In this document: positions 1 through 64,000 of the stretch, one piece after another | Layout: each line of letters starts with the position of its first letter | How positions within the stretch are numbered: position 1 is the first letter of the stretch | From: a virus | DNA length: 64,000 nucleotides | Strand: one strand, 5' to 3' | Virus record (IMG/VR): IMGVR_UViG_3300047546_001733 | Span: 1 to 64,000 of that record | Position numbers and translations under genes: made by a program | The notes under the pieces: model-generated | The model's input: the letters and a program-made list of their open reading frames with translations, nothing else | The model's database searches: none | Told to the model about the DNA's origin: nothing

Positions 1-121
1 AGGCTTTGAAGTATTGTAGTGCGGTCTACGACTTTGTAACGCAGTAAACGCTTTCCCTCTGCTTCCCCTTGAAAAAGTGGGAGGTAGGGGGTAGGGGGTC
101 CCCCTCCCCGCTCCGTAAGAA

Positions 122-157
122 AACCCCCACGCCATTACTGGCTGGGGGCTTCTTTGT
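122..157 (-). terminator. Rho-independent terminator
   Basis: A CCCCCA/TGGGGG stem directly after the last leftward gene is followed, on the minus strand, by TTTTCTT. Confidence 0.75.
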
Positions 158-368
158 AGTGTAAAGGGTAGCGATTACGAAACCACTCCATATACGCAAG
201 AGCCATATGAAACATCATGTAGTCGTAGGCTTCATCGCCAATGAACGAAGTTGAATCTACATCCTTATCCGTGTTGAAGTAGATTTCGCTGTTGTGCTCG
301 TGAACCATACGGTGGAGAGTGTTGAAACATTCCCCACCGTAGATTTCTGGCATCTGAATCTTATTCAT
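135..368 (-). CDS. Hypothetical phage protein, 77 aa
   Basis: Not recognised. An acidic, aromatic-rich small protein without obvious motif. The ATG at 368 overlaps the TGA of the upstream gene (TGATG), with an AAGG element upstream; a GTG one codon earlier (371) is possible. It is the last gene of a two-gene unit read from the sigma70 promoter at 663-691. Confidence 0.65.
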   Translation of the reverse strand: MNKIQMPEIYGGECFNTLHRMVHEHNSEIYFNTDKDVDSTSFIGDEAYDYMMFHMALAYMEWFRNRYPLHYKEAPSQ

Positions 369-628
369 CACGCCAACACCTTTGACAACAACGACACAGG
401 AGTCATGTCCGAGAACAAACCATGGAAGTGAGCAAACTTACCAAACGAACCATACTCACCACGGAAGCGTTCGGCAACCAAGTGCATCAACGTCTGGTCA
501 ATCTTTTTCTCGTACCAGTGACCCGAGTTCTTGAAACGAACCACAATCGTGTTCTGGTCGGGAATCAACGCAACACGGTCAACAGCCGACGAACGGTCAT
601 TCGAAACATTCACAATTACAGTCTTCAT
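368..628 (-). CDS. Hypothetical phage protein, 86 aa
   Basis: Not recognised. The first part is beta-rich and basic. I chose the ATG at 628 because AAGGAG sits 9-10 nt upstream; the ATG at 637 would lie only one base from that site. It is the first gene of the leftmost unit. Confidence 0.65.
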   Translation of the reverse strand: MKTVIVNVSNDRSSAVDRVALIPDQNTIVVRFKNSGHWYEKKIDQTLMHLVAERFRGEYGSFGKFAHFHGLFSDMTPVSLLSKVLA

Positions 629-662
629 AAAAGTCATTCTCCTTAATTAAGATTACTCTGTA

Positions 663-691
663 AGTATACCACACAATCAAACTCTTGTCAA
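663..691 (-). promoter_or_regulatory. Sigma70 promoter
   Basis: TTGACA, 17-nt spacer, TATACT with extended TGG, minus strand; drives the two leftmost genes. Confidence 0.8.
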
Positions 692-695
692 GCCC

Positions 696-923
696 CTAAT
701 AATCTTCGCCGTCATCTTCAGCAACATACTCAATCTTCATCGTCACAAACTTGTCGTACAACATCACAAGTGTGCGAGCCTGTCTGACCAAGTGTGGCAA
801 AGCCATAGCCTCGTACCCACTCCAGTCCACAGTACGTGTGTCAACTGCGTCCATCAACTTCTCAACACAAATCTCAAGGTCATGGCTAGTGTTCTCAAAC
901 GCGCAATACGATAATGTAGGCAA
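696..923 (-). CDS. Hypothetical phage protein, 75 aa
   Basis: Not recognised; mostly helical with an acidic C-terminus. The start is TTG: a full AGGAGG lies 7 nt upstream and there is no better codon. Single-gene unit with its own boxed promoter at 955-998. Confidence 0.65.
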   Translation of the reverse strand: MPTLSYCAFENTSHDLEICVEKLMDAVDTRTVDWSGYEAMALPHLVRQARTLVMLYDKFVTMKIEYVAEDDGEDY

Positions 924-954
924 CTCAACACCTCCTCTTCATTACTACTCTTAG

Positions 955-998
955 ATTATAGCACAGAATAACAGAGCGTGCATTAAAATAAGATGAGA
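955..998 (-). promoter_or_regulatory. Boxed promoter (TCTCAT class)
   Basis: Distal box TCTCAT, 5-nt gap, proximal box TTTAAT, about 21-nt spacer, extended -10 TGC-TATAAT. First of about eighteen such promoters; none has a recognisable -35. Confidence 0.75.
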
Positions 999-1034
999 GA
1001 TTAGGGGGTAGGGGGTGCCCCTCCCCCGCCCATA

Positions 1035-1072
1035 CGAAAACCCCCACCGAGGATGGTGGGGGCTTCTTTTTT
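1035..1072 (-). terminator. Bidirectional terminator
   Basis: CCCCCACC/GGTGGGGG stem flanked by AAAA and TTTTTT, immediately after the 73-aa gene. Confidence 0.75.
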
Positions 1073-1074
1073 AT

Positions 1075-1296
1075 TTATCGAATGATTGTTGCTTTAATAT
1101 TATGCTTTAACAGGAAGTCAATGATACCAAAGTAGTTTTCGTTTTCAAGAAGTTCGGTGAACTCGTCGTCGTATTCAGTGGGTATCGTTTCCATGTCGAA
1201 CACCACGATACTGTCATAGATAGGTCCGCAGTTACCATCAGAAGCCACGTAGAAAGAAAACTCGCCGTTAATCTCAATGGTCTGTATGTTACTCAT
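1075..1296 (-). CDS. Hypothetical phage protein, 73 aa
   Basis: Not recognised; acidic, beta strands first then helix. Its ATG overlaps the preceding stop by 4 nt (ATGA), and GGAGAGAAT precedes it, indicating translational coupling. Third gene of a three-gene unit. Confidence 0.65.
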   Translation of the reverse strand: MSNIQTIEINGEFSFYVASDGNCGPIYDSIVVFDMETIPTEYDDEFTELLENENYFGIIDFLLKHNIKATIIR

Positions 1297-1565
1297 ATTC
1301 TCTCCAAATATAAATTACCGCCGACAACTACCAAGTGTAACTGATACGGCTGTAATAACTCATTAATCTCATCCAGCATATCATCAACCACATAGACTAT
1401 AGCACCGAGCTGGGTTTCGTCGTCTAATTTAAACTCTGGTTTTACAAACTTACTATAGAACGAATATTGTTTCCAGTACCACTGGTAACTGCCAAGATTA
1501 TCTCCCAGCAGTACCAGTGTCGGGTTAGTACGGAACGAACGAACCAAATCAGTTATTGTCTTCAA
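1293..1565 (-). CDS. Hypothetical phage protein, 90 aa
   Basis: Not recognised; rich in Tyr/Trp in the centre (around residues 27-37). The start is TTG with GAGGA 6 nt upstream. Overlaps the upstream gene by 17 nt. Confidence 0.65.
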   Translation of the reverse strand: MKTITDLVRSFRTNPTLVLLGDNLGSYQWYWKQYSFYSKFVKPEFKLDDETQLGAIVYVVDDMLDEINELLQPYQLHLVVVGGNLYLERI

Positions 1566-1998
1566 CGGATTCCTCTGGCGTGTCTAGCATAGTGAGAAAC
1601 TTGCTAATCTTGTAAACTGATTCATACGAACCATCACGCATCAAGTAGCAAAGACACATCCAAAACGACTCAAATCGCACACTCAACTCACGCAATTCTT
1701 CGATGTAATCATCCTTGTATATTGCCTCCGTAATGAGACTGGTCATTGACCAAAACAGAATATTCTCTTTCTTTGGTGTTTCCGGCTTGTCTTCAGTCTC
1801 GTTTACTTCCTCGATGATAGTTTCGATGTCGTCGCCGAGAGAATCAACATCACGCTCCCACTGACGAATGTTAGAAAGTACATCATTGATGTAGTCTACA
1901 GCAGACTCAAGGTCACTGTAATCAAAACTCTGATACAACTCACGAGCCTTGCCCTTGACAACTTCCAAGTCACCAGCAAACTTCTTAATGTCGCTCAT
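1549..1998 (-). CDS. Hypothetical coiled-coil phage protein, 149 aa
   Basis: Not recognised; strongly acidic and helical, heptad-like over roughly residues 5-75. I chose the ATG at 1998, which has GAGGAG five bases upstream; the ATG at 2010 overlaps that site itself. Heads a three-gene unit under the sigma70 promoter at 2031-2059. Confidence 0.7.
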   Translation of the reverse strand: MSDIKKFAGDLEVVKGKARELYQSFDYSDLESAVDYINDVLSNIRQWERDVDSLGDDIETIIEEVNETEDKPETPKKENILFWSMTSLITEAIYKDDYIEELRELSVRFESFWMCLCYLMRDGSYESVYKISKFLTMLDTPEESVEDNN

Positions 1999-2030
1999 AA
2001 CGCTCCTCATATAATCATTACTACTCTGTT

Positions 2031-2059
2031 AGTATACCACAGGTCGGACTACTTGTCAA
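2031..2059 (-). promoter_or_regulatory. Sigma70 promoter
   Basis: TTGACA-17-TATACT with extended TGG. It overlaps the 3' end of the 83-aa gene. Confidence 0.8.
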
Positions 2060-2300
2060 GCAACGGTGCTTTGAATACCTTCATCTGTTTCTCATGCAAC
2101 TTCTCGTAATGCTTCTGGTTATCCATATCCATTACCGAGATGTCGTGAGCGTAGACGCTTCCAGCCTCTTCAGCCCAACCGAACACGAAACACAAAGGGG
2201 TAGCCGTGTTGACTTGTCCGATAATCTTCGCATACCAACCACCGTACCAAACCCAGTCGCCCTTTTTGAATCCCAGTGCCTTCGCAGTTTTGTTACTCAC
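2049..2300 (-). CDS. Hypothetical phage protein, 83 aa
   Basis: Not recognised; N-terminal stretch rich in Trp and Gly (residues 15-23), possibly a small beta barrel. GTG start with AAAGGA upstream. Single-gene unit. Confidence 0.65.
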   Translation of the reverse strand: MSNKTAKALGFKKGDWVWYGGWYAKIIGQVNTATPLCFVFGWAEEAGSVYAHDISVMDMDNQKHYEKLHEKQMKVFKAPLLDK

Positions 2301-2331
2301 GTTCGTTTCCTTTCTTCTTGACTACCTTTGT

Positions 2332-2375
2332 ATTATAGCACGGAATTGCAGGTAATACATTAAAGCCAGATGAGA
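2332..2375 (-). promoter_or_regulatory. Boxed promoter
   Basis: TCTCAT, TTTAAT, then TGC-TATAAT; drives the 83-aa gene. Confidence 0.75.
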
Positions 2376-2433
2376 ATTTAGGGGGTAGGGGGTGCCCCAG
2401 CCCCGAGGGCTTCGAAAAGCCCCCGGGATATAC

Positions 2434-2820
2434 CTAGGGTTGCACACGCTCAAGACATAACAACAACTGATAACCACGTCGTATGAAGTAATAATTGATA
2501 CCATACGTACCTGTATTTGGTCGCCATTCCATAAGGTACTTATACGCCTCGGCTTCCACAATCGCATACTTCACATGGTCTGCCTGTGACGCAAAAGACA
2601 CATCATTTAAAATCTCAAACATAATGGGCTGTGGTAGCATACGCAACAGAGAAACCCACGCAATAGCATACCAGTCGTGATGCGGGAGGACATGGTCTTC
2701 GTGTAACCCAAACTCTCGAATAACAACACCCGTGTGTCCATTGTCAAATACTTCAACATTGTTACCTGTATACAAATCATGTGCATACGCAAACAACTCA
2801 CAGTTAGTCCAAATACTCAT
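2434..2820 (-). CDS. Hypothetical phage protein, 128 aa
   Basis: Not recognised; mixed alpha/beta with many aromatic residues. GGAG lies close upstream of the ATG. It faces away from the rightward gene pair at 3014, so 2820-3014 is a divergent promoter region. Confidence 0.65.
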   Translation of the reverse strand: MSIWTNCELFAYAHDLYTGNNVEVFDNGHTGVVIREFGLHEDHVLPHHDWYAIAWVSLLRMLPQPIMFEILNDVSFASQADHVKYAIVEAEAYKYLMEWRPNTGTYGINYYFIRRGYQLLLCLERVQP

Positions 2821-2849
2821 AATAACTCCTTACTTACTAATCCTTACTT

Positions 2850-2878
2850 AGTATACCACATTTGAATTGTAAAATCAA
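2850..2878 (-). promoter_or_regulatory. Sigma70 promoter
   Basis: TTGATT-17-TATACT with extended TGG; drives the 128-aa gene. Confidence 0.75.
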
Positions 2879-2937
2879 GTTTTAAATTTTGAATTTTGAA
2901 TTTTAGTTTATGGAGTTTTTTTTTGATAGTTTTTTTT

Positions 2938-2982
2938 TCTCATCTACTTTTAATGTTATTCTGGTAGTTTCTGTGGTATACT
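2938..2982 (+). promoter_or_regulatory. Boxed promoter, rightward copy
   Basis: TCTCAT, 5 nt, TTTAAT, 22 nt, TGG-TATACT. The only rightward member of the class, which shows that the boxes travel with promoter direction. Confidence 0.75.
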
Positions 2983-3013
2983 AAGAATGTAGTCGAAGAG
3001 AGGAGATTTTTAC

Positions 3014-3508
3014 ATGAGCACTTTTGATTTGAAGACGTGGCAAGACCGACAGAAGTTTATCTATCAGGTGGGGCTTAATCATCGCATTGTACTGGGTAAT
3101 GAGTTTGAGCGGAAGTTTCGTGAAGTAGTCGCAGTCGTAACTACCGCAGACTCTGGTGAACCGAATACGTATGACCACATCTGGAGTTACGGTCAGTTTT
3201 CTGATTATCCTATGTGGAATGCTCGGGCTGTGATTCGCTCTGTACTTGAGAGTAATTCGTTGAGATACTTCATTGTGTACCAGACAAGCATAACAGAGCC
3301 GACACAGAACGAAGTAGACTGGTTGCGCCGTATTGCACGAATAGGCTGGGGTTTGGGTCTTCATATGCAGGACGTGGTACGCTTGACTTACGACAATCAC
3401 CTACCAATGTTCAGCCCCAATTATGAACCCAACATGGAATCACAGTTATGGAATGACACACCACTTTGGAAAGCAATCAATACTAAATTAACGGCGGTGG
3501 CAGAATGA
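3014..3508 (+). CDS. Hypothetical phage protein, 164 aa
   Basis: Not recognised. An aromatic, mixed alpha/beta protein without a visible motif. AGAGGAG stands upstream of the ATG. It forms, with the next gene (4-nt overlap), the only rightward unit inside the left array. Confidence 0.7.
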   Translation: MSTFDLKTWQDRQKFIYQVGLNHRIVLGNEFERKFREVVAVVTTADSGEPNTYDHIWSYGQFSDYPMWNARAVIRSVLESNSLRYFIVYQTSITEPTQNEVDWLRRIARIGWGLGLHMQDVVRLTYDNHLPMFSPNYEPNMESQLWNDTPLWKAINTKLTAVAE

Positions 3509-3714
3509 AAGATTCATTTGTATTTAACGTGCTTGTGTTCGCAGACAAGGAATGGTATATCTACACACAGTGTGATAGTGCACGGTATGCGGAAAAGTGT
3601 TTGGCTCGATTTATTGAGGAAACTCCCCGCAATCAATATCACTCAACGCTGATTACCTTCCTACCACGAAGTGACCGATTACATTCATGGGACTTCTATC
3701 GCCACTGGGAGTAG
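3505..3714 (+). CDS. Hypothetical phage protein, 69 aa
   Basis: Not recognised. ATGA-coupled to the preceding gene; ends in TAG shortly before a strong terminator. Aromatic, basic in the second half. Confidence 0.65.
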   Translation: MKDSFVFNVLVFADKEWYIYTQCDSARYAEKCLARFIEETPRNQYHSTLITFLPRSDRLHSWDFYRHWE

Positions 3715-3732
3715 TCCCGCATCTCAAAAAAA

Positions 3733-3785
3733 AAATTAATACGGAGCACCCCATATACCTAAGTGCGGGGTGTTCTGTATTAATT
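3733..3785. terminator. Bidirectional terminator between convergent units
   Basis: GGAGCACCCC/GGGGTGTTCT stem inside a larger AATTAATAC/GTATTAATT palindrome; lies between the rightward pair and the leftward unit ending at 3827. Confidence 0.75.
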
Positions 3786-3826
3786 AGGGGCAGGGGGTCC
3801 CCCTACCCCCAAAAAAAGCCTTGACC

Positions 3827-4114
3827 CTATGGATTATCCATAGAGTCAAAGGTTTTGCTCATCGCTTTTTGCATCAGTTCGGAATACAGGGCAACACGTT
3901 TGTCAAGGTTGGCTTGCCACATATCTTCCGTTTCTTGGGCACGAATACGCACCGCACGCCACAACTCAACGAATTGCTGATATTGATGCAAGTCTTGAAA
4001 CTGTGAATCTGGGTCTTGCAACTTCTGCGCTTGCTCCATGAAGTGAATCATCATAGATTCAAGCATACGTTGTGCGTTCTTAACCAACATCTGAAAGTCT
4101 TGTTCATTATTCAT
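3827..4114 (-). CDS. Hypothetical helical phage protein, 95 aa
   Basis: Not recognised; almost entirely helical, rich in Gln, Met and Ala, probably a coiled coil. Overlaps the upstream gene by 8 nt; GGGAG lies about 12 nt before the ATG. Confidence 0.65.
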   Translation of the reverse strand: MNNEQDFQMLVKNAQRMLESMMIHFMEQAQKLQDPDSQFQDLHQYQQFVELWRAVRIRAQETEDMWQANLDKRVALYSELMQKAMSKTFDSMDNP

Positions 4115-4385
4115 CGTTGAAGCTTCTCCCTAATTGAAAAAGAATGTCAATGTACTGCGTGAACTCGTTAATTTCTTCTCGTGTCTGGTATGGCTCGCTT
4201 GGCTTCAAGTCTGGGCACTCACGCAAGAAGTTTGGACCATCACAGTCTTCCTCAAGGTATACATAATCACTATCGTGAACACTGAACACGGAAGGAATGA
4301 AGTATACCGTGTTGAATACTGACCACGGAACACGTAAGAATCCATGACCGTCTGTACTTAACCACATCGCATTGTACTCTTGCAT
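4107..4385 (-). CDS. Hypothetical phage protein, 92 aa
   Basis: Not recognised; acidic, with an aromatic N-terminal half. GAGGAG upstream of the ATG. First gene of a two-gene unit. Confidence 0.65.
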   Translation of the reverse strand: MQEYNAMWLSTDGHGFLRVPWSVFNTVYFIPSVFSVHDSDYVYLEEDCDGPNFLRECPDLKPSEPYQTREEINEFTQYIDILFQLGRSFNDE

Positions 4386-4414
4386 CGCACTCTCCTCTTC
4401 TTGACTACATATGT

Positions 4415-4459
4415 ATTATACCACGGAATCTATTATCTGTACATTAGTAACTAATGAGA
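4415..4459 (-). promoter_or_regulatory. Boxed promoter
   Basis: TCTCAT, ACTAAT, 22 nt, TGG-TATAAT; drives the 92- and 95-aa genes. Confidence 0.75.
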
Positions 4460-4578
4460 ATCAGGTGGGGGTAGGGGGACCCCCTACCCCCTAAACCCAA
4501 AAACCGATTATGATTTTTGGATTTTTAATTTTTTCCATTTTTCAATTTTTTGATTTTTGGATTTAGGGGTGGTGTATT

Positions 4579-5301
4579 TTAGTGGTAATTGAAACCGATA
4601 ACCCGAGGAGTTTCGAGACTTGGTAATGATGCAGGTGAACACAGCATACATTCAGCGCATTTAACTCGCCCCTTCGTAATCTGATTTGGACACGTTACAA
4701 GTTTAACAGCACCGAGTTGTTCGCTTGTCGGCTTGTTCTTTACATTAATAACCAATGTTGTCATCCAGCCTAACCAGCGGGCATGATGCACTTCGTCGAC
4801 AGTGTCACAGGAAGCCATAAACCACTTTTTGAGTGGTTGCACTGCATCGTAACGCCACCCATGAGTGTACCCGATACTCTTTACACCGACAGCGTCAAGT
4901 TGCTCACACGCCCACACTTGTGCGTTGATGTATTCAACACTTGGGGCGTCATTGTCAAATACATCACCTGATACGTGCCAACGTATGGTATCAATACGCT
5001 TTGCTTGTGTAACGCCTTTACCTTTCTCAAGAGCACGCAGGTCAAGAAACTTTTTGACAGCAACACGTAACTTTAGACCATCAACAATACCGGCTTTTTC
5101 TTGGTGAATGTTTGTGCGCCCCTTTTTGGTGTAGCACGTTGACACACGCCCAAACTTTGTACGCTTTTCGAGTGCATACTCATTAGGATTAGGATGCAAC
5201 ATACAAGAGCGGGGGCATGATACACCTGTTTCATTGTACGTAACAGCAACGTTCTTACCTGTGGTCAATTTGCGGTCACCGCTTTGCATTACAAACTTCA
5301 T
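4579..5301 (-). CDS. GP88-like phage protein, 240 aa
   Basis: Resembles the phage GP88 group, whose biochemical role I do not know. Visible support: cysteine-rich N-terminal stretch (SCPRSCMLHP), the HVSGDVF motif near the middle typical of that group, a following YTHGW stretch, and a C-terminal cysteine cluster (CPNQ...CAECMLC) that could bind metal or Fe-S. The start at 5301 has GGAGG five bases upstream; longer in-frame starts run into the promoter. Largest protein of the left array, alone under its own promoter. Confidence 0.6.
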   Translation of the reverse strand: MKFVMQSGDRKLTTGKNVAVTYNETGVSCPRSCMLHPNPNEYALEKRTKFGRVSTCYTKKGRTNIHQEKAGIVDGLKLRVAVKKFLDLRALEKGKGVTQAKRIDTIRWHVSGDVFDNDAPSVEYINAQVWACEQLDAVGVKSIGYTHGWRYDAVQPLKKWFMASCDTVDEVHHARWLGWMTTLVINVKNKPTSEQLGAVKLVTCPNQITKGRVKCAECMLCSPASLPSLETPRVIGFNYH

Positions 5302-5329
5302 AACATCCTCCATCACTTGATTACATCTT

Positions 5330-5374
5330 ATTATAGCACAGATTATCATTAAGTAGTATGAGAATTAGATTAGA
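5330..5374 (-). promoter_or_regulatory. Boxed promoter
   Basis: TCTAAT, TCTCAT, 22 nt, TGC-TATAAT; drives the GP88-like gene. Confidence 0.75.
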
Positions 5375-5488
5375 GCACGGTAGTCTATAATAGTATATAC
5401 GAAAATTGCATATTTGCAAATACCTAAGTGCTAAGTAATTGAGCAGTAGGGGGTAGGGGGTCCCCCTGCCCCTGATAACCCGCCCACT

Positions 5489-5866
5489 CTATACATCATC
5501 GTATAGAGTAGGTAGATTACGGAGGATTTCAAAGCCGTTCGCCAACTTAGTTAAGGCACGCCCGATTTGGTCGGCTCGAACGTATTGGTCTTTTCCTAAA
5601 TCTTTCATGTCAGTTAACAAACTAGATTCAGCCTGTTGTACAGCACGGAGTAGATTGTTACCGACTCCCTTGAGATTCTCCTCAAAGTATACCCAATAGG
5701 AAGTAGGCTCACCAGCAAACTCGTATTGTGTTGCACAGATGCGAATCTCATCACGCTCAAATACTTCAATCATCTGTAACTCGCCACGCATTACAATCCA
5801 AAGGGAACGGCGTTCCTCGGCTGTCAGTTGTGGTATCAATTCCCGAATCTGTGTACTTGCGTTCAT
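5489..5866 (-). CDS. Hypothetical phage protein, 125 aa
   Basis: Not recognised; helical, acidic. The ATG at 5866 has GAGGA at the right distance, and it begins 1 nt after the stop of the zinc-ribbon gene 5868-6029; the longer open frame to 5959 would overlap that gene and is rejected. Third element of the tmRNA unit. Confidence 0.65.
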   Translation of the reverse strand: MNASTQIRELIPQLTAEERRSLWIVMRGELQMIEVFERDEIRICATQYEFAGEPTSYWVYFEENLKGVGNNLLRAVQQAESSLLTDMKDLGKDQYVRADQIGRALTKLANGFEILRNLPTLYDDV

Positions 5867-5867
5867 A

Positions 5868-6029
5868 CTAGTCCTCACTTTCATAAGGTCTGCGTAATCC
5901 GTTCTCGTCAAACAACCTATCGTAACACGAACCACACACGTTAATGTCCCGCTGTGCATAGATTACTAAAATAATTTCTTCAGACCACTGTTCAATACCA
6001 CACTCTTCACAAAACTGCGTTTCTTCCAT
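5868..6029 (-). CDS. Small zinc-ribbon protein, 53 aa
   Basis: A short gene with GAGGAG upstream of the ATG. Two CxxC pairs (Cys7/Cys10 and Cys32/Cys35) form a likely zinc ribbon; the rest is acidic. It lies 22 nt downstream of the tmRNA 3' end on the same strand, so it is probably made from the same transcript after RNA processing. Confidence 0.7.
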   Translation of the reverse strand: MEETQFCEECGIEQWSEEIILVIYAQRDINVCGSCYDRLFDENGLRRPYESED

Positions 6030-6051
6030 CTTGCTCTCCTCTTATTAATAA

Positions 6052-6184
6052 TGGTGGAGATGGGCGGAATTGAACCGCCGTCCAAAACTCGGTGCGTCAC
6101 TTAAGACGACGGACTTTCACGTCTTTCCATGGGCAGTTATCGCTACTCGTCCATGCCGAACCTTGTCGATACCATGTCATCCCC
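6052..6184 (-). ncRNA. ssrA: Minimal tmRNA (133 nt)
   Basis: tmRNA carries alanine to stalled ribosomes. The 5' end has GGGG.TGA..TGG.ATCGAC and the 3' end has GGACGGCGGTTCAATTCC followed by CATCTCC and ACCA, both close to bacterial tmRNA ends. The 7-bp acceptor stem keeps the G3-U70 pair and A73 that AlaRS reads. The D-like loop and a 9-bp P2 helix (AAGGTTCGG with CCGAGTTTT) follow. Inside P2 are only about 60 nt forming two hairpins (CATGG/CCATG and AAGACG/CGTCTT), where bacterial tmRNAs have about 270 nt with a tag frame and pseudoknots. No frame ends in a normal AA degron; the best-placed resume codon would give Ala-His-Gly-Lys-Thr. It has its own promoter 10 nt upstream. Confidence 0.85.
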
Positions 6185-6194
6185 TTACTCTCTT

Positions 6195-6239
6195 ATTATA
6201 ACACAGACCACACCAAAGTAAAATGAGAATCAGATGAGA
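6195..6239 (-). promoter_or_regulatory. Boxed promoter of the tmRNA
   Basis: TCTCAT, TCTCAT, 22 nt, TGT-TATAAT; both boxes perfect. Confidence 0.8.
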
Positions 6240-6281
6240 GGTTTAGGGGGTAGGGGGTCCCCCTGCCCCGCTGTAAACCAT

Positions 6282-6611
6282 TTACAGCAGGGACTTAATT
6301 GCATCTCGTGCAATTTTTAATTGGTTAGGGTCTATTGTTAATTGCCCGCTGAAGTCGTGTATAAAAACCCGCACAGTGTAATTAGCATACAGTTGATTAT
6401 ATATACAGTAAGTAACATCTTTAGCATATGACTTACCGTGGCAAATTTCAGCAACGACACCAGAGATACGCAATATTCTAATATCCTTGCCAACATAACT
6501 AATAATAGCGTGTTCGATTGCTTCTAACTCTGTCGGTCGTGATGCACTCGGAATTATTTCAGAGTAAACACCATTTTTGTTTGTATAAATTGAAGCACTA
6601 AAATATGACAT
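6282..6611 (-). CDS. Hypothetical phage protein, 109 aa
   Basis: Not recognised; mixed alpha/beta with basic helix at the C-terminus. GAGGA upstream of the ATG, 3 nt after the upstream stop. Second gene of a two-gene unit. Confidence 0.65.
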   Translation of the reverse strand: MSYFSASIYTNKNGVYSEIIPSASRPTELEAIEHAIISYVGKDIRILRISGVVAEICHGKSYAKDVTYCIYNQLYANYTVRVFIHDFSGQLTIDPNQLKIARDAIKSLL

Positions 6612-6614
6612 ACT

Positions 6615-6911
6615 CTATTCCTCTTCTGTTACTGTGATAAGATGGTCGGGGTATACTGTGCATTGTAAACAATCGCAACCGCAACAATCAGAGGTATCTA
6701 CCTCGATGCTCTTACCACGGCGATACCCATACATGAAGATAACGCACTCACGAGCCGAGCCGGTGAAATAGCCGTAATCAGAAAAGTAATCGTGCTCGTC
6801 GTTCTTTTTCATGATACGGTAGCGCACTTTTCCATCACCTGGGCTATACGTCTTGACCATCAATGTCGGATGTCCGTTCATCATCATCATCAATTCACGC
6901 TTGGCGTTCAT
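6615..6911 (-). CDS. Hypothetical Cys-rich phage protein, 98 aa
   Basis: Not recognised. A run of four Met near residues 8-11 and a compact cysteine cluster (CCGCDCLQC) around residues 76-84 that could bind zinc or Fe-S. First gene of its unit. Confidence 0.65.
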   Translation of the reverse strand: MNAKRELMMMMNGHPTLMVKTYSPGDGKVRYRIMKKNDEHDYFSDYGYFTGSARECVIFMYGYRRGKSIEVDTSDCCGCDCLQCTVYPDHLITVTEEE

Positions 6912-6941
6912 CGTGTTCCTCTTTCTCTCGATTACATATGT

Positions 6942-6986
6942 ATTATACCATGGATTTTTGAATTTTAAAATGAGAATTAGATGAGA
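6942..6986 (-). promoter_or_regulatory. Boxed promoter
   Basis: TCTCAT, TCTCAT, 22 nt, TGG-TATAAT; drives the 98- and 109-aa genes. Confidence 0.8.
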
Positions 6987-7018
6987 GGTTTAGGGGGTAG
7001 GGGGTCCCCCTGCCCCGC

Positions 7019-7258
7019 CTACTCCCACTCTAATGTGTTAGTGGCAGGGTTGAAGTACCGAATTGTTTCGCCCCACTCCATACGTGAAATAGGACGTTTC
7101 AACGGGCAAGAAATGCGATACCGACCATCTTGCATCTTACGGACACTAAAGTCACGCAAGCGTTGACCAAAGAATTTCATTGTTTTGCGGTCAAAGAAGT
7201 ACGGTTCATTCTCTGCTACAAGGTACTTAATGCGGTAGATTGTCATGCGTTGTGCCAT
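7019..7258 (-). CDS. Hypothetical phage protein, 79 aa
   Basis: Not recognised; basic, beta-rich. AAGGAG lies 6 nt upstream of the ATG at 7258; the ATG at 7273 precedes that site and is unlikely. Single-gene unit. Confidence 0.65.
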   Translation of the reverse strand: MAQRMTIYRIKYLVAENEPYFFDRKTMKFFGQRLRDFSVRKMQDGRYRISCPLKRPISRMEWGETIRYFNPATNTLEWE

Positions 7259-7286
7259 GTTGTTCTCCTTCACTTGATTACAATTT

Positions 7287-7331
7287 ATTATAGCATAGAT
7301 TTTTGAATTTTAAAATGAGAATTAGGTGAGA
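7287..7331 (-). promoter_or_regulatory. Boxed promoter
   Basis: TCTCAC, TCTCAT, 22 nt, TGC-TATAAT; drives the 79-aa gene. Confidence 0.8.
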
Positions 7332-7388
7332 GATTTAGGGGGTAGGGGGTCCCCCTGCCCCCACTGTAAAACTACAGCAGGGTCACGA

Positions 7389-7445
7389 CTAGTACGACCA
7401 AAAGATAACGACAAGCAATACAGTAAAGATAATAAATCCGCCCAT
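7389..7445 (-). CDS. 18-aa single-pass membrane micropeptide
   Basis: The peptide MGGFIIFTVLLVVIFWSY is one hydrophobic helix with aromatic ends. GAGGAG sits 6 nt upstream of its ATG, just downstream of the 64-aa gene stop. It is not related in sequence to the 27-aa family, but is of the same kind. Without the ribosome site it would not be callable, so moderate confidence. Confidence 0.6.
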   Translation of the reverse strand: MGGFIIFTVLLVVIFWSY

Positions 7446-7456
7446 GCTATTCTCCT

Positions 7457-7651
7457 CTAGAATGGTAATTCACCATCAGAATACGGCTCAAAGTCACCAC
7501 TCACATCCTCATCAAACTCTTCTCGTAGCCAATCCATCAATTCACCAGAAGACTGCTCAAACTCATCCGCTTGCTGTTCCATCAGGAAGTCATGCAATTC
7601 CTCGTCAGAGTATGATGCACGGAGCAGATGAAGATTAGCCAAGTTAGTCAT
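7457..7651 (-). CDS. Hypothetical acidic phage protein, 64 aa
   Basis: Not recognised; very acidic (Glu/Asp-rich throughout), as in DNA-mimic or inhibitor proteins, though no family is visible. AAGGAG upstream. Followed closely by the 18-aa peptide gene. Confidence 0.65.
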   Translation of the reverse strand: MTNLANLHLLRASYSDEELHDFLMEQQADEFEQSSGELMDWLREEFDEDVSGDFEPYSDGELPF

Positions 7652-7679
7652 AACATTCTCCTTCTCTTGATTACATCTT

Positions 7680-7724
7680 ATTATATCACGGATTCTTTAA
7701 TTTTAAAATGAGAATTAGATAAGA
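7680..7724 (-). promoter_or_regulatory. Boxed promoter
   Basis: TCTTAT, TCTCAT, 22 nt, TGA-TATAAT; drives the 64-aa and 18-aa genes. Confidence 0.75.
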
Positions 7725-7765
7725 GGCTTAGGGGGTAGGGGGGTCCCCCTGCCCCCAGAAAAAGT

Positions 7766-7960
7766 CTATGCTGTTCGTGGTACAGCACGCTTCTCTGGAA
7801 TTTCAATTTCAATTTCTGGATTGTTTTTCACGGTTTTCAAAATTTGTTTTACGATACGCCGTGCGGAACGCGTCTCGTGTGTAATAATATCCTCGCCGTG
7901 TTTTTTCTGTCGGTTGAGTCGATACCGACATTGAATACAGAAACACGTTACAATTTTCAT
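7766..7960 (-). CDS. Hypothetical basic phage protein, 64 aa
   Basis: Not recognised. Cys6, Cys8 and Cys11 near the N-terminus, then a basic helix: possibly a half zinc finger with nucleic acid binding. TAGGAG upstream; 9 nt after the 55-aa gene. Confidence 0.6.
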   Translation of the reverse strand: MKIVTCFCIQCRYRLNRQKKHGEDIITHETRSARRIVKQILKTVKNNPEIEIEIPEKRAVPRTA

Positions 7961-7969
7961 TTTTAACTC

Positions 7970-8137
7970 CTACCGTTTCACCAAGGGGCGAACACTGACA
8001 ATAGTAGCCCCCTGAGTAAGTAACCGTTTGAGGATGATGTTTGCGTTGTTATGGTCAAGTGCACGGTCGGGTGTTGGGTTTGTCGTTACCACATGATTCA
8101 GACCTAACCAAATAAACTTAATACGTGTCTTGTGCAT
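7970..8137 (-). CDS. Hypothetical basic phage protein, 55 aa
   Basis: Not recognised; short, basic, alpha/beta. AAGGAG upstream of the ATG and a boxed promoter behind it support a real gene. First of a two-gene unit. Confidence 0.65.
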   Translation of the reverse strand: MHKTRIKFIWLGLNHVVTTNPTPDRALDHNNANIILKRLLTQGATIVSVRPLVKR

Positions 8138-8167
8138 ATCGTGCGCTCCTTCTCTTGATTACACTTT

Positions 8168-8212
8168 ATTATAACATTGATTTTTCAATTTTAGTATTAA
8201 AATTAGATAAGA
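8168..8212 (-). promoter_or_regulatory. Boxed promoter
   Basis: TCTTAT, TTTAAT, 22 nt, TGT-TATAAT; drives the 55- and 64-aa genes. Confidence 0.75.
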
Positions 8213-8292
8213 AATCTGCATTTTTGCAAATATATAAGTGCTAGTAAATTGAACGAGGGGGCAGGGGGACCCCCTACCCCCTACCGTAGCGA

Positions 8293-8568
8293 TTACACAG
8301 CGCATCCGGTACAGAGTCGTTCTCCAAAACGTGCATATGCTTCAGGTGACAAGTCAGTGAGTTCACCACAACGGACACACTCACCATACAGTACCATTGT
8401 CGCACGCAGTTTCTGGTACTCCTCGCTCGCTTTTTTCTCCGCTTCCGCAGAGATTAATGGAGCGTGTAATCCTACACCACTGCGATAAGCATTTGCATCA
8501 AACCCATGAGGATTGCGAAAAATCCGCCGAGTAATTGACCGATTCATTCGCCATGTACGTTTACCCAT
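8293..8568 (-). CDS. Zinc-ribbon phage protein, 91 aa
   Basis: Basic N-terminus, a helical middle and a C-terminal CVRC...CTGC pair spaced like a zinc ribbon. Start at 8568 chosen for AAAGGA 6 nt upstream; the longer frame runs into the promoter. Function unknown. Confidence 0.65.
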   Translation of the reverse strand: MGKRTWRMNRSITRRIFRNPHGFDANAYRSGVGLHAPLISAEAEKKASEEYQKLRATMVLYGECVRCGELTDLSPEAYARFGERLCTGCAV

Positions 8569-8591
8569 AACACATCCTTTCCTACATATGT

Positions 8592-8636
8592 AGTATACCA
8601 CAGATTACCTCTTTTTTACATTAAAGTAACATGAGA
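8592..8636 (-). promoter_or_regulatory. Boxed promoter
   Basis: TCTCAT, TTTAAT, 22 nt, TGG-TATACT; drives the 91-aa gene. Confidence 0.75.
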
Positions 8637-8673
8637 GTTGTAGGGGGTAGGGGGTGACCCACGCATGAAGACA

Positions 8674-8862
8674 CTACTGAGTAAAGTCTTCTGGGCTTGG
8701 CTCGTGCACACTAAGAAAAGAAAAAGCCTCGTCCATATCATCAAAAAATTCTTCTAGTTCTAATCCACATGAAGCGCAACAATCCCACGCACTACCATCA
8801 CCAAATGTAATACCGCAGTGCAAACAAGTAAAATTAACGCCCGGTATTTCTACAGTGGTCAT
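8674..8862 (-). CDS. Zinc-ribbon phage protein, 62 aa
   Basis: Cys13/Cys16 and Cys28-Cys29/Cys32 make a rubredoxin-like knuckle pair; the C-terminal half is acidic. GGAG precedes the ATG. Downstream of the 27-aa peptide gene in the same unit. Confidence 0.65.
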   Translation of the reverse strand: MTTVEIPGVNFTCLHCGITFGDGSAWDCCASCGLELEEFFDDMDEAFSFLSVHEPSPEDFTQ

Positions 8863-8872
8863 ACTTCTCTCC

Positions 8873-8956
8873 CTACTTCCACATCAAATAAATAAAAATG
8901 ACAAATAACGGTTTAATCAGCAGTAGCAACACAATCGCAGTTGAAAGTAGTAGCAC
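8873..8956 (-). CDS. 27-aa membrane micropeptide, family copy 1
   Basis: GTG start with AAGGAG 5-6 nt upstream. One hydrophobic stretch is broken by Lys-Pro at residues 15-16, and the peptide ends YLMWK. Two paralogs of exactly the same length lie at 10826-10909 and 13409-13492. The N-terminal half reads IVLLLLIKP, identical in copy 3. Likely a bent membrane helix; role unknown. Confidence 0.75.
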   Translation of the reverse strand: MLLLSTAIVLLLLIKPLFVIFIYLMWK

Positions 8957-8983
8957 AGTGACTCCTTTACTTGATTACAATTT

Positions 8984-9028
8984 ATTATAACACAGGTTTA
9001 CTGGGGATTATATGAGAAATAGATAAGA
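8984..9028 (-). promoter_or_regulatory. Boxed promoter
   Basis: TCTTAT, TCTCAT, 22 nt, TGT-TATAAT; drives the 27-aa and 62-aa genes. Confidence 0.75.
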
Positions 9029-9121
9029 GGCAACTCGCAATAACGCAAATAACTAAGTGCGGGGTTTTTGGTCGATAAGGGGGTAGGGGGTCCCCCTACC
9101 CCCTAGTGTAAAGACTTTACA

Positions 9122-9313
9122 CTAGGCTTGCCGGAGGAGCTTGTGAAGTTCGTGTTCACAGCGGTGGATAGCGTCGATAGTCGGACCCGTTTCCCCACAG
9201 CACGGACACAGGAAAGGAAGGAGAAGGTCAAGCTTGCGGATTTCACGCTTTAGGGCGATGATGAGTAGGCGACGCTTCAGTGCCTTTTGTTGCTTGACGG
9301 TCTTCTTGTGCAT
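9122..9313 (-). CDS. Basic helical CPCC protein, 63 aa (copy 1)
   Basis: A strongly basic helix of about 30 residues, then CPCC, then a second helix. A diverged paralog lies at 12443-12622 with the same layout (KK-rich start, ALRKRL/ALKRRL, CPCC). Possibly a small nucleic acid-binding protein. GGGGG purine tract upstream of the ATG. Confidence 0.65.
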   Translation of the reverse strand: MHKKTVKQQKALKRRLLIIALKREIRKLDLLLPFLCPCCGETGPTIDAIHRCEHELHKLLRQA

Positions 9314-9344
9314 AGTAAACCCCCTTCATCTAACTTGATAATTT

Positions 9345-9373
9345 ATTGTATCACGAACGGAGCAGTTTGTCAA
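9345..9373 (-). promoter_or_regulatory. Sigma70 promoter
   Basis: TTGACA-17-TACAAT with extended TGA; drives the 63-aa gene. Confidence 0.8.
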
Positions 9374-9476
9374 TAGGCAATTTATTGTTTACAGCCCACC
9401 TAAAAGGTGTAAAGTGTTTCGCGGGGGAGGGGGACCCCCTACCCCCTACTGTAAAGTGTTTACAGCAGGGTTGTGC

Positions 9477-9644
9477 CTACAGATTGGGGATATGCTTGAT
9501 GTTGTCAACACAGCCCAACAACACGCCGATGATGAAGCGGAAAACCGCAAAGACACCACGCACAGCCACAAAACACAGTTTTAACGTGAGCATGATAGGG
9601 AACATGAGAACGTCGGCTACGGCACGGGTTGCGTTACTCTGCAT
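9477..9644 (-). CDS. 55-aa membrane protein (family copy 1)
   Basis: A hydrophobic protein with regularly spaced Arg/Lys, ending in an I-P element. AAGGAG upstream of ATG. Shares ATR..A.VLMFP and RF..GV.L.C with the 56-aa protein at 13067-13237, so a duplicated membrane-protein family. The rightward open frame across this stretch is a shadow. Confidence 0.75.
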   Translation of the reverse strand: MQSNATRAVADVLMFPIMLTLKLCFVAVRGVFAVFRFIIGVLLGCVDNIKHIPNL

Positions 9645-9677
9645 TTGAGCACTCCTTGATTAACTTGATTACATCCT

Positions 9678-9706
9678 ATTTTAGCACGGTTATAAAGGAA
9701 TTGCAA
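9678..9706 (-). promoter_or_regulatory. Sigma70-like promoter
   Basis: TTGCAA-17-TAAAAT with TGC; TCTCAT and TTTCAT boxes are also present further upstream (to about 9734), so it may be a hybrid. Confidence 0.6.
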
Positions 9707-9808
9707 TAGACTTTTATGAAAATTAGATGAGAGAAAATATTTAACACGGTGTAAACAGTTTAGGGGGTAGGGGGTGCCCCACTGTAAACACTTTACAGTG
9801 GGAGTCGA

Positions 9809-10015
9809 TTACGGGTTGAAGCGGATGCGCTTGTAGCCCGTGATGGTGAAGCCCTTCGACAACAAATCCCGCAACAGGAATTGCCCACGAGCGTCTGCCT
9901 CTTCCCGAGTCTTGAATGCGGCAGTCGTGATGCTGGTGCGCTCGCCGTTGAAAACAAACGACACTTTCACACCAAACATACCTACACCGTGAACACGATT
10001 CGCATATACCATCAT
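9809..10015 (-). CDS. Hypothetical phage protein, 68 aa
   Basis: Not recognised; beta-beta-alpha pattern resembling small nucleic acid-binding or inhibitor folds. GGAGAG upstream of the ATG-ATG start. Single-gene unit. Confidence 0.65.
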   Translation of the reverse strand: MMVYANRVHGVGMFGVKVSFVFNGERTSITTAAFKTREEADARGQFLLRDLLSKGFTITGYKRIRFNP

Positions 10016-10046
10016 AAAAACTCTCCTTAACTTCTCTTACATACGT

Positions 10047-10091
10047 ATTATACCACGGATAAGGGAAAACTTTTATGAGAACTAGATGAGA
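10047..10091 (-). promoter_or_regulatory. Boxed promoter
   Basis: TCTCAT, TCTCAT, 22 nt, TGG-TATAAT; drives the 68-aa gene. Confidence 0.8.
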
Positions 10092-10160
10092 AATAATGCT
10101 TTACACCGTGTAAACAATTTAGGGGGGAGGGGGGACCCCATACCCCCTAGTGTAAAGTGT

Positions 10161-10313
10161 TTACTCCATCTTGGTAGCACAGTCAGGACAGAACAAGTAG
10201 GTTGCCTCACCTTGATGCTCGGGGTCATCTGGCAACAAATCAACCGCTACTAACTCATCAAGGTCGAAGAGTTTCTCACAGTAATGGCAAGGAGTCAAAG
10301 AATCAGCAGTCAT
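10161..10313 (-). CDS. Zinc-ribbon phage protein, 50 aa
   Basis: Cys9/Cys12 and Cys42/Cys45 form two CxxC knuckles around an acidic middle. AAGGA upstream of the ATG, consensus promoter behind it. Function unknown. Confidence 0.7.
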   Translation of the reverse strand: MTADSLTPCHYCEKLFDLDELVAVDLLPDDPEHQGEATYLFCPDCATKME

Positions 10314-10344
10314 TGGAAAATCCTTCTATCTAACTTGATAATTC

Positions 10345-10373
10345 ATTGTATCATGAATTGGTACTGTTGTCAA
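10345..10373 (-). promoter_or_regulatory. Sigma70 promoter
   Basis: TTGACA-17-TACAAT with TGA; drives the 50-aa gene. Confidence 0.8.
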
Positions 10374-10453
10374 GGGGTTTTTATGAGAATTACCTGATAT
10401 TTATCTGATAAATAATTATTTACAATCCACCTAAAAGGTGTAAAGTGTTTACA

Positions 10454-10648
10454 CTAGCGGAGTTTCATGCGGGAAGCGGACTCCATGCACAGCGCACAAC
10501 CGCACAAAATTTTGCTGACCAGCTTATGACGGCGAGCCTTGCGTTGTAACGCCACAAACTCCTCCCGAGTCATTTGCTCAAAGCCGTGCATGGTCAAAAA
10601 CACCTTAAAGATGGTGTCACGCACAAGACGCATTTTTAATTCTTCCAC
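10454..10648 (-). CDS. Basic Cys-containing phage protein, 64 aa
   Basis: Helical, basic, with CGCALC near the C-terminus; possibly a distant relative of the CPCC pair. GTG start with AAGGAG 6 nt upstream. Confidence 0.6.
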   Translation of the reverse strand: MEELKMRLVRDTIFKVFLTMHGFEQMTREEFVALQRKARRHKLVSKILCGCALCMESASRMKLR

Positions 10649-10685
10649 AAAAAACTCCTTACCACCAAAAATTCAATTACATCCT

Positions 10686-10714
10686 ATTTTAGCACGTAAT
10701 CGGTGACTTGTCAA
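10686..10714 (-). promoter_or_regulatory. Sigma70 promoter
   Basis: TTGACA-17-TAAAAT with TGC; TCTCAT boxes also lie upstream. Confidence 0.75.
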
Positions 10715-10825
10715 TAGACTTTTATGAGAATTAGATGAGAAAAAATATTTGACAAGGTGTAAACAATTTAGGGGGTAGGGGGACCCCCTACCCCCTACTG
10801 TAAAGACTTTACAGCGGGGTGAGGA

Positions 10826-10909
10826 TTAGTCACGCCATAGTAAGCAGATTACAAGCACAGCAAGCGGTTTTGAGATGATTACTAAGACCAAAAGCAGTTC
10901 GAGGCTCAT
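10826..10909 (-). CDS. 27-aa membrane micropeptide, family copy 2
   Basis: AAGGAG before the ATG, which follows the 76-aa gene stop. Same architecture as the other copies: hydrophobic arm, Lys-Pro at residues 14-15, second hydrophobic arm, ending LLWRD in place of YLMWK. Confidence 0.7.
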   Translation of the reverse strand: MSLELLLVLVIISKPLAVLVICLLWRD

Positions 10910-10919
10910 TCGGAACTCC

Positions 10920-11150
10920 TTACAGCTCAACGAACTTGAATCCGCCCTCGTCAATCATTACCGCTTGCGAGTGAGTTGTGCCCCCGTCGGTTTCGAACTT
11001 GATGTCGAACACGCTACAGGTGGGGTCAGCGTGAAAAGAACCCCGCAATTCGTATTCAAGGTCTTCACGAAAACCGCCCACGTCGTCAATCTCACCTTGC
11101 AGGATGAACTCGAACTTTCCCTCACGGGTCACGGTTGCCTTCATGTACAT
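10920..11150 (-). CDS. 76-aa phage protein, paralog A
   Basis: Not recognised, but one of three related small acidic beta-rich proteins (with 11309-11557 and 12652-12903). Shared layout: K-A-V/T-V-T strand, G-G-K/E-F strand, a central helix, D-V/I-+-F strand. AAAGGG upstream of the ATG. Followed by a 27-aa peptide gene. Confidence 0.65.
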   Translation of the reverse strand: MYMKATVTREGKFEFILQGEIDDVGGFREDLEYELRGSFHADPTCSVFDIKFETDGGTTHSQAVMIDEGGFKFVEL

Positions 11151-11179
11151 AATGCGCCCTTTCTCTCGGCTACACAGTA

Positions 11180-11224
11180 ATTATACCACAGATTTTTCAA
11201 TTTTAAAATGAGAATTACATGAGA
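11180..11224 (-). promoter_or_regulatory. Boxed promoter
   Basis: TCTCAT, TCTCAT, 22 nt, TGG-TATAAT; drives the 76-aa and 27-aa genes. Confidence 0.8.
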
Positions 11225-11308
11225 AATAATTCTTTACAAGGTGTAAACAATTTAGGGGGTAGGGGGTCCCCCTACCCCCTAGTGTAAAGGGTTTACACTA
11301 GGAGACGG

Positions 11309-11557
11309 TTAGCGATGGAGAAACTCGACGTCGCCCCTACCTGCACCATGTACCACCGCTTTAAACTCGCTGACAAACGTACCAGTGGCGTCGGTGAACT
11401 CGAAGCGGACATCGACCAGACCGACCTCGCCACCTGTGGCAAAGGAAATCTCGTCCGCCAACGTTTGGGAGAACTCGGCGACATCTCCCTTAAACTCCTC
11501 GCAACGAACTTCAACGACAAATTTCCCGCCCTTGGTGACTACCGCACGCATACGCAT
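11309..11557 (-). CDS. 82-aa phage protein, paralog B
   Basis: Second member of the small beta-rich family (RAVVTKGGKF aligns with KATVTREGKF of paralog A). AAAGGAG 8 nt upstream. A long rightward open frame over the same bases is a shadow of codon periodicity. Confidence 0.65.
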   Translation of the reverse strand: MRMRAVVTKGGKFVVEVRCEEFKGDVAEFSQTLADEISFATGGEVGLVDVRFEFTDATGTFVSEFKAVVHGAGRGDVEFLHR

Positions 11558-11570
11558 AATCTGGACTCCT

Positions 11571-11822
11571 TTATTTGATGTTTGCTTTTACGGAAAACTT
11601 CATTGAATCCATAGTTACTGAGATGACATGGTTTACATTTTTAATCACCAAATCAGTGTCGTTCACGTCATAGGCTGGTAACGCCATACCACCCAAGTAA
11701 ATCGGCTCGTCGGTCATACGCACTAAGAACAGCGTCGTATACGTAGTATTTTCTTTTGTTTCTAGCGTTACTCGCAAATCGTGAAAACTTGCCGAAAATG
11801 GAAATTGATACTGTACTCGCAT
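11571..11822 (-). CDS. Hypothetical phage protein, 83 aa
   Basis: Not recognised; beta-rich throughout, perhaps an immunoglobulin- or OB-like small domain. GGGAG upstream. First gene of a unit with paralog B. Confidence 0.65.
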   Translation of the reverse strand: MRVQYQFPFSASFHDLRVTLETKENTTYTTLFLVRMTDEPIYLGGMALPAYDVNDTDLVIKNVNHVISVTMDSMKFSVKANIK

Positions 11823-11850
11823 AACACTCCCTTTCTGTCGGTTACATCTT

Positions 11851-11895
11851 ATTATACCATGCTTTTTCGATTTTGAATATGAGAATTAGATAAGA
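11851..11895 (-). promoter_or_regulatory. Boxed promoter
   Basis: TCTTAT, TCTCAT, 22 nt, TGG-TATAAT; drives the 83- and 82-aa genes. Confidence 0.8.
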
Positions 11896-11991
11896 GATAA
11901 TTCTTTACACAGTGTAAAGAGTTTTGCGGGGCGGGGGCACCCCCTACCCCCTAGTGTAAAGGGTTTACACCAGAAGATGAAACTCCTTACA

Positions 11992-12303
11992 CTATTCGCA
12001 CTCTGGTGTTGATTCCTCGATTGGCTCGAATTGCTCGATGGCTCTCATCATAGCACGCACCTGCTTGCGAATGATGCGCTTTGCGTGTTTCATAGCCTTT
12101 GAATGGTCGTGAATGTCGAACGGACGAACACGCTCACCAGCAAAGAAAATTGAAGAATCCTCCTCGATGATACCGTCCTTCTGGACGATGTCCACACGAA
12201 CCATGACCTTCTTTTCTTCGGGAATCTCGATGGCGACAACAATCGCCTCTTTCCAGCCACCAGCGAAGACCACAACGTGAGCGACGTGTTGCTCTTTTGG
12301 CAT
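11992..12303 (-). CDS. Hypothetical phage protein, 103 aa
   Basis: Not recognised; N-terminal beta sheet, then a basic helix (around residues 68-88) and an acidic tail. GGAGG upstream of the ATG. Confidence 0.65.
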   Translation of the reverse strand: MPKEQHVAHVVVFAGGWKEAIVVAIEIPEEKKVMVRVDIVQKDGIIEEDSSIFFAGERVRPFDIHDHSKAMKHAKRIIRKQVRAMMRAIEQFEPIEESTPECE

Positions 12304-12332
12304 ACCAGCCTCCTTACTAACCTTACACTAGA

Positions 12333-12377
12333 ATTATACCACACTTTAGATTAAAATAGTATGAAAATTAGATGAGA
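12333..12377 (-). promoter_or_regulatory. Boxed promoter
   Basis: TCTCAT, TTTCAT, 22 nt, TGG-TATAAT; drives the 103-aa gene. Confidence 0.8.
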
Positions 12378-12442
12378 AATAATTGTTTACACAGTGTAAA
12401 GCGTGGGGGTAGGGGGACCCCCTACCCCCTACTGTAAACCAT

Positions 12443-12622
12443 TTACAGTGAGAAGAAAAACTCACGACGCAGTTCCATCAAAAATTGATGCGCCTCGTCT
12501 GCTTCACAGCATGGGCAAGCCATCGAGAGCATAAACTCCGCCCGCTTAATTGCACGCTTTAACTGAATCAAGCGTAAACGCTTCCGCAGTGCGAGCATTT
12601 GCTTTTGTGACTTTTTCCGCAT
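12443..12622 (-). CDS. Basic helical CPCC protein, 59 aa (copy 2)
   Basis: GGAGG upstream of the ATG. Paralog of the 63-aa protein at 9122-9313: Lys/Arg-rich first 28 residues, CPCC at about 36-39, short acidic then mixed helix. Second gene of its unit. Confidence 0.7.
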   Translation of the reverse strand: MRKKSQKQMLALRKRLRLIQLKRAIKRAEFMLSMACPCCEADEAHQFLMELRREFFFSL

Positions 12623-12651
12623 TTTAGCCTCCGTTAAATAATGGACACGTT

Positions 12652-12903
12652 TTACACCTGCACAATGTGCGCTTTAGATGTAACCGTATCACGAACAGCC
12701 ACGGAATGAACAGTACCGCCATGAGTAGACGTAACGAACACGTCCAAAGAATCCACCAACGGGAACATCGAGAACAGGAAGGAAGCCTCATCACGGACTA
12801 CTTCCATCAAGAAAACAAACTCGCCGAACGTGCACACATCTTGACCAAACTCGGCAAATGTCTTCTCACCACCAGCAAGGCGAACGGTCACAAAATCAGT
12901 CAT
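12652..12903 (-). CDS. 83-aa phage protein, paralog C
   Basis: Third member of the small beta-rich family; GGT-H-S-AV near the end matches paralog A. The ATG at 12903 has AAAGGG upstream; the longer frame would cross the promoter. Confidence 0.65.
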   Translation of the reverse strand: MTDFVTVRLAGGEKTFAEFGQDVCTFGEFVFLMEVVRDEASFLFSMFPLVDSLDVFVTSTHGGTVHSVAVRDTVTSKAHIVQV

Positions 12904-12933
12904 GGCAAGCCCTTTCTCTTGTCTTACAGGTAA

Positions 12934-12978
12934 ATTATACCACAAATGAGCAACGTTGAACATGAGAATTAGATGAGA
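12934..12978 (-). promoter_or_regulatory. Boxed promoter
   Basis: TCTCAT, TCTCAT, 22 nt, TGG-TATAAT; drives paralog C and the CPCC copy 2. Confidence 0.8.
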
Positions 12979-13066
12979 AACAATGTTTTACACGGTGTAA
13001 AGAATTTAGGGGGTAGGGGGTGCCCCACGCCCCCAGTGTAAAGACTTTACACTAGGGGTTTTGCGG

Positions 13067-13237
13067 TTACATCGACGGAATCACCTTGAGCAATTCCAAA
13101 CAGCTCAACACGACACCGACCAAGAAACGCAAGAGCGCACCGACCAAACGGACACACACGACCAAAACCTTACACACAAGCAAGAACGGAAACATGAGAA
13201 CGGCGGCGACCATGCGAGTTGCGTCAGACTTGTACAT
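13067..13237 (-). CDS. 56-aa membrane protein (family copy 2)
   Basis: Starts at an ATG with AGAGGAGAG upstream. Aligns end to end with the 55-aa protein at 9477-9644 (DATRMVAAVLMFP against NATRAVADVLMFP). Two hydrophobic arms separated by Arg residues. The rightward frames here are shadows. Confidence 0.75.
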   Translation of the reverse strand: MYKSDATRMVAAVLMFPFLLVCKVLVVCVRLVGALLRFLVGVVLSCLELLKVIPSM

Positions 13238-13269
13238 GAAGTTATCTCTCCTCTTCTCGGTTACAGTTA

Positions 13270-13314
13270 ATTATACCACGCTTTTTCGATTTTGAATATT
13301 AGAATTAGATGAGA
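13270..13314 (-). promoter_or_regulatory. Boxed promoter
   Basis: TCTCAT, TCTAAT, 22 nt, TGG-TATAAT; drives the 56-aa gene. Confidence 0.75.
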
Positions 13315-13408
13315 GGTAATTATTTACACAGTGTAAAGAGTTCGGCGGGGCACCCCCTACCCCCTACTGTAAAGTGTTTACAGTAGATGAGCGTGAATTA
13401 CGCCCGCC

Positions 13409-13492
13409 TTACTTCCACATCAAATACACAATAACAGCAATAATGGGCTTGATGAGCAACAGCAGAACAATGCCAAAGGTTAGACCGAGCAT
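13409..13492 (-). CDS. 27-aa membrane micropeptide, family copy 3
   Basis: AGAGGTGCGT precedes the ATG. Shares IVLLLLIKP and the YLMWK end with copy 1 although the third-codon positions differ, which points to selection on the peptide. Sole gene of its unit. Confidence 0.75.
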   Translation of the reverse strand: MLGLTFGIVLLLLIKPIIAVIVYLMWK

Positions 13493-13520
13493 ACGCACCT
13501 CTTCTATTCGGTTACAGTTA

Positions 13521-13565
13521 ATTATACCACGGCTTTTGAATTTTGAATATTAGAGAAAGATGATA
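13521..13565 (-). promoter_or_regulatory. Boxed promoter
   Basis: TATCAT, TCTAAT, 22 nt, TGG-TATAAT; drives 27-aa copy 3. Confidence 0.65.
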
Positions 13566-13640
13566 GGTATCTGTTGAGCAATTCTTTACACGGTGTAAAG
13601 CGTTTAGGGGGTAGGGGGTCCCCCTGCCCCAAGTGTAAAT

Positions 13641-13668
13641 AATAAAACCCGCCGATTACTCGGCGAGT
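13641..13668 (-). terminator. Terminator of tRNA-like pair 1
   Basis: CTCGCCGAG/CGGCGGG stem with TAAT loop, then TTTTATT on the minus strand. Confidence 0.75.
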
Positions 13669-13680
13669 GTAAATAGTTTG

Positions 13681-13779
13681 GGTCCCTACTCTGGATTCGA
13701 ACCAGCGTTCGCTCCGAGTGAGTATCTAGAATCAATCGGATTTACCGCACCCACGGAATTTATTAAGCGATGTTAGGGC
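13681..13779 (-). ncRNA. tRNA-like RNA 1 (new family)
   Basis: About 99 nt. A normal T-arm (CTGG-TTCGAAT-CCAG) and a short terminal stem (CCCTA/TAGGG) frame a second helix (TCGCT/AGCGA) that replaces the D-arm. Inside that helix are 52 nt starting TAA, with a CCG-TGGGTG-CGG hairpin and a TCCGA/TCGGA hairpin whose loop holds GATTCTAGA. It does not fold as a standard tRNA. Shares this layout with three other RNAs in 13783-14729. Confidence 0.7.
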
Positions 13780-13782
13780 AAG

Positions 13783-13885
13783 TGTTGGTAAGAGGTGGAT
13801 TCGAACCACCATGACACTCTAATGAAGGGTCTAGAATCCATTAGATTTACCGCACCTACGGAATGGATTAAGTGTCGTTCAAACC
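13783..13885 (-). ncRNA. tRNA-like RNA 2 (new family)
   Basis: About 103 nt. Perfect T-arm (GGTGG/CCACC), second helix GACACT/AGTGTC, inner hairpin CTAATG/CATTAG carrying the GATTCTAGA loop. The terminal stem is the weakest of the four (GGTTTGA with TCTTACC, two mismatches). Encodes ACCA at its end. First of the pair, four bases before RNA 1. Confidence 0.7.
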
Positions 13886-13934
13886 GTAATTTAGGTTAGT
13901 TTTGGGAAAGACCATCACTCAACCTTATGTACTA

Positions 13935-13963
13935 AGTATACCACTGGCTAGATTTCTTGTCAA
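13935..13963 (-). promoter_or_regulatory. Sigma70 promoter of tRNA-like pair 1
   Basis: TTGACA-17-TATACT with TGG. The initiation region is nearly identical to that of pair 2 (shared minus-strand TAGTACATAAGGTT). Confidence 0.85.
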
Positions 13964-14182
13964 GGGGCAATTTGAATTTCAAAATGAGAATTAGATGAGA
14001 ATTGTTTTTTTCGTATCTGCATCTTTGCGGGCAGATGTGGTAGGGGGTAGGGGGTGCCCCTACCTGTACTGTATTTATTTTGATGTAATTTTTGTTTTTA
14101 AATTGAAATTTCAATTTTATTTTTTTTTCTTTTATATTTAAAACAAAGTTTGCACTCAGATAAAAACTGAGAATAAAAGTAT

Positions 14183-14320
14183 TGTGGTCTCTCTGAAGTT
14201 AACCCCCCTCAGAGACTCAGGGACCAAGTTAAGAGAGTGACTCTTCTGAGAGGGGTATTTCACCCTCACGTCGGTACGAAGTAGTGAGTCCGTGGACTAC
14301 TTACCGCTCTCTTAACTTGA
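14183..14320 (-). ncRNA. Structured RNA with 13-bp closing helix
   Basis: The predicted start (about 14320) coincides with one side of a perfect 13-bp helix (CAAGTTAAGAGAG with its complement at 14225-14237). It encloses a long nested hairpin (CGGT/ACCG outside AAGTAGT/ACTACTT) and a GGG-TGAAATA-CCC hairpin. Right after it, a second stem-loop (TCTCTGA/TCAGAGA inside GGTC/GACC) with TTTT near 14170 may terminate it. No open frame with a ribosome site. Could be a regulatory RNA or a packaging-type RNA; family unknown. Confidence 0.65.
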
Positions 14321-14326
14321 TAATTC

Positions 14327-14355
14327 ATTGTATCATGAATGAACAACCTTGTCAA
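14327..14355 (-). promoter_or_regulatory. Sigma70 promoter of structured RNA
   Basis: TTGACA-17-TACAAT with TGA. Confidence 0.8.
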
Positions 14356-14480
14356 GAGAGTTTTATGAGAATTAGATGAGTTTCTCTCATATGTTGGTGG
14401 GGCGGCGTGAGAATGACTCTATAACCGAGTGTAAAGAGTTTTAGGGGCGGGGGGACCCCCTACCCCCACACCAGTGTAAA

Positions 14481-14509
14481 TAATAAACCCGCCGGATTTA
14501 CCGACGGGT
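14481..14509 (-). terminator. Terminator of tRNA-like pair 2
   Basis: CCCGTCGG/CCGGCGGG stem, TAAA loop, then TTTATT on the minus strand; same place and form as the terminator of pair 1. Confidence 0.7.
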
Positions 14510-14519
14510 GTAAATAGTT

Positions 14520-14625
14520 TGGTCTCTCCCAACAGGATTCGAACCTGCTTGCTGGTCTTACAGAGTATCTAGAATCCATAAGATTTACCGTACCCACGGA
14601 TTTGGTTTAACCAGCATTAGGAGGA
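14520..14625 (-). ncRNA. tRNA-like RNA 3 (new family)
   Basis: About 106 nt. T-arm GCAGG/CCTGT, second helix TGCTGGT/ACCAGCA (7 bp), inner hairpin CTTAT/GTAAG with GGATTCTAGA, terminal stem CTCCTA/TGGGAG and an encoded ACCA. Helix sequences differ from RNAs 1, 2 and 4 while pairing is kept. Confidence 0.7.
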
Positions 14626-14630
14626 TGGTC

Positions 14631-14729
14631 TGGTCTGAGGTGGAATCGAACCACCGTTCCGGTCTTGTCAGAGTCTAGAATCCACAAGAGGTACCGCACC
14701 TACGGTATGTTTTAACCGGAGTTCAGTCC
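14631..14729 (-). ncRNA. tRNA-like RNA 4 (new family)
   Basis: About 99 nt and the best-formed copy: terminal stem GGACTGA/TCAGACC (one mismatch), 2-nt linker, second helix TCCGGT/ACCGGA, hairpins TACCG/CGGTA and CTTGT/ACAAG with GGATTCTAGA in the loop, T-arm GGTGG/CCACC with TTCGATT loop. Encoded ACCA overlaps the end of the stem. Confidence 0.75.
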
Positions 14730-14778
14730 ACAAATTAGGCAGTTAGCGGGGAAACCGTTCACTTAACCTTATGTACTA

Positions 14779-14807
14779 AGTATACCACGGTTAATGTGCT
14801 GTGTCAA
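14779..14807 (-). promoter_or_regulatory. Sigma70 promoter of tRNA-like pair 2
   Basis: TTGACA-17-TATACT with TGG. Confidence 0.85.
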
Positions 14808-15072
14808 GTGACTATTATGAGAATTACATGAGAATGGCGCGCGTTACATACAGTAATTATCCGCCCGCCACATACCTAAGTGCATTACCATAGGGGGTAG
14901 GGGGTACCCTCTTTATTCTTCTACCGCTTCCAGATGCTGTATATTGGCAAATATATATTAAGCCATTGTAATAAGTGCCTTTTTTTAGGGGGTAGGGGGT
15001 GTCCGCTGGTTGCGAACCGCGCTTCGTTATGTCGAGTGGGGTTTATGGCTTCCTAATGCGGTAAAATGCTTA

Positions 15073-15101
15073 TTGACATGTTCGATATAACACGTTATAC
15101 T
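15073..15101 (+). promoter_or_regulatory. Sigma70 promoter, rightward
   Basis: TTGACA-17-TATACT. Marks the switch from the leftward array to rightward genes. The stretch 14808-15072 before it holds two G-rich palindromes and one 14-bp motif but no gene that I can see. Confidence 0.85.
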
Positions 15102-15134
15102 GCATACATCGCACATAGAGAGGAGGTGAGCACG

Positions 15135-15278
15135 ATGGTTTGCGACATATGCGGGGAAAAAGTCACAGCAAACGAGATTGATGACAGGGTATCAACACCA
15201 TTTTTTACATGCTGTGATTTTTGCTCAAATTCTTGCGTAATGGTAGAACAAGATGACGACATGGGTGATGATGAGTAG
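15135..15278 (+). CDS. Zinc-ribbon phage protein, 47 aa
   Basis: CDIC near the N-terminus and CCDFCSNSC in the middle make a likely zinc ribbon; acidic tail (DDDMGDDE). The ATG at 15135 has AGGAGG 8 nt upstream; the earlier in-frame ATG at 15066 lies before the promoter. Tandem TAG stop. Co-transcribed with the HNH gene. Confidence 0.7.
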   Translation: MVCDICGEKVTANEIDDRVSTPFFTCCDFCSNSCVMVEQDDDMGDDE

Positions 15279-15302
15279 TAGTAATGCAGAGGAGTGTGTA
15301 TC

Positions 15303-16022
15303 ATGGGTATTCTTGAATTCGTGGTAGTTTTGGCATTATCGTTGTTTGTGGCATTGAATGCCACGGCAAACACGCCAAAAGAGTACAAACCGGCATTGTT
15401 CACAGTGGTTTTCTTGTTGTGTATGTGTGTGTCGTCTTTCGTGGTGGTCATCATGTTAGAAAGTGAGTATATGATGGGTGGCATTCCGATTACCGGTGTG
15501 ATATTGCGTAACATGTGGCATGCATGTGTCTATGCTAGTGTAAGCGACGCCAATGGTGGTCTGTCGCATACAAGTGTAATGACCCGTCTCCTAATGAAAA
15601 ATGACATGTCCGAACTGCATACGCCATATGGCGTCCTTTGCGGTAAAGATGCGTTTAGGGGTGTAGAAAGCATTTTCGGTAAAAAGGATACTACGTCCAT
15701 AAAACGACTGTTATATGGGACAGAGATGGTAGAATGCAGTATCCACGGTTTACAACGGGGTGACTTTGGGCACGTCTTTCCACGTAGTTTAGGCGGTGTT
15801 ATGAGACTTGAGCATAAAAGTATGAATGGCTATTGGTTTGAATTGCAACAAGTGATGCCCCATAACAATGCCGACAATCTACGATTAGTCAATACTGTTC
15901 TTGAATGCTCTATCTGTAATCGCATAAAACGTGAACAAGTCTCACATGATGCGCAACTTTACCTATCTAATCTACCAATCGTCATCAACGGTAAGATATA
16001 CGAAGGTTTTAAGGTGTCATAG
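15303..16022 (+). CDS. Membrane-anchored HNH-type nuclease, 239 aa
   Basis: Two N-terminal membrane helices (about residues 3-22 and 31-53), then a soluble part ending in an HNH-like domain: a CSIHG cysteine element, GHVFPRSLGG (HNH core with His and Pro), NNADNLRLVN and CSICNRIK, the usual Asn and zinc-knuckle half. HNH enzymes cut DNA or RNA; membrane anchoring suggests action at the cell envelope, such as on incoming DNA of rival phages, but that is inference. ATG at 15303 preferred over GTG at 15294 because of GAGGAG spacing. Confidence 0.7.
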   Translation: MGILEFVVVLALSLFVALNATANTPKEYKPALFTVVFLLCMCVSSFVVVIMLESEYMMGGIPITGVILRNMWHACVYASVSDANGGLSHTSVMTRLLMKNDMSELHTPYGVLCGKDAFRGVESIFGKKDTTSIKRLLYGTEMVECSIHGLQRGDFGHVFPRSLGGVMRLEHKSMNGYWFELQQVMPHNNADNLRLVNTVLECSICNRIKREQVSHDAQLYLSNLPIVINGKIYEGFKVS

Positions 16023-16047
16023 ACGCAACACACACAAAACACGGTTT

Positions 16048-16071
16048 GCCCCCATGCGCAAGCATGGGGGC
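16048..16071. terminator. 10-bp GC hairpin with GCAA loop
   Basis: Perfect GCCCCCATGC/GCATGGGGGC stem capped by GCAA between convergent gene blocks. There is no clear T-run on either side, so terminator strength is uncertain. Confidence 0.6.
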
Positions 16072-16152
16072 ATAAAAATGCTCAAAAAGTATCTGTTGGC
16101 GACCATGCACAGACCCTTACAAATTTTTAAAAGGTACCCTTTGGTTTTAGCA

Positions 16153-16202
16153 CTCACAACCCCTCACAACCCCTCACAATCCCTTACAATCCCTTACGGA
16201 TA
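16153..16202. repeat. 10-bp tandem repeats CTCACAAYCC
   Basis: Units start at 16153, 16163, 16173 and 16183, with two decayed units to 16202. The array sits between convergent blocks and runs into the stop codon of the gene at 16194. Origin-like iterons or a protein-binding array are possible; nothing in the sequence decides. Confidence 0.7.
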
Positions 16203-16583
16203 CTCACGAGGAGCAAGGGAGTACGGAATGACCAGCGATAGCAAAAGTGTACCAGTGAAATAGGAAAAAAAGAGTGCACACGCTTCCATTGGTACAAAAC
16301 TTGTCGTATCAAAGTATGCAAGAAGAATACCGGCTACCACCGTATACCGAGTAAATAAAAACGGTACTTGAAGTAAAAAAAGAGGGTCACTCTGGTAGTC
16401 TGGTAGCCAGTCATACACTAGCGCATAGTAAACCGAGAACCCTGTAAGAAGAAGGGATGCGACGAGGATGCTATAAGTTGATATTCCCCCACCGTAGACA
16501 AAAGCGAGAAGGTGATTGCTGTATCGCTCGTATTGCGTAGTAATAAATCTTGTAATTGCCCACGCATTCCAGTTTCGTTCCAT
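16194..16583 (-). CDS. Hypothetical membrane protein, 129 aa
   Basis: Three hydrophobic helices (roughly residues 36-58, 66-90, 102-122) after a polar N-terminus. Overlaps the VanW-like gene by 166 nt in another frame. The start is uncertain: AGGA lies 12 nt from the ATG at 16583 and no better start exists before the first helix. Function unknown. Confidence 0.5.
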   Translation of the reverse strand: MERNWNAWAITRFITTQYERYSNHLLAFVYGGGISTYSILVASLLLTGFSVYYALVYDWLPDYQSDPLFLLQVPFLFTRYTVVAGILLAYFDTTSFVPMEACALFFSYFTGTLLLSLVIPYSLAPREYP

Positions 16584-16990
16584 ATCGAGACGTTGTCCTG
16601 CCTTTCTACCCGTAATAACGGGGTACTGTGAATTACAAAGGTACGCTCAAGTCCAAGTTTTCGTGCTAACTCCGCATATCGAGATGCGACATCACACCAC
16701 CCACCCCCATACACGCCGTATACAGTCACCAGTTGATACCGGTCTGGGTGACCTACCGCTTCGTTAAACGACCATTCCTCACCCGGCTGTATGGTAAATT
16801 GAGACAGGGCGGGCAGGATAGCCTCAATGTTATGGTCAATCCCCGACCCTTTCGGAATAGGGGTTGCCGTTACTGAATGCGTATGTGGGAGAATACTCAC
16901 CACAAATAAACTAAGGAAACAGAAGGCGAAGAATATCAACCGTGGGCGTAAAGTGAATGTCTGAGCATCCATACGTCTTAGAAAATTCAC
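16418..16990 (-). CDS. VanW-like secreted protein, 190 aa
   Basis: N-terminal membrane segment or signal peptide (about residues 17-37), then the VanW-type core: an FNE.VG strand-turn near residue 78, GVYGGGWCDVASR, and the late NETGMRGQLQDLLLRNTSD strand pair. VanW proteins are of unknown biochemistry, first noted near vancomycin resistance genes, and many are cell-wall linked. GTG start with TTGGAG 7 nt upstream; it overlaps the preceding gene by 80 nt. Confidence 0.65.
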   Translation of the reverse strand: MNFLRRMDAQTFTLRPRLIFFAFCFLSLFVVSILPHTHSVTATPIPKGSGIDHNIEAILPALSQFTIQPGEEWSFNEAVGHPDRYQLVTVYGVYGGGWCDVASRYAELARKLGLERTFVIHSTPLLRVERQDNVSIWNETGMRGQLQDLLLRNTSDTAITFSLLSTVGEYQLIASSSHPFFLQGSRFTMR

Positions 16991-17216
16991 GCCAATACTC
17001 CAAATCTAGCGGAATATCTATGTATACGGTAAACATAAGCGACGTATCGCTAAGGCGACTCTCTACCGGTTTACTTGACCTCCGCTGTAAATCAAGTGTT
17101 ATCTTGCGAACGTCCCTTTGGTCGTCCACGCTTTTTAGGGGAATGCGAATTGTCAGGACTCCATTCTGGCTTTTCTTCAAAATATCCCAAGTAAATTGCT
17201 CGTGTTCCGTCTGCAT
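16911..17216 (-). CDS. Hypothetical phage protein, 101 aa
   Basis: Not recognised; beta-rich with charged turns. AAAAGGAG is 9 nt upstream of the ATG at 17216, so the start looks sound even though it lies inside the 66-aa AT-hook gene (125-nt overlap in a different frame). Confidence 0.6.
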   Translation of the reverse strand: MQTEHEQFTWDILKKSQNGVLTIRIPLKSVDDQRDVRKITLDLQRRSSKPVESRLSDTSLMFTVYIDIPLDLEYWREFSKTYGCSDIHFTPTVDILRLLFP

Positions 17217-17292
17217 TTTTCACTGCTCCTTTTCCACATAATCCAACAAGTTGTTTATTTCCCCACTTATCAATCGCTTCGTAGTAGTGCAC
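17092..17292 (-). CDS. AT-hook protein, 66 aa
   Basis: Small protein ending in KKRGRPKGR, an AT-hook for AT-rich DNA minor grooves. The GTG start is 6 nt after TAGGAG, which itself overlaps the stop of the RNase H-like gene. Its second half overlaps the next gene in another frame. Possibly a regulator. Confidence 0.65.
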   Translation of the reverse strand: MHYYEAIDKWGNKQLVGLCGKGAVKNADGTRAIYLGYFEEKPEWSPDNSHSPKKRGRPKGRSQDNT

Positions 17293-17301
17293 TGATTACT
17301 C

Positions 17302-17685
17302 CTAATGCCCGAGGATTTCTTTAATGATAACTCGGTTAATGCGGGTATATTTATAGCCACCAAAGGCGGATAATCGCTCTCGAATTCGTTCTGCGAGATA
17401 ATTATAGACCTCTTTTGTTGACACCATATTCTTTGTGACTGCGGTGTGCACCGTAGCACAGTCTCCGTATACTTTTAAATAAACCTTACTCATGTCTTCG
17501 ACGTTGATGTGTAACCAGCGGAGCGCACGTAATAACACGGTAAACTCCGCTTGGTTACTATCACCAATCCCATCCATCTCATACGTTTGATGATGTCTCA
17601 GACATTCTTCCTTTACACTGTCAATGTAGACCTTAAAGCTCCCATGGACAGTTCCCCCATCAAAATAGAGATGAATCGTTTTCAT
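17302..17685 (-). CDS. RNase H-like fold protein, 127 aa
   Basis: RNase HI pattern: FDGG at residues 8-11 (first Asp), NQAEF (Glu), YGDCATV (third Asp). The usual final Asp in the last helix is not evident (RVIIKEIL), so activity is uncertain. RNase HI removes RNA from RNA-DNA hybrids, e.g. replication primers. Starts 3 nt after the BMP lipoprotein gene. Confidence 0.65.
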   Translation of the reverse strand: MKTIHLYFDGGTVHGSFKVYIDSVKEECLRHHQTYEMDGIGDSNQAEFTVLLRALRWLHINVEDMSKVYLKVYGDCATVHTAVTKNMVSTKEVYNYLAERIRERLSAFGGYKYTRINRVIIKEILGH

Positions 17686-17687
17686 CC

Positions 17688-18842
17688 TTACTGACCGTCA
17701 ATGCCCTTCAACAACTGTGTCTGATACCATACGGTCTTCGTGTCACCAGTTGCACCTGCGGGAATAAATGTACTTCCATCCTTGTACATCAACGGACCAG
17801 TCCACAAATTCAAGCCGTCCTTAAGTGCGGTAAGGAACATTCCAAGTGACTTTGTTTGTGTTAGACCAGCACCCATCATAAATCCAATACCGCTCGTGTC
17901 ATGATTGTTCAAGTCAGCGAAGTTTGGACCAAACAAGACAAAACCGGGCTTCCATGTTCCTGCGATGTGTGCTTGTACCATCTTCTTGTATTCGGGGTAC
18001 CAGTTAAAGTATGGTACGCCAATACACGGGGCGGGACCCTTATCACACGCTCCCTTAAAGTCATAGGGAATACTCTTGACTGCCTTACCGCTTGCGTGTG
18101 CCTTTGCAACTTCTGTGACAACTTCGGGTGTGTCAATACCTGACATAATCACATCATACCCTTGCGTAATGTAATCGTTAATCACCAACGTTGGGTCAAG
18201 AGTTACACCCGGGATGTTGAACCAGAATCCAATCCACTTGACCGAGAACCGAAGTAGTGCTGGGTCTTGTGCTTTGTAGGATGTCCAACAGTATTGTGCA
18301 CCCAAATAAGCGGCATTTACCAAACGCCGAGTTTCGTCGTTAATCAGGGGACCAACATAAGCAATCTTCCCTGTGTTCGACTCCAGAGCCGCCGCACACC
18401 CGGCAATCATCTTCCCATACTCCATTTGCCCCATCATGTTACCAAGATTTGCCGGTGCCTTACCGGTCATTACGTCGTCACCTGATGCGTGCAAGAAAGA
18501 TACGTTGGGGTAATTAACTGCCGCCTCTCGAATGCTGTCTTTAAAGTCATCCGAATTAGCGATAATCATGGTCGCCCCTTGGGAAATAAGTTCGCTGGCT
18601 ACCTTTTCTGCGCTGACGTTGGGTCGGTCGGCTGGATTCACCTTGTCAACGTAAATAAATGTTACGTTCTCTTCCGCTTCGACTTGCTTCATCGCCTCAT
18701 AATGGGCTTGGCTCCAGCCACCGTCGTTCTTTGGACCAACCAGAATCATACCAATTGTAGGTTTCTGCGCTTCTACTGGCGCACCACATGATGCAAGCAT
18801 AAGCACTGCAAATGCAAGCAACGCAAATTTCCAAACTGACAT
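17688..18842 (-). CDS. BMP-family substrate-binding lipoprotein, 384 aa
   Basis: Lipoprotein signal with lipobox LASC (Cys19), so exported and lipid-anchored. The body matches the BMP/PnrA group of ABC-transporter binding proteins: IGMILVGPKNDGGWSQAH start, a TMIIANSDDFKDSI region,  YPNVSFLHASG, and GYDVIMSGIDTP in the second lobe. Known members bind nucleosides or related nutrients. No permease or ATPase gene is in the window, so it would have to feed a host transporter, or serve as a surface decoy or receptor blocker. It has its own consensus promoter and a hairpin in its leader (TAGCAC/GTGCTA). Full length for the family, so it looks intact. Confidence 0.8.
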   Translation of the reverse strand: MSVWKFALLAFAVLMLASCGAPVEAQKPTIGMILVGPKNDGGWSQAHYEAMKQVEAEENVTFIYVDKVNPADRPNVSAEKVASELISQGATMIIANSDDFKDSIREAAVNYPNVSFLHASGDDVMTGKAPANLGNMMGQMEYGKMIAGCAAALESNTGKIAYVGPLINDETRRLVNAAYLGAQYCWTSYKAQDPALLRFSVKWIGFWFNIPGVTLDPTLVINDYITQGYDVIMSGIDTPEVVTEVAKAHASGKAVKSIPYDFKGACDKGPAPCIGVPYFNWYPEYKKMVQAHIAGTWKPGFVLFGPNFADLNNHDTSGIGFMMGAGLTQTKSLGMFLTALKDGLNLWTGPLMYKDGSTFIPAGATGDTKTVWYQTQLLKGIDGQ

Positions 18843-18887
18843 AGCATCTCCTCGAGTGATGTTAGCACTTGTTTGTGCTACTTAGGT

Positions 18888-18916
18888 AGTATACCATAAT
18901 TATTTTTGTCTGTCAA
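18888..18916 (-). promoter_or_regulatory. Sigma70 promoter of BMP lipoprotein gene
   Basis: TTGACA-17-TATACT with TGG; lies at the 3' end of the methyltransferase gene, uncoupling the lipoprotein from the lysis operon. Confidence 0.85.
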
Positions 18917-20006
18917 GCCAGTACTTAATACGAGCCTCTGCAATTTCATTGTACTCAGCACTAAGGTCAACACCTATATAAGAAAATCCTGCATTAACAG
19001 CCGCACAACCCGTTGTACCACTTCCAGAAAACGGGTCAAGTACTGTACCAGACGGTGGAGTAATCATGCGAATAAGGTACTCCATAAGGGTAACTGGCTT
19101 CACTGTTGGGTGCTTGTTGCTTTGTGCTTCTTCAAGACCAGCCGATTTTTCTGTAGGTGACGGCTTAGCTACATAGAAAAAACGTGAGGCTGTATTACTT
19201 TGCTCATCAAGTATTTTTGCAGATTCCTCATCAAATATCACATTGGCAGTCCATCTCCCAAGTGGAGACGCTGGATTTGAAAAAGTGTATTCGTCGCTTT
19301 TTATACCAACGTAACCCCTAGTTCTTGGGGTAAGTCCCTTTCTACCGTAGTCTTCGTCGGTTGCAATTCGTGTTCCATCAATGTTAAGAGCACCAACACC
19401 CCACTCAAGTAAATTACTTGCTACCGTACCTAAAAATGGTTTACGAGCGAGCACTGCGGGTTCATTGGCGGGCTTCAACGCCGTGCCCCAGCCGTGCCAC
19501 TGCTGAGCTTCGGGCGTGACGGGAATATTACTGTCGTGTTCGTGATAGCCCTGTTGTCGTGCTTTGGTTAACCATGGTCTTGCGTCTAATTCATTAGAAC
19601 TGCCCTTACCTGCTGTAGAATGTGGTGTAATTGGCGTTTTTACTTTCTCCCGCATCGCCCCCGCTTGCCTATCCAATGCCTTGCTGACATCAAGCGATTT
19701 CGGAAACCCCGAGCCATAAATCCATTGAATGCAGTCCCGTATTTCAAATCCTGCGTCTTCAATAGCGCAGGTCATGCGATGGTACGTTCGTGCTCCACCG
19801 AAAGAAATTAAATGACCCCCCGGCTTTAATACACGAAGTACCTCTTTCCAGAGGTCGGTATTGTTTGCAATACCTGATTTATCCCACCCCTTATTCATAA
19901 ATCCTATTTCATACGGAGGGTCAGTAACTACACTGTCGATAGAATTGTCTGGTAGTGTTCTTAAAACATTTATTGAATTACCCGTGTATAGTTCGTATTT
20001 TACCAT
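18900..20006 (-). CDS. Beta-class DNA methyltransferase, 368 aa
   Basis: Catalytic DPPY at residues 29-32 comes before the SAM-binding DPFSGSGTTG at 324-333, the order of beta-class enzymes; DPPY favours N6-adenine over N4-cytosine. A long target-recognition insert lies between. No cognate restriction enzyme is adjacent, so it is probably an orphan that protects phage DNA or marks it for regulation. Confidence 0.85.
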   Translation of the reverse strand: MVKYELYTGNSINVLRTLPDNSIDSVVTDPPYEIGFMNKGWDKSGIANNTDLWKEVLRVLKPGGHLISFGGARTYHRMTCAIEDAGFEIRDCIQWIYGSGFPKSLDVSKALDRQAGAMREKVKTPITPHSTAGKGSSNELDARPWLTKARQQGYHEHDSNIPVTPEAQQWHGWGTALKPANEPAVLARKPFLGTVASNLLEWGVGALNIDGTRIATDEDYGRKGLTPRTRGYVGIKSDEYTFSNPASPLGRWTANVIFDEESAKILDEQSNTASRFFYVAKPSPTEKSAGLEEAQSNKHPTVKPVTLMEYLIRMITPPSGTVLDPFSGSGTTGCAAVNAGFSYIGVDLSAEYNEIAEARIKYWLDRQK

Positions 20007-20038
20007 AGTCTTTTCCTTATATTTTTTTTTACTGTTGA

Positions 20039-20152
20039 TTACTCAAAACTTTCAAGTACGTAGAGTTCTTTTAGTAGGTCTACAATATCTAAAAAATAAT
20101 CGGCAACCACAAGAATAGCCGTGATGAATACTATTTTTTCATACCATTTCAT
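20039..20152 (-). CDS. Small membrane protein, 37 aa
   Basis: GGAGG four bases before the ATG. One hydrophobic helix (about residues 7-24) then a Leu/Glu amphipathic end. It lies between the lysis-operon terminator and the methyltransferase gene. Could be a lysis accessory; not recognised. Confidence 0.65.
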   Translation of the reverse strand: MKWYEKIVFITAILVVADYFLDIVDLLKELYVLESFE

Positions 20153-20161
20153 AAATCCTCC

Positions 20162-20195
20162 AAAAAAAGTCTAGCCCCCCTTACGGAGGGCTAGA
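20162..20195 (-). terminator. Terminator after lysis cassette
   Basis: CTAGCCC.CC/GG.GGGCTAG stem with GTAA loop, then ACTTTTTTT on the minus strand. Confidence 0.9.
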
Positions 20196-20201
20196 AATAC
20201 A

Positions 20202-20624
20202 TTAACCGTCAGCTTTTGTAATATCTACACTGATACTGAGTTGTTCCGGCTTTCGCTCATCAATAATTTGCTGAGCCAGTACGGGGTCAACCATAGCCTC
20301 AATACTCGATGCGACCGAATCCTTTGATTTGTTCACAAGCGCATCTTGTGGGAATAGCCCAGCGTGTAGGTTCAGTGTGCGGAAAAATGTGTGATATACT
20401 GTCTGCGAGATAGTGAGAATAGTGGTAAAATTGGTTAGGGTTGCCTGAGGCGTTACCTCGTTATCAATTACCGCCATAAGAGTCGCCACAATAATCGAAA
20501 GAGCGGCGGCAAGACCGAATTTGTAATACGGCTTCCACGACACTCGCTGTAGGTACAGCACCGCAAAGGGAATAATTGTACCCGTAACAAACTGTAAAAT
20601 AACAGTCAATGAATCATTTTCCAT
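20202..20624 (-). CDS. Holin-like membrane protein, 140 aa
   Basis: Two membrane helices (about residues 6-26 and 36-54) and a long soluble C-terminal part. Position next to the amidase and a TM/coiled-coil protein suggests a holin, which would form the lethal membrane hole at lysis. No specific holin family is recognisable. Confidence 0.6.
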   Translation of the reverse strand: MENDSLTVILQFVTGTIIPFAVLYLQRVSWKPYYKFGLAAALSIIVATLMAVIDNEVTPQATLTNFTTILTISQTVYHTFFRTLNLHAGLFPQDALVNKSKDSVASSIEAMVDPVLAQQIIDERKPEQLSISVDITKADG

Positions 20625-20997
20625 GAGATTCTCCTCCTAGTTTACGTAATAGTTCTGCCATACGTCGTTCAAGTATGTCCATATCAGTAAGTCGTTGCTC
20701 CAAATACGCAAGGCGATTTTTTGTGCTATCTCGTTCTTTTTGTAATTCGCTTATGTCAAGAATAAGTTTATCTCGTTCTTTTCGCAGTTCTTGGTTTTCT
20801 GCGTGTAGTGTTTTATTTTCCTGCTCAAGAGCAGAAATACGTGCTGAATGATGTTGTACAAGTTGAAGTAAGTCGGTGCGTAAATCACTCTCTGCATCTT
20901 GATTTTTACTTCGTAAGGCGACAATAGAGCCGATAATACCAGCAACAGCACCGGCAATTGCAGAAATAATACTCGTGGAATCTACTTGATTTGACAT
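20614..20997 (-). CDS. Membrane-anchored coiled-coil protein, 127 aa
   Basis: One N-terminal helix rich in Ala/Gly/Ile (residues 9-28), then a coiled coil of about 80 residues. Lies between amidase and holin-like genes with short overlaps. Probably a lysis accessory, such as a second holin component or spanin-like protein. Confidence 0.6.
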   Translation of the reverse strand: MSNQVDSTSIISAIAGAVAGIIGSIVALRSKNQDAESDLRTDLLQLVQHHSARISALEQENKTLHAENQELRKERDKLILDISELQKERDSTKNRLAYLEQRLTDMDILERRMAELLRKLGGESHGK

Positions 20998-21701
20998 TAC
21001 GACCTCGCTTTAAGAAGTGGTTCAAAAATATATCCTAGACCAACAGCGTAACGCCAGCGACTCACTCCATTAATTGTCTCCCCAAAAAATATGTCGGCAT
21101 CAAAAGACATTACAGGAGTACCTGCCTCGAGGGTAGTAACTACGGCGGAGTCTCTTGTGACTGATTTACGAATATTTGCACGAGTCGTTGTCGTGTATAT
21201 CTTATAGGGCGTTAAACGCATCTTCTTCCAGTGGGCAAACCCAGCGTCAGTAACGCCACTTGGGTCTATTTTTCTCCCCGCTGGGGCGGCAATACTTCGG
21301 TGCATCTGTGGATTTAATCCCGGGTAGGTGCGTGCGAGTCTCGTTATTTCTTCCCACATTAACCCATTCCAAAATCCCTCTAAAGGAGAGAAATGGACTT
21401 CAACACCAATTGCAGACGGGTTTGCTGTATCTGGAGTAAATGTTTTCCCAGTGTGCCATGCTACGTATTCCGCAGGATTCAGTAATTGAAACGTGTCACC
21501 CGTTTTTGATACAAGGTAGTGAGCACTTACATCTTTTGACATAATCAGAAAGTTTCGTTCTGCCCCGATGCTACTATTAGCTCTTCCATTTGTTGTATGA
21601 ATAACAAGTGTCTTGTATTCAATATTTTTGTTTCGAAGTGAGTACCCCTCATTCGCTCTGAGGTAATTGTTCTTCTGGTACTCCTCCTTGATTATTATCA
21701 T
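20997..21701 (-). CDS. Endolysin: N-acetylmuramoyl-L-alanine amidase, 234 aa
   Basis: Amidase_2-type enzyme that cuts the peptide from peptidoglycan. Zinc ligands visible: His35 in VIHTTNG, His134 in MHRSIAAP and Asp146 in RKIDPS. The last 65 or so residues look like an SH3b wall-binding domain. The ATG at 21701 has GGAGG 9 nt upstream, so the gene really overlaps the portal gene by 53 nt. Confidence 0.85.
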   Translation of the reverse strand: MIIIKEEYQKNNYLRANEGYSLRNKNIEYKTLVIHTTNGRANSSIGAERNFLIMSKDVSAHYLVSKTGDTFQLLNPAEYVAWHTGKTFTPDTANPSAIGVEVHFSPLEGFWNGLMWEEITRLARTYPGLNPQMHRSIAAPAGRKIDPSGVTDAGFAHWKKMRLTPYKIYTTTTRANIRKSVTRDSAVVTTLEAGTPVMSFDADIFFGETINGVSRWRYAVGLGYIFEPLLKARS

Positions 21702-23064
21702 TCGTCAGTTCCTCCAGTGTGTTACTCTCTGTGTCGATTTTTTCCTGCTCGTCTTCATAGGTAGTACCATAGAGTGAGGCAATTGTGTCCTTAGAAATGG
21801 CTCCAATTTGTTGTGCTTGAATAGCGAGTTGTGTCAGTGCAGTAATATCTTGAAGTGCAATTGGGCTGAAAGAGGGCTTCGGGTGCCACGGAAAATCATT
21901 CTTTACCGCAATTTCTTTGTAGAAACCTTCAACCCAGAGAAGTATTGCCTCTCTTAGTTCATTTAACGTGGACACCGGACCAAGACTCGCTGTTTTATTA
22001 TCTGACGCATTACTTCGTAATGTTTCACCTACAGCAAGAATTCTCGGAAATCCGAGTGCAAGAAAAATATCTGCATTCGGCTCAACATATTTTGCTTCAT
22101 TGAGTAGTGCCTCGAGTGGTGGTGTAATCCACGAAACTTCAATTGTATGGTTCGTGAAGAAGTTGAAGACTCGGTCGCCTGTGACAGCGGCTGTTGCCAA
22201 CACTGTTTCTGTTGACTTAATATCGTCATCAGTTGCAGGGAACTTATCCGAACCAATTCGCACATGACGTAAAAGTTCACTTGCTCTAGCGGCGATACTT
22301 CTATCCATAATTTTCAAGTAGTATTTATGCTGTAGAGCAAATAGTGCATTTTGTAAATATGGCTTTGGGTAATCTTCGTAAGAACGTAGTCTCCGGTATA
22401 TTGGGCGTGCGTTTGGTAGAGGGAATATTGTGACACCCTTCTGTATTGCTTTTACATAACTAGGAAACTCACGAACTAACTCATTGTACGCCTCGGTGTC
22501 TACTGCACCATCGGTACGATTTCCCTTGTTCATAATGAAGTCAATATCTTCTTTCGGGACTTTAACAAATACACTCCGCTCCATACCTATCAATTTTTTA
22601 CGTAAAATAATATTTTCTGGATTTCTTACCCAGAAGGAGTTTGGGAAAAAGACACGCTTTCTCCCAAGAGTTGGGTCAACCCGATTTCCCATAATAACTC
22701 CATAAGTTACTTCTGGTACTGCCATACCGTGGAGAATGTAATCGAGTGCGACTACTTTAAGATACGGTTGAATGTAGTCTGCCACCGCATCGTAAAATTC
22801 TACGTATGCCTCTGGATTATCTTTATCCTTGCGATTCCGTAGTTTTGTAATTGCCATGTCAACCATACGGTCAACAACTGTACCTGCGATTGTGTCCTGT
22901 TCATAAAAATATCGGCAGAACTTTATAATCTCATGATACGTGTATTTTTTCGAATTGTCAAATGGTAGCATGGTTGGGTCATAATAACCGGCTACAAATT
23001 GATTATTCACAAGAAACGGCGACGGCATATATGCTGATGTCGCTTTTGCTAATGGTTTATCCAT
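21649..23064 (-). CDS. Portal protein, 471 aa
   Basis: Dodecameric gate at the packaging vertex in related phages. Called by size, position directly after the large terminase, and portal-like sequence: helical N-terminal part, long stem region rich in R/K (residues about 225-280), and acidic, Gln/Glu-rich C-terminus. Confidence 0.75.
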   Translation of the reverse strand: MDKPLAKATSAYMPSPFLVNNQFVAGYYDPTMLPFDNSKKYTYHEIIKFCRYFYEQDTIAGTVVDRMVDMAITKLRNRKDKDNPEAYVEFYDAVADYIQPYLKVVALDYILHGMAVPEVTYGVIMGNRVDPTLGRKRVFFPNSFWVRNPENIILRKKLIGMERSVFVKVPKEDIDFIMNKGNRTDGAVDTEAYNELVREFPSYVKAIQKGVTIFPLPNARPIYRRLRSYEDYPKPYLQNALFALQHKYYLKIMDRSIAARASELLRHVRIGSDKFPATDDDIKSTETVLATAAVTGDRVFNFFTNHTIEVSWITPPLEALLNEAKYVEPNADIFLALGFPRILAVGETLRSNASDNKTASLGPVSTLNELREAILLWVEGFYKEIAVKNDFPWHPKPSFSPIALQDITALTQLAIQAQQIGAISKDTIASLYGTTYEDEQEKIDTESNTLEELTNDNNQGGVPEEQLPQSE

Positions 23065-23066
23065 TT

Positions 23067-25676
23067 TTACCTCACTGTTGTATTACTTACTGGTTTTGCG
23101 AGAATGGGTAACACTGACTGAGAAACTGCTGTTTTACCTCGTAGCGCATAAATAAAACACAAGTAACTTGCAAAGATATGGTCATCGTCAGAGGCACCAA
23201 CACCCCGTTCATTCATGATGTAGTAGTGGTCATTTCCGGTGATACGTTTCTGACGAGTAAGTCGCTCTAACTGACTTACACCCTCAGTGTCTATCTCAGA
23301 AAATAAGAGCGTACCCTCTGAGACCATTCGTGCGATTTCCTTCGAACCCCAACTGCGAAATACCTCAGTAAGTTCAGTATCGTCGTCTGTTCTACCAACT
23401 GACACACGCTCATTAAAAAGCACAGGAATAATTCTTTCAGCATATTTGTAAACAGTATATTCCTCCCGACTACAAAGTGATTGGTAGATACCCGCACCAC
23501 CACCACCTGCGCCTACGTCAATTGCAATCTTTGTGGGATTATAAAACTGAGTAAGGTAATGGATAATTGACTCTTGTTCAGGATAATCAATCTTAGTAAT
23601 TCGGTATCGTACAAGTGTAATATATTTATTATTCTTCGCCGCAACCACCTGTATAACGGTTGGGTCTGAAAATCCAGTGTCTATAGAAAAAATAACATAA
23701 TCATAACCAGTAACTTTATGTAACTTTAGTACGTCCTTAAATGACTTCCCCTTTAGTTTATCATTGTTAGAAAAACGATAACTAAAAAAATCAACCTGCT
23801 CAAGGGTAAATGCGTCTCTAGGAATTACTTGAAAACTTGCTGACCCATGACGACCAAGTACAAGTTGTTGAAAAATGTCTTCCTCGATACCTCCGTACTT
23901 GCGGAGTGCGTCATTCCAGTCATCTAGTGTAAAGTATGGATTGTTTGGTGACGGGATGCGATACTTTTTATACTTTGGGCGACGGATGTCTAGGTCGTAA
24001 AGCGCACTGTTTCGTAATCCGTTAGGTACACCACAGTAAATTTCCTGTATCTTTGGTTCCCACGTATTTAGTGTAGGCTGGAGTTGATTAAAAGCGGTCA
24101 TGGGAAACAACTGCATCTCATCGCCAGCAATACGTGGAATATGTAAACCTACTAAGTTATTACTTTCTTTTGTACCCGCAATACGGGCATTAAACCGGTG
24201 ATTTCGCGAGCCAAACTTGAAATCTAGCGTACCTTTCGAGCGATTAATGTTATTACCCAGAAAGTCTTTTAGTAACGGGCTTGTAGTAAATTTAAGTACA
24301 AGTCTGTCAAGTAACGGTGTTAACTGATTTGAGTTTGGGGTTACAAGAAGTTGTTCAGACGTTTTTGGGAATTCAATGTCATTGTTAACAATCTGGTAAG
24401 TCAGTAAGTCTTCAATAATCACCGAATTATGCACAACAATATAGTTAGAAATATACGTCTCGTCAGTATAAACGTGTACTGCATAAGTGGGCATATTGTA
24501 GGAACGACTTTTCCTGTGCTCAATCGCCTCCCAACGTATATTATCTGGTGGTTCTACGTTACTAAGGTCTAGGTTGACTTTAATACCAGGTACAGTGAAT
24601 GTAGACCAGAAGCGTAGTGCATTTTCTTTATCTAGCGTGGTTATTTCCCAGATAGAAAAGTCGCCGGTATATCCGTGGGTTTTTTGTACAACATCACCAG
24701 TCTTTTTTCTGGTTGTGCTTATACCAAAGTATAACAAAATTTCTTGAAACTCTTTTGTAAAATTTTCGTTTGGTACTCTCAGAGATACTTCGGTACTTGA
24801 GAAAGCACCATACTGAGCAAAAACTGCCTCTAGAAAAACTTTAATATTCTCGAGACGTTGAGTTTTTAAAAAGTCTAAATTTTGTTTCTTGCGTCCGTTG
24901 CTTTTTGTGTTAATACCACACTCACGCCACAATTGACGAATGTAGTGCCGTGTCTGCCCAGTTTTAATGCGGTCGAGATAATACTTACCATCCTCAATTC
25001 GTAAATTAAGAAACATATTCTTAGCAATAAATTCGAGTTCTTCTGCAACTTGTTTAAACCGTGGTTTGATTCCCATATATCCAATGACCTTTAGGTCGTT
25101 GAGAATATCATAACCCATCGCACGTAATTCAAACCATGAGAATGTATTTAATACGCAGTGGTCAGTTGGTAAAATGTTTGTGACTGCAACTAAGTCGCCC
25201 ACAACCAAGTCACCTGCAAGTACAAAGCCACGAGGCGTAAGTATCGGATGGTTATACGTACATTCAATTTCTTGAGTAGCTGTTTTAAATTTATGTAACT
25301 TTGCCCATTTATCCTTTGTAATAGTAGCCCGCCGCTGTTTAAATTTACCGTCGGTGGAATACGCATAAGTAACAAAAGAGTCTTTACGCAATAATTCACC
25401 GATAGTTTTAAAGCCCTCAGTGGTATATACCGTGGACGATGTTGGCTGACATTTACCAATTGAGCGACCGCCGGTGATAACAATATGTTTATTTTGGTCT
25501 GTAAGAATTTCGCGTTGGTATGGGCGGTGCTTAAATTCATCTGATGACCAGTTATTTTTATTCATGTCCCCGTTATTTGTTGAGCGAAGGAATTCACTAA
25601 ACCACACAGGGTCTTCTATAATCTCGAGTAAGGCTAACTCCGATTCATCAATTTTCTTCTGTAGAGCCATCCTCAT
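23067..25676 (-). CDS. terL: Large terminase subunit with intein, 869 aa
   Basis: DNA-packaging motor. After removal of a 342-residue intein (76-417) the mature protein is 527 aa. The intein splits the Walker A motif: GGRSIGK directly before it and Ser418 directly after. IAGDEMQLF is the Walker B region; the C-terminal RNase H-fold nuclease shows FSIDTGFSDPT, AIDVGAGGGG and SDDDHIFA with the expected acidic residues. Motor activity therefore depends on splicing. Overlaps the upstream gene by 29 nt. Confidence 0.9.
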   Translation of the reverse strand: MRMALQKKIDESELALLEIIEDPVWFSEFLRSTNNGDMNKNNWSSDEFKHRPYQREILTDQNKHIVITGGRSIGKCQPTSSTVYTTEGFKTIGELLRKDSFVTYAYSTDGKFKQRRATITKDKWAKLHKFKTATQEIECTYNHPILTPRGFVLAGDLVVGDLVAVTNILPTDHCVLNTFSWFELRAMGYDILNDLKVIGYMGIKPRFKQVAEELEFIAKNMFLNLRIEDGKYYLDRIKTGQTRHYIRQLWRECGINTKSNGRKKQNLDFLKTQRLENIKVFLEAVFAQYGAFSSTEVSLRVPNENFTKEFQEILLYFGISTTRKKTGDVVQKTHGYTGDFSIWEITTLDKENALRFWSTFTVPGIKVNLDLSNVEPPDNIRWEAIEHRKSRSYNMPTYAVHVYTDETYISNYIVVHNSVIIEDLLTYQIVNNDIEFPKTSEQLLVTPNSNQLTPLLDRLVLKFTTSPLLKDFLGNNINRSKGTLDFKFGSRNHRFNARIAGTKESNNLVGLHIPRIAGDEMQLFPMTAFNQLQPTLNTWEPKIQEIYCGVPNGLRNSALYDLDIRRPKYKKYRIPSPNNPYFTLDDWNDALRKYGGIEEDIFQQLVLGRHGSASFQVIPRDAFTLEQVDFFSYRFSNNDKLKGKSFKDVLKLHKVTGYDYVIFSIDTGFSDPTVIQVVAAKNNKYITLVRYRITKIDYPEQESIIHYLTQFYNPTKIAIDVGAGGGGAGIYQSLCSREEYTVYKYAERIIPVLFNERVSVGRTDDDTELTEVFRSWGSKEIARMVSEGTLLFSEIDTEGVSQLERLTRQKRITGNDHYYIMNERGVGASDDDHIFASYLCFIYALRGKTAVSQSVLPILAKPVSNTTVR
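24426..25451 (-). mobile_element. Intein in terminase P-loop, decayed homing endonuclease
   Basis: 342 residues, first Cys, last His-Asn, followed by Ser: all four splicing residues are present. N-terminal block CQPTSSTVYTTEG, block B TYNHPILTPRG, C-terminal block YAVHVYTDETYISNYIVVHN. The middle has the size and pattern of a LAGLIDADG endonuclease (FLEAVFAQYGAF... then EFQEILLYFGIS), but the Asp expected in the LFDADG position is replaced, so cutting is probably lost while splicing is kept. Confidence 0.9.
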
Positions 25677-26298
25677 CCTCCATTATTACAACATCTTCAT
25701 CACTTTCGATTTCTGGTACATCGCTGGATTTTGCGGGTTGTATAACCTCGTAAAGATATTGTTTTCTCCACTTGTAATCTTTAATATCAAAAAATATACC
25801 CTCACTAGCACTCTTTCTGGTCATCGTAACTCTTCGATTACACTGACTGCATTGTGTTTCGAAGTGAAATGCAGTGTGCTCCATTACAGGTGAAAACCGT
25901 GCCAGTAGTATTTTACAGTCAGGGCAATATACTTTTACTAATCGTTTTTCTATAAAATTTTGAGCAGTTACTTTTAATGTTGTTAAATAACTTGAGATAC
26001 TATCAGAATTCTCAGACTTTCTGGTCTTTCGGTCAAGGGCAAGTGCCCGCTCTACCTGTAGATTTCTTTCAATAAGGTCACGGATAGAATTACCGACACG
26101 CTGTATTGACTCAATATTTTCCATGATAGAAGACGACTCAGTAAGGAGTAGCATCTCTTGTTGTAATCTTTCAATAAGTACTTGATTTTGTATTAAAATC
26201 TCGAGATTAGCCCTGTCATTCGGAGAGTTAAGTGTCTCCAAGTCGTATTTATCACTATAATCCTTTAAAATCTCTTGAAACCTTGATTTTTTCGTCAT
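25648..26298 (-). CDS. Putative small terminase or packaging protein, 216 aa
   Basis: Helical N-terminal two-thirds (coiled-coil-like, residues about 40-105), then a four-Cys zinc ribbon (CPDC...CSQC, about residues 124-153) and an acidic tail. Its place just before the large terminase suggests the DNA-recognising small subunit, but the zinc ribbon is unusual for that role. Confidence 0.5.
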   Translation of the reverse strand: MTKKSRFQEILKDYSDKYDLETLNSPNDRANLEILIQNQVLIERLQQEMLLLTESSSIMENIESIQRVGNSIRDLIERNLQVERALALDRKTRKSENSDSISSYLTTLKVTAQNFIEKRLVKVYCPDCKILLARFSPVMEHTAFHFETQCSQCNRRVTMTRKSASEGIFFDIKDYKWRKQYLYEVIQPAKSSDVPEIESDEDVVIMEDEDGSTEEN

Positions 26299-26315
26299 AA
26301 ATCTCCCTTAACACA

Positions 26316-26373
26316 ATAAAAGCGGGGTAGTATACCGTGTCTAACCAGAGTCAAACTTGTGGTAAACTACCCC
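26316..26373 (-). terminator. Long inverted repeat with T-run
   Basis: Arms GGGGTAGTATACC and GGTAAACTACCCC with one mismatch, then GCTTTTATT on the minus strand. Lies between the reductase and packaging genes; one arm also contains a TATACT that could be a -10. Confidence 0.7.
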
Positions 26374-26398
26374 TCTACTATTATACCCTATTTTTGTG

Positions 26399-28543
26399 TC
26401 AGCGTACTGGGCAAGCCCCACCAACACAATCAGGGTCAAACTCATCTTCATCTGTAGCCGTTGATTCACGGGCATACAAAGCTTTCACAATATCCTGCCA
26501 TGTGATGTGAGCAACATTGAGGTGATGCCATGCCCACTGGGCTTCATCAATTTCCTCGTATGGCATAAGCGGGTACGCACCACTGTATTTTGGTAGGAAT
26601 GATACCCCGATGTAATCATCCCAGTTTGACATAATTAGGTCAATAATATCATTCACCTCATCGTTATTAAACGTGATGGTAATTGACGTATTGTGGTCAG
26701 TCCAATACTTTTGGAGCGTGAAATACCGTTTTAGTTGTTCAACAGCGGATTCCTCATTTGCAGAGCGGGTTGCGCTTGTGCGAATAGGAAATTCAATCAC
26801 CCACGTCTGTGCTTTATCCAATACCAACATTTTTTCGTAGTCGCCGAGAAGTTTAAATTCCTCTGGCATCATGACTGATGCTTCTGGGTATGTTGGATAA
26901 CCGACGGCAAGCATCGCCTTCGCAAGCGGGTCAAAACTAGAAATACGAACACGACGAATGTAATATGGCGCATACGATGCGTGAGCACCACTTGACACAG
27001 TCGGTAGTTGTGCAATAGTACCACTTGGTTTTTGTGTAGTAACCAGCAGGGGAACGGGAATACGAAGTTCACTTGCATACTCCTGAGCCGCTTTATTTGC
27101 AATTTTATTCAACTCACCCAAGAACATCGCCAACGGGTACTGCATAAGACTGCCGTCGCTATTTAAGATGGGAACGAGTGCAGTTTCATCAGTAGAGTCC
27201 ACACCACAGGCGTCCATAGCCTCAACATACCCCGTGAAAGATACCCCAGTCAAACGGTCACGCTTCTGTACTTCATCCCAATGGGGAAGTTCTAGTGTAA
27301 CCGTAGTCATACGCAGTCCAATACGTGTGGCAAGAATAACTGCGTTTGCAAGCGCATTATAGTCAATCTTACCATTTTTCACATACCCAGCCATGTTGAT
27401 TTCTGACAAATTACATACACCATTGTCCGCAAGTAATATTTCGGCACATGGATTTGTACCAGCATAATTTGGGCGACGTTTTGAAGCCGCCTCGGCATTG
27501 ATAAAGCCCGGCTCACCATTATCCGCAATACGGGAAAAAATATCCTTGAGTTGCTCTCTGGTTGGCTTCTTTTGAAAATAAACCGAGTTGTTACTCATTG
27601 AGCGATACCGAAATTCTGCCTTGTTTGGGTCACTCCAAAGATTTGACTTTGCGTCAAGTACATCTTTGTCGGTAATATCAAACAACGTAATTTCACTAGA
27701 ACGACGTACCCCACCAACGACAACACACGAGCCGATAATATTCATAATATCCATCGCCTGTACGGTGGTTAGTTTATTATTACCACGACACATAACACGG
27801 TGAATCTGTTTGAACATATCACGCAGTGCGGTATGACCAGATGCACGTCCACCAAAAGTTTTGAGTACTTCACCCTGTTGACGCACATTATCGTAGTTAA
27901 TCATAATGGACTCAACATACTTCTCTGAGCGCATAGTCTCAAAGTACGCATTCAAAGCAGAAACCCAACCCTCTTTCGAATCACCAACAATAATATAAAC
28001 ACCACCAGAATCTTCATAAACCTGTGTTTCATCAATACGTTGTTCAGCCTTCTTTGGGTGATACGGCTTATGAGCAACAACTACGTTGGTTTTAATTTCT
28101 GCAAGTTGGCTCACATCACTTGGAAGAACACGAAATCCAACACCAGTACCCAACATCATCAAGTAAAAAGCATCCACAAATGCAGTGAATGAGTCCACTA
28201 CAGTAAAAGAACAATTAAAATTAGCCAGAGGAAACTTGCGAGCGGCTTCAGTTCCACCAATCCACATAGTACGCCCTGCGGTGAACAAACGTAAGTTAAA
28301 CATCTCATCAAAGAAATGCTCCGCTTCTTGACGAAGTAGAGCAGTATCTGTAGGATTGGAATGTAAACTCATAGAATACTCAACAACACGGTGACACGTT
28401 TCTTTCCAGTGTTCTCTCCGACCTAACTCGGGAATAAACCTCGAGTAAGTACGCAAATAAACAAATTGCCCAAGAATAGAATTCCACTCAGGATTGTCAG
28501 CATACTTGCTAAGAAAAGAATCGCTCAAATAACTAGTTTTCAT
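26399..28543 (-). CDS. nrdJ: Class II (B12-dependent) ribonucleotide reductase, 714 aa
   Basis: Makes deoxyribonucleotides using adenosylcobalamin. Monomeric type as in the Lactobacillus triphosphate reductase. Visible: FNCSF (Cys111, redox), NPCAEI (Cys366 thiyl site, Glu368), NGVCNLSEIN (Cys377, second redox Cys), and C-terminal Cys706/Cys711 spaced CxxxxC, which are recharged by thioredoxin. A thioredoxin-like gene lies at 63355. Works without oxygen or a separate radical subunit. Confidence 0.92.
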   Translation of the reverse strand: MKTSYLSDSFLSKYADNPEWNSILGQFVYLRTYSRFIPELGRREHWKETCHRVVEYSMSLHSNPTDTALLRQEAEHFFDEMFNLRLFTAGRTMWIGGTEAARKFPLANFNCSFTVVDSFTAFVDAFYLMMLGTGVGFRVLPSDVSQLAEIKTNVVVAHKPYHPKKAEQRIDETQVYEDSGGVYIIVGDSKEGWVSALNAYFETMRSEKYVESIMINYDNVRQQGEVLKTFGGRASGHTALRDMFKQIHRVMCRGNNKLTTVQAMDIMNIIGSCVVVGGVRRSSEITLFDITDKDVLDAKSNLWSDPNKAEFRYRSMSNNSVYFQKKPTREQLKDIFSRIADNGEPGFINAEAASKRRPNYAGTNPCAEILLADNGVCNLSEINMAGYVKNGKIDYNALANAVILATRIGLRMTTVTLELPHWDEVQKRDRLTGVSFTGYVEAMDACGVDSTDETALVPILNSDGSLMQYPLAMFLGELNKIANKAAQEYASELRIPVPLLVTTQKPSGTIAQLPTVSSGAHASYAPYYIRRVRISSFDPLAKAMLAVGYPTYPEASVMMPEEFKLLGDYEKMLVLDKAQTWVIEFPIRTSATRSANEESAVEQLKRYFTLQKYWTDHNTSITITFNNDEVNDIIDLIMSNWDDYIGVSFLPKYSGAYPLMPYEEIDEAQWAWHHLNVAHITWQDIVKALYARESTATDEDEFDPDCVGGACPVR

Positions 28544-28564
28544 TCTGTATATTCTCCATTGTTT

Positions 28565-28870
28565 TTATTCTCCGACTACACTGATGATTGCATTAAAATC
28601 CAGATTTTGCGTAAATCTATAATTCTTCAATGCTTCCGCAGTTTGTTGTGTTAACCATTCATTACGAAAGTTAGTCATAATCTCAGTCTGCATAATCTCC
28701 ATAAACTGACTCACCGAGTTAACCCATTTAGTACTTTGGGTTACAATTCCCGTATGGAAAAACTCTGAGTCACTGTGCGTCACTGAGTAGTTAATAGTAA
28801 AAAACCCGCTCTCGTTTACTGTAAACGCAATAATAGCAAAAGTAAAATTACCTGAACTTGGTATATTCAT
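28565..28870 (-). CDS. Hypothetical phage protein, 101 aa
   Basis: Not recognised; N-terminal beta sheet then helix. One-base overlap with the MazG gene; lies inside the nucleotide metabolism operon. Confidence 0.6.
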   Translation of the reverse strand: MNIPSSGNFTFAIIAFTVNESGFFTINYSVTHSDSEFFHTGIVTQSTKWVNSVSQFMEIMQTEIMTNFRNEWLTQQTAEALKNYRFTQNLDFNAIISVVGE

Positions 28871-29244
28871 TAGCGGTTGTCTCCATTTCCCTTAATAACC
28901 CCTCGTTGGGCACGGCTCTTAATTTTTACGAAGTTCTCATAAAATACATCACTAATAGAAACACCAAGGTCATCTGCAACAGCAGTAACATACCAAAGCA
29001 CATCGCCAAGCTCGGAAACAATATCATCAAATCTCTCCTGTGTTAATTGACCATCATCATCACGCATAAGTTTCTTTACCTTACCCGCAACTTCCCCGGC
29101 TTCATTGACGAGACCCAATACTGGGTAGATTAGATGGTGTTCTTCTGCATACACCTTTGTACTCCGCACAAACAACTGATAGTTATGTAAACTCTCTACA
29201 TTCTCAGTTTCTGACTCTTTACCTTGAATAGATTCATCACTCAT
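28870..29244 (-). CDS. mazG: MazG-like NTP pyrophosphohydrolase, 124 aa
   Basis: All-alpha NTP pyrophosphatase. Metal-binding pattern EAGE (Glu48, Glu51) and ELGD (Glu78, Asp81). Phage MazG proteins hydrolyse (d)NTPs or act on alarmone levels; which applies here cannot be told. Confidence 0.85.
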   Translation of the reverse strand: MSDESIQGKESETENVESLHNYQLFVRSTKVYAEEHHLIYPVLGLVNEAGEVAGKVKKLMRDDDGQLTQERFDDIVSELGDVLWYVTAVADDLGVSISDVFYENFVKIKSRAQRGVIKGNGDNR

Positions 29245-29247
29245 TTG

Positions 29248-29595
29248 TTATTTACCCCACTTACCTTTCATTAAGATTAATGCTATAATAGCATAGTTTG
29301 CCAAATCTGTCAAATTGTCTTCAATTGACTCGTTCTTGGGGGATTTCTTTCCAGAAAAAGTGCCTGTAGAAATATCAAATCCGTAAAGATTCATTAGGCG
29401 TGCTGTTTTGTCCCAGATACGTACAATTGCGCCAAATTCTCCTGTCCCTAACATATTGTGCGGTGAATAATCCTGCATCTTTTCAGCGTGTACTCTGTAG
29501 AGTGTTTCTGTAATCTCTTTGAACATAGCGTATTGTTCAGGATATTTCTCCCTGTCAATAATGTTTTCGGGATATGCTGTTTTTTTACTTAACAT
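29248..29595 (-). CDS. DUF1599 / Nmad1-like protein, 115 aa
   Basis: Matches the nucleotide-modification-associated domain 1 pattern: DYSPHNMLGTGEFGAIVRIWDK and a late NLTDLANYAIIALI helix. Family members sit near base-modification or nucleotide genes; activity unproven. ATG at 29595 has GAGGA at good distance; the ATG at 29607 lacks a site. Confidence 0.7.
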   Translation of the reverse strand: MLSKKTAYPENIIDREKYPEQYAMFKEITETLYRVHAEKMQDYSPHNMLGTGEFGAIVRIWDKTARLMNLYGFDISTGTFSGKKSPKNESIEDNLTDLANYAIIALILMKGKWGK

Positions 29596-29694
29596 AATCT
29601 TCCTCATTACTATATATATAATTATAATAACTAAATACTTTTATTATATTCTATTTATATATAGTATAATATATTCCCCTCGGGGGGTAATTTG

Positions 29695-29723
29695 ATTATA
29701 CCACACCGTGAAAAGTTTGTCAA
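29695..29723 (-). promoter_or_regulatory. Perfect sigma70 promoter, leftward
   Basis: TTGACA-17-TATAAT with TGG; starts the leftward nucleotide/packaging operon. A CCCC/GGGG hairpin lies just after the start point, and about 80 nt of very AT-rich leader follows. Confidence 0.9.
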
Positions 29724-29746
29724 GTCCCCCTTAATTTGCGGTTGTA

Positions 29747-29775
29747 TTGACAATTCACTCCGCCCATGGTATAAT
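29747..29775 (+). promoter_or_regulatory. Perfect sigma70 promoter, rightward
   Basis: TTGACA-17-TATAAT with TGG, only 23 nt from the leftward -35; drives the regulator gene and probably the virion genes. Confidence 0.9.
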
Positions 29776-29781
29776 TTTATT

Positions 29782-29797
29782 GGGTATATGTATACCC
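29782..29797 (+). promoter_or_regulatory. Inverted repeat operator at start site
   Basis: GGGTATA-TG-TATACCC lies exactly at the predicted +1 of the rightward promoter; a good repressor site, possibly for the downstream regulator. Confidence 0.6.
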
Positions 29798-29819
29798 TAT
29801 TTATTTGTCAGAGGTACCT

Positions 29820-30191
29820 ATGAGTCAATTATGTTGTGTGTGTGATAATTACGCCAAAAGAAACAGTAGATTTTGTGTAAGTTGTAAGGCAATCTACTCT
29901 GTTGTTAACAAAGAACCCTGGTTTGAAGAATTATGTAATCTTATGAAACGTCAAAGACGCATTGATGATATTGAAAAATATTCTATCTACGATAGTAACA
30001 CAAAGTCACTTCAAAGTAAAGTACGAAGAGGTAGAGGGAGACCTGTTACGTCAAAAGTAGTTCGTGAACTTGTACTTAGTTTAAAGGACACATCGCCAAA
30101 TTCCTCTATAAGAGAGATTGAAACATTGTGCGCTTCTGCGGGTGTAAATGTTTCGCGAGAAACAATTCGTAGAATTTTGACACAAAAATAG
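29820..30191 (+). CDS. Zinc/AT-hook DNA-binding regulator, 123 aa
   Basis: Four Cys of two CxxC knuckles near the N-terminus (about residues 5-23), an AT-hook RRGRGRP near residue 67, and a C-terminal helix-turn-helix (SIREIETLCASAGVNVSRET). The ATG at 29820 has GAGGT upstream; the TTG at 29805 has none. First gene after the divergent control region, so probably its regulator. Confidence 0.7.
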   Translation: MSQLCCVCDNYAKRNSRFCVSCKAIYSVVNKEPWFEELCNLMKRQRRIDDIEKYSIYDSNTKSLQSKVRRGRGRPVTSKVVRELVLSLKDTSPNSSIREIETLCASAGVNVSRETIRRILTQK

Positions 30192-30204
30192 TATATACTA
30201 ATAG
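30177..30204 (+). promoter_or_regulatory. Weak promoter with TAGTATATACTA palindrome
   Basis: TTGACA overlaps the end of the regulator gene; 16 nt later is TAATAG. A perfect 12-bp palindrome (30189-30200) lies in the spacer and could be an operator for the virion genes. Confidence 0.45.
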
Positions 30205-30232
30205 AGAGTATTTTTTTTTTCTAGGAGGTTTT

Positions 30233-31021
30233 ATGGGAATACCCGTACCGAGTTCAACCGTAATCACCTTGGCGGCGCAAACAATTAGCAGTGAATACTA
30301 CCAAGAGTTTATGCTCAGTGATGAGAATGGTAACATACTTGGTGGAATTAATCCCGCCTCGGTTTCAGTAGCAGTAACAGGTTATAATTCAACCGCTACT
30401 TCTTATCAAGGGACAAGTTTCCCTATTGGCGGTGTTCATATATCAGATTTAACTGGTACAGATTTCACGGAGATGGTAGATGGTGAAACTGCAACAGTTC
30501 GTTTAAATAATCGCCGGGCTATAATGACCGCTACTGATGGTCAAGTAACGACACTCGTAGAATCATTACCTAATAACTATCACGACACTGTTGTGTGTAG
30601 TGGTGCAGTATTTACCACAGCCCTGACTAATGCGTATGCGTCTTTCTTTGACTACAATGCACAAAGTAACGTGCGCTACATCTACGTACCATTAAGTAAA
30701 AGCGGTTGGAGACGTGCGACAGTTTACATTCGTCATAACTTGATTAATGTATCTGATTCACAACCAACAGTTCTACCCATAACTTTATCCGCAGATTTTG
30801 GTCAACTTGATGATGATTTCACTATCAAGTCAGACACAATTAGCGGTGTTGTCTCTGCATACGCATCCAAAGCGTACACTTGTTATTCTTTCAGTGGTAC
30901 GTCAAATGCCAAGGAGTACATTCCAGAATTAGATTCACCCCTTGCTGGAATTATTGTTACTGTTGCACCAAATCAATCAGTAACTGGTAACTATGAAATT
31001 TACATTAGCAAGGGGGCTTAA
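30233..31021 (+). CDS. Hypothetical virion-region protein, 262 aa
   Basis: Not recognised; Ser/Thr-rich, nearly all beta, no membrane part, as in capsid decoration or fibre proteins. TAGGAGG four bases before the ATG. First gene of the virion operon. Confidence 0.65.
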   Translation: MGIPVPSSTVITLAAQTISSEYYQEFMLSDENGNILGGINPASVSVAVTGYNSTATSYQGTSFPIGGVHISDLTGTDFTEMVDGETATVRLNNRRAIMTATDGQVTTLVESLPNNYHDTVVCSGAVFTTALTNAYASFFDYNAQSNVRYIYVPLSKSGWRRATVYIRHNLINVSDSQPTVLPITLSADFGQLDDDFTIKSDTISGVVSAYASKAYTCYSFSGTSNAKEYIPELDSPLAGIIVTVAPNQSVTGNYEIYISKGA

Positions 31022-31569
31022 TGAAAAAAGGTCAATTTGTTGAGTGGGATTCTTCAGGTGGTACTGCCCGTGGTAAGATTGTAGCAATTGTGCGTAACGG
31101 AGACGTTCCGAATATTGATGCAAAAGTCACGGGAAGTCCAGAAGAACCCGCCGCTCGAATTCAAGTATACCGAAAAGATGGTGATGACAACTACGAAGCA
31201 ACTGATACTTTTGTAGGACACAAACTAACGGAACTACGCAGTATTAAATCACTTGCATCTTTAGAAGAACTATCGCCCCGACAGCAATACTTAGTAGAGT
31301 CATATCTAAATACAGTCGAGATGTTCGGTATGTTTAGTAGAGATACTACGTCCGAAGGTGCTCATTATATTGATGCGAGTCAGAATGTATTCGCCTCAGA
31401 GGGACTAGCTTGTAAAAATTGTGCATTTTACGCTGAAGACAGTGGCTCCTGCTCAATTGTTTCAGGTCCCGTTGAGGAAAACGCAGTTTGTAAACTTTGG
31501 ATAATTGAAAACGAGTATTTAGGCGAATCTCCTGAAACTACTGACGATGAAGAGGTCATGGATGAATAA
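31021..31569 (+). CDS. Tudor-like/Cys-motif head-region protein, 182 aa
   Basis: N-terminal KKGQFVEWDSSGGTARGKI resembles the small HVA1/Tudor barrel often fused to head-maturation proteins; the C-terminal half has CKNCAFY...CSI...CKLW, four cysteines able to bind a metal or cluster. Overlaps the scaffold/protease gene. Role unproven. Confidence 0.6.
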   Translation: MKKGQFVEWDSSGGTARGKIVAIVRNGDVPNIDAKVTGSPEEPAARIQVYRKDGDDNYEATDTFVGHKLTELRSIKSLASLEELSPRQQYLVESYLNTVEMFGMFSRDTTSEGAHYIDASQNVFASEGLACKNCAFYAEDSGSCSIVSGPVEENAVCKLWIIENEYLGESPETTDDEEVMDE

Positions 31570-33139
31570 AAATTTTTCAGAAGGTCAGTGGAAAGTAAGT
31601 GGTTCAAGCCGACTTCCTGTTGCTAACGATGAGCAGTGGGATGGTGATAGTGCTCAGAATCAGATATTTTCATTGGCTGGTTTCGACACAGACAATCCTA
31701 AAATAGAGATTGCTAAGCGAGGTTTTCTTGTATATGATGCAAGTAATCCTACGCTTAAAGGTTCATACAAGTTGCCATTCGCAATTGTGCGTGACGGAGA
31801 ATTATACGCATCAACTGCCGGATTGCGAGCCGCATCTCAAAGACTACCACAAACTGATATTCCTACCTCCGTTATGGAAAGTGCCCAACGTGTTCTTGAT
31901 ATGTACAAAAGTAAGGCAGATTCTGCCGCTAAGTACGCAAACATAAACTTTTCACCACCTGATGGAGTTGCATCGGCCGCTAAAAGAGGGCTAGAACTTC
32001 ACGAAAAGGGGTTGAGCGGTTCTGGGTTGGAGTCAGCTACCGTCCTATGGGCAAGAAAGTATGTGAATGGTGAGTCTGTTAGTCCAGCACGGGCGAGAAT
32101 GGGTAACCGATTTTTCGGTAGAAATGCCCGTTTTGCTAACGCCCCTAAAGACTCTCCCGCATGGGTTTCATGGCTTCTTTGGGGTGGTAGTGCTGGTAAG
32201 TCGTGGTTTTCAAAACTTGTGGCACAAATGGATGCCGCAGATAAAAAAACATCTGCCACTATTCATGGTTTTATAAAAGTTGCCGAATTAAATATACAAA
32301 ATCCATTTTTAAAAGAAGTAGAATTAATACTTACCGACTTCGAGCCAAACTCTAATCGTGAGGGTATTCGTCGTAGTGAGGCACAAAATATTATAAAAAC
32401 CGCCCTCTACACCCCAATTAAAATTGCAATTTCAGATACTGATTATGCTGGTCATAAAGATGCGGTTCCCATTGGACCAATTACCAGTGTGTACGAAGAT
32501 ACGCACGACGGTAAACCAGTAATTAAAGCAAAAGCCGTTATATGGACTGACGAGTATAATGACGTTTATGAAATCCTAAAAGCCCAGTCTAGCGAACGAG
32601 AGTATATCGGAACTTCGTGGGAAATTTACTACGAATCCGCCACAGCAGAAAACGGCGTTAACTGGCTTAATAATGTTATATTTGCAGGAACTTGTATTGT
32701 CGATGTCCCTGCATACGGTGACAGAACTAAACTTCTTAGTAAGGTAGCAGAAAAACAAATGAATGAACTAAATGAACAACTCGAGCAGTTGCAGAAGCAA
32801 CTAGCCGAAAGGGAGACTGAACTCGATGAGCTACGGAAAGAAATCAATGCCTACAAAGCAGAAGCCGATGCCAAAGCCCAAGCCGAAAAGCGGCAAAATG
32901 TAGTTGTAAAACTACTTAAGGCTGGATTTACGCAAGCTGAGGTTGACGAAAAAATTGAATTTTATACAAGTCTTGAAGATTCTCTTTTTGATAAGATTAT
33001 TGTAGATTTTGTGCGTAATCGCACCGAAGCCTCACAAAGTTCAAATCAAGTCCCGGTAATTCCTGAGGTAGGTGGTTCACATACACCCCTTTCACCGAAG
33101 CAAATTGCCCAAGAGTTTAAGAAACTCAAAGCTAAGTAA
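31562..33139 (+). CDS. Head maturation protease/scaffold fusion, 525 aa
   Basis: Three parts: N-terminal domain (to about 120), a middle segment of a type seen in phage head proteins (AAKRGLELHEKG... to SWLLWGGSAGKSW), a beta-rich protease-like domain (about 220-390), and a scaffold-like C-terminal coiled coil rich in Glu/Gln/Lys (about 395-450). ATG at 31562 has GAGG 6 nt upstream, better than 31547. Precedes the capsid gene as expected. Confidence 0.65.
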   Translation: MNKNFSEGQWKVSGSSRLPVANDEQWDGDSAQNQIFSLAGFDTDNPKIEIAKRGFLVYDASNPTLKGSYKLPFAIVRDGELYASTAGLRAASQRLPQTDIPTSVMESAQRVLDMYKSKADSAAKYANINFSPPDGVASAAKRGLELHEKGLSGSGLESATVLWARKYVNGESVSPARARMGNRFFGRNARFANAPKDSPAWVSWLLWGGSAGKSWFSKLVAQMDAADKKTSATIHGFIKVAELNIQNPFLKEVELILTDFEPNSNREGIRRSEAQNIIKTALYTPIKIAISDTDYAGHKDAVPIGPITSVYEDTHDGKPVIKAKAVIWTDEYNDVYEILKAQSSEREYIGTSWEIYYESATAENGVNWLNNVIFAGTCIVDVPAYGDRTKLLSKVAEKQMNELNEQLEQLQKQLAERETELDELRKEINAYKAEADAKAQAEKRQNVVVKLLKAGFTQAEVDEKIEFYTSLEDSLFDKIIVDFVRNRTEASQSSNQVPVIPEVGGSHTPLSPKQIAQEFKKLKAK

Positions 33140-33166
33140 TTATAATAAACGAGGTATAACAAAAAA

Positions 33167-33697
33167 ATGGCTGTACTAGTAACTACTCTACGTTCTCGCC
33201 AAGCCGTGGCTAACTCGACTCTTATTGAGGGTCGTGCCGTCGTGGTTGGTACAAGTGGCGTTCGAGAAGACCTTCCAATTGCTTCATATGCAAGTGCAAA
33301 TACAACTCAGGGAGTTTACGTGGCATTTTTCCCGCCCGATAATTTCCCCCGTCCTACATATGCAAGTATGTACACTGCTCCATATAAGCAGACCTACAAT
33401 CTAAACAACAACGCTCTTTACGGTAGCCCCACATTCAACGAGTTGCAATATCTTGTTCCTCGCAGTCAGTGGAAAGAGCCTTCAATTTACTCAGGCGAAC
33501 TAGTTGCCTTACACTGGGGTAGAGTTGGCATAACATCTAGTTGTTTCACAAACGAGGCAGACATTCGCGTGCCCGGTAACAAAGTGAAGGTCGGTACAAG
33601 CGGACTATTCATTCACGCAAACAACGGTACAAATGCCTGTGGTGAAGTTGAGCGATACGACGCTGATAACGGCGTGCTTTACATAATTCTTTACTAA
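33167..33697 (+). CDS. Putative capsid decoration protein, 176 aa
   Basis: Not recognised by motif; beta-rich, Ala/Gly/Asn-rich, lies between scaffold and major capsid genes where decoration proteins are common. Confidence 0.5.
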   Translation: MAVLVTTLRSRQAVANSTLIEGRAVVVGTSGVREDLPIASYASANTTQGVYVAFFPPDNFPRPTYASMYTAPYKQTYNLNNNALYGSPTFNELQYLVPRSQWKEPSIYSGELVALHWGRVGITSSCFTNEADIRVPGNKVKVGTSGLFIHANNGTNACGEVERYDADNGVLYIILY

Positions 33698-33723
33698 CTA
33701 AACTTGGAGAAAACATAAAATAA

Positions 33724-34671
33724 ATGGATAACAAAGAACTACAAAAGGCGATTGCTGAAACAGCAAAGACCGCTGGTCAGAGTGCCACTAAGCGTTCAGC
33801 TTACGCTGAGTTGATGATTGAGCTTGTGGAGCCTAATCACCTAACCTTAGAACTCTTCCGAACATTCATGCCAGCACGCCAAGCAAATCTAGGTGATGTA
33901 CCTGTAAAGCGTGTGCGTCGTGGGCGATACCCAGTGCAGAGTATGGTGCCCAACACTGCTCACTTGGTTGCTAACCCACCGGATGTGCAGGATTACCACA
34001 CGTTCATCTTTGACCGCTTGATTACTGGTGTGCGTGAGTCAACGTGGAATCTTGAAAACAACCCAATTACGACAACAGAGAATATCCGTAACGGTATGCG
34101 GGCTGACCTCAGCGATGCAGTAATCGCTAAGATTTTCTCACTACTTTCGACAACATGGAATGCTACCGACACACCTTCAAATTATTCGACCACTTCGGCA
34201 CTTACATACACTCAACTGGACACCATGATTGAGAACGTTATGTATACCGCAGGTGATGTGAAGGCTATTATCGGTACAAGACGTGCCGTGCGTGACATCT
34301 ACGAATTCGCAGGTTTCCGTGAGTACGCCTATGCCGCAGGTGGGCAGAATAACATCGCTTACCCAGTGAATCCTTTCCTACTTGAATACCTAAACACAAA
34401 CAGAGTATCAGTCTATAAGGGCGTGCCCATTATCGAACTTCCTCAGGTGTTTAGAAACAGACTACCCAATCTACGTGAGGCACTTATCCCTGAGGATAAG
34501 ATTCTAGTGATTGGCGCAGATGCTGGTGAAATTTTGATGTACGGTGACATTACGTACCAAGATTATACTGATATGACTGTTCAACCTGCTGACTACGTTC
34601 TTCATGGATGGATGCAGTATGGTTTGGTTGTGGATATGCCCGAAAACATTGGTGTAATTAAACTTACTTAA
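33724..34671 (+). CDS. Major capsid protein, 315 aa
   Basis: HK97-fold capsid subunit by size, position and pattern: helical N-arm, ...PVKRVRRGRYPV..., a spine-helix region, and a C-terminal strand ending MPENIGVIKLT typical of these proteins. A hairpin after its stop would favour high expression of this gene over downstream ones. Confidence 0.75.
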   Translation: MDNKELQKAIAETAKTAGQSATKRSAYAELMIELVEPNHLTLELFRTFMPARQANLGDVPVKRVRRGRYPVQSMVPNTAHLVANPPDVQDYHTFIFDRLITGVRESTWNLENNPITTTENIRNGMRADLSDAVIAKIFSLLSTTWNATDTPSNYSTTSALTYTQLDTMIENVMYTAGDVKAIIGTRRAVRDIYEFAGFREYAYAAGGQNNIAYPVNPFLLEYLNTNRVSVYKGVPIIELPQVFRNRLPNLREALIPEDKILVIGADAGEILMYGDITYQDYTDMTVQPADYVLHGWMQYGLVVDMPENIGVIKLT

Positions 34672-34686
34672 CCATAATGAAAGGAT

Positions 34687-34712
34687 GAGGGGGTTTTACC
34701 ACCCCCTCTTTA
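34687..34712 (+). terminator. Hairpin after capsid gene
   Basis: GAGGGGG/CCCCCTC stem followed by TTTAAGG; likely a partial terminator that sets capsid excess. Confidence 0.7.
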
Positions 34713-34721
34713 AGGAAGAAT

Positions 34722-35225
34722 ATGTCTACTAACAATATTTATGTGGGTATTGACAACACTATTCATACAAAGTACGCAAAAGTACCTTTGCATATGGTAG
34801 GTGGTGTTCGTTTAAATCCCAACGACCTTACTCAAAAAGTTCCTTGGATTTTACAGACAAGTCCACTGAATTATGACCCAGTAACAAAAAAAGTTAATTT
34901 TGTGTATGAAGACGAGGTTATTGAGTTGTACTCAAAAAAAGAGCATGATGCGTTTCTCCGTCTTAATCAAAAATTACTTGAACAAGGACTGCTTAAAGTT
35001 TTTGAGGAAAGTCAAGAATCTGTGAATGTGGAAAACACTATTCCAGACAGCGAACTAGAAAAGATTGCGAGCCTTCGCTCCACATTCAACGACACAGTCG
35101 ATAAACTTACTAGTGTAGTAACACTAGAGCGTTTGAAAAAAATCGCTATAAATTCCGGTAAGTCAATTAAAAAAATCCAGTATATTGACTCCCGAATTGA
35201 GGCACTAACAGATGGGGATAGTTAA
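34722..35225 (+). CDS. Head-tail region protein, 167 aa
   Basis: Not recognised; beta N-terminus, helical C-terminus. Position just after the capsid suggests a head-completion or connector role. Confidence 0.5.
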   Translation: MSTNNIYVGIDNTIHTKYAKVPLHMVGGVRLNPNDLTQKVPWILQTSPLNYDPVTKKVNFVYEDEVIELYSKKEHDAFLRLNQKLLEQGLLKVFEESQESVNVENTIPDSELEKIASLRSTFNDTVDKLTSVVTLERLKKIAINSGKSIKKIQYIDSRIEALTDGDS

Positions 35226-35592
35226 TCCAAACGACATACTTTTAATACGCCAGAAAGCAGAAGATTTTCTTCTTAGTACTGCTTCCTTAGTGAAATTTAC
35301 AGGAGTTTCTTCAGTAGATGGCGCAATTGTAAATACCTATTCTGCTCCTGAGTCAATAGCTTGTAGAATTTTAAACCGTTCAGGTGACGTTACCTCATCG
35401 GTATCTGCTCAGTTTCGAGCATTACAGCAAAGTACATCAAGGCAGTTATATAGATTGCAGATTCCATACGCAACTACCGTTACCACAAAAGATAAAATTA
35501 TCTATAATAATAAAACGTATTTAATTAAATACGTACCAATTAAACACGAAATGATGGGTGCCCAGATTGTCTTCATCGAGGAACTTGACTAA
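35212..35592 (+). CDS. Putative head closure protein, 126 aa
   Basis: Small beta-rich protein with the layout of head-tail stopper/adaptor proteins (N-terminal helix, then a barrel ending LIKYVPIKHEMMGAQIVFIEEL). Overlaps the previous gene by 14 nt. Confidence 0.6.
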   Translation: MGIVNPNDILLIRQKAEDFLLSTASLVKFTGVSSVDGAIVNTYSAPESIACRILNRSGDVTSSVSAQFRALQQSTSRQLYRLQIPYATTVTTKDKIIYNNKTYLIKYVPIKHEMMGAQIVFIEELD

Positions 35593-36593
35593 TGGCTAAA
35601 CTTTCTGTTGACATAAGAGCAAGGTCAGCTAACATGGACAATGCAAGAATAATTGTTCAAAATTTAGTACAAATAATTCCGGTAATAATAAACACATACA
35701 AAAGCACTGCTTTTTACTCAGCTAAGGCTATTGCACCGCAAGGACCAGAGCAACGAGAGGGGTATGAAGCACTTTTAAATTATACAATACGGAAACCAAA
35801 AAATAGGTCTACATCTTTGGTAAATAGTATATTTTTACGAAGTGCTCCCGATAATTTATCATTTTCTATAGGTGCAGAAAATAATGCGCCGGACGGTGTT
35901 AAAGTTATTATGCAGGAATACGGGTACCCGTATGATACGACTGACGATAGTAGTGAAGACGACGATGACACCGACTCCGAGAAAACTGGATTAAGAAGAG
36001 GTTTTAAACCATACCCACCAAATCCTAAAAATTCAAAAAAATACAGAAAATTAGAAAACGCTGATATTCGTGGCGTAGGTTATCTTCGCGCCGGTCTTGT
36101 TTCTGCCTCAAAAGCCCTTGCATTTGGTAATGCCGGCTCTGCTAACAGAAGTGACTCTCTCAGAGTACCCTATGTTAGTAAAGCTGACGTAGTAAACTAT
36201 CAAAACATTGTTAAAGATAATATTGCACTGGCTATTCAGAAATTTGTAATAGATTACGCAAAAGGAAGGGTTAACTTTAGCGGAGTTGGACTTGGTACAA
36301 TAAAAGAACCTACGACATCAAGCACCGGTGCCTCTAAAGTACCATTTTCGCAAGGTCTAATTGACGACGCAAAAACCAGATTAGGTTATTTTGTGGGTCC
36401 CTATAATAAACTGAACCTTCAAGAGTTTACACCTATATCTAAGTACACAAGTAAATTCGGTACAGTTATAATAGACTTTGATGGATTACTCGATATAGCA
36501 AGTAACTTTGGCGCATTTAATACTCGAACTCTTAGTCGTAGAACTAGTTTTACGGGTAGAGAAAAAGCACCCCGAAGAGATTTTTTAATTTAG
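35592..36593 (+). CDS. Putative neck/tail-joining protein, 333 aa
   Basis: HK97 gp10-like position. N-terminal helix, RA..I.P.GP..REG.E pattern of tail-completion proteins, an acidic insertion (SSEDDDDTDSE, about residues 119-129), basic C-terminus. Assignment rests mainly on order. Confidence 0.5.
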   Translation: MAKLSVDIRARSANMDNARIIVQNLVQIIPVIINTYKSTAFYSAKAIAPQGPEQREGYEALLNYTIRKPKNRSTSLVNSIFLRSAPDNLSFSIGAENNAPDGVKVIMQEYGYPYDTTDDSSEDDDDTDSEKTGLRRGFKPYPPNPKNSKKYRKLENADIRGVGYLRAGLVSASKALAFGNAGSANRSDSLRVPYVSKADVVNYQNIVKDNIALAIQKFVIDYAKGRVNFSGVGLGTIKEPTTSSTGASKVPFSQGLIDDAKTRLGYFVGPYNKLNLQEFTPISKYTSKFGTVIIDFDGLLDIASNFGAFNTRTLSRRTSFTGREKAPRRDFLI

Positions 36594-36603
36594 GAAAATA
36601 TAA

Positions 36604-37035
36604 ATGTTCGACCCAAAATTATACGCAAATATATGGCAGTTTATTGGGCGTTCGTTGAGCGGTGTTTACCCAGTGTATAGCGGTCGAGTATACTATCAAG
36701 CCGCCCCGATTAATACAGAATTTCCAATTCTAGTGTATCAACCGCTTGTCAATCAATCCTACGCAAACCTTATGCTTAATGATAGTTACTGGGAGGGAAT
36801 GATAACCTTTCGTTCTATCGGGACAAGTTTTCAAGAAGCTCAACAAAAACTCACGCAAGTGGTAAACGCACTTTCCACCGTACAAACAATAACTGTTAGC
36901 GGAGTAGATGTTCCACACACAGTTAAATACTGTGTTTCTGAAGTACCAAGTTTTCCAGTAGAGCGGCTAAGTGAAGGATATGTTTACACAGCGGCTGTTA
37001 CGATGGAATCTTACATATTCCCAAATGATTACTAG
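36604..37035 (+). CDS. Putative tail terminator protein, 143 aa
   Basis: Size and alpha/beta pattern of tail terminators, directly before the tail tube gene: helical start, then YPVLVYQ-like strands and a late SFPVERLSEGY segment. Confidence 0.55.
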   Translation: MFDPKLYANIWQFIGRSLSGVYPVYSGRVYYQAAPINTEFPILVYQPLVNQSYANLMLNDSYWEGMITFRSIGTSFQEAQQKLTQVVNALSTVQTITVSGVDVPHTVKYCVSEVPSFPVERLSEGYVYTAAVTMESYIFPNDY

Positions 37036-37049
37036 GAGAATCACAAACA

Positions 37050-37493
37050 ATGACAATTATCAAAGGTCTAGACGGTTGGCTTAAAATTAAGACGAGCGCA
37101 ACTGGTTACGAAAATGCTCGATTTGTTTCTCAGTGGCAAGCAACTCTTAATGCCACGTCGGTAGACGCTGGACCATTTCTTAACGATGACGGTAAGATTT
37201 ACTCTTTCACCACGTCAAAGAGAATCACAGGTTCATTTGATGTTACACTACCAACAAACCGCACAGAAGTTCACACAGCACTAATTAATGCGGCAAACAG
37301 TGGTATTGAGGTAGGTCTGAGACTTATTTCAAAAGGTGGTTACACTTGGGATGTTCCGAGTGGTATTCTAGGCAGTTACAATATTACAAATGCTGCCGGG
37401 GGAGCCGTTACAATGTCATTTAATTTCACTGATAACGGTGGTTTTACGGTGTATAACTCAACAACAACCAACTCTAATACAGAGAACCCGTAA
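37050..37493 (+). CDS. Major tail tube protein, 147 aa
   Basis: Beta-sandwich protein of typical tube size; W-L-KIKTS start, DVTLPTNRTEVH and late IT.A.GGAVTMSFNFT strands. Followed by a strong terminator and the tail chaperones, as usual. Confidence 0.7.
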   Translation: MTIIKGLDGWLKIKTSATGYENARFVSQWQATLNATSVDAGPFLNDDGKIYSFTTSKRITGSFDVTLPTNRTEVHTALINAANSGIEVGLRLISKGGYTWDVPSGILGSYNITNAAGGAVTMSFNFTDNGGFTVYNSTTTNSNTENP

Positions 37494-37503
37494 CTCATAT
37501 TAT

Positions 37504-37541
37504 AAAACCCCCCAATATTTTTGGGGGGTTAAAATTTTTTT
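37504..37541 (+). terminator. Terminator after tail tube gene
   Basis: Perfect AACCCCCCAA/TTGGGGGGTT stem followed by AAAA and a seven-T run. Confidence 0.85.
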
Positions 37542-37552
37542 AAGGAGAGCTT

Positions 37553-37957
37553 ATGATTGACTTTGCAGTCGGTTCAGGTGATTACTATGATGACGTAGGG
37601 GAGTTTTTGCGAGATGACCCCACAATTGAGACTGACATTACTATTATCGGTATGAGTAAAAGATTGAGAATTCGTGCCCTATCTTTTGCACAGATGGAAA
37701 GAGTGAATAAACTCGCCACTAATTCAGAGGGCACTATTGATAATACTGAATTTGTTTTACATACAATTGTAGAAGGAGTCGTGCGCCCTAAGATGAACTA
37801 CGCCCAAGTTCAATCACTTGTAAATGCACACGGAGAAACGGTGAAAACACTTGCAGAAAACATTTGGCAAATTGGAAAAATTTCAAAAGGAACTTTCCAG
37901 CAATATATCCAGTCAGTACAAGAGCTTAAAACCGTATCGGATGCTGAAAAACAATAA
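37553..37957 (+). CDS. Tail assembly chaperone (G-like), 134 aa
   Basis: Small mostly helical protein between tail tube and tape measure. N-terminal acidic segment, then strands of a typical chaperone. Ends in GAA-AAA-CAA-TAA, overlapping the next gene. Confidence 0.65.
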   Translation: MIDFAVGSGDYYDDVGEFLRDDPTIETDITIIGMSKRLRIRALSFAQMERVNKLATNSEGTIDNTEFVLHTIVEGVVRPKMNYAQVQSLVNAHGETVKTLAENIWQIGKISKGTFQQYIQSVQELKTVSDAEKQ

Positions 37958-38228
37958 TGGTATTCATTTAACGGTTTCATACGCAAAATACGTTTTTGAT
38001 GAAGTCTGCTCTTGGATAGCTTTTTTTACTGAAGACGATAAAGTAAATACTCTTCACGCAAAAAGAATTGGTAAACTAAACACACTTGATATAGACGTAT
38101 TACTATCGGTTACAACCCGAGTAAATCAATATAACACAAATCGTAAAAAACGAGAACTTGAACAGCAAGAGCAGAAGGAAATACAGGAAGAGGAGATGCT
38201 GGTTCAGTCATTGTTAACGGAGAAATAA
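37941..38228 (+). CDS. Tail assembly chaperone (T part), 95 aa
   Basis: Open frame continues far upstream in the +1 frame relative to the G-like gene. It may be read by a +1 (or -2) shift at the A5 run before the G-like stop, or start at the ATG at 37941, which has only a weak GGA. C-terminal part is charged and coiled (Glu/Gln-rich). Confidence 0.6.
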   Translation: MLKNNNGIHLTVSYAKYVFDEVCSWIAFFTEDDKVNTLHAKRIGKLNTLDIDVLLSVTTRVNQYNTNRKKRELEQQEQKEIQEEEMLVQSLLTEK

Positions 38229-38229
38229 A

Positions 38230-41200
38230 ATGGCTGGTATAAATATACCCATATCATTTACTACTGCTGGTGCAGAGGATGTTTTAAGAGCAATTTCTTC
38301 AATAGAAACGAAGTTAAAATCATTGTCTGTACCCTCCTCATCAAAATTATTTGGTGGCGGTATTGACAAGGCATTTCCTGCGGCAACAACAATTACCGGT
38401 GGTATACTTGATGCAAGCGGACAAACGGGTGAAAAAAGAAAACAACTCTTTGATATACTTAGTGCGTCCAGTACAAGAACACTGAGCACTGGTGAACTCT
38501 CTCAAGTTGAAACCCTATTAAAAACGCTCTCTGGAAAACTTAGTGCTACCCAGAAAAAATTCCTTGAAGAGGTTATACAAAATCAAAAGAGCACTATAAA
38601 TTCTTTTGTAAGAGCCGCAGAAGCCGGTGGTTTTTCAGTTTTAGAAGGAAAAGATGGTAAGCGTAAACTAAACTTTGAAAATTTAAAAAAGGCTATTTTA
38701 GCAAATATACAAAGTTTACGTGAGGCGTATGTATTAAGTGAAAAAGACATCGCTGAAATAGACGCACTCATCTCAAAAAATGACACCGCCGGTATTATAG
38801 GATTACTCGAGAAAGTACGAAGTTCTGACCGTATAACTGAACGACTTAAAAATGACCCAAAGTCAGGTCAAGACCCTCAGTTTAATCAAGACATAGCCAA
38901 TTTCAAAGCAAAACTTACCCCTCAATCACGTAAGGCTTTTCAAAAGGCACTTGACGAGATAATAGACGCTTTTCTTGCAGAGGCTATTAAAGCAGCTAAA
39001 GAAACAAAAGCAGACCCAGCTACTAAACCTAAAAGAAGCGAACGCAAGAAAGTAGCAAAAGAAGTACCGGTAGCTGAAGAAGAAACGCCGGTAGTAACAC
39101 CACCAGAACCCAAACGCCGTCCAAAAAGAATAGACTCTTCTACTTCTGGAGTAAGATACGGTAGGTTTGATACTTCAGGAATGGGTGGTGGTGGTAGTGG
39201 TGGTGGTATTGTTCCACCCACAGGTGGTGGTGGTTACAATTTTGACGGCGGCGAGATTGAAGATTATTTTGACCGTGTTCGAAGACGCTTCGGAAGAATC
39301 ACAGCCAGTTTTCAAGCCGCTAATGCAGTAGCAAGAGATAGCCTTCGCACAATTACACCCGAATCAGTTGAGGAGTTCTTAACTGTTTTTCGAAAAAACC
39401 TTGTACAATTTCGTCAGGGAACTGAGCAAATTCTTGTTGAGGAAGGACCACTTCGGGACTTAGACCCCGAAGTAAGTCGTCGTTTATCCGAAAGAATTGT
39501 GGGTGTGGCAACCTCAGCAGAGTTTGGTAATCTTAGTCAAGAACAACAGGCTCAAAGAGCAAGAGTACTGGGAAGAGAGTCACTTGACGAATTCTTTCCT
39601 GATTTGGACTCTGAAACTGCTGAACGTGCACTTAGGGTCTTTAGTCAACAAGTTCTAGCAACGACAAAAGAGTTTAAGGTTGTTACAGAAACTATTGACA
39701 ATATTAATGCTGAACTTTCAAGAACTGCAAGGATTGAGGCGGAGGAGTTAATTCAACAAGGTCGTGCTACAGGAGACCAACGATATTTTGAAGAAGCCCG
39801 CCGCCGTAACCGTCAGAGAAGAGTTCTTTTTGTTGGTAAAGACTTAGAAGTACAATCTAAAGCCGAAGAAGACTTAACAGATGAGGAACGCGCTTCTCTA
39901 CCATCTAAAGTAAACTACGATATTGAGTCAAATAAAAGAACAGTAAATCGTGGTATTCTACAAGCGATGGGCAGACCAAGGGGTATTTTTGAACAGGTAG
40001 CTACGTTAGGTGGGCGAGTTGCGGCTATTTTCTCGTTAGTACAGTTTACAATTGGTAACGCAGTGATGCAGTTACAGCAGTTCACTGAACAAGCAAATCA
40101 ACTCGAACGTGTTTCAGCAACAGTTGGAGCTTTAGCAGGAAATTTTGAAAGTTTTTCTGGTGCATTGGACTTAGCGGCTACACAGCAACGTAAGTTTGGT
40201 GGTACTCTAGAAGAAAACCTACAAGGTCTTACGTCGCTTATACCTGTGTCAAAGCGGTACAACGCAGACTTAGAACAGTTAGATAATATTGCACGCAGAC
40301 TCGCTATTGTTGACCCATTACAGGGATTTAGCGGGGCGGCAATTGCTCTTAAAGAATTCTTTTCAGGTGACATTACATCCCTATCCCGTAGATTTGAAAT
40401 TGACCGTGCCACACTTAATAGCATTAAAGAAGCCGGCGATAAAACAGCGCAGTTACAGAAACTAGACGAAGTTCTTAATAAACTTGGTATTTCCAATGAA
40501 GTGCTAAATGCAAGAACACAAACAACTGCCGCAGTTTTTGATAGATTAGGTGGAACAACATCTAACCTAAGTGCATCTTTTGGCTTCTTAATTCAAGAGG
40601 CAATTGCCCCGAGTGCAGGAGCACTAGACCGCTGGCTTGGTCAATGGTCATACTTGACTGCTCAGATAGTAGAAGACAAAGCACTTCTTTTAGAAGTTTC
40701 TAAGGGATTTGCTGAAATAAACAAAATAGTCCGTGAGTACCTAAATCTCCCCGTTGGTGACCGCACTGTAAAGCAACTAGAGGAAATTCAAATTGCTCAG
40801 AATGAAGTTATACGAAAGTATAACGAGGCAAGAGATACCCAAGTTAAGTTTATTAAAGATGCAGAAACCGCCCTCCAGCTAGCACGAATAGCCGCCGAAG
40901 GTGGACCAAACAACATTTTAGCAGACTTAGCAAATGTTTATAGCGAGGATGAAGTCTTTGGATTAGTTGGGATGGATGACCGCCAGTTCCGCACAATGGT
41001 TTTACAAGCCGAGGCTTTGACATCCTTAAGAGATGAACTGATTGGCTGGTTAAATACTCCTTGGGGTTTACAAGGGGCTATTATTAATGAAAATTTTAGT
41101 CCGGAACAAAGTGCCTTACTTGTAGAAATACTTGACCAGCTGGTAACCAAAAGAAATGACCTGAGTGAGGCTGACCGTGAAACATTATTTGCAGACGTTA

Positions 41201-43173
41201 CTCAAGCTACTGAAGACTTAGTTAATCTGAATCTAACCGCAAAAGAGTATCTAGACGTTTTAATAAAAATTAGAGATACAAACTACGAGATAGAACAGAA
41301 TAAGCCCCGAGCGGACCCTGAATACATTGGTGGTGGTGGTGGTAATTCAGACGATGCTGGGTACGGAAAAAGTGCTACTTTACGAAGTAGAATTGGTTCC
41401 GAAATTAAGGCAGTTAACGATGCAATAAGAGAACAACGCAGGTTACTAGAAGACTTAGAAGACGACGGTGGCGAAATGTCACCAGAACTCAAAGCGTTGA
41501 TGGACAATCTTGATGCTCTTAATGTAAAAGTTGGAGATTACACAAGTAGCCTTGAACTAGCAAAAAAGACTGTTGAAGGAATTAACGAATTAACAGCAAA
41601 ACAAACTCAAGCGCAATTAGAGCAGTTTGCAATAGCTCAGGGTTTAGGTTCTGAGTACTCCGCACAGGCTACCGCTAAGATGGACGAATTTAAACAAACC
41701 TCAGAATATTTAAAGTCTGAAGAATTTGAAAGATTTGCCCTTCTTGCTCGTGTGAGAGAAGCACTCAAACTACAGCAAGGTCTTGCATTTGAGCAGAATA
41801 AGTCTGTAAGTGCTATTACACTGATGAAAAATAATATGCTTGGGTATAATATTACTTTTAAAGAAGCCGTAGAGTTAGCAAAAGACTTTCAAAATTCCCT
41901 CAGAAGTCTTGCTACAGGAACTTTATTAAGTAAATTATCCCTAGAAGACCAATTAACCTACCAAACAAATCGCTTATCCCTAACAGGTCCAAATGCACCA
42001 CAGAATCAAGGTGACCTTTTTGACGCACTAAATAGTTCTTTAAACTTGTATTTCCAAAAAACAAATGAAGGACAGAAAAACACCGGAAATAGACTCGTTG
42101 ATATTGCTAAGGACGATGCTGCTCGTCGTCAAGAAATTACCGAGCAGTACAATGAAGATTTGCTTGATATGCAGGAAGACTATGAGAAGAGAAAACTAGA
42201 GTTACTTAAAAATAGTGAGATAGAAAAGCGTCAAGGTAAAGTAGACTTTTATGATACCTTGTTTAATGCAGATAGTTTAACTCCACAACAGATGCAAGAA
42301 GCATCAGCAAAGTACGAACAACTCTTCACAGAAGTCAGTGACTTACGCAATAAAGGTGAGTTTGAAAAAGCAACTGCCCTACTAGAGGCTGGTACATCCC
42401 AGATTGTTAACGAAATTAACTATCAACAGGAAGTAGCAGAAAACCAAAACAAAATAAAAGAAGCTGACGCAGATATTGCAGAACTTCGAAGAGAATACAA
42501 CGAGGCAGATTCCTCAGAAGAACGCCGCTCAATACTACAAAAAATTGAGAAAATAACAAAAGATAAAGAAATTGCAGAAAATCGCATAAAGCAGATTAAT
42601 GAAATTCGCACCCTTCAGATTGATGCAGACAATGAGCGGGTTACGCAAGCACGGAAAAATGAAGATACAATTACAAGTGACTACCTGAAATCTGTAGATG
42701 AGAGAAAACAAGCGTATCTTGATGCACTTGCAGAACAGGACGCCGCCTATAAAAAATCTGTTGATGAGGCAAAATCTCAATTTGACGACATAGGTAGAAA
42801 ATCACTTGTCACACTCACGTTTATTCAAGGTATTTTAAAGTATGCGGACGAAATTCCAAAACTTTTTGAGGCGGCTACTAATGGTACAGCGATGGGTCAG
42901 GATTACTTACTAAAGACTATCGACTATCGTAAGCAAGTACTACTAGACCAAACCCCTGTTGAACTAAGACCATTTCTTGATAAATTTTTTACAAGTGTTG
43001 AGCGATTAGAGCCGGGCTTTGGTCAACAATTAGGTGTTTTGGGGAAGACACTAGAATTGGACAAAACACTACTAGACACTAATCTTAAGCTGTCACTGTT
43101 AAATCAGACACTTACAAGGACAAATGAGATATTCTCCACAATGCCCCTATTTCTACAGAGAGGTAACACGTAA
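38230..43173 (+). CDS. Tape measure protein, 1647 aa
   Basis: Sets tail length; at 1.5 angstrom per residue about 250 nm. Long helical stretches, a Gly-rich linker (about residues 317-340), a hydrophobic stretch near 590-620, then the common TMP segment (QRKFGGTLEENLQGL, ALKEFFSGDITSLSRRF). C-terminal coiled coils. GGAG upstream of the ATG. Confidence 0.9.
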   Translation: MAGINIPISFTTAGAEDVLRAISSIETKLKSLSVPSSSKLFGGGIDKAFPAATTITGGILDASGQTGEKRKQLFDILSASSTRTLSTGELSQVETLLKTLSGKLSATQKKFLEEVIQNQKSTINSFVRAAEAGGFSVLEGKDGKRKLNFENLKKAILANIQSLREAYVLSEKDIAEIDALISKNDTAGIIGLLEKVRSSDRITERLKNDPKSGQDPQFNQDIANFKAKLTPQSRKAFQKALDEIIDAFLAEAIKAAKETKADPATKPKRSERKKVAKEVPVAEEETPVVTPPEPKRRPKRIDSSTSGVRYGRFDTSGMGGGGSGGGIVPPTGGGGYNFDGGEIEDYFDRVRRRFGRITASFQAANAVARDSLRTITPESVEEFLTVFRKNLVQFRQGTEQILVEEGPLRDLDPEVSRRLSERIVGVATSAEFGNLSQEQQAQRARVLGRESLDEFFPDLDSETAERALRVFSQQVLATTKEFKVVTETIDNINAELSRTARIEAEELIQQGRATGDQRYFEEARRRNRQRRVLFVGKDLEVQSKAEEDLTDEERASLPSKVNYDIESNKRTVNRGILQAMGRPRGIFEQVATLGGRVAAIFSLVQFTIGNAVMQLQQFTEQANQLERVSATVGALAGNFESFSGALDLAATQQRKFGGTLEENLQGLTSLIPVSKRYNADLEQLDNIARRLAIVDPLQGFSGAAIALKEFFSGDITSLSRRFEIDRATLNSIKEAGDKTAQLQKLDEVLNKLGISNEVLNARTQTTAAVFDRLGGTTSNLSASFGFLIQEAIAPSAGALDRWLGQWSYLTAQIVEDKALLLEVSKGFAEINKIVREYLNLPVGDRTVKQLEEIQIAQNEVIRKYNEARDTQVKFIKDAETALQLARIAAEGGPNNILADLANVYSEDEVFGLVGMDDRQFRTMVLQAEALTSLRDELIGWLNTPWGLQGAIINENFSPEQSALLVEILDQLVTKRNDLSEADRETLFADVTQATEDLVNLNLTAKEYLDVLIKIRDTNYEIEQNKPRADPEYIGGGGGNSDDAGYGKSATLRSRIGSEIKAVNDAIREQRRLLEDLEDDGGEMSPELKALMDNLDALNVKVGDYTSSLELAKKTVEGINELTAKQTQAQLEQFAIAQGLGSEYSAQATAKMDEFKQTSEYLKSEEFERFALLARVREALKLQQGLAFEQNKSVSAITLMKNNMLGYNITFKEAVELAKDFQNSLRSLATGTLLSKLSLEDQLTYQTNRLSLTGPNAPQNQGDLFDALNSSLNLYFQKTNEGQKNTGNRLVDIAKDDAARRQEITEQYNEDLLDMQEDYEKRKLELLKNSEIEKRQGKVDFYDTLFNADSLTPQQMQEASAKYEQLFTEVSDLRNKGEFEKATALLEAGTSQIVNEINYQQEVAENQNKIKEADADIAELRREYNEADSSEERRSILQKIEKITKDKEIAENRIKQINEIRTLQIDADNERVTQARKNEDTITSDYLKSVDERKQAYLDALAEQDAAYKKSVDEAKSQFDDIGRKSLVTLTFIQGILKYADEIPKLFEAATNGTAMGQDYLLKTIDYRKQVLLDQTPVELRPFLDKFFTSVERLEPGFGQQLGVLGKTLELDKTLLDTNLKLSLLNQTLTRTNEIFSTMPLFLQRGNT

Positions 43174-43569
43174 ATGGCAGTAATTCAAATTAGCGGTTAT
43201 CTACCAGATAATACAACAGCGTTTAGTTACGAAATACGCCCGAATGAAATTCAGGAAAGTATAAGAAATTATACTGAAGACATTCAGGCTTTGGACGGTA
43301 CCTTTCATAGATTTCATCGTAATTACAAGCGTCAGTTTAAACTTGTGTTTAACAATGTTCAGTCTGGTACAGCAAATACTCTTCGCACGATATTTATGAC
43401 ACCAATTCAGATGAGTTTTCAAAACATAGACGGGGTAAAATTTACCGTATTTACAGAGGCTGGTTCTTTCTCAGCTAACTTAAACGGCGGTTCTGTTGCC
43501 CTAAAAAAAGACACGAATAATGAGAGGATTAAACTCTACAATGTGGGATTAAATTTGGTGGAAAAATGA
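43174..43569 (+). CDS. Small tail tip protein, 131 aa
   Basis: Begins one base after the tape measure stop. Beta-rich; position and size fit a distal tail or tip-hub accessory. Not otherwise recognised. Confidence 0.55.
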   Translation: MAVIQISGYLPDNTTAFSYEIRPNEIQESIRNYTEDIQALDGTFHRFHRNYKRQFKLVFNNVQSGTANTLRTIFMTPIQMSFQNIDGVKFTVFTEAGSFSANLNGGSVALKKDTNNERIKLYNVGLNLVEK

Positions 43570-45260
43570 GTACAATACAACAAAAACTTTATATTATTAA
43601 TAATGGTACTCAGATTGAGATACCAGACTCCTACATTATCTCATTAGATGGTGGCTACAATACTAGTTTTGAAGACACTAATCAGTTTACTCTTGGATTA
43701 GCCGCACCCACAACATCCAGAGTGAAACTAGTAAAACCAACGTCAGGGCAGTTTCCTGCCCTGACACAAATACTAGAAAGAGATTATAACTGGCGTATGT
43801 TACGGATTAAAATAACGTCGTCTATAGATGGTGGGGTGTTTACTACTACATTTGATGGACTTTTTTTTGAGAGGAGTGAGGACACTGCTACGGTATCATT
43901 TATCTGTCGTGGTCCTCTAGACCTCATAAACATCATTAAAATACAGACGCCATTACTGAGAAATCGGAAAGTAGCCACGTCGATTACAGACGTACCGAAT
44001 GGGGCTACTAATCCGCAGATAGATAACTTACTAAATCAACAAAACCCAACAATTGCAAGTGGTTCATCTGTGGGTATAATAAATAGTATTCTCTGGTTAG
44101 CCGGTGGTAGACCACACAAATACGCCTCGCTATATACAGAACAATATACTACAGTGTCAAGTCAATTCCCTAAGTTTTACTTTGATTGTGAAAATTCAAT
44201 AGTAAATCCCGAATGGATTTGGTTTAACTACGAGAATCTTTACAGCGACCTTTCTCAATTATGTAAATCTTCAGGTGGTGTATTAAAACAAGACACCGAC
44301 GGGGTAGTTCGCTACTCAAATGTGTACTCCTTCCGAAAAGCATGGAGTGGTTTTACACTTACTGATAGTAATGCCACCAGTTTTACTTTAGGCGAGTCTG
44401 GTACTGAACCGTACTCGAAAGTAATTGTAACATTTACTCCCCGCTTTCTTTCCGGAAGTAAAGAAATCTATAAACAGAATTTTTCTGAATTTATACAGGC
44501 AGGTCAGTCAGTTGAGAGAGAAATTCAGTTTAGTCAACCTGTTTTTTCTTTGTTAAACAAAACAGTTTCTGGGCAACTTTCAGACAGCATAGTCAATAAC
44601 TCCTTTAATTCGGTAAAAGACTTTATTTCTGCGCTAGATGTTAAAGGTACAAAAAGGGTAGTTTACGCACGGGTACAACCGTATAGTGGACTATATATTG
44701 ATAAGTATATAGCGACAAGCGGTATCGGTAACTTTGTAAAAGCACAAAATACAAATGCGGTACCAAGTCAATCTATTAATTTGTATGTGGTAAACTCGGG
44801 ATTAGCAGACTCTCCCACACTCTTTGTCGCCGATGTAACTTTATTTGGGAGAACGTTAGAGGCTTCAAAAACAGAAAACTATATTGACACGATAAATCAG
44901 TACCCGTCAATATCTGGATTTAAGCAGTTAACAATTCCGGACAATCCGTACATCCAGACAAAAAACGATGCAAAGCGTGTAGTGGATTTAACAAAGTATC
45001 TTTTAGAAAATCCAAGGCAAAAAATAACGGCTAACGACGTACCATACACAAGTGGAGTTTCTTTAGGTGACACCATATATGTAGACAGTGTCTCAACCAC
45101 CGTGTCTGGTTATTTTAAGGTAACTAGTCTAAACTACACTCGTAATGGAGCCGCTATGAATTTAGGACTAGTTTCTGTTTCAGGATTGTATCAATCTTCA
45201 GATTTTTTCACTATTGGTACAGCCTATAATGATAGTGACACAAAACGCTTGTCATTTTAA
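43566..45260 (+). CDS. Tail tip/baseplate protein, 564 aa
   Basis: Four-base overlap with the preceding gene. Beta-rich throughout, with a T4 gp27-like order of strands suggested by position (tail hub). No enzymatic motif seen. Confidence 0.55.
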   Translation: MSTIQQKLYIINNGTQIEIPDSYIISLDGGYNTSFEDTNQFTLGLAAPTTSRVKLVKPTSGQFPALTQILERDYNWRMLRIKITSSIDGGVFTTTFDGLFFERSEDTATVSFICRGPLDLINIIKIQTPLLRNRKVATSITDVPNGATNPQIDNLLNQQNPTIASGSSVGIINSILWLAGGRPHKYASLYTEQYTTVSSQFPKFYFDCENSIVNPEWIWFNYENLYSDLSQLCKSSGGVLKQDTDGVVRYSNVYSFRKAWSGFTLTDSNATSFTLGESGTEPYSKVIVTFTPRFLSGSKEIYKQNFSEFIQAGQSVEREIQFSQPVFSLLNKTVSGQLSDSIVNNSFNSVKDFISALDVKGTKRVVYARVQPYSGLYIDKYIATSGIGNFVKAQNTNAVPSQSINLYVVNSGLADSPTLFVADVTLFGRTLEASKTENYIDTINQYPSISGFKQLTIPDNPYIQTKNDAKRVVDLTKYLLENPRQKITANDVPYTSGVSLGDTIYVDSVSTTVSGYFKVTSLNYTRNGAAMNLGLVSVSGLYQSSDFFTIGTAYNDSDTKRLSF

Positions 45261-45269
45261 GAGGTTTAG

Positions 45270-47648
45270 ATGCAATTTACGTTTGATTATCCCTCAAGAT
45301 TCGAGGATGGACAGGCACTATCTGCCTACGATATTAATAAGTACAGACAAAACAACGCACTTATCCGCAAGTTACTGTATAGTCCGCAACAACTTCCTAT
45401 GGATTCTAATATATACTCACCTAAGTCAGTTCCTTTGCGTAGCTTATCTCTAGTTAAATCGCAGGAAACTCTTTGGATTGGTTCTTTCATGTATCGTACC
45501 GGTATGAAAAAAGCATACCTCGGTATGAGTATTTCTTTAGAAAACGCAATCACAATTAACTCAGATATAAGTGTTAGTGCGAACACGGAATTATTCAACA
45601 CAATGGGTCTAGGAATAATACTAAAGTACACTAATCTTACATATAAGCAAATACTTGCTAAAGGTGCTTCTCACTTCGGCTACTTCGATGCAGTTAATAT
45701 ACGCACGGCAATCGATACAGGAACTCCAATCTCAAACGGAAAAGGTATCGACTTTTTTGTAAAGAACGGGAGGGCATCTGCAAATGTAACCCCTAGTGGA
45801 ACAGCGTGGCAAACGTTAGACCCCTCAAAAAGAATTACAACTATTGAGGTTGACCTCGAGGGCTATTCACGCGTTTTTCAAGACGGTGAGATTGTTCCTG
45901 TAAGTATTTTATTACTTGCCAGCACTAGTAATACTGATGCGGTGTTTTCTCAATCAACCCCCGCAAATTTTCCAGATAGTGTATTAGTATATCCTTATGT
46001 TAAGCATACTATGTTTTATGCGGAGACTGATGGAGACCTGTCGTACAGTAAAAACTGGAGTGAAATACCCGCAGTAGTTACTTCTGGAACCTCAGTACTT
46101 TCGAAAAACAATCTAAATGCACTAAGTGATAAACAAACATACATAATTGAGCGTCTAAGTAATCGTCCCGGAATACTAACAGGCTCTGTAATGTATTATG
46201 GTACCTATGCAGGTACAATGGCACAGCGGTACATAAGCTATGACTTTGATAATCTGGATGAGTATTTTACGAAGAGTACCAATGTAGCTGAGGCTGGTAC
46301 ATCTCAGTCACAGGTAGCAAGAGCAACAACAACAAACGCAGAAACTACTCTGGCAACTTTTGCGTGGAATCCATATTTAGATTATTACAATCAAATACTA
46401 GTTGACTACAAATTCTACGGTAATACCGACACAAAGCAGTTCATGATAGTTGAAATACCCAGTGCCCCGGTCGCCCAACCCCATTTACGTCAAACTGACG
46501 GCGATAATGGTTCTGGCGGTAAAATACTGGCTGGTAATCTATTTGGCGGTGCTAAATATGTCAAAAGTCCCGAAGCCGCAACCCTTGCAGATGTTTCTTG
46601 GTCTTACCCAGCGACCGCCGTAAAAAATATATACGACGCTATCTACACAACTAGTTCTATCAGCAATCCTCTTTACAAAATATATCCATTTCAAGTAAGA
46701 ATACCAAGCCCTTCTACGCCGGTGTTTAAACTTGAAGACGATGAGTATAAATATGATTCCTATTTTCGTAAGGGATTCTATCAGGACACTACCGCAATTA
46801 CATTCACTTCTGGAGAGACTTCAGGCTCCTACCGAAAGTGGAAACTTCCAAAGGCGTTTGATGAAACAACCTCAGGTACATTTACTTCTCAAATAGGGTT
46901 TATTGCAGAAATTTCTGGTAATCTACTTCCATTTCCTCTTTCAGAATCGTATGAATACCAGAGAGTTGCGAACTACAATAACTCTGAATGGTCTTGGGTC
47001 GCACCCGTAAGTGGTACTGCTGGCTACCGCCCAATATACATAAATCTGTACGACCATAGTTTTAATAAAATTGCTAAGAAGGCAAATTACATTTCTTTTA
47101 TGCACCTAATCAGTGCCTCTGCATTTAATTCGGTTAATCTTGTCTATTCAGTTGACTCGGAGTTAGATGGTAATTCACTTACAACATACTCAGGTCTAAG
47201 AACAACTATATCCGGAATTAATAGTGACTTAGACACATTTTATACAAATTTATTCCAGAGTAATCCACATTTTTCTCGATATCAGATGTTCTGGGGAGCA
47301 CCTCAAAGTTTTGTGAATAGTCAAAATATTATTCAGGAATACACTAAGAAATTTTTTATGTTTACTCAATCAAGAAAAGGTGACATACTTATTGTACGTG
47401 GGAGAAATGTTAATTTAAATTACGGCTCATTGAATCAAATAACTCGTTCTGGTGACCCAGCAGGTTCATTTATCTCTCCCAATGACGTTGATGTTTCTTT
47501 TGAGAAAACACAAAATTTAATTAGTAGCGATACAGAACAAACAATTATCTATAACTTAAGTAACGCCGATGGACTTGCTTACGGACAGCAATATTATCTT
47601 ACAGGTGACATTATTTATGCCGCCGAGTTTTTTGAGGAGCCATCATGA
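45270..47648 (+). CDS. Minor tail protein, 792 aa
   Basis: Starts with FDYPSRFEDGQALSAYDIN, then long Ser/Thr/Tyr-rich beta regions. Probably an upper fibre or tip structural protein. Confidence 0.6.
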   Translation: MQFTFDYPSRFEDGQALSAYDINKYRQNNALIRKLLYSPQQLPMDSNIYSPKSVPLRSLSLVKSQETLWIGSFMYRTGMKKAYLGMSISLENAITINSDISVSANTELFNTMGLGIILKYTNLTYKQILAKGASHFGYFDAVNIRTAIDTGTPISNGKGIDFFVKNGRASANVTPSGTAWQTLDPSKRITTIEVDLEGYSRVFQDGEIVPVSILLLASTSNTDAVFSQSTPANFPDSVLVYPYVKHTMFYAETDGDLSYSKNWSEIPAVVTSGTSVLSKNNLNALSDKQTYIIERLSNRPGILTGSVMYYGTYAGTMAQRYISYDFDNLDEYFTKSTNVAEAGTSQSQVARATTTNAETTLATFAWNPYLDYYNQILVDYKFYGNTDTKQFMIVEIPSAPVAQPHLRQTDGDNGSGGKILAGNLFGGAKYVKSPEAATLADVSWSYPATAVKNIYDAIYTTSSISNPLYKIYPFQVRIPSPSTPVFKLEDDEYKYDSYFRKGFYQDTTAITFTSGETSGSYRKWKLPKAFDETTSGTFTSQIGFIAEISGNLLPFPLSESYEYQRVANYNNSEWSWVAPVSGTAGYRPIYINLYDHSFNKIAKKANYISFMHLISASAFNSVNLVYSVDSELDGNSLTTYSGLRTTISGINSDLDTFYTNLFQSNPHFSRYQMFWGAPQSFVNSQNIIQEYTKKFFMFTQSRKGDILIVRGRNVNLNYGSLNQITRSGDPAGSFISPNDVDVSFEKTQNLISSDTEQTIIYNLSNADGLAYGQQYYLTGDIIYAAEFFEEPS

Positions 47649-49513
47649 CCGACATAAAAAATAAACCACTTTCAGTGATAGATGCCGCTCTTGATAAAGA
47701 GGCTTCATACCCACCAACTAATAAATCTATTTTTAATCCGTACACTGGTGGTATAATTAAAATAGACTCTGTTGACTCTATAGCCTCCTCATTCAGTATT
47801 TTTACGGGGAAAACATTTACCCCATCAACAGTACTACTTAAAGATAATGTTACACTGCGTTTAGGCATCCCTACTTTTATCGTGCGCTTAAAGAAAGTAA
47901 ATACTCTTTACTATAAATTTCGAATTTTTTTCAGTTTGTCGCCTACTGACTTTTATGGTACTCTCGGTAACTCTAGTAAAGAAACATACTGCGATGTGAA
48001 TTTGTTTACTGACATCACTGGTACTAACGTACTCCCTTCACTAGGTTATGTAGCCCAGACAGAAGTAAGCAACGCAAAAGTATTAACGAGTTTACTTAGT
48101 CTGTATACTATTGACGAAATTATTAGTAAAATCGACACCATAAAAAATAATACGTACACAACACTTAATGATAAGGTAGCGGCTATATATGCAAACTTAG
48201 ATTTTCTTCAAATATATGCACAAATATCGCCTTTAACAATTAATCCAAATCCAGCGGGAGTTGATGCTGATTACCATAACTCTTACCGAGAGCCTACATT
48301 ATTAGCCGCCCAGTTTACTCTTATTGAGTCTGGTTTATCCATGCCATCATTACCAACATTGTCCGCAAATAAACTTAAGTTTTCTTTAAAGACAAAAAAC
48401 ATAAAGTCAGTGAAACTTAAGATAAGCCTAGGAAATTCCACAGGAACATCCGCAACATTTTTAGACTCGGTAACGAGAGTAATTAAACTTGACTTAAATA
48501 GTCCATATGTTACATTGACTACAAGTAATGACGGTTTTAATTTAGCATCGGTAGTATACCCACTTGAGAACCTAAGCACTGCCGAACTCGACGGCGGTAT
48601 TCTTTTTGATGTAAATAAACTCACCACAGCGTTTAACTACCAACTTGATGGGTTACCAGTAGATTCTTTTAATACTAATCTACTTCAACTCAAAAATGTA
48701 ATTGTAGAATTTGAGAGTGCTGACTCTGCAAATGGTGTTGTGCTAACAAATTTAGCCCCGTACTTCAGTGGCGTGGTAAAGTACGTATTGTCTATGTCGG
48801 CGTTAAATGCGGTAAACTCTATAGGAAAACCAGCAATTATTGCTCAGCGAAAGTCTAATTTTATTTATGTTTCAAATAGTAGTGTAACCCAATCTACACG
48901 AGGTGCGGCTTCGTTAAAAATAAACGTAAACAGTAGCACGCAACTAAAAGATTTTCTCGGTTTTTTAGTCGTGTTAAAAAACGCCGCAGGTACTTTAGTA
49001 TACTCTAAGATATTTACCGTAAGTGAGATGGTGTCAACAAACAAAACTCAGACAAATTTTTCATTGTCTATGCCAATAGACACGGCAGTAAACTATGTAG
49101 GTAATGTTTCCATCTACTCACTGGGTACTATATTTTCAACATCCACCGAATACTTTGCTGGTCTGCCGAAGATAACACTTAGTACACTCATTACAAAAGG
49201 AAATATTGTTTACAATACCAAAAAAAACTTCCTTAGTTTTAAAGGTCTCGCAACAGCACTTCCATTTGAAGGATTAGTTCGTATGCGGGTAACATACCCA
49301 CCACGAGAAAAATCAACTATTAAAACACCGGTAGAGCGTGATTTTAGTATTCTACCGTCGTTAGCATTTCAGTACCCAACTGGACTAGAAGGAACTACTT
49401 GGAGTAATGTACTTGTTTACCCAACAGTAACGTTTGCATTTACAATACCCTCGGTAAATTACTCGAGTTCATTTATCAACACAAACAATTTAGGGAGTAT
49501 AACATGGACATAG
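47645..49513 (+). CDS. Minor tail/fibre protein, 622 aa
   Basis: Lys/Ser/Thr-rich beta protein, coupled to its neighbours by short overlaps (GAGGAG upstream). Likely part of the fibre apparatus. Confidence 0.55.
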   Translation: MTDIKNKPLSVIDAALDKEASYPPTNKSIFNPYTGGIIKIDSVDSIASSFSIFTGKTFTPSTVLLKDNVTLRLGIPTFIVRLKKVNTLYYKFRIFFSLSPTDFYGTLGNSSKETYCDVNLFTDITGTNVLPSLGYVAQTEVSNAKVLTSLLSLYTIDEIISKIDTIKNNTYTTLNDKVAAIYANLDFLQIYAQISPLTINPNPAGVDADYHNSYREPTLLAAQFTLIESGLSMPSLPTLSANKLKFSLKTKNIKSVKLKISLGNSTGTSATFLDSVTRVIKLDLNSPYVTLTTSNDGFNLASVVYPLENLSTAELDGGILFDVNKLTTAFNYQLDGLPVDSFNTNLLQLKNVIVEFESADSANGVVLTNLAPYFSGVVKYVLSMSALNAVNSIGKPAIIAQRKSNFIYVSNSSVTQSTRGAASLKINVNSSTQLKDFLGFLVVLKNAAGTLVYSKIFTVSEMVSTNKTQTNFSLSMPIDTAVNYVGNVSIYSLGTIFSTSTEYFAGLPKITLSTLITKGNIVYNTKKNFLSFKGLATALPFEGLVRMRVTYPPREKSTIKTPVERDFSILPSLAFQYPTGLEGTTWSNVLVYPTVTFAFTIPSVNYSSSFINTNNLGSITWT

Positions 49514-51372
49514 ACCCAGATATTTATGTACCGAGTGAATCGCCTGAGAGAGAGTTTATTTATAACAACGAGACTCAGGAACTTATTTATCAAGTTCCGC
49601 TTGCCTTCACTCGGTACAATATAAAAAGAAACGCCGATGAACTCTACAACGATGACTCATCACAGTATTTTACATATAGTGGTAGTTGGAATGTTACTAC
49701 TGTTTCGAGAGAAAAAGATAATAGATATAAGAATATTAGCTTAAAAGCGTACTCTGGTGATTCTTTTAAGTTTTATTTAAACGTAGGCGCAGTAATTACT
49801 GAGTCTGGATTCTACCTAAGCGGTCCAGTAACTACTTCAGGAGTTTATAAAACTTTCACAGCGTATTCTGGAGAAAATGATGCAGTTACTAATGCAGTTA
49901 CATTTACTGCCCCGACAGATAACACAAGTGTGTACACAATGCCGTCGGTTGAAAACCTACGCTATATGCGCTTGTATCACTCCCCAATAACTGCGAGTGG
50001 TACATACCGTATCTATCAGTTTCTTCCACGCACGCTTATCCAAGTAGATGATTTAGAGGCGGACGTAATTGACACAGTTACACTACGAGTATCTGATAGC
50101 ATTGTTATCGGACCAAATCTTATTGAAGATAAGTCTATCCTTGGTCGTAAGATTGCTGACGGTACCGTATCAGGTGTGTTAATTACAGATGGTACAGTAA
50201 CCGGAAGTAAGATTGTTGCAAACACAATCTCGGGCGCACTCATTACTGCGGGTACAATTACAGGAGATAAAATAACCGCCTCAACTATATCCGGCAGTCT
50301 TATAGCGGCGAACACAATTACCGCCAATAAACTGTCAGTAAGTCAATTAGATGCCGTTGCAGGTAATATGGGTACTCTTGTAGTTAACAGCGGGATAACT
50401 GTCTCCGCAAGCGGATATATATCTGCCGGTAAAACAACAATTAATGCAAGCGGTATTACTATCGGCAATCTCTCTTCTACAAATGACGTTGTAGACTCAT
50501 TAAAAATTATTGGTTCAGGTACTGTTGGGGACATAGTAGGTATTGCATTCTTCAACGGTGCTCAAAGCCCTACGATACCAGTAGCATCCTTGCGGTTAGA
50601 CGGTGTAAACACTCTTGAAATTGCAAACGAAGTTTCGAGTAATAACGCCTCGATTCACATGAATTTCAATGAAAACTACACCGGTGCGTTTCGTGTAATT
50701 AACGGAGACATTGACATATCAAGGACACCGAGCAGTCCTTCCGACATCGCTCCGGGTGCAGTACGTGGTTACGATTCAGATGGCACTAACCTGTACGAAC
50801 TGAGTGCCGATGGGATATATTTAATGTCTACGGCTGGTGCATCTGTATTTAGTGTCGCTACAAGCACTGGGGCGGTCACGGTTACGGGGGACGTAGCCGT
50901 TAACACAAACAAAGTAAGTATCACAGCGTCAAATGGAAATACCAATATTCGTGGTAATGTAACAGTAAGTGGGAGTATCTCGCATAGGGACGCAGGAATT
51001 TTATCAAGGTCTGCGGGGCAGACTGTCAATGCTGGTACTTCTGCAAGAGTGCAACTAAACGTTGCTGGTACCGGCAATATTTTAGGGAACGCAACAACAT
51101 ACGAAGTTACTGTTACTAATGCCGGTCTTTACATTGTAAACGCCGCCGTGACTTCTACTACCACTAACTTACCATGGAATGTGCGCCAAAACGCCACCAG
51201 CTTTACAACGGGTACGCAAATGTTACCCGGTCTTACATTTAGCGACGGGCGGTCACTTAATACAACTATATTTTATTTAAGTGCTAATGATACTGTAGGG
51301 CTTTTTGTAAATAATACTGGCGGTAGTTCTGCTAGCGTAACTGGTGCCTTAAGAGTAGTGAGGTTAACATGA
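49504..51372 (+). CDS. Tail fibre, receptor-binding protein, 622 aa
   Basis: N-terminal beta domain, then a repeat region (residues about 205-280) with repeated I-(T/A)-(A/D)-(G/N)-T-I-(S/T)-G units as in trimeric fibre shafts, and a C-terminal jelly-roll-like domain (last 115 residues, beginning near QTVNAGTSARVQL) resembling C1q/TNF-type receptor-binding heads. Most likely contacts the host. Confidence 0.7.
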   Translation: MDIDPDIYVPSESPEREFIYNNETQELIYQVPLAFTRYNIKRNADELYNDDSSQYFTYSGSWNVTTVSREKDNRYKNISLKAYSGDSFKFYLNVGAVITESGFYLSGPVTTSGVYKTFTAYSGENDAVTNAVTFTAPTDNTSVYTMPSVENLRYMRLYHSPITASGTYRIYQFLPRTLIQVDDLEADVIDTVTLRVSDSIVIGPNLIEDKSILGRKIADGTVSGVLITDGTVTGSKIVANTISGALITAGTITGDKITASTISGSLIAANTITANKLSVSQLDAVAGNMGTLVVNSGITVSASGYISAGKTTINASGITIGNLSSTNDVVDSLKIIGSGTVGDIVGIAFFNGAQSPTIPVASLRLDGVNTLEIANEVSSNNASIHMNFNENYTGAFRVINGDIDISRTPSSPSDIAPGAVRGYDSDGTNLYELSADGIYLMSTAGASVFSVATSTGAVTVTGDVAVNTNKVSITASNGNTNIRGNVTVSGSISHRDAGILSRSAGQTVNAGTSARVQLNVAGTGNILGNATTYEVTVTNAGLYIVNAAVTSTTTNLPWNVRQNATSFTTGTQMLPGLTFSDGRSLNTTIFYLSANDTVGLFVNNTGGSSASVTGALRVVRLT

Positions 51373-51641
51373 GAGTTATTGAAATTTTCCCTGTGGTACG
51401 CTGGATTGAGATTGATTCTACGGGAGTAGAGCGTATTGAACCCCATGAACAGTGGGCTTTGGACGTAATTAGAAAAGAGCGGAACCGACTTCTTAGTGAG
51501 TCAGACTGGAGAGTTCTACCAGACTCCCCAATAACTAATAAAAATGAATGGTATGCGTATCGACAAGCCCTTCGTGATTTTCCTGAATTAGTTCTACAGA
51601 ACAAATTTAATGAAGTCCAGTGGGCAACACCACCGAGTTGA
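51369..51641 (+). CDS. Tail fibre assembly chaperone-like, 90 aa
   Basis: Matches the small phage tail chaperone pattern: RKERNRLLSESDW, LPDSPITNKNEW and YRQALRDFPE. ATGA-coupled to the fibre gene; expected to help fold it. Confidence 0.75.
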   Translation: MRVIEIFPVVRWIEIDSTGVERIEPHEQWALDVIRKERNRLLSESDWRVLPDSPITNKNEWYAYRQALRDFPELVLQNKFNEVQWATPPS

Positions 51642-51666
51642 CAAAAACAAAAAACAGAGGTATAAT
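51638..51666 (+). promoter_or_regulatory. Perfect sigma70 promoter abutting a start codon
   Basis: TTGACA (overlapping the previous stop), 17 nt, AGG-TATAAT. The predicted +1 is 51673, two bases before the next ATG. Confidence 0.85.
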
Positions 51667-51674
51667 ACAGTATA

Positions 51675-52250
51675 ATGATAACAACAGCTACTAACATGGA
51701 CTACTTTATTGATTCGGTTCGCCTGAGGCTTGGTGACTTTGATGGCACAGCGTACTCAGACGCATTAATACGCACCGCAATTATCAGCGCAGTAAAGTTT
51801 CTCCAAAAACAGTGGAGAAGTAAATATCAGGTTGTCGCATCCGGAACATACGTAGTTAATCATGATGCACCGCCCGGATTTACTTATGCCTCAACAGTGA
51901 ATGGATTTGCTTTTATTCCATCGGGGTTAAACGTCAACGATGTTTTCCGTAACCCTTATATTGAATTTACGCAACCCGAGCCACCGCTTATCGAGCAAAA
52001 TGATGAAGACGCAATTGTTCTTGCCACGGCGTACATTGTACATCTTGCAAAACTAACAAACTCGTCTTCGGCGTTTGTTTCGTGGAGCACAGAGGATATT
52101 CGTTTTACGAACACCACAGCGGCTAACACTATGAAATCAGTGCTGGACACATTCCAAAAAGAATTGGACACAATGTTTAAGACAAGAATTGCCATGCCTA
52201 TTGTAAGTCGCCAGCCACTAAATATTATTACGGGTACAAAAGTGTACTAA
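51675..52250 (+). CDS. Hypothetical virion or adaptor-like protein, 191 aa
   Basis: Helix-strand-helix layout like head-tail adaptors (DSVRLRLGDFDGTAYSDALI start), but far from the neck genes. No ribosome site: the promoter implies a leaderless or two-base leader mRNA. Confidence 0.6.
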   Translation: MITTATNMDYFIDSVRLRLGDFDGTAYSDALIRTAIISAVKFLQKQWRSKYQVVASGTYVVNHDAPPGFTYASTVNGFAFIPSGLNVNDVFRNPYIEFTQPEPPLIEQNDEDAIVLATAYIVHLAKLTNSSSAFVSWSTEDIRFTNTTAANTMKSVLDTFQKELDTMFKTRIAMPIVSRQPLNIITGTKVY

Positions 52251-52261
52251 AAGGAGAATGT

Positions 52262-53446
52262 ATGTCAAGGAAAGTACAAAAAATGTTGTATGTGGGGGAT
52301 TTTCCAGTTCCAACTGGGTTCGGGGTAGTTTCTAAAAATCTGGTTTCTCATTTTAAAAAGCATTATGATATGCACATTATTGGAATCAACTATTACGGAG
52401 ACTACGACCCAGAAATTGAAGGTCTAAAAGTATATCCCGCATCGGCTGGTAACGGTGATGTCTTTGGTGTAGACAAGTTTTTTCAAATTCTTCAGCAGGT
52501 TCGTCCAGATGTTTGTTTTATTCTAAACGACGTGTGGATTGGTATGGAGTATGGTGCTAAAATCAAAGAATTCAAAACCGATAATCCAGAAGCAAAAACA
52601 ATGTTTGTACTCTATACACCTATTGATGCAGAGAATATTAAACCAATGTTTGTTGAGGGCATTTCCCCGTATGATAAAGTTATAACATACACAAACTTTG
52701 GTAAAACTCAGTTAGAATTAGGTGGGTACAAAGGTAAAATTGATGTAGTTCCGCATGGTGTAGACACCAGTGTTTTTAAACCAATGGATAAAAAAGAAGT
52801 TCGCAAAGCGATGAACATTGGTGTTGACGATTATATCGTGCTTAATGTAAGTAGAAATCAGCCCCGAAAAAAACTAGACTTGTTCTTTTTTATTTTCTCT
52901 GAGTGGGTGAAACGGTATAATCTACCTCCTAATGTACGTTGTTATTATCACGGCGCACTTCGGGACGTAGGTATTGATATTATGCAGTGGGTTGAGTATC
53001 TTGGAATTCAAGATAGATTGGTAATTTCAAACCCAAATCTCACAGCAAATCGAGGTCTTTCTGAACAAAGCATGAACATGGTATACAACAGTGCCGATGT
53101 ATTTTTTACAACAACAGCGGCTGAGGGTTGGGGGTTACCAATTGCGGAGGCTATGTCTACTGGAGTTCCCGCAATTCTACCGAATCACTCTGCTCTTCCG
53201 GAGTGGACAGCGGGTAAAGCTCAGTTTGTCCCAGTGTACCCATTTCCTAGTTTAGCTGACAGGGGTCTTAATACTATTCATCACATTATTAACGTGGACG
53301 AAGCGGTTAAGTCACTTCAGTTTATGTACGCAAACGAGGAAGCAAGAAAAAATCTAGGTCGTGATTCCTACAAACACATGACTCGTGGAGAGTTTAATTG
53401 GAAAAATATAGCGGCTAGGTTTATGGAGATTTTCAAGAATGGTTGA
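52262..53446 (+). CDS. GT4-type glycosyltransferase, 394 aa
   Basis: GT-B fold: N-terminal DFPVPTGFGVVSKNL, central DVVPHGVDTSVFKP, NVSRNQPRKKLD donor-side segment, and EGWGLPIAEAMSTGVPAI with the E-x7-E motif. Transfers sugar to an unknown acceptor: phage DNA base, virion protein or host wall polymer. AAGGAG upstream. Confidence 0.85.
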   Translation: MSRKVQKMLYVGDFPVPTGFGVVSKNLVSHFKKHYDMHIIGINYYGDYDPEIEGLKVYPASAGNGDVFGVDKFFQILQQVRPDVCFILNDVWIGMEYGAKIKEFKTDNPEAKTMFVLYTPIDAENIKPMFVEGISPYDKVITYTNFGKTQLELGGYKGKIDVVPHGVDTSVFKPMDKKEVRKAMNIGVDDYIVLNVSRNQPRKKLDLFFFIFSEWVKRYNLPPNVRCYYHGALRDVGIDIMQWVEYLGIQDRLVISNPNLTANRGLSEQSMNMVYNSADVFFTTTAAEGWGLPIAEAMSTGVPAILPNHSALPEWTAGKAQFVPVYPFPSLADRGLNTIHHIINVDEAVKSLQFMYANEEARKNLGRDSYKHMTRGEFNWKNIAARFMEIFKNG

Positions 53447-53594
53447 TTACGAAGGTATAACTAAGAAGTATGCAAGACGGCTCTTGACAAAGTTGGAAGA
53501 ACTTGGTATACTTAATAGTGTTGTACGGAAATATATTCTGGATGAGTTAAATAACCTTGCCCGTGAATTATCCGCAAACAATAAATCTAATTAA
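53439..53594 (+). CDS. Hypothetical helical protein, 51 aa
   Basis: A short gene whose ATG overlaps the glycosyltransferase stop by 8 nt, with GGAG 10 nt upstream. Helical, basic first half (KKYARRLLTKLEELG). Not recognised. Confidence 0.6.
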   Translation: MVDYEGITKKYARRLLTKLEELGILNSVVRKYILDELNNLARELSANNKSN

Positions 53595-53619
53595 TTAATG
53601 TAGAGGAGTATGTAATCGT

Positions 53620-54450
53620 ATGGGATTTGGTAAAATGTTGAACAATGCTGTAAGTGGAGCATCTTCAGGTGGCTCAAGCAATCGTATGCCAAATGCGTTT
53701 TTGGATGTTCGTGAGGGTAAGCGAACTTTCCGATTTATCCCTGACCCAAGTAATCCGCAGGAACCCCTGCAAGGTGAGATTGTGCTCAGTCTCTGGATGC
53801 CAGTAAAGCGGGCAGAAGTCATGCAGGAACGGCGTGTATTCATTGATGACTCGATGCGTAAAATTATCCCTGATGGTTTGAAGGAAAAGATTAAGCGTCG
53901 TTTCTTCCTTAATGTTTACGACCGGACTCGGGTGGTCAAGTTGGATGATGGAACTATTGTGTACCCTAATTTGCAAAATGCGTACTTTCATAAAGATAGC
54001 GCAACCCAGCAAATGAAGCAACTTACTGGCGCACAACCAAAACCAAATAACACAGTAATGGTACTCGAGGGTAGTGTGAGTCTTCGGACGACTTCTTCCC
54101 GTGGTGGTTTGTTGAATGAGATTGACGACCTTAGTCGTACTATCTATAACGAGGATGGTACATCGCTTATTCCTATTACCAGTGTTGACATCGAGATGGT
54201 TACCCGTGGTACAGGATTGGCTACATCTCGTTCAGTACACCCCGGTATGAATCGAGAACCGTTTCCGGTAGACTCGGCTACTTTGCAGGTGTACGATTTG
54301 GCAAACTACACACGTCCCTACCCAGTAGATGCAATTAATGCACTACTCAGTGGTGTTGACTACAACGAAGTTATGAAGTCCTACAATATACCGATGATGC
54401 CTCAGTTAATTTCGGCGGGGACATCTGAATCTGACGATTCAATCTTTTGA
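53620..54450 (+). CDS. Probable ssDNA-binding protein, 276 aa
   Basis: Gp32-like layout: RTFRFIPDPSNP early strand, OB-like middle, and an acidic tip ending DDSIF, like the protein-interaction tail of SSB proteins. Position before primase, helicase and polymerase supports it. Coats single strands at the fork and in recombination. Confidence 0.65.
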   Translation: MGFGKMLNNAVSGASSGGSSNRMPNAFLDVREGKRTFRFIPDPSNPQEPLQGEIVLSLWMPVKRAEVMQERRVFIDDSMRKIIPDGLKEKIKRRFFLNVYDRTRVVKLDDGTIVYPNLQNAYFHKDSATQQMKQLTGAQPKPNNTVMVLEGSVSLRTTSSRGGLLNEIDDLSRTIYNEDGTSLIPITSVDIEMVTRGTGLATSRSVHPGMNREPFPVDSATLQVYDLANYTRPYPVDAINALLSGVDYNEVMKSYNIPMMPQLISAGTSESDDSIF

Positions 54451-54470
54451 TTAGTGTGTTACAATTTAGT

Positions 54471-54500
54471 GGGGTGCCGAAAGGCACCCCATCTATTTTA
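54471..54500 (+). terminator. Terminator with GAAA loop
   Basis: Perfect GGGGTGCC/GGCACCCC stem with GAAA loop, then ATCTATTTTA. Confidence 0.85.
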
Positions 54501-54516
54501 GTTAGAAGGAGTGTTT

Positions 54517-55398
54517 GTGAGTTATAAGACTACTTGTCCTAAATGTGGTGGTAATGATTTCTACGTTACCCCAAACAATGGTCTCTCATACTGCTTTCAC
54601 TGTGCATACTCAGAGAAAGATGGTAATAAGTCAAACGACGACCGCAAACTGGTTAATTCTATTGAGACTCTTCAAACATTTTACACAAGCATAACAGATT
54701 ACTATCATTCTTGTGTGACAAGTAAGGTTCGTGTGTACTTAAATAGTCGTGGTTACGATGATAACATGATTAGTCACTTTAAACTAGGCTATATTCCAAA
54801 TGAGGCAATTACACACATCAACCAAGACTTGCTTCGGGATAGTGGTTTGTACATTTATGACAGAGCAGTGCTTGGGGATAGAATAGCCTTTCCATACATT
54901 GTAGACGGTAAGGTAACCGATATCCGCGGGAGAACAATGGATAAAAACGACCCCACACGATACAAGTCGCCGTTAGGTTCAGCAACAAATCGTGGTGCAA
55001 TATACCCATATAACTTCTCGGACTCGACAGAAGAACACATTGTGACCGAGGGCGAGATTAAAGCGGGTATTGCAAGTCAATTTGGATTTAAATGTGTCGC
55101 ACTACCCGGTATTGCATCGTGGAGAATGATGACATCAACTTCTACCTTTAAGCAAACAATTGTGTTTGACTCTGCACGAGGTAAAGCGGGGCGTGAGCAT
55201 ACCTTACGAGCAATTGACAATATTTCTAAAAAATTGTATAATCCGTATGTAGCGATGCTCCCACTTGGGAAAGAAGATAAGATGGATATAGACACATTCA
55301 TTATGACAAAAGGCACAGCCGAGTTTCGCACAATTATTAATAATGCCCTTCCGTATAGTGAGTGGGCAAAAATACAGAGGAGAGTAAATGTATACTGA
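54517..55398 (+). CDS. DNA primase (zinc ribbon + TOPRIM), 293 aa
   Basis: Zinc ribbon CPKCGG...CFHC at the start (about residues 7-28), then the primase core with GRTMDKNDPTRYKSP and TOPRIM (EGEIKAGIASQFG, VFDSARGKAG). GTG at 54517 chosen: AAGGAG is six bases upstream. Confidence 0.85.
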   Translation: MSYKTTCPKCGGNDFYVTPNNGLSYCFHCAYSEKDGNKSNDDRKLVNSIETLQTFYTSITDYYHSCVTSKVRVYLNSRGYDDNMISHFKLGYIPNEAITHINQDLLRDSGLYIYDRAVLGDRIAFPYIVDGKVTDIRGRTMDKNDPTRYKSPLGSATNRGAIYPYNFSDSTEEHIVTEGEIKAGIASQFGFKCVALPGIASWRMMTSTSTFKQTIVFDSARGKAGREHTLRAIDNISKKLYNPYVAMLPLGKEDKMDIDTFIMTKGTAEFRTIINNALPYSEWAKIQRRVNVY

Positions 55399-56581
55399 CA
55401 CGATTGCAGAGTGGCGACTTCTTTCTAGTTTTATTGATAGCCCAGACTTTATTCACAGAGTCACTGAAGAAATTTTTACTGACGAGCGAAAAGACATTCT
55501 TAATGCTATGAAGCAAACGTACATTAAGTACGGTGAACTTACTTACGAGGGATTGCGGATTGCGTTAAACGGTGACATCCCACCACAGCTTACGAGTGGT
55601 GTGGTAGTTAATCAACAGGCAGTGGTAGATGAACTAGTGCTTATTGCTCGCCGTAGGCAGTTGAAGTCCGCTTCACTGGTACTTGATGAGCAGAGTAAGA
55701 AGTTTGCGCCTAGTGAAGTTGAAGTACAGCAAGCACTTACTTTCGAACCGCTCGCACCTACATCAGATACTACAATTATTCCGGGTGCCCAAAAGATGTT
55801 GGGAGACTTGTTTCAAAAGGTGCACGGTAAGTATCAGTTTGTTCACACCGGTATTAAATTTCTTGATACAATGATGGGCGGTGAATGGATGCCAAAAACA
55901 CTTACTGTTATTATGGCAAAACCGGGGACTGGTAAAACAGCCCTTGTTGGTCAGTCAATGTATGAAATGGCTAGTAAGCACGGGATTCAGTCGTTACTCA
56001 TTTCACTTGAAATGGCTAAAGAACAACTGGTACTACGCTGGGTTTCTTATATGTTAGAGATTGATTCTAGTAATCTACTAGTGGGTAGAATTACTCAGGA
56101 GCAGGGAAGAAAGGTAGAGGATGCTGTAGTTAGACTGCAACAACTTCCCTTGCGAGTCATTGATAACCCATCACTTCGTCTTGACCAGATTAAAAAGGAA
56201 ATCAAAGATTTTGCTTATTCGGGTGGTAAGGTTGTTTTTCTGGACTATCTACAAATAGTGAACCACGTAAACACGGGTATTCGCAACTACGACCTCGGTG
56301 AAGTTGCACAGGCACTAAAAGAAAGCGCAAAAGAAAACGATATTGCTGTTGTAGCATTGTCACAAATGAACAAAGGTGGCGATGGGTTGGACTCAATCCG
56401 TGACTCAGGAGAAATTGCCCAGATTGCAGATTCTGTTCTTGAACTTTGCCCGATTGATGAATTTGTTGACGACACAGGAATGCGTGGTATATCCATTAAG
56501 TTCCATAAAAATCGTAATGGGAGGCTTGGGACGGCATCGGTTGCCTTTAATGGTGCGTTTCAAAAGTTTATTAGTTCATGA
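55388..56581 (+). CDS. dnaB: DnaB-type replicative helicase, 397 aa
   Basis: N-terminal helical domain, then RecA-like motor: Walker A AKPGTGKT (residues 177-184), SLEMAKEQLVLRW (H1a), VVFLDYLQI (Walker B), ALSQMNKGGDG. 11-nt overlap with the primase gene; the two should form the primosome. Confidence 0.92.
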   Translation: MYTDTIAEWRLLSSFIDSPDFIHRVTEEIFTDERKDILNAMKQTYIKYGELTYEGLRIALNGDIPPQLTSGVVVNQQAVVDELVLIARRRQLKSASLVLDEQSKKFAPSEVEVQQALTFEPLAPTSDTTIIPGAQKMLGDLFQKVHGKYQFVHTGIKFLDTMMGGEWMPKTLTVIMAKPGTGKTALVGQSMYEMASKHGIQSLLISLEMAKEQLVLRWVSYMLEIDSSNLLVGRITQEQGRKVEDAVVRLQQLPLRVIDNPSLRLDQIKKEIKDFAYSGGKVVFLDYLQIVNHVNTGIRNYDLGEVAQALKESAKENDIAVVALSQMNKGGDGLDSIRDSGEIAQIADSVLELCPIDEFVDDTGMRGISIKFHKNRNGRLGTASVAFNGAFQKFISS

Positions 56582-57186
56582 AAAAAGTAGTTCACACTCC
56601 AGTCCCAATTACAAGCCCTGCGAAGTTTAAGCAGATTGACAACCGAAGAAAAGAAATAAACAGACTGAATCGTCAGCGGGCAAAAGCCATGGAAAAGCGA
56701 GTAGCCCGCTATTTGGATGGTACACAAACACCGCAATCGGGGGCTGGCTCTGCAAAAGGAGACATCCTCATTGACTTCACAAACCGCCCCGGAAAATACA
56801 TGATTGAGTGTAAATTAAGTTCAGTTCGTGTCAAGGGCGTGCCGATGATGCAGTTGTTAAAAAAATGGATTCCAAAAATGAACCGAGACGCAACGTCGAT
56901 GAGGGCACAATTCCCAATCTTGGTTTTTCATTTTCACGATGTGTCTGGTGATTGGGTTGTCGTTGAGACCAGTAATTTACATAAGATTGGAGTATTTCCA
57001 GCGGTTATAGACCCCACTGAACCGAAAGTCGCCCACTATGATACTGTCGCTAAATCAGCAAAGGTATATTTGACACAAGCAAAATATGCAGAAGACCGCC
57101 CTTACTACGCTTTACTTTCTGTTGATTCTGTGTTATACTATTTCATGACGTTAGAATACTTCAAAGACATTATGAAGGAGATTTAA
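56578..57186 (+). CDS. PD-(D/E)XK nuclease-like, 202 aa
   Basis: GAGSAKGDILID followed by YMIECKLSS gives the D...ExK triad of this nuclease fold (Asp and Glu-x-Lys). Could be a Holliday junction resolvase or a VRR-like nuclease; flanked by helicase and polymerase genes. No ribosome site seen; ATGA-coupled. Confidence 0.7.
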   Translation: MKKVVHTPVPITSPAKFKQIDNRRKEINRLNRQRAKAMEKRVARYLDGTQTPQSGAGSAKGDILIDFTNRPGKYMIECKLSSVRVKGVPMMQLLKKWIPKMNRDATSMRAQFPILVFHFHDVSGDWVVVETSNLHKIGVFPAVIDPTEPKVAHYDTVAKSAKVYLTQAKYAEDRPYYALLSVDSVLYYFMTLEYFKDIMKEI

Positions 57187-57187
57187 G

Positions 57188-57529
57188 GTGAGTAAGATTC
57201 CTGAGTCTGAAATGAGTTTATTGGTGTCTATGTTCGAGACCTGTATTGGATGTCCCGTGGTAGTTACTATATCAGATACTGAACGGGGTGACGTGGCGAA
57301 GTTTGAGGGAATCACACTTACTGCTGTCGTACCTCAGAAATCAACTGGTATGAAAAATGCACCTGACAAGAGAATTAAGGACGGTAAGGCATACACACCG
57401 CCAATGTTTGCACTTGTATTCGGAAACGACCGTCTAGTTTTCGTTAATGAAGACACGACCACCTGCGTTATCTACAACGGGGTGAGGCTTGTACTTGACA
57501 AAACTATAGTGAGTGTGGTAAAATTATAG
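57188..57529 (+). CDS. Hypothetical phage protein, 113 aa
   Basis: Not recognised; beta-rich with one helix. GTG start with AAGGAG 7 nt upstream. Between nuclease and polymerase genes. Confidence 0.65.
   Translation: MSKIPESEMSLLVSMFETCIGCPVVVTISDTERGDVAKFEGITLTAVVPQKSTGMKNAPDKRIKDGKAYTPPMFALVFGNDRLVFVNEDTTTCVIYNGVRLVLDKTIVSVVKL
57495..57524 (+). promoter_or_regulatory. Promoter abutting DNA polymerase ATG
   Basis: TTGACA, 18 nt, TGG-TAAAAT. The predicted +1 falls on the A of the polymerase ATG. Confidence 0.7.
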
Positions 57530-57530
57530 T

Positions 57531-59465
57531 ATGAACTATGAATTAATCACAACTACAGACCAATTACGCTTAGCGGTTTCAAGACTGCTATCATCCGAGA
57601 TTGTCTACGTAGACACAGAAACTACCAGTCTTGACCCACATCAGGCAAAGTTACTTACAATTCAGATTCACGCAGAACCTGCTACAATCATTGTAGATTG
57701 TACAAAGTCGATTGATTTAACACCGCTAGGCAGTATCTGGGAGTCTCCAAACATCACTAAAGTTTTTCACAATGCCTCGTATGACCTTAAAATTATCTAC
57801 AAATTTTTTGGCATATTAATACGAAACGTGTACGACACAATGGTTACCGAGCGCATGATTACTGCCGGCTATAGTAAGTTGCAGGGGCAGAGTTCTTTAC
57901 AAGCGGTTGCAGAGCGACGGCTTAAGATAAAACTAGACAAAAGTATACGAGCAACCTTTACAGTAGGGGAATTTGTTGAGTTGTCACACGAGCAACTGGA
58001 GTACGCAATTAAAGACGTACTTGTGCTACCTGAAATACGTAATCAGCAGTTGCAGGATATTGCAGAGCATTCTTTGAGTGCTGTGCACAATCTAGAAATG
58101 CAGTTATGTCCTGTTGTAGCACTTATTGAGTACACAGGTATGCCGTTTGAGGCTAACCACTTACTCGAACTTGAGCCTAAGTTTGTACGTATCATTAAAG
58201 AAGCAGAGCGTGTATTTCAGGATATGTTTATTCACGCCGGGGTTTGTACGCAGATTGTATTTAGTAAAGAAGGTTACAGCGCATTTAATCCTGCGTCTAC
58301 TCAACAAATGGTTGAGATGTTTAACGCCGTAGGTATTAATATACCCAGTCTGAACGCACGCATCGTAATGCAGTGGGACTTTAAAAACAGGAAGAAGGCA
58401 AAGAACTTTGACGTTGACTTCTCTGAATTAAGTGATGATGCAGATATTAGCGACGCAATTGAGAAGTTTGGTAGTTTTGAAAACAAGTACATTCAAGCCT
58501 ATTCGTTCTTAAGTGCGGTGCGGAAGATTTATAACACGTATGTTAAGTCGTTACCAACAATGGAAAATCCAGTAACAGGGCGGATTCATTGTTCATTTAA
58601 TCAGTACGGTACCGCAACTGGTCGATTTTCAAGTTCATCACCGAACTTACAGAATATCCCATCTGACCAGAAAATGAAAAACATTGGGGTTGATTCAAGT
58701 ATTCGCCACTCCTTTAAGGTAAAAGAAGGGCGTAAACTGATTATTGCTGACTACTCAACTATCGAACTTGTCATTATTGCAGACGCTAGCGGTGACCGTG
58801 GTCTTATTGATAACATGGATGATTTACATACCTATGTTGCTCGGGAAGTTCTTGGTGTTGCAGACATTACAAATAAGAATAAAAAAGAACACCCGTACAA
58901 GATATGGCGGGATGTAGCGAAGATGGTAAACTACTCGATTGCCTATAATGTAGGCGGTGATAGTCTTGGTAAGCAGATGAGTATTTCGCTTTCTCCTTTG
59001 GGAATTAAGATAGACGCACAAAAAGCAGAGAGGATAATTGAGGACTGGAAGGGAAGGTTCCCTCAAGCCGCATCTTGGCTTAGAAATAGCGCACGCTCAG
59101 TTATTCTATACGGTTTTGTCGCTGATAGTTTTGGTAGAAAACGGTTCTGGGATAGAGACGAGTTTCATAACAAGTGGAAGCGTGCTTCCGCTGAACGAGA
59201 GGCTATGAATTTTCCCATTCAAGCATTATCAGCGACGATGGTTAAAATGGCTCTTATTAACACGTTTAACCGACTCGACCCCAAAAGGGCACGCATCGTT
59301 TCCACAGTTCACGATGAAATAATTGTGGAGAGTAGTGAACTATATGCACCAATTGCCAGTGAGATTTTAAAGGAAGAGATGGAGAAATCCGCACAGGCTG
59401 TACTACCAAACCTAGGTAACACAGTCATTGTAGAACCATCTATCTCGGATAAATACGATAAATAA
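57531..59465 (+). CDS. Family A DNA polymerase, 644 aa
   Basis: 3'-5' exonuclease: VDTETTSLD (Asp28, Glu30), NASYDLKII, YAIKDVL. Polymerase: DYSTIELVIIADASGD (motif A), KMVNYSIAYNVGG (motif B, with Ser where most have Phe/Gly-Tyr context), VHDEIIVES (motif C). No 5'-3' exonuclease domain. No Shine-Dalgarno upstream; probable leaderless mRNA. Confidence 0.92.
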   Translation: MNYELITTTDQLRLAVSRLLSSEIVYVDTETTSLDPHQAKLLTIQIHAEPATIIVDCTKSIDLTPLGSIWESPNITKVFHNASYDLKIIYKFFGILIRNVYDTMVTERMITAGYSKLQGQSSLQAVAERRLKIKLDKSIRATFTVGEFVELSHEQLEYAIKDVLVLPEIRNQQLQDIAEHSLSAVHNLEMQLCPVVALIEYTGMPFEANHLLELEPKFVRIIKEAERVFQDMFIHAGVCTQIVFSKEGYSAFNPASTQQMVEMFNAVGINIPSLNARIVMQWDFKNRKKAKNFDVDFSELSDDADISDAIEKFGSFENKYIQAYSFLSAVRKIYNTYVKSLPTMENPVTGRIHCSFNQYGTATGRFSSSSPNLQNIPSDQKMKNIGVDSSIRHSFKVKEGRKLIIADYSTIELVIIADASGDRGLIDNMDDLHTYVAREVLGVADITNKNKKEHPYKIWRDVAKMVNYSIAYNVGGDSLGKQMSISLSPLGIKIDAQKAERIIEDWKGRFPQAASWLRNSARSVILYGFVADSFGRKRFWDRDEFHNKWKRASAEREAMNFPIQALSATMVKMALINTFNRLDPKRARIVSTVHDEIIVESSELYAPIASEILKEEMEKSAQAVLPNLGNTVIVEPSISDKYDK

Positions 59466-59475
59466 GAGGAGACAC

Positions 59476-60438
59476 ATGGCTAAGAACGTTACATTTGAGG
59501 GATTGATGATGGGTACATTTAGTAAGGAACACACGTATTTCCCGTCGAGTATGCCATCAGTAAACAGAGCACTCGGGAATATGCAGGGTATTCAAGGTGG
59601 AAGTATTGTGCAATTACTTGCTGAACCGGGTCACGGTAAGACTACACTCGCCTTAGACTTTATTGCACAGGCACAAAAATCAGGAGTGCGTTCGATTACT
59701 ATCAAAATGGGTAAAGTCGAGCAAGAGATTAATGCTGTTTTCGTAGACCTAGAACGCACATTCGACCCTGAATACGCCCAGCGTATAGGAGTAGACTTGA
59801 ATAAACTCGCCGTGTATAAACCAGACTTCGCAGAAAAAGCACTACCAACTCTGGAGCACTTGCTCGAGCAAGGTTTGCAACTGATTGTATTTGATAGTGT
59901 ACCAGCGATGATTACAAAGGATGAATTCGAAAAGGATGTTGACGAACCAGCCCGTATGGCAGGTAGCGCAAATATTCTTTCTCGTTGGCTTATCCGCTTG
60001 ATTGGTCTGGTAGATAATTCGGACGCACTGTTTATTTTTATTAATCAGTACCGTGCAAATCTTAGTCCAATGGCACGGAGCGAAAAGAAACCGTTTGGTC
60101 CTAGAGCACTTCGGTACTTCTGTAAAATTATTTTGGAACTGGTTAAAATTAAAACAGAAGAAGACCGCTCGACAATTCAGTTAACGGTGAGTAAAAATAA
60201 ACAAGCACCTGAAGGTATGAAAGTAGACTATCTTATGCTTAAAGGTAAGGGGTGCTCACAAGCACATGACATTTTCTACCTCGCTGTGGAAATGGGCATT
60301 GTAACAAAGAGCGGTTCTTGGTATGAGTACAAGGGACAAAAATCACAGGGAATTGACTCTGCAATAGGCGCATTCCCAATGGACGAAATAAAAGCCAAAG
60401 TAGAGCAGGAGTTAGAAAATGAACTTAGCCCACGATAA
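59476..60438 (+). CDS. recA: RecA-like recombinase, 320 aa
   Basis: Walker A AEPGHGKTT (residues 49-57), AVFVDLERTFD, LIVFDSVPAM Walker B and INQYRANL. Strand-exchange enzyme for recombination-dependent replication; lacks long C-terminal extensions of chromosomal RecA. Confidence 0.9.
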   Translation: MAKNVTFEGLMMGTFSKEHTYFPSSMPSVNRALGNMQGIQGGSIVQLLAEPGHGKTTLALDFIAQAQKSGVRSITIKMGKVEQEINAVFVDLERTFDPEYAQRIGVDLNKLAVYKPDFAEKALPTLEHLLEQGLQLIVFDSVPAMITKDEFEKDVDEPARMAGSANILSRWLIRLIGLVDNSDALFIFINQYRANLSPMARSEKKPFGPRALRYFCKIILELVKIKTEEDRSTIQLTVSKNKQAPEGMKVDYLMLKGKGCSQAHDIFYLAVEMGIVTKSGSWYEYKGQKSQGIDSAIGAFPMDEIKAKVEQELENELSPR

Positions 60439-60790
60439 TACCGAAGGACATCGTGCTGATGCGTGGATTGATAATGTACCAGATTATTATGACATGACAG
60501 AAGCATACAGAAACCTTGCTAATGCTAAAGCGGCAATAATTCGCGCCAAGCGTAATATTGAGCGTATTGAAGAGCAAATAGCAGTAGACGCAGACAGACC
60601 ACGTTCCAACGAAACTCGTCAACGTCGCTTACAGGCTACACAGAAACTCAAGGACGAACTAGCTGAATTTGAGAGTGAACTCGCCTACGCCGAGTCAGCA
60701 GTAAAAATTCTTGAGTACAAAAAATCAATGTTTGCTTCAGTATCGTACACAACTAAGTTGCGGTTTGAATCAATCGGGAGAGAAATATGA
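60419..60790 (+). CDS. Coiled-coil phage protein, 123 aa
   Basis: Long helical region (about residues 27-100) rich in Ala, Glu and Arg. Overlaps RecA by 20 nt and the Cas4-like gene by 4 nt, so probably a partner in the same recombination step; not recognised. Confidence 0.6.
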   Translation: MNLAHDNTEGHRADAWIDNVPDYYDMTEAYRNLANAKAAIIRAKRNIERIEEQIAVDADRPRSNETRQRRLQATQKLKDELAEFESELAYAESAVKILEYKKSMFASVSYTTKLRFESIGREI

Positions 60791-61506
60791 GTAAGAACGA
60801 GTTTAGTGCTTCCCGAATTACAACCTATAAAACCTGTCCCCGGCTATACAAGTATCAATATATCGAGCGTATCGAGGAGCCTAAACACGTTTTAACCATT
60901 ATGGGTAGCGCATTACACAAAGCAATTGAACTATACTACAAAAAGGGAATAAATGTTCAAGCGACGTTTAGTCGAGAATTTTATAATGGTGTGAGTTTTG
61001 CCGAAGGTAACTTGGGAGTTCGTGGTAAAGAGTCGCCTGTACAGGTATTTTTAATCGGTGAGGAAATTCTTAAAAATGTGGACTGGTCACTCAAGCCAAT
61101 AGAAATTGAGAAATCTTTTTCACTTCCGTTTCCCTCAAAAGAAAACCCCGTATGTATCATGCGGGGTATCATAGACATGGTAGTAGACGGTGGTATTATC
61201 ATAGACCATAAATCTACAAAGACAAAACCGACTAAGAAAAAACTATCTGAGAACTATCAGTTTGCTATTTATGCGTGGGCACACCGAGAAATTTATGGTG
61301 AATTACCTGTCAAAGTTTATTGGAATCATTTGCGAACTGGAGAATTAATTGAAGCAGATGTTCTTAAAAATTTAGACAAAACAATAAGCTTAATTGCCTC
61401 GGATATTTTGACAATTATTTCTGATACTGAATTTGAAAAAATTGAGCAAAACGGTTTTTGCAGAAATGTCTGTAATTTTTACGATAAGTGTTGGGGTGGA
61501 GGATAG
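60787..61506 (+). CDS. Cas4/RecB-type Fe-S nuclease, 239 aa
   Basis: SASRITTYKTCPRLYKYQY with first Cys, GSALHKAIE, MRGIIDMVVDGGIIIDHKST (Asp and D-x-K), QFAIYAWA, and C-terminal FCRNVCNFYDKCW: the four cysteines typical of a 4Fe-4S cluster. A 5'-end or single-strand exonuclease for recombination. Confidence 0.85.
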   Translation: MSKNEFSASRITTYKTCPRLYKYQYIERIEEPKHVLTIMGSALHKAIELYYKKGINVQATFSREFYNGVSFAEGNLGVRGKESPVQVFLIGEEILKNVDWSLKPIEIEKSFSLPFPSKENPVCIMRGIIDMVVDGGIIIDHKSTKTKPTKKKLSENYQFAIYAWAHREIYGELPVKVYWNHLRTGELIEADVLKNLDKTISLIASDILTIISDTEFEKIEQNGFCRNVCNFYDKCWGGG

Positions 61507-61507
61507 T

Positions 61508-61870
61508 ATGTCAAAATTAGTTGTTAGGGAAAAACTTCGGGACTTCTATAAAAACCGACTTAGTTTTGAGGAAGAACTTGAAATCAAGGATGCTTACGAA
61601 TCTTTATATGGTATTCTGTTAGATGTGCATCCATTTGCACCTCCGATTCTCACACGATATTCAGAGGGCTACTACCTCGACGAACTTAGTGAAATGTACG
61701 GTCTTACCCAAGAAGAGGTTATTGGGATATTACATTCATGTTTTGCGCTTATTGGTGAAGTACTCCAGTTGGACGACGCAGTGATTGTACGTAGGGTGCA
61801 AAAATCTCTACAAGATTCAGCAAGGACTCTTTTCTCTAGAATGTACAAAGAATTAACGGAGATAGAATAA
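61508..61870 (+). CDS. Hypothetical HTH-like protein, 120 aa
   Basis: Helical; DELSEMYGLTQEEVIGIL looks like a sigma-type helix-turn-helix. GGAGG before the ATG at 61508; the longer frame to 61433 is discarded. Confidence 0.65.
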   Translation: MSKLVVREKLRDFYKNRLSFEEELEIKDAYESLYGILLDVHPFAPPILTRYSEGYYLDELSEMYGLTQEEVIGILHSCFALIGEVLQLDDAVIVRRVQKSLQDSARTLFSRMYKELTEIE

Positions 61871-62853
61871 TGAGCGAGCAATTTAAAATTACGCAAGAGA
61901 TACTGGAACAGGTTAGGCAGGAGAGGTCAGAAAATCCTCGGATTACGTATCGTCAAATATCCGCAAAATTATTCGGTACAGAAGATTACGCAACTGTACT
62001 TAAAAAATCTATTATGGACTCATACAGAGAGGCTGAGGTTGCGGCACAGTCACGGGTTCGCAGGAATATTTTACCACCGCCGTATTCAGGTAAAGTCGAA
62101 CTTCCGCCTCAGTACAAATTAAAATTAGCCGATGTTACTGAGGTAGATACCAAGAGCGCAATTATTTTATCTGACTTGCATCTTCCTCATGTAGATAGAA
62201 ACCTTATTGAACATATTATGGAAGTATCTCGTGTAAAAAATATAGAAACGCTAGTACTTGCCGGAGATTTACTTGATGGTCAATTCACAGGTAGACATAA
62301 AAATCCTGAGCAATATGTTGCTTCGGCAACTGATGAACTAAGGTACTTTCAAGATTATCTCATGTTCTTTGAACAGAACTTTCAAGAGGTGGTCGTGATG
62401 CCCGGTAATCATGACGAGTGGGTAATGGACTATTTTGAATGCTCTTTCTCAGATTTAGTACGGTTTGTTGCCCCAGAAGCAAAATTAACTATTTCTGAAT
62501 ACTCGTATGTGTTTCTTAATGACAACCTTGTTGTCGGTCACTTAGAAGAATGGAATGAGGTACCCGGTTATCTAGCGTGGAAGATTGGTACTGTGCACAA
62601 CCGAAATGCTCTTGTAGGGCATGACCATATTAGAGGTGTATACACAGAAAATAAATCAAATATCTGGGGGGCTTCAATTGGCGCAAGTTTGATACCAGAC
62701 AACATCTACTATAAGAGAGCCGCTTTTAATTCTTTCCCCGCCATTCAGTGTGGGTATGCGGAACTTTTAGACCGTAGCGAAGTAACACTTTATGCTTGGG
62801 ATGGTCAACAAGCAAAACCTGAGAATATACTCACCGCAAAAGTACTTAAGTAG
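61870..62853 (+). CDS. Metallophosphoesterase with N-terminal HTH, 327 aa
   Basis: Calcineurin-like motifs in order: SDLHLPH, AGDLLDG, PGNHDE, GHLEEW and GHDH. First 60 residues form an HTH-like part (YRQISAKLFG). Likely a DNA or nucleotide phosphatase/nuclease. Lies last in the replication operon. Confidence 0.85.
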   Translation: MSEQFKITQEILEQVRQERSENPRITYRQISAKLFGTEDYATVLKKSIMDSYREAEVAAQSRVRRNILPPPYSGKVELPPQYKLKLADVTEVDTKSAIILSDLHLPHVDRNLIEHIMEVSRVKNIETLVLAGDLLDGQFTGRHKNPEQYVASATDELRYFQDYLMFFEQNFQEVVVMPGNHDEWVMDYFECSFSDLVRFVAPEAKLTISEYSYVFLNDNLVVGHLEEWNEVPGYLAWKIGTVHNRNALVGHDHIRGVYTENKSNIWGASIGASLIPDNIYYKRAAFNSFPAIQCGYAELLDRSEVTLYAWDGQQAKPENILTAKVLK

Positions 62854-62864
62854 TCAAGTATCTC

Positions 62865-62893
62865 TTGACAACTACGTTTATCTGTGGTATACT
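62865..62893 (+). promoter_or_regulatory. Sigma70 promoter
   Basis: TTGACA-17-TATACT with TGG; separates the secreted enzyme unit from the replication operon. Confidence 0.85.
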
Positions 62894-62921
62894 TCAAAGG
62901 TAATACATTTTAGGAGACGAT

Positions 62922-63353
62922 TTGATAAAACTATTACTTATTGCAAGCCTTTGGTGTTCAACCGGTTTTTGTATATCCCCCGAAGCGCAAGCGATAGCGA
63001 CGTGCGAGAGCGGTGATACCGTTACCCTTGGCACCATCAGTTACACCGCCGTCAACGTCAACCGTGATGGCACGATAGACACTGGCGCATGGCAGTTCAA
63101 TTCCTACTGGGTGTGGTCACCCGACGATAGATGGGCTATCATACCGGTTGCAAACAATATCTATAATATGTCATCAAAGGATTTTATTAATTTATACCCA
63201 GACGCAACAAAAGCACCGCCTAGCGTACAGTATGAAATGTTTAAAAGTTTATGGAACAATGGGTATGGGTGGAGACACTGGTCAGCAAGTAAACCGTGTT
63301 GGGATAAATGGATGGTTATAAAAAATAATCGGGCAATATTTGTCGGAGAATAA
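62922..63353 (+). CDS. Secreted transglycosylase/lysozyme-like protein, 143 aa
   Basis: Signal peptide (about residues 1-20), then CESGD with a candidate catalytic Glu29 and NRDGTIDTGAWQFN, the SLT/Rpf-like core. TTG start with TAGGAG five bases upstream. Would act on peptidoglycan outside the membrane; far from the main lysis cassette. Confidence 0.7.
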   Translation: MIKLLLIASLWCSTGFCISPEAQAIATCESGDTVTLGTISYTAVNVNRDGTIDTGAWQFNSYWVWSPDDRWAIIPVANNIYNMSSKDFINLYPDATKAPPSVQYEMFKSLWNNGYGWRHWSASKPCWDKWMVIKNNRAIFVGE

Positions 63354-63354
63354 T

Positions 63355-63621
63355 ATGTTAGAAAAAACAATGTACATGGTCACTGCATCGTGGTGTAGTT
63401 CATGTAAAATGATAAAACCAAAAGTTGAGGCGACTGCACTTCGGTATAATGTACCGTTAGTAATGCTAGATGTTGACCAAAAAGAAGTTAGGGACTTCGT
63501 TGAAGTTAACTTTATTATGGCTGTCCCTCAACTAGTTTTTATCATGGGTAACCATTTTGAAATTCGAAGTCCCCTTGAAAACGGTGCAATTGAGCAAGCG
63601 TTTAAAGACTTGACTTCATAA
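63355..63621 (+). CDS. Thioredoxin-like protein, 88 aa
   Basis: Active site WCSSCK, then a VPQLVFI cis-Pro strand. ATG at 63355 has GGAG at six bases. Likely electron donor to the class II ribonucleotide reductase. Confidence 0.85.
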   Translation: MLEKTMYMVTASWCSSCKMIKPKVEATALRYNVPLVMLDVDQKEVRDFVEVNFIMAVPQLVFIMGNHFEIRSPLENGAIEQAFKDLTS

Positions 63622-63640
63622 AAATCCCCGCAAGGGGTAC

Positions 63641-63724
63641 GCCGAGGTGGTGAAATGGCAGACACGTTAGTCTTAGAAGCTAATGACGCAAGTCATGAGG
63701 GTTCAAGTCCCTCTCTCGGCACCA
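63641..63724 (+). tRNA. tRNA-Leu (UAG)
   Basis: Acceptor GCCGAGG/TCTCGGC, anticodon loop CTTAGAA (UAG), short variable arm, T-arm GAGGG-TTCAAGT-CCCTC, A73 and encoded CCA. Reads CUA codons. Confidence 0.9.
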
Positions 63725-63726
63725 AA

Positions 63727-63909
63727 GCCACAAGATGCGAGTTGAAAACCTATCTAGTGTTCGCCTAAAGATTTTTAGAAAATCTTTACCCAGCTGGATT
63801 TCTAGAAGTTGCATCTCTACAACTTACTAGTAGGGTATTCTTGGCTATCGCGGGTGCCGTTGCACCTGAGAGAAATCTCGTGCAGGTTCGAATCCTGTCT
63901 GTGGCACCA
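63727..63909 (+). ncRNA. 183-nt tRNA-like RNA
   Basis: tRNA-type ends: GCCACA/TGTGGC, T-arm GCAGG-TTCGAAT-CCTGT, and ACCA. There is no D-arm or normal anticodon arm. Next to the acceptor is a GCGAG/CTCGT helix, then CCTA-T-CTAGT/ACTAG-TAGG, a 10-bp hairpin with TAG loop, AAGTTG/CAACTT, and GGTGC-CGTT-GCACC. Contains TTTCTAGAAG, recalling the TCTAGA loop of the four left RNAs. Two bases after tRNA-Leu, so co-transcribed. Confidence 0.7.
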
Positions 63910-63931
63910 TTTTATTATAGAAAGAGATACT

Positions 63932-64000
63932 ATGACGAAGTCAGTGAACGTTTTTTTTCAGCAGTACAGTGAGGGTATTGACACGTATTTTGGTAAATTT
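63932..64000 (+). CDS. Start of an unidentified gene (cut by window edge)
   Basis: ATG with AAAGAGAT upstream opens a frame of at least 23 codons (MTKSVNVFFQQYSEG...) running off the end. Too short to identify. Confidence 0.55.
   Translation, partial: MTKSVNVFFQQYSEGIDTYFGKF

Follow-up and report, generated by a model that had tools for sequence, protein, structure and literature searches.

Together with SmpB and EF-Tu, the tRNA-like domain (TLD) of tmRNA can enter a stalled ribosome, and rescue then needs a resume template. Versions of the molecule that carry no tag are already on record. The literature that we searched names one tagless phage TLD, that of mycobacteriophage DS6A, as a curiosity, and PMC4131195 and PMC11915505 (citing Mao et al. 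2009) state that a DS6A-like TLD-only molecule, chargeable or not, strongly inhibits tmRNA, perhaps through titration of SmpB. Outside phages, tmRNAs lacking a coding sequence have been described in mitochondria and in the plastids of Mallomonadaceae (PMC11915505). A tagless phage tmRNA is hence not new in itself; what is new here is a conserved, structured insert carried by such a molecule.

A 133-nt tmRNA gene in a phage genome

The window, by which we mean the whole 64,000-nt stretch of viral DNA analysed (positions 1 to 64,000 of IMG/VR record IMGVR_UViG_3300047546_001733), carries a mini-tmRNA gene of 133 nt, encoded CCA included, at 6052-6184 on the minus strand. An earlier note on this DNA had placed a tmRNA with G3-U70, A73 and a short interior at exactly these positions, and it was right on each count: the Rfam model RF00023, searched with Infernal, spans 6184..6052 from model position 1 to 374, the entire length of the model, with 71.9 bits (E 5e-26) against a gathering cut-off of 47 bits, so that both ends are taken in by a single full-length match. 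It is the only tmRNA match of the Rfam search in the whole 72,156-bp virus record. Nor is the gene a piece of a longer permuted tmRNA, as its two ends are contiguous and not in circularly permuted order, and the permuted two-piece model RF04321 matches the locus only in part, at 36.5 and 12.6 bits, below its cut-off of 47. ARAGORN called neither a tRNA nor a tmRNA at 6052-6184, a blastn search against isolate phages returned short T-arm matches only, and a megablast search with 24 kb returned no match.

All features below lie on the minus strand and are numbered along the RNA and along the window. The acceptor stem P1 has 7 bp, its 5' strand (RNA 1-7, 6178..6184) bearing G3 and its 3' strand (RNA 123-129, 6056..6062) the U of G3-U70, and two of its pairs are changed on both sides among the homologues. 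It is followed by a D-loop-like segment (RNA 8-19, 6166..6177) without a canonical D stem, whose GGUAUCGA signature aligns to the tmRNA consensus and is conserved in the homologues. In the T arm (RNA 106-122, 6063..6079), three pairs have a change on each side. Where a tRNA would have its anticodon arm there is P2 (RNA 20-29, 6156..6165, with RNA 93-102, 6083..6092), a covarying helix that was correctly recognised at the outset and counted as 9 bp; it has 10 standard pairs, plus one loose pair. P1, G3-U70, A73 and the T arm make up an alanine-type TLD, while the D-loop and P2 are those of a tmRNA, and the whole is, like DS6A, a phage-encoded TLD without a tag. The pseudoknots PK1-PK4 are absent, and the approximately 62 nt inside P2 form nested helices. 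The locus is thus a phage mini-tmRNA, with a full alanine-type TLD closed on P2 and a three-way-junction cap that replaces the pseudoknots and the tag frame.

A conserved three-way junction beyond P2

Relatives were sought by pattern scans of IMG/VR, by retrieval of related phages based on RNR, and by Rfam searches of whole records. An inner circle of six members shares the interior of the window RNA: the window itself, three further, diverged sequences of 133 nt (L076, L077 and L100), one of 127 nt (L019) and one of 132 nt (L002); L015/L078 is identical to the window. The four 133-nt sequences align without indels, and pairs of them agree at 48-68 of 83 interior positions. A core pattern scan of genome contigs gave no match; matches to patterns with a relaxed interior turned out on inspection to be 3' ends resembling tRNA arrays or attachment sites, and were rejected.

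Common to the six is a new interior in which P2 leads into a three-way junction formed by the 6-bp helix S2 (RNA 31-36, 6149..6154, with RNA 71-76, 6109..6114) and the hairpin H3 (RNA 77-90, 6095..6108; 4 bp with the loop UUAAGU), the latter covarying and present in all members except the 127-nt one. The S2 arm bears, by the look of its sequence, a probable loop-E (bulged-G) motif, made of an AGUA strand after S2 (RNA 38-41, 6144..6147) and a GAA strand before the 3' strand of S2 (RNA 67-69, 6116..6118), GUA and GAA being invariant in 6/6 members. Beyond it lie the 3-bp helix S3 (RNA 42-44, 6141..6143, with RNA 64-66, 6119..6121), which has standard pairs in all six and in which pair 43-65 changes from C-G to A-U in L019, and a loop of 19-20 nt, which in the 133-nt homologues aligns as the conserved apical loop AUAACUGCCYAYRRNMAGA (RNA 45-63, 6122..6140) and is diverged in L002.

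The earlier note had the interior as merely short, at about 60 nt. Its shortness holds, but it is also structured and covarying. Over P1, P2, S2, S3, H3 and the T arm, 97.2% of the cells are kept in the four 133-nt sequences, with 18 pairs changed on both sides (27 such cells) and compensatory change at every one of the six S2 pairs; none of 500 shuffles did as well, and structures slid along the alignment pair at no more than 49%. RNAalifold, given no structure as input, arrived at the same set of helices and added a 3-bp apical pairing that is doubtful. A covariance model built from these four sequences (R1) scores the L019 and L002 RNAs at 81.8 and 75.8 bits with the interior aligned; both had been left out when the structure was built, and both form 6/6 S2 pairs, for which chance alone would account with a probability of about 0.001-0.002 each. 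We also considered and rejected an H-type pseudoknot in which the 3' arm of S2 would have had a choice of two partners; the four homologues give a nested S2 with all pairs compensated. Folding of the window RNA as a single sequence (z -0.66) was uninformative. The conserved three-way-junction insert, present in at least six phage genomes, is a new domain.

One might suppose instead that the locus is a decayed tmRNA or an attachment-site fragment of the host ssrA gene. Integration often takes place at ssrA, and a number of our pattern matches had a tmRNA-like 3' end alone; but here both ends are present and paired, the length is constant and compensatory changes run throughout, and we regard such an origin as scarcely credible.

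Reading frames within the insert

As the earlier note had it, the RNA combines alanine identity with the lack of a recognisable tag, and the homologues bear this out: no tag frame with its stop is consistent among the six. The short frame singled out there as the only well-placed one, Ala-His-Gly-Lys-Thr (GCC CAU GGA AAG ACG UGA), does exist in the window, where it sits in the apical loop and the 3' strand of S3, but it is not conserved, its stop reading CGA in both L077 and L100 and being lost altogether from L002. In the frame after it, stops are scattered or lacking. What is conserved in the insert is structure and not a reading frame.

Two explanations under which the RNA would still free ribosomes must be weighed at this point. 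The first is trans-translation at work with a tag that is very short or otherwise atypical, AITAHGKT being one example. Two-residue tags are known (PMC11915505), and the window, L076 and L019 have a common frame, (A/E)-I-T-...-T-stop; yet half of the members have lost the stop, the other frame has scattered stops, and the segment lies inside a covarying, closed stem-loop, all of which makes a functional tag highly improbable. The second is rescue without a tag, in which SmpB and the mini-tmRNA would take over the nascent peptide on alanine, an immediate stop codon would follow, and release factors would free the ribosome with Ala alone added. The third frame does offer an immediate UAG, within GUAG, in 6/6 members, of which 5/6 also have UAA in the same frame two codons further on (NGA UAA), and organellar tagless tmRNAs with an SmpB partner exist (PMC11915505). 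The invariant GUA and GAA are, however, better read as a loop-E motif that stacks between the helices S2 and S3, a loop closed by two helices would seem short for threading through the 30S channel, and the TLD-only precedent, according to PMC4131195, inhibits. We therefore consider tagless rescue unlikely, if a good deal less so than a short tag.

Distribution among phages and metagenome-assembled genomes

Terminase relatives are present in the phage group of the window and are absent from the records of L100, L019 and L002, that of L019 being only 28.6 kb long. The insert is therefore probably shared across phage lineages. Within the window phage group the gene is patchy: among records of at least 44 kb, the window record included, 4/11 carry the mini-tmRNA, two of them near-identical, and this patchiness counts against reading the RNA as a decoy, the interpretation that we favour below.

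Around this inner circle lies an outer one, whose mini-tmRNAs measure 81-121 nt and have interiors unlike that of the window RNA; they occur in other phages and on a few contigs of metagenome-assembled genomes (MAGs). All 21 phage or MAG mini-tmRNAs inspected (81-133 nt) retain an intact acceptor stem and T stem as well as G3-U70 and A73; since two of the search patterns left the 3' acceptor strand unconstrained, the U at position 70 is unbiased for members from those scans. Four of five MAGs with a mini-tmRNA also have a longer tmRNA match of 342-390 nt, and some of the contigs with a mini-tmRNA may be binned phage.

Several records deserve mention in their own right. The chromosomal-looking MAG contig CAMZDX010000002.1 (L171, the record behind L147) has a 342-nt tmRNA match at 6709-7050 and two mini-tmRNAs of 112-113 nt at 12849-12960 and from 19939 up to 20051, and this MAG has a further full-length tmRNA match on a different contig. 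An 81-nt mini-tmRNA of the isolate Streptomyces phage pSt2308 (L185:1491-1571, 61 bits) is unannotated in the deposited record. Likewise unannotated are permuted tmRNA genes scoring above threshold in Pseudomonas phage SM1 (L186:1474-1773) and Stenotrophomonas phage BUCTxx99 (L181:1475-1677).

The occurrence of the insert in phages without a related terminase, together with the high conservation of its apical loop, would also suit an arrangement in which the TLD serves only as a scaffold for stability or processing, while the insert acts by binding protein or as an antisense RNA, in a function unrelated to ribosome rescue. Against this, the identity elements of the TLD are all retained, G3-U70 and the D-loop signature included, and the loop matches E. 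coli rRNA within chance, the longest match, of 10 nt, being equalled in 24/300 shuffles. We think such an arrangement improbable, somewhat more so than rescue without a tag.

Genomic neighbourhood

The mini-tmRNA gene is located in a region of small genes, with a gp88/DUF7227-like gene nearby in the window, L177 and L178. A promoter-like TTTACT-16-TATAAT with TG before the -10 (6195..6222, minus strand; 10/12 matches) lies upstream and ends 10 nt short of the 5' end of the RNA, but it comes from a sigma-70-type consensus scan only, is weak alone, and such sites were not found in numbers above those in shuffles. No SmpB gene was found in 23 phage records, and therefore a host partner would be needed.

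Directly downstream of the mini-tmRNA, two of the relatives have a second tRNA-like RNA of 162 nt (L178:6829-6990, equivalent to L076:1638-1799, and L100 at about 199-360), with a 7-bp acceptor, a T arm and ACCA, without G3-U70, and with a long helix resembling P2, followed in this list by an insert that is structured and contains a conserved UCCCGACGGGGA hairpin. Its fold has a z of -2.56 and there is covariation between the two sequences; the Rfam search matched no family there apart from a neighbouring tRNA. Elsewhere in the window, a PnrA/Bmp-like substrate-binding protein (17688-18842, minus strand), possibly a host-derived nutrient-binding gene, is common to ten related phage records, an eleventh having a partial match, and a VanW-like protein is encoded near it (16418-16990, minus strand). 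The middle of a terminase-like protein of 869 aa (23067-25676, minus strand) resembles an intein insertion. As queries, a long tail-region protein (38230-43173) found no relatives and a capsid-region protein (33724-34671) matched nothing among isolate phages.

A putative decoy of ribosome rescue

We propose that the window RNA acts as a phage decoy that makes use of host AlaRS, SmpB and EF-Tu and in this way interferes with trans-translation, and we put the probability of this at roughly 0.58. In the infected cell, host AlaRS would charge the mini-tmRNA, which would bind host SmpB and EF-Tu and then compete with the host's own tmRNA for both SmpB and stalled ribosomes, and truncated proteins might escape tagging as a result. 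The earlier note had left two options, a minimal rescue RNA and a competitor of host tmRNA/SmpB. The second appears to fit better, because a DS6A-like TLD-only molecule is reported to inhibit tmRNA, and interference is also favoured over rescue by the architecture of the insert, since a rigid stem closes off a loop of 19-34 nt, and such a loop would probably not pass through the mRNA channel to serve as a resume template.

Titration as such needs no insert, given that forms of 81-83 nt exist, and the conserved insert of the 133-nt form hence suggests an extra role outside the decoy model. Most likely the loop-E/S2/H3 domain either makes the RNA more stable or provides an additional contact, be it with SmpB, with the 30S subunit or with some other protein. 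Tentatively, one could go further and imagine that phages possess anti-rescue RNAs as a general class, derived from the tmRNA TLD, and that in the present subfamily the horizontally shared loop-E three-way-junction module is a dedicated effector domain, holding the decoy in place on SmpB, on the 30S subunit or on a release factor. Phages would in this way switch off or redirect trans-translation during infection, perhaps as a counter-defence against mRNA-cleaving immunity; we offer this broader scheme as a speculation that is rather doubtful as it stands.

Should the decoy reading hold and the RNA be inhibitory, it would represent an RNA-only viral attack on ribosome rescue; should it turn out to rescue ribosomes, it would show how little of tmRNA suffices.

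Comparison with known systems

With canonical tmRNA as modelled in RF00023, the window RNA has in common P1, G3-U70, the D-loop signature, P2, the T arm and CCA, and it differs in having no PK1-PK4 and no tag and in measuring 133 nt against a 374-position model. It resembles the mitochondrial and Mallomonadaceae plastid tmRNAs in the lack of a tag frame; these are organellar, however, with no sign here that the phage insert is related to them, and the mitochondrial ones co-occur with a targeted SmpB (PMC11915505), a partner gene that we did not find in the phage records. The mini-tmRNAs of the outer circle (among them L031, L034, L149, L016, L030 and Streptomyces phage pSt2308) have, like the window RNA, an alanine-identity TLD and are too small to accommodate a normal mRNA domain, but their interior is a short P2 cap or another fold, and model R1 aligns their TLD alone. 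The closest described counterpart is the TLD-only tmRNA of mycobacteriophage DS6A, likewise phage-encoded and tagless, and with a similar molecule reported to be inhibitory in PMC4131195 and PMC11915505. Whereas DS6A is little more than a TLD, the window RNA continues beyond P2 into some 62 nt of conserved three-way-junction insert, which includes H3 and, probably, a loop-E motif. A curiosity of the DS6A type thereby becomes a recurrent class, one branch of which has a defined and conserved substitute for the mRNA domain.

What the first reader, a model, noticed from the sequence alone, without database searches (positions are those of the whole stretch)
8873..13492. A family of 27-residue membrane micropeptides
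Three genes (8873-8956, 10826-10909, 13409-13492), each exactly 27 codons, all with a ribosome site, encode hydrophobic-KP-hydrophobic-LMWK/LLWRD peptides. Copies 1 and 3 share IVLLLLIKP and YLMWK with different synonymous codons. An 18-residue membrane peptide (7389-7445) and a 37-residue one (20039-20152) are of similar kind. Candidates for superinfection exclusion or inhibition of host membrane enzymes.
Basis: partly seen in the sequence, partly recalled or inferred. Interest (0 to 1): 0.72.

Follow-up and report, generated by a model that had tools for sequence, protein, structure and literature searches.

The report
Phage family of 27-residue membrane peptides
An uncultured phage carries three tiny genes, each for a 27-residue peptide that should sit in the host's membrane; two are clear duplicates under selection at the protein level and the third is a probable relative, so they are very likely real, but they match no known family and their target is unknown.

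Summary
Three minus-strand ORFs (8873-8956, 10826-10909, 13409-13492) of exactly 27 codons encode single hydrophobic helices in one register, K-P-x6-[YC]-L-[ML]-W-[KR]. Copies 1 and 3 are paralogues: of 17 codon pairs with the same meaning, 11 use different codons (pS 0.73, pN 0.23). Copy 2 is a weaker but probable member. Shuffles of the region average 0.004 such RBS-preceded hydrophobic ORFs; four are observed. All lie in the phage's left arm, a string of one- or two-gene cassettes with an extended -10 promoter (TGnTATAAT) 32-46 nt upstream and, mostly, a GGGGGTAGGGGG/CCCCCTACCCCC hairpin behind. The three genes are unchanged in one near-identical phage, absent from a 72.8 kb relative that shares the arm, and without match in cultured phages, GTDB genomes, Pfam, PHROGs, PADLOC or PDB. 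The 18-residue peptide is a separate gene with an 18-residue counterpart in that relative. The 37-residue peptide is an unrelated, conserved gene beside the lysis genes. Best reading: lineage-specific, single-pass host-takeover peptides that bind a host inner-membrane protein. Membrane-disrupting toxin and superinfection exclusion remain open. New member of a known kind.

The parts
8873..8956 (-). micropeptide copy 1, 27 aa (GTG start), first gene of a two-gene cassette
   Evidence: RBS AAGGAG, 5 nt; TGTTATAAT 36 nt before the start
10826..10909 (-). micropeptide copy 2, 27 aa (ATG), second gene of a cassette behind 10920-11150
   Evidence: RBS AAGGAG 6 nt; hairpin 30 nt after the stop
13409..13492 (-). 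micropeptide copy 3, 27 aa (ATG), alone in its cassette
   Evidence: RBS GAGG; TGGTATAAT 37 nt before the start, hairpin 44 nt after the stop
8674..8862 (-). 62-aa protein with paired Cys motifs (CLHC, CASC), co-transcribed behind copy 1 (inferred)
   Evidence: 10-nt gap to copy 1 and no promoter motif of its own
10920..11150 (-). 76-aa protein in front of copy 2; its homologue L065 3437-3670 has no micropeptide behind it
   Evidence: TGGTATAAT 38 nt upstream
7389..7445 (-). separate 18-aa membrane peptide (MGGFIIFTVLLVVIFWSY), second gene behind 7457-7651
   Evidence: an 18-aa hydrophobic peptide in a similar place in L065 5881-5937
13067..13237 (-). 56-aa one-helix membrane protein, paralogue of 9477-9644, neighbour of copy 3
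   Evidence: homologues L012 18165-18335 and L065 3845-4015
9477..9644 (-). 55-aa one-helix membrane protein, paralogue of 13067-13237
   Evidence: AlphaFold2 model is a single helix 3-50, mean pLDDT 84
13331..13388 (.). GC-rich hairpin region behind copy 3, one of at least 18 hairpin copies that separate the cassettes in 6800-15000
   Evidence: (families D3, D4)

Best explanation
The three ORFs are real genes of a small paralogous family of single-pass inner-membrane peptides. Each cassette of this arm starts with a host-type sigma-70 extended -10 promoter, and a GC-rich hairpin lies behind most of them, so the peptides are probably made early and separately from the late genes (inferred). 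Each peptide should form one helix with a mid-helix Lys-Pro and a C-terminal Trp-basic anchor, N-out/C-in by the positive-inside rule (inferred). The conserved Lys-Pro and Trp, and substitutions that in the second half of the helix are I/V/L/F/A swaps, suggest helix-to-helix binding to a partner. The likeliest job is to bind and modulate a host inner-membrane protein during takeover of the cell. Duplication of other membrane and zinc-type genes in the same arm suggests cassette duplication followed by divergence. Shown: the layout of the genes, the paralogy of copies 1 and 3, protein-level selection. Inferred: expression, topology, partner, function.
For: pS 0.73 v pN 0.23 between copies 1 and 3 (Fisher p 1.4e-4). 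Four such ORFs against 0.004 expected. RBS in front of each. Promoter motif 36-38 nt before the first gene of each of their three cassettes. Mid-helix K-P and C-terminal W in one register in all three. Other paralogous pairs in the same arm: 9477/13067 and 9122/12443. Low amphipathicity (hydrophobic moment 0.17-0.30) argues for an embedded helix over a surface-active peptide. Precedent: phiNM1 Gp11, an early small membrane protein that binds MurG and DivIC (PMC11237401).
Against: No transcription or translation data. No relative beyond one near-identical phage, so selection is measured only between two paralogues. No target or partner identified; host unknown. The mid-helix Lys could equally mark a pore-forming or toxic peptide. 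Copy 2 is only weakly similar.
Confidence: 0.42

Rival explanations
1. They are membrane-disrupting peptides that work like type I toxins (DinQ 27 aa, TisB 29 aa, IbsC 19 aa): they insert, depolarise the membrane and slow or kill the host, with no specific partner.
For: Same size range and hydrophobicity, and a basic C terminus as described for several type I toxins (PMC8309996); duplication is a known trait of such genes (ZorO was sought by that criterion, same review). The 18-aa peptide is IbsC-like in size.
Against: No promoter-like site better than 8 of 12 on the opposite strand at the three genes, so no sign of an antisense antitoxin; low amphipathicity; strong RBS on two of three; no family match.
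Confidence: 0.22
2. They exclude superinfecting phages by sitting in the inner membrane and blocking DNA entry.
Against: Much shorter than the exclusion proteins known to me (recalled, not tested); no integrase seen among the genes I annotated (not all were), so a lysogenic setting is not shown; no PADLOC match.
Confidence: 0.15
3. They act in lysis as holin, antiholin or pinholin.
For: Small membrane peptides; holins can be small.
Against: They lie more than 7 kb from the endolysin (20997-21701) in differently organised cassettes. A protein with hydrophobic stretches of holin-like layout (20202-20624), with a similar protein near the portal gene in G018 (L079 1052-1465), and the 37-aa peptide lie close to the endolysin instead.
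Confidence: 0.06
4. The ORFs are not translated; the similarity of copies 1 and 3 is left over from duplicated cassettes.
For: The cassettes are repeat-rich, with non-coding repeats of 60-124 nt.
Against: Changes are concentrated at synonymous sites; RBS and promoter in place; lengths preserved; no equivalents on the other strand of the region or in shuffles.
Confidence: 0.06

Closest known systems
Type I toxins of the DinQ / TisB / Ibs kind
   Same: 19-29 residues, one hydrophobic helix, basic C-terminal end in many; often duplicated
   Different: no antisense RNA signal, low amphipathicity, mid-helix Lys-Pro, no family match; toxicity untested
Phage early small membrane proteins, e.g. phiNM1 Gp11 (PMC11237401)
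   Same: phage-encoded small membrane protein (early expression is inferred here)
   Different: sequence relation not tested; Gp11 has known targets (MurG, DivIC)
Small regulatory membrane subunits of bacteria (KdpF, CydX, MgtR; recalled)
   Same: about 30 residues, one helix that binds a larger membrane protein
   Different: no Pfam match; the likeness is one of size and design only

Membership tests
One 27-aa micropeptide family (within the window) | copies share residues beyond composition | tested here: met
   copies 1/3: 16 identities v mean 3.9; copy 2 v copy 1 fraction 0.003, v copy 3 0.15, so copy 2 is probable only
One 27-aa micropeptide family (within the window) | selection at protein level | tested here: met
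   copies 1/3 pS 0.73, pN 0.23; not shown for copy 2
Type I toxin-antitoxin | small hydrophobic single-helix peptide | tested here: met
   size and hydropathy
Type I toxin-antitoxin | antisense RNA antitoxin on the opposite strand | tested here: inconclusive
   best opposite-strand promoter-like sites only 8 of 12; consensus scan only
Type I toxin-antitoxin | toxicity on expression | not testable with these tools
   needs expression
Holin | gene beside the endolysin | tested here: not met
   endolysin at 20997-21701, over 7 kb away; other candidates adjacent
Superinfection exclusion protein | blocks DNA entry of related phages | not testable with these tools
   no PADLOC match, which is no proof
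Known Pfam/PHROGs families | profile match above cut-off | tested here: not met
   best E 0.23 (Pfam) and 0.3 (PHROGs), Pfam scores far below the cut-offs

The most novel reading that the evidence does not exclude
A phage lineage has evolved and multiplied its own 27-residue membrane effector that recognises a host membrane protein by an intramembrane Lys-Pro, with each copy tuned to a different partner.
Probability: 0.2. Interest if true: 0.55.

Novelty: new member of a known kind. Interest (0 to 1): 0.34.

Why it matters
Very small phage membrane proteins are routinely missed by gene callers. Here paralogy gives protein-level evidence for 27-codon genes without any expression data, and the cassette layout offers a way to find others in related phages. 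If a host target were found, it would show how short a membrane inhibitor can be.

Tried and rejected
Profile scan of IMG/VR with the three peptides: only the near-identical phage. Scan of GTDB genomes: 95 pattern hits, none confirmed. tblastn against cultured phages with copy 1 and with the 56-aa protein: none. Profile search of five left-arm or core relatives and of G018: none, with G001 as positive control at E 4e-14 or better. The CPCC-protein profile brought in loci that match over 16-23 residues only, set aside as chance zinc-motif hits. G001 identity was considered as evidence of selection and rejected as uninformative. The G017 29-aa peptide MILILIVVAVLLVRAALFSAVAQALFDEV (L056 11566-11655) sits behind a promoter of the same layout but is not similar enough to call homologous. 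PDB profile search: nothing.

Full report
What was checked. The window is the first 64 kb of a 72,156-base virus record, a tailed phage with terminase (intein-containing), portal, class II ribonucleotide reductase, DnaB-like helicase, family A DNA polymerase and RecA. No cultured phage shares its DNA over 1-24000 or its portal protein. The host is unknown.

The observation. The three ORFs are exactly as described, all on the minus strand, 27 codons each. Copy 1 starts with GTG. RBS strength differs: AAGGAG for copies 1 and 2, GAGG for copy 3. Copies 1 and 3 share 16 of 26 residues after the start, where shuffles of the same residues never exceed 12 in 200,000 trials. The nucleotide changes between them fall mainly on synonymous sites (pS 0.73, pN 0.23; by codon position 11/4/15, Fisher p 1.4e-4). 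That is the strongest evidence that these are translated genes. Copy 2 shares the register K-P-x6-C-L-L-W-R, with 10 identities to copy 1 (fraction 0.003 of shuffles) but only 7 to copy 3 (0.15), so its membership is probable, not proven. Dinucleotide shuffles of 6800-13640 give on average 0.004 RBS-preceded hydrophobic ORFs of this size against four observed.

The surroundings. 6800-14000 is a run of cassettes on the minus strand. Of 22 genes examined there, 16 have an extended -10 box (TGnTATAAT or a near variant) 32-46 nt before the start; the six without one each follow another gene within 10-30 nt. A GGGGGTAGGGGG/CCCCCTACCCCC hairpin lies behind most cassettes. Copy 3 is alone in its cassette. 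Copy 1 is followed after 10 nt by a 62-aa protein with paired cysteines. Copy 2 follows a 76-aa protein. The arm holds other paralogous pairs: 55/56-aa one-helix membrane proteins (9477, 13067; AlphaFold2 single helix, mean pLDDT 84) and CPCC proteins (9122, 12443).

Relatives. G001 (about 96% identical) keeps all three genes unchanged. This is weak support, because flanking DNA is nearly as conserved. G001 lacks most of window 11298-12962, so cassettes come and go. G004, G009, G017 and G018 share parts of the arm. G018 (72.8 kb) has the 56-aa protein, a homologue of the 76-aa protein in front of copy 2 and many more, but no 27-aa peptide: the place behind the 76-aa protein is empty and a profile search of the whole record finds nothing while G001 gives three strong hits. 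The 27-aa family is therefore lineage-restricted as far as these records show. The 18-aa peptide (7389) has an 18-aa hydrophobic counterpart in a similar place in G018, although the two share only 6 residues. The 37-aa peptide (20039) is a separate conserved gene: pS 0.66, pN 0.16 against G004.

How it may work. By composition each peptide is one membrane helix with a Lys-Pro in the middle and a Trp-basic end, which suggests N-out/C-in (inferred). Low hydrophobic moment speaks for a buried helix. I think binding to a host inner-membrane protein during takeover is most likely (0.42), then a type I toxin-like membrane effect (0.22), superinfection exclusion (0.15), lysis (0.06) or no translation (0.06). 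None of these was tested by experiment.

Known or new. No profile, structure or sequence library gave a match outside the one near-identical phage. Tiny phage membrane proteins as such are a known kind; this is a new family of that kind.

A separate finding deserves its own look: a 133-nt tmRNA-like RNA in the same arm, conserved in four relatives. [quoted passage not shown] coli (PMC11915505).

Noticed in passing
window 6052-6184 (-); L027 6690-6822, L028 10028-10160, L056 11267-11398, L065 9025-9157: A 133-nt tmRNA-like RNA (Rfam tmRNA, 71.9 bits, E 1.3e-26) with both tRNA-like halves and an encoded CCA but only about 60 nt in between; 132-133 nt in four relatives; ARAGORN misses it. No shared tag frame was seen by eye; an AGTAGYGATAACTGCC block in the middle is conserved. 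Similar in kind to the tag-less tmRNA of phage DS6A (PMC11915505).
   Followed up: partly
window 13692-13879 and 14535-14723 (-): Four tRNA-like repeats (family D13) with a good T arm and a conserved TCTAGA-containing block where an anticodon arm would be; not found by ARAGORN or as tRNA by Rfam.
   Followed up: partly
window 6800-15000: At least 18 copies of a near-palindromic GGGGGTAGGGGGnCCCCCTACCCCC hairpin separate the cassettes; an exact scan of IMG/VR finds it only in three contigs, all of this phage group.
   Followed up: partly
window 20039-20152 (-): 37-aa membrane peptide with a terminator-like hairpin and T run ending just before its RBS; conserved in L012 (pN 0.16, pS 0.66).
   Followed up: partly
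window 17688-18842 (-): Gene for a PnrA/Bmp-like (ABC transporter substrate-binding) protein near the structural genes of a phage; homologous DNA in several relatives.
   Followed up: no
window 23067-25676 (-): Terminase with an intein splicing domain (Pfam 2.5e-7, below its cut-off).
   Followed up: no
L012 5107-5358: Group I intron (Rfam 66.2 bits) in a relative.
   Followed up: no

Follow-up and report, generated by a model that had tools for sequence, protein, structure and literature searches.

The BMP gene and its protein

We analyzed a stretch of 64,000 nucleotides (the window), which is part of a 72,156-base IMG/VR virus record. The following features lie at the locus:

17688..18842, minus strand: gene for a BMP/PnrA-like solute-binding lipoprotein of 384 aa (PF02608, phmmer, conservation in phage relatives, dN/dS)
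18786..18842, minus strand: lipoprotein signal sequence MSVWKFALLAFAVLMLASC with lipobox LASC and Cys19 (sequence)
18848..18853, minus strand: Shine-Dalgarno sequence GAGGAG ahead of the BMP ATG (sequence)
18863..18880, minus strand: hairpin UAGCAC-AAACAA-GUGCUA at the inferred 5' end of the transcript (fold compared with shuffles)
18888..18916, minus strand: promoter TTGACA-17-TGnTATACT with an extended -10 element (11/12 matches)
17302..17685, minus strand: conserved downstream neighbor, weakly RNase H-like (motif, synteny), starting 3 bases after the BMP stop codon

The BMP open reading frame starts with ATG and is full length, with 384 residues. The protein scored 62.2 bits against PF02608 (Bmp; cut-off 24.1), with the best stretch at residues 28-184. 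Based on phmmer, the nearest solved sequences are the Brucella basic membrane lipoprotein 3s99 (6e-18) and AtzT (6pi5; 1.5e-16), and these matches span most of the length; no PHROG or NCBIfam family covers the protein. The N-terminus reads MSVWKFALLAFAVLMLASC-G and contains the lipobox L16-A-S-C19, i.e., the combination of signal and lipobox that, by motif only, marks the exported lipoproteins of PF02608. A complete BMP-family binding protein with signal and lipobox, as put forward in the original prediction, is therefore confirmed. A lipobox-like Cys is present in every BMP copy of the phage lineage of the window (lineage A) and of a second phage lineage (lineage B, see below), and the ribosome site is also conserved in phage BMP genes.

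The protein had been described as rare in phages, which is correct for named phage records but not within its own lineage, where the gene is standard. A collection of 50,697 phage records gave matches of only about 25%. Three BMP-bearing GenBank phage records that were opened (L088, MT836531; L089, MT836066; L090, MT835719) contain bacterial BMP-ABC operons rather than phage genes; they are unverified "Bacteriophage sp." scaffolds from human faeces and probably misassigned. In the literature searched, we found no reports on BMP/PnrA proteins in phages; "PNRA" in a paper on Antarctic viruses refers to a funding agency and to no BMP/PnrA protein.

BMP has its own promoter and a structured leader

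In the BMP promoter, TTGACA (18916-18911) is separated by 17 bases from TATACT, which ends at 18888 and is preceded by TG. Loose promoter sites in the 2.2-kb stretch around the gene numbered 4, with 4.0 expected by chance. The promoter recurs in L004 and L006-L011, and in L053 with TAAAAT, at 44-52 bases upstream of the start codon; its spacing of 17 and the TG are kept in phage loci though the remaining upstream sequence diverges. No promoter of this kind was found upstream of the BMP gene in L005, L050, L051, and L066. The claim that BMP has its own strong promoter is borne out by the 11/12 match, the TG extension, and the recurrence in many relatives. Because the whole window contains 19 strong sites, compared with 0.7 in shuffles, the BMP promoter belongs to a class used widely by the phage. 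In some promoter-bearing relatives, a GC-rich hairpin with a T-run lies just upstream of the promoter region, arguing that the BMP gene is probably its own transcription unit in these phages.

The fold of the leader hairpin in the window beats all but 0.1% of shuffles, and for each of the BMP leaders tested, only 0.05-1.5% of its shuffles reach a comparable stability. Among relatives, a stem persists and the sequence differs. We suggest that the hairpin stabilizes the BMP message; no Rfam match was found near the gene. Elsewhere in the window (29700-29790), two perfect 12/12 promoters point away from each other (29723, minus; 29747, plus), each with a hairpin at its inferred transcript start. 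A promoter combined with a start hairpin, as in the BMP leader and in this pair, is possibly a general design of the strong transcripts of the phage.

The BMP gene occupies a conserved slot and is under purifying selection

Scanning 2.9 million viral contigs for the portal protein, we identified 16 loci, some of them on contigs that are near-copies of one another. All 11 portal-bearing contigs that extend past the lysis genes contain the BMP gene, and the remaining 5 of the 16 end before the slot. Typically, ribonucleotide reductase comes first, then a 216-aa gene, the intein-containing terminase, the portal and amidase genes, two small genes, and in some cases a methyltransferase; BMP follows, and after it the RNase H-like gene and frequently one for a VanW-like protein. 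The exceptions are L053, in which BMP lies elsewhere in the genome, and L050, in which two genes separate BMP from the RNase H-like gene. Assignment of the neighbor at 17302..17685 as RNase H-like is weak, based on a motif and one match below the cut-off (PF13456, E 0.018, in the L010 homologue); this protein had no match in the PDB.

Three further observations concern the neighborhood. The protein encoded at 16418-16990, which is conserved downstream of BMP in several relatives, has a VanW-like domain (PF04294) and a hydrophobic N-terminus. The large terminase (23067-25676) has an intein-like insertion at residues 88-417 (PF14890, Intein_splicing; score below the curated cut-off). Finally, in L067, L069, L052, and L074, an ORF of 215-250 aa interrupts the homologue of the ribonucleotide reductase gene at 26399-28543; these ORFs are probably homing endonuclease or intron insertions.

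Pairwise dN/dS for BMP within the window lineage is about 0.05-0.10 wherever dS is measurable; the near-identical pair L004/L010 has too few changes for an estimate. Thus, the BMP gene is under strong purifying selection and, because it is also carried by 11/11 reachable relatives, is not a stray cargo gene. BMP identity does not track that of the neighboring genes: Between the window and L010, BMP is 71% and the portal 93% identical, and between the window and L005, BMP is 70% and the terminase 56% identical, indicating that phages exchange the BMP gene.

Cellular relatives point to a Chloroflexota donor

Of the 37 cellular relatives examined first (about 50% identity), most of those with enough flank have ABC ATPase and BPD_transp_2 permease genes downstream of BMP. 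An adenine deaminase (TIGR01178) precedes BMP in several, and an 8-oxoguanine deaminase (PRK08203) with carbamoyltransferases and carbamate kinase in others. BMP-ATPase-permease operons together with base deaminases fit a purine-base importer.

In 350 Chloroflexota genomes, we found 45 close BMP homologues, the best of which are 57-61% identical, and all 20 of the close loci opened have the order BMP-ATPase-permease-permease. A further search of the donor class added homologues at 59-61%. In the tree, BMP of the window lineage groups at 99/98 with genes from Chloroflexota genomes of about 3 Mb (G161, G654, G645, G649, and G651), making this lineage the probable donor. The BMP proteins of these genomes (L097 and L117-L120) are 59-61% identical to phage BMP and have the same key pocket residues; they differ in having Y53, where phage BMP has R or Q, and in their downstream genes: an ABC ATPase and, on loci of sufficient length, two permeases, none of which the phage has. 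A single origin of BMP within the window lineage is not rejected (AU p 0.53); the BMP of L052 may be a second capture.

The original prediction expected that a phylogeny with host BMP proteins would also identify the host. The grouping with Chloroflexota stands; for the host, we infer from the kinship of this gene only that it is probably a Chloroflexota bacterium. A search with the phage portal in 158 donor-class genomes, which had no positive control, gave no match. Patescibacteria are unlikely as hosts, with a close BMP in 1 of 239 genomes.

BMP is also encoded by a second phage group (lineage B, L055-L065), with portal and SU10-type capsid genes nearby, and by a third lineage (lineage C, L054, a 144-kb record). 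These proteins are 45-48% identical to the window BMP and branch among different cellular groups, and the BMP tree forces at least three separate changes. These two unrelated phage lineages acquired BMP proteins separately, also without permeases. The L054 protein has no lipobox and an apparently ordinary signal peptide. In lineage B, the gene beside BMP (L056, 5173-8490) encodes a 1105-aa protein with tRNA nucleotidyltransferase/poly(A)-polymerase domains.

The phage lacks the rest of the importer and encodes DNA-precursor enzymes

Profile searches of the whole 72,156-base record detected neither BPD_transp_2 nor ABC_tran, and the statement that no transporter genes accompany BMP holds for this entire record. 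BPD_transp_2 was found in 0 of 14 phage records and ABC_tran in 0 of 6, where the records may be incomplete. Within the same bounds of record completeness, the window BMP is a receptor gene without permease or ATPase, as in the PstS type.

Two nucleotide genes are relevant:

26399..28543, minus strand: class II (B12-type) ribonucleotide reductase, upstream of BMP (PF17975, PF02867, PF21995; phrog_367, 588 bits)
65819-66403 of the record: ThyX, beyond the 64-kb window

The fit with nucleotide genes of the phage, suggested earlier, is therefore a real link. Ribonucleotide reductase is present in the window record and in 8 of 8 further BMP-bearing records searched, and ThyX in five lineage-A records including that of the window; a thymidylate-synthase-like gene lies near the L054 BMP copy. 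Because ribonucleotide reductase is common in phages of such size, its co-occurrence with BMP is supportive only. BMP-bearing phages were found to have no phosphoribosyltransferase, and use of an imported base would therefore depend on salvage by the host.

The ligand pocket favors a purine base

AtzT contacts guanine through Y45, S97, F98 (backbone), E165, W194, N218, and N220 and also binds 2-hydroxyatrazine, and 3s99 holds adenine (PMC6834077). The AtzT residues align, in this order, to W43, S97, D98, E170, W207, G235, and D237 of BMP. Thus, BMP has the two stacking aromatics (W43 and W207), Ser (S97), Glu (E170), and Asn/Asp (D237) of a purine-base pocket. Except for position 235, all of these residues are invariant across the phage copies of all three lineages; G235 is shared by lineages A and C, and lineage B has the H found in 3s99. 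Cellular relatives mostly share W, S, E, W, G, and D, and have D at position 98 or, in many Chloroflexota, A. BMP resembles AtzT (guanine) and 3s99 (adenine) in family, stacking aromatics, Ser, and Glu, and 3s99 also in the Asp. It differs from both, which are bacterial chromosome genes, by its low identity and by G235 in place of the AtzT contact N218 or of H. In lineage B, K144, N209, and G235 are changed, and the ligand may consequently differ. Most lineage-A copies keep 81-89 of 91 cell-conserved positions. At position 53, at least 95% of cellular proteins have Y, but lineage-A phages have R and the window has Q, a replacement that might alter docking to the permease.

The cargo had been proposed to be a nucleoside or another nutrient. 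A purine base is likelier than a nucleoside, given the adenine or guanine held by the nearest solved relatives and the adenine and 8-oxoguanine deaminases that adjoin cellular ones. The purine-nucleoside lipoproteins PnrA and BmpD are likewise BMP-family (PF02608) lipoproteins for ABC importers of purine compounds; they differ in binding nucleosides, are more distant in sequence, and are not among the best matches of BMP.

Discussion

Here, we describe a phage gene for a complete BMP lipoprotein with a predicted export signal, a recurring promoter, conserved pocket residues, and a record of purifying selection; its kin belong to complete importer operons, and no permease genes were found with it. 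Its ligand, its docking to a host permease, and its benefit to infection are read from these features. We propose, with a probability of roughly 0.6, that BMP acts as an orphan receptor for purine bases, cooperates with the importer of the host, and feeds salvage and the phage ribonucleotide reductase. According to this model, the gene was taken from a Chloroflexota purine-base ABC importer as the solute-binding subunit alone. During infection, BMP would be transcribed from its own strong promoter, exported, and lipid-anchored on the outer face of the cytoplasmic membrane, where it would bind adenine, guanine, or a close relative and hand the base to the resident permease and ATPase of the host. 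Host salvage would convert the imported base to ribonucleotides, and the phage ribonucleotide reductase would turn these into DNA precursors. A receptor without the rest of the importer suggests that DNA building blocks are kept flowing via the host's own importer. Uptake through a host permease, as envisaged in the original prediction, is thus supported by the anatomy of the system: the intact pocket, the export signal, purifying selection, the lack of a permease, and probable donor genes at the head of complete operons; the likelier cargo is a purine base. The spread of BMP through its phage lineage and its acquisition by unrelated phages go beyond the original prediction.

We consider it possible, at clearly lower odds, that the same machine carries another cargo, i.e., a nucleoside, xanthine, uric acid, or another small N-heterocycle, which might serve as a source of nitrogen or carbon and not for DNA synthesis. 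PF02608 includes the nucleoside binders PnrA and BmpD (PMC7093131), AtzT accepts 2-hydroxyatrazine in addition to guanine (PMC6834077), and the carbamoyltransferase and carbamate kinase genes beside some cellular relatives suggest breakdown of N-rich compounds. However, the ligands of the nearest solved relatives are adenine or guanine, the deaminases for adenine and 8-oxoguanine act on bases, and the phage carries DNA-precursor enzymes.

It is improbable that phage BMP instead occupies or jams the host importer, and thereby excludes purine analogues or rival signals or alters purine sensing by the host. The lineage-wide Y53R/Q replacement at so conserved a position and the lack of a permease are compatible with such interference; however, a simple blocker does not need a pocket, and here the pocket is fully kept under purifying selection, as are nearly all cell-conserved positions in most lineage-A copies. 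The same argument speaks against superinfection exclusion, in which the lipoprotein would block or mask a phage receptor at the surface, perhaps the importer itself. BMP is predicted to be a surface lipoprotein, and its gene lies near lysis genes; however, known exclusion lipoproteins are small and lack a ligand pocket, and BMP, as a 384-aa binding protein with an invariant pocket, does not resemble the small lipoproteins of the Llp/Ltp type, which block a phage receptor or DNA entry. An invariant pocket would be superfluous in a decoy or blocker; the suggested action at the surface against superinfection finds no support, and we regard it as very improbable. Lastly, an assembly or binning artefact joining a host gene to a phage contig, as the three bacterial fragments among GenBank "phage" records might suggest, is refuted by synteny conserved across independent assemblies, in which BMP has terminase, portal, endolysin, and ribonucleotide reductase as neighbors on many separate contigs, and by the low dN/dS and the phage clade of its own.

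Returning to the orphan purine-base receptor, its precedent is cyanophage PstS, a phage-encoded phosphate-binding protein, carriage of which correlates with normal lysis timing under phosphate starvation and which is found in about a third of Kyanoviridae at a position that is not conserved (PMC10976474). PstS, like BMP, is a phage-encoded receptor subunit from the host that is thought to act via the host importer. The two differ in fold family and ligand, and, in contrast to PstS, every reachable relative carries BMP, in most cases at a single slot and behind its own promoter. Such orphan proteins are thus already known; what is new here is a phage-encoded orphan binding protein for purines that is found throughout its lineage.

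Phage nutrient-uptake genes are best known for phosphate in cyanophages, and our findings point to purine import as another bottleneck that phages may relieve through the host envelope. In addition, the kinship of BMP suggests which lineage may host an uncultivated group of phages. Moreover, we think it somewhat better than an even chance that the receptor of a host purine-base importer was captured on separate occasions by at least three unrelated phage lineages, one of which made it lineage-wide with a dedicated promoter. If so, purine supply across the cell envelope, beyond the recycling of nucleotides, would limit the replication of these phages, and one supplied part would be enough for phages to commandeer a nucleobase importer.

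Follow-up and report, generated by a model that had tools for sequence, protein, structure and literature searches.

A 183-nt tRNA-like RNA with a leucine-tRNA 3' domain in a phage tRNA cluster

What kind of RNA is encoded directly behind a phage tRNA-Leu gene, where a tRNA acceptor, a T-arm and a CCA end enclose a long, structured middle region? The locus lies in the window, i.e. the whole 64-kb stretch of DNA that was analysed, which is part of a 72,156-bp virus record encoding phage polymerase, recombinase, reductase and terminase-like genes. The record carries tRNAs for Leu(UAG), Thr, Arg and Met; an intact tRNA-Leu(UAA), present in many relatives, was not found in it. The RNA, here called RNA C, starts 2 nt after the ordinary tRNA-Leu(UAG), which bears out the long tRNA-like RNA behind tRNA-Leu that an earlier note had proposed, and the two are presumed to be on the same transcript. 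Within the same cluster a gene for a Mom-family DNA-modification protein is situated between tRNA-Thr and tRNA-Arg (record 64389-65048, L002 1390-2049). The near-identical phage L006 is without this gene and has the two tRNAs adjacent, and the sequence comparison suggests a recent gain or loss.

The ends of RNA C are those of a tRNA (Table 1). In place of a full 7-bp acceptor it has GCCACA/UGUGGC, i.e. six pairs, followed by A.C at the seventh position; the T-arm is perfect, and the discriminator A73 precedes an encoded CCA, giving ACCA. The T-loop motif combined with CCA was matched 9 times in the window, as compared to 0.03 expected. Acceptor, T-arm and CCA, which the earlier note had described as framing the RNA, are all present in both sequence and fold.

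Table 1. Positions in the window of RNA C, its proposed parts and other RNAs discussed in the text.
Feature	Positions	Strand	Basis
tRNA-Leu (anticodon UAG), ordinary	63641..63724	+	ARAGORN; Rfam tRNA, 56 bits
RNA C, 183-nt tRNA-like RNA with encoded CCA	63727..63909	+	acceptor/T-arm/CCA; single homologue (L006)
Acceptor 5' strand GCCACAA (6 pairs, 7th A.C)	63727..63733	+	minimum-energy fold
Proposed D-stem 5' strand GCGA, pairing with 63848-63851	63737..63740	+	minimum-energy fold; geometry test
98-nt insert in proposed D-loop, three-way junction (boundaries approximate)	63742..63839	+	folded alone
Hairpin in insert, 7-nt loop UUUAGAA resembling a Leu(UAG) anticodon loop	63766..63788	+	fold
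Hairpin CUAGAAGUUG...CAACUUACUAG with CTAGA motif	63802..63830	+	fold; L006 change can extend stem
UUGGCUA-UCGC, proposed D-loop 3' part (G18 G19) and D-stem 3' strand	63841..63851	+	resemblance to tRNA-Leu(UAA)
Anticodon-position hairpin GGUGC-CGUU-GCACC, 4-nt loop, without anticodon	63853..63866	+	fold
Class II variable arm GAGA-GAAA-UCUC	63868..63879	+	fold; tRNA-Leu(UAA) comparison; covariance model
T-arm GCAGG-UUCGAAU-CCUGU	63882..63898	+	fold and T-arm/CCA pattern
Acceptor 3' strand CUGUGGC, discriminator A, CCA	63899..63909	+	sequence and fold
Left-arm RNAs: two transcripts, two T-arm RNAs each	14776-14520, 13930-13679	-	T-arm pattern

RNA C lacks a standard cloverleaf. When searched against all of Rfam it matched no tRNA (RF00005), tmRNA, riboswitch, group I intron or other family, the only RF00005 match here being the upstream tRNA-Leu (63641-63721), and ARAGORN at default score, also with introns allowed, called nothing but that tRNA-Leu. 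A single homologue was identified, in a near-identical phage (loci L006/L195, one contig) with 2 substitutions in 183 nt. Scans of IMG/VR relatives, pattern scans and BLAST against a phage collection gave no further homologues; what BLAST did match was either the 3' end of a tRNA or a short stretch. Text searches of the literature returned no report of a phage tRNA that carries a D-loop insert or lacks an anticodon. A 31-codon open reading frame within RNA C (ATG at 63735 to TAG) was set aside; by estimate a frame that long would turn up by chance in about one case in five, and the L006 sequence alters an amino acid in it.

To place RNA C among tRNAs we collected relatives via their DNA polymerase and compared RNA C with all of their tRNAs and those of the window. 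The six best local matches were all tRNA-Leu(UAA), and the best covered the last 43 nt of RNA C (35 of 43 identical), i.e. variable arm, T-arm and acceptor, with the discriminator and CCA likewise shared (e.g. with L013 17267-17352). The covariance search that had been called for was run as well, and a model built from twelve such tRNAs of relatives matched the 3' part of RNA C with an E-value of 2.4e-7, the second-best match in the window after tRNA-Leu(UAG). As its 5' acceptor strand this model uses an internal GCCGUUG and not the strand at 63727. On sequence comparison, RNA C has the 3' domain of a leucine tRNA, matching tRNA-Leu(UAA), and we infer that the entire gene descends from such a tRNA. 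Relative to it, RNA C would have gained a D-loop insert of about 98 nt and has no anticodon in its best fold. ARAGORN was also applied to insert-free versions and gave a full-length tRNA call in 39 of 60, but so did 68% of shuffles, and this test was discarded as support.

The minimum-energy fold of RNA C is stable (-58.2 kcal/mol), more so than all 200 shuffles (z -2.9). A stem GCGA/UCGC stands at the D position in this fold and encloses a loop of about 107 nt, which does not bear out the earlier description of an RNA with no D-arm. The UUGGCUA-UCGC region is identical to TGGCAGACGC of tRNA-Leu(UAA) at 7 of 10 positions, and UCGC is followed by one base, a 5-bp hairpin with the loop CGUU, one base, the variable arm and the T-arm. 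The spacing in this predicted fold fits a class II tRNA whose D-loop has taken up about 98 further bases and whose anticodon loop is three bases short. When the middle region was shuffled 40,000 times, the D-stem/anticodon-stem geometry recurred in only 66 cases (p about 0.002), in a test designed after the fold had been seen. When folded alone, the 3' part of RNA C prefers a different structure that pairs part of the CCA end. The substitution at position 93 in L006 can lengthen the stem of the hairpin that bears CTAGA. As the only homologue is near-identical, the evidence for the predicted class II fold with a D-loop insert consists of its energy and the one shuffle test. In the best fold the anticodon position has four loop bases in place of a 7-nt anticodon loop; decoding, or splicing into an ordinary tRNA, is therefore unlikely.

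On balance, RNA C is probably a stable, non-decoding RNA built on a tRNA scaffold, derived from a phage tRNA-Leu(UAA), cut from the tRNA-Leu transcript and carrying a payload domain in its D-loop. We infer its origin, processing, stability and function as follows. Acceptor, variable arm and T-arm would have been retained from the ancestral phage tRNA-Leu(UAA), the anticodon loop would have shrunk to four bases, and the D-loop would have acquired, by growth or insertion, a separate domain of about 98 nt. RNA C would be made within the tRNA-Leu transcript, its 5' end being cut by host RNase P and its 3' end trimmed at the encoded CCA. The tRNA body may protect the RNA and bring it into contact with tRNA-handling proteins, with the D-loop domain as the probable working part.

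The main rival, to which we would give a modest chance, is a decaying pseudogene, i.e. a tRNA-Leu(UAA) that was broken by an insertion and is functionless. No purifying selection on RNA C was detectable in the comparison with L006, where 2 of 183 sites differ as compared to 62 of 1968 third codon positions (p 0.17), and RNA C was found in the two near-identical phages only, both of which favour this reading. Against it, the acceptor is still intact, as are variable arm, T-arm and CCA, and the insert folded alone (-22.5 kcal/mol, z -2.2) does better than most shuffles, with 5 of 200 equally good. Phages with compact genomes also usually shed dead tRNAs fast.

Since bacterial LeuRS relies on A73 and the tertiary core, not on the anticodon, it is possible that RNA C could be charged with leucine. 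There is a small chance that it is indeed leucine-charged by the host LeuRS and, as a non-decoding RNA, would act in infection as an amino-acid donor, decoy or regulator, and that it belongs to a whole repertoire of tRNA-like RNAs without decoding function in these phages (a mini-tmRNA, the UUCUAGA RNAs, and the E and F RNAs).

It is improbable, in our view, that RNA C is an unusual decoding tRNA-Leu(UAG) with the UUUAGAA hairpin as its anticodon arm and the remainder as a giant variable region. This hairpin is common to the best fold and to an alternative fold with a short D-arm, and its loop agrees with the Leu(UAG) loop CUUAGAA in 6 of 7 bases; a Leu(UAG)-like 7-nt loop appeared in 536 of 40,000 shuffles (1.3%). 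Against this, the short-D-arm fold costs 6.3 kcal/mol more than the best fold, the D-loop would be without GG, the anticodon stem would be 8 bp, and a tRNA-Leu(UAG) is already present 2 nt upstream.

The earlier note had also grouped RNA C with the four left-arm RNAs; a kinship of this kind, with RNA C acting via the UUCUAGA motif, we consider improbable. TGGATTTCTAGA in RNA C is one insertion from the left-arm TGGATTCTAGA, a match within one edit having occurred in 0.4% of RNA C shuffles (p about 0.004), and the two kinds of RNA have in common a T-arm and a helix close to the acceptor. CTAGA alone is found in 23% of the shuffles, and the helix is one that many RNAs could share. The left-arm RNAs, like those of the relative L004/L024, share CCGURGGURCGGUAAA and a AUUCUAGA loop, but the CCGURGGURCGG hairpin is absent from RNA C. 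Moreover, in the best fold the motif lies in a stem, where CUAG pairs with CUAG, so that the unpaired CTAGA seen at first belongs to the fold that is weaker by 6.3 kcal/mol, and the 3' domain is that of tRNA-Leu. The grouping is weak and we do not place RNA C with them; its sequence, like its architecture, indicates a leucine tRNA instead.

The left-arm RNAs have features of their own. Their AUUCUAGA hairpin loop is invariant, also in L024 (13838-14020 and ~14830-14935, plus strand), and loops of this type have CUA at the would-be anticodon place. UCUAGA is self-complementary and kissing loops are therefore possible. Two L024 copies have a nearly regular cloverleaf whose anticodon arm is extended. 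The region that separates the two left-arm transcripts (~14345-14160, minus strand) has promoter-like TTGACA/ATACAAT followed by a stretch with long self-complementary arms, AAGUUAAGAGAG/CUCUCUUAACUU, which may be a further structured RNA.

It is very improbable that RNA C is a tRNA split by a small intron, whether self-splicing or removed by proteins: it is located in a tRNA cluster and its insert has a fold of its own, but no group I or other intron family in Rfam matched up to E 5, in agreement with the view that this is not a group I intron in a tRNA, ARAGORN with introns found nothing at default score, and removal of the insert leaves a 4-nt anticodon loop.

Among known systems, T4 RNA C (species 1 RNA, rnaC, 139 nt) comes closest to RNA C, both combining a location in a tRNA cluster with a tRNA-like acceptor and T-arm and no anticodon. 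The T4 RNA likewise adjoins a tRNA and has a long internal helix behind the acceptor, a variable-arm hairpin and a UUCGAAU T-arm, its 3' part being CCGGG-UUCGAAU-CCCGG. Its acceptor differs in having two U.U mismatches and it ends in ACA, whereas RNA C ends in CCA and in addition has the anticodon-position hairpin and the tRNA-Leu(UAA) 3' domain. BLAST detected no sequence homology between the two beyond the tRNA parts, and the T4 rnaC region had its listed matches in T4-like phages. In homologues of T4 RNA C from Kosakonia, Enterobacter and Yersinia phages, paired changes were read by eye from the alignment in the acceptor (A-U to G-C) and T-stem. The homologue of Enterobacter phage KKP_3262 (L205 167-262) bears the annotation tRNA-Phe(gaa), which is probably wrong. 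T4 RNA C and RNA D are situated at one end of the T4 tRNA cluster, adjoining tRNA-Arg; they are classed as late RNAs with a reported Northern blot (PMC9697503), and their role is described as unknown (PMC3014915, PMC9697503).

The tRNA-like domain of tmRNA likewise has an acceptor and a T-arm that enclose a long interior lacking a decoding anticodon. RNA C differs in lacking the UUCGAC D-loop and in having a class II variable arm, and neither Rfam nor ARAGORN gave a tmRNA match at RNA C, though Rfam found the tmRNA at 6052-6184 of the window. The latter is a mini-tmRNA of 133 nt (window 6184-6052, minus strand; L025 1691-1823, plus strand) with a tmRNA tRNA-like domain (Rfam, 71.9 bits) and an interior of only ~60 nt, too short for the usual pseudoknots. 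Judged by its sequence, the conserved GAGUA-GCG AUA ACU GCC ... ACG UGA may represent a tag of 8 codons that follows a resume-like site. Behind it in L025 (1826-2064, plus strand) follow a 162-nt RNA with a 7-bp acceptor, T-arm, CCA and long helical middle, and then a degenerate tRNA. The mini-tmRNA and T4 RNA C (L202 1409-1547, minus strand) both have GAGUAGCGnnAACU, with 12 of 14 nt in the T4 variable arm and CGAGUAGCG elsewhere, which may be chance.

RNA E of relatives (L007 16781-16895; L025 16378-16266, minus strand) occupies the same tRNA-cluster locus and shares the tRNA-like ends, an elaborated middle and a mismatched 7th acceptor pair. It differs in sequence, in having a second internal T-arm-like hairpin (GUGG-UUCGACU-CCAC) and in lacking a class II variable arm; apparent covariation was seen in its acceptor and T-stem.

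A TROVE/Ro60 protein that might bind RNA C was sought in the record without a PF05731 match, a weak negative because the search also missed a relative's TROVE-like DUF2828 protein. Two relatives (L008 6005-7637 and L041 16465-18210) encode a DUF2828/DUF7788 vWA protein of TROVE-like organisation, the Pfam run having covered the L008 copy. Upstream of the gene are 2 or 4 tandem small hairpins with GGUUnCAGCA, an arrangement reminiscent of a Ro60-Y RNA module.

The two stable RNAs of the T4 tRNA cluster have been without an assigned role for decades. Finding the same plan in an unrelated phage, with tRNA-Leu(UAA) as the likely ancestor, suggests a route by which such RNAs arise: the anticodon would be lost and a domain would grow in the D-loop, on a tRNA body that may be processed and protected by enzymes of the host. 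With a nameable ancestor, the roles of such RNAs become testable.
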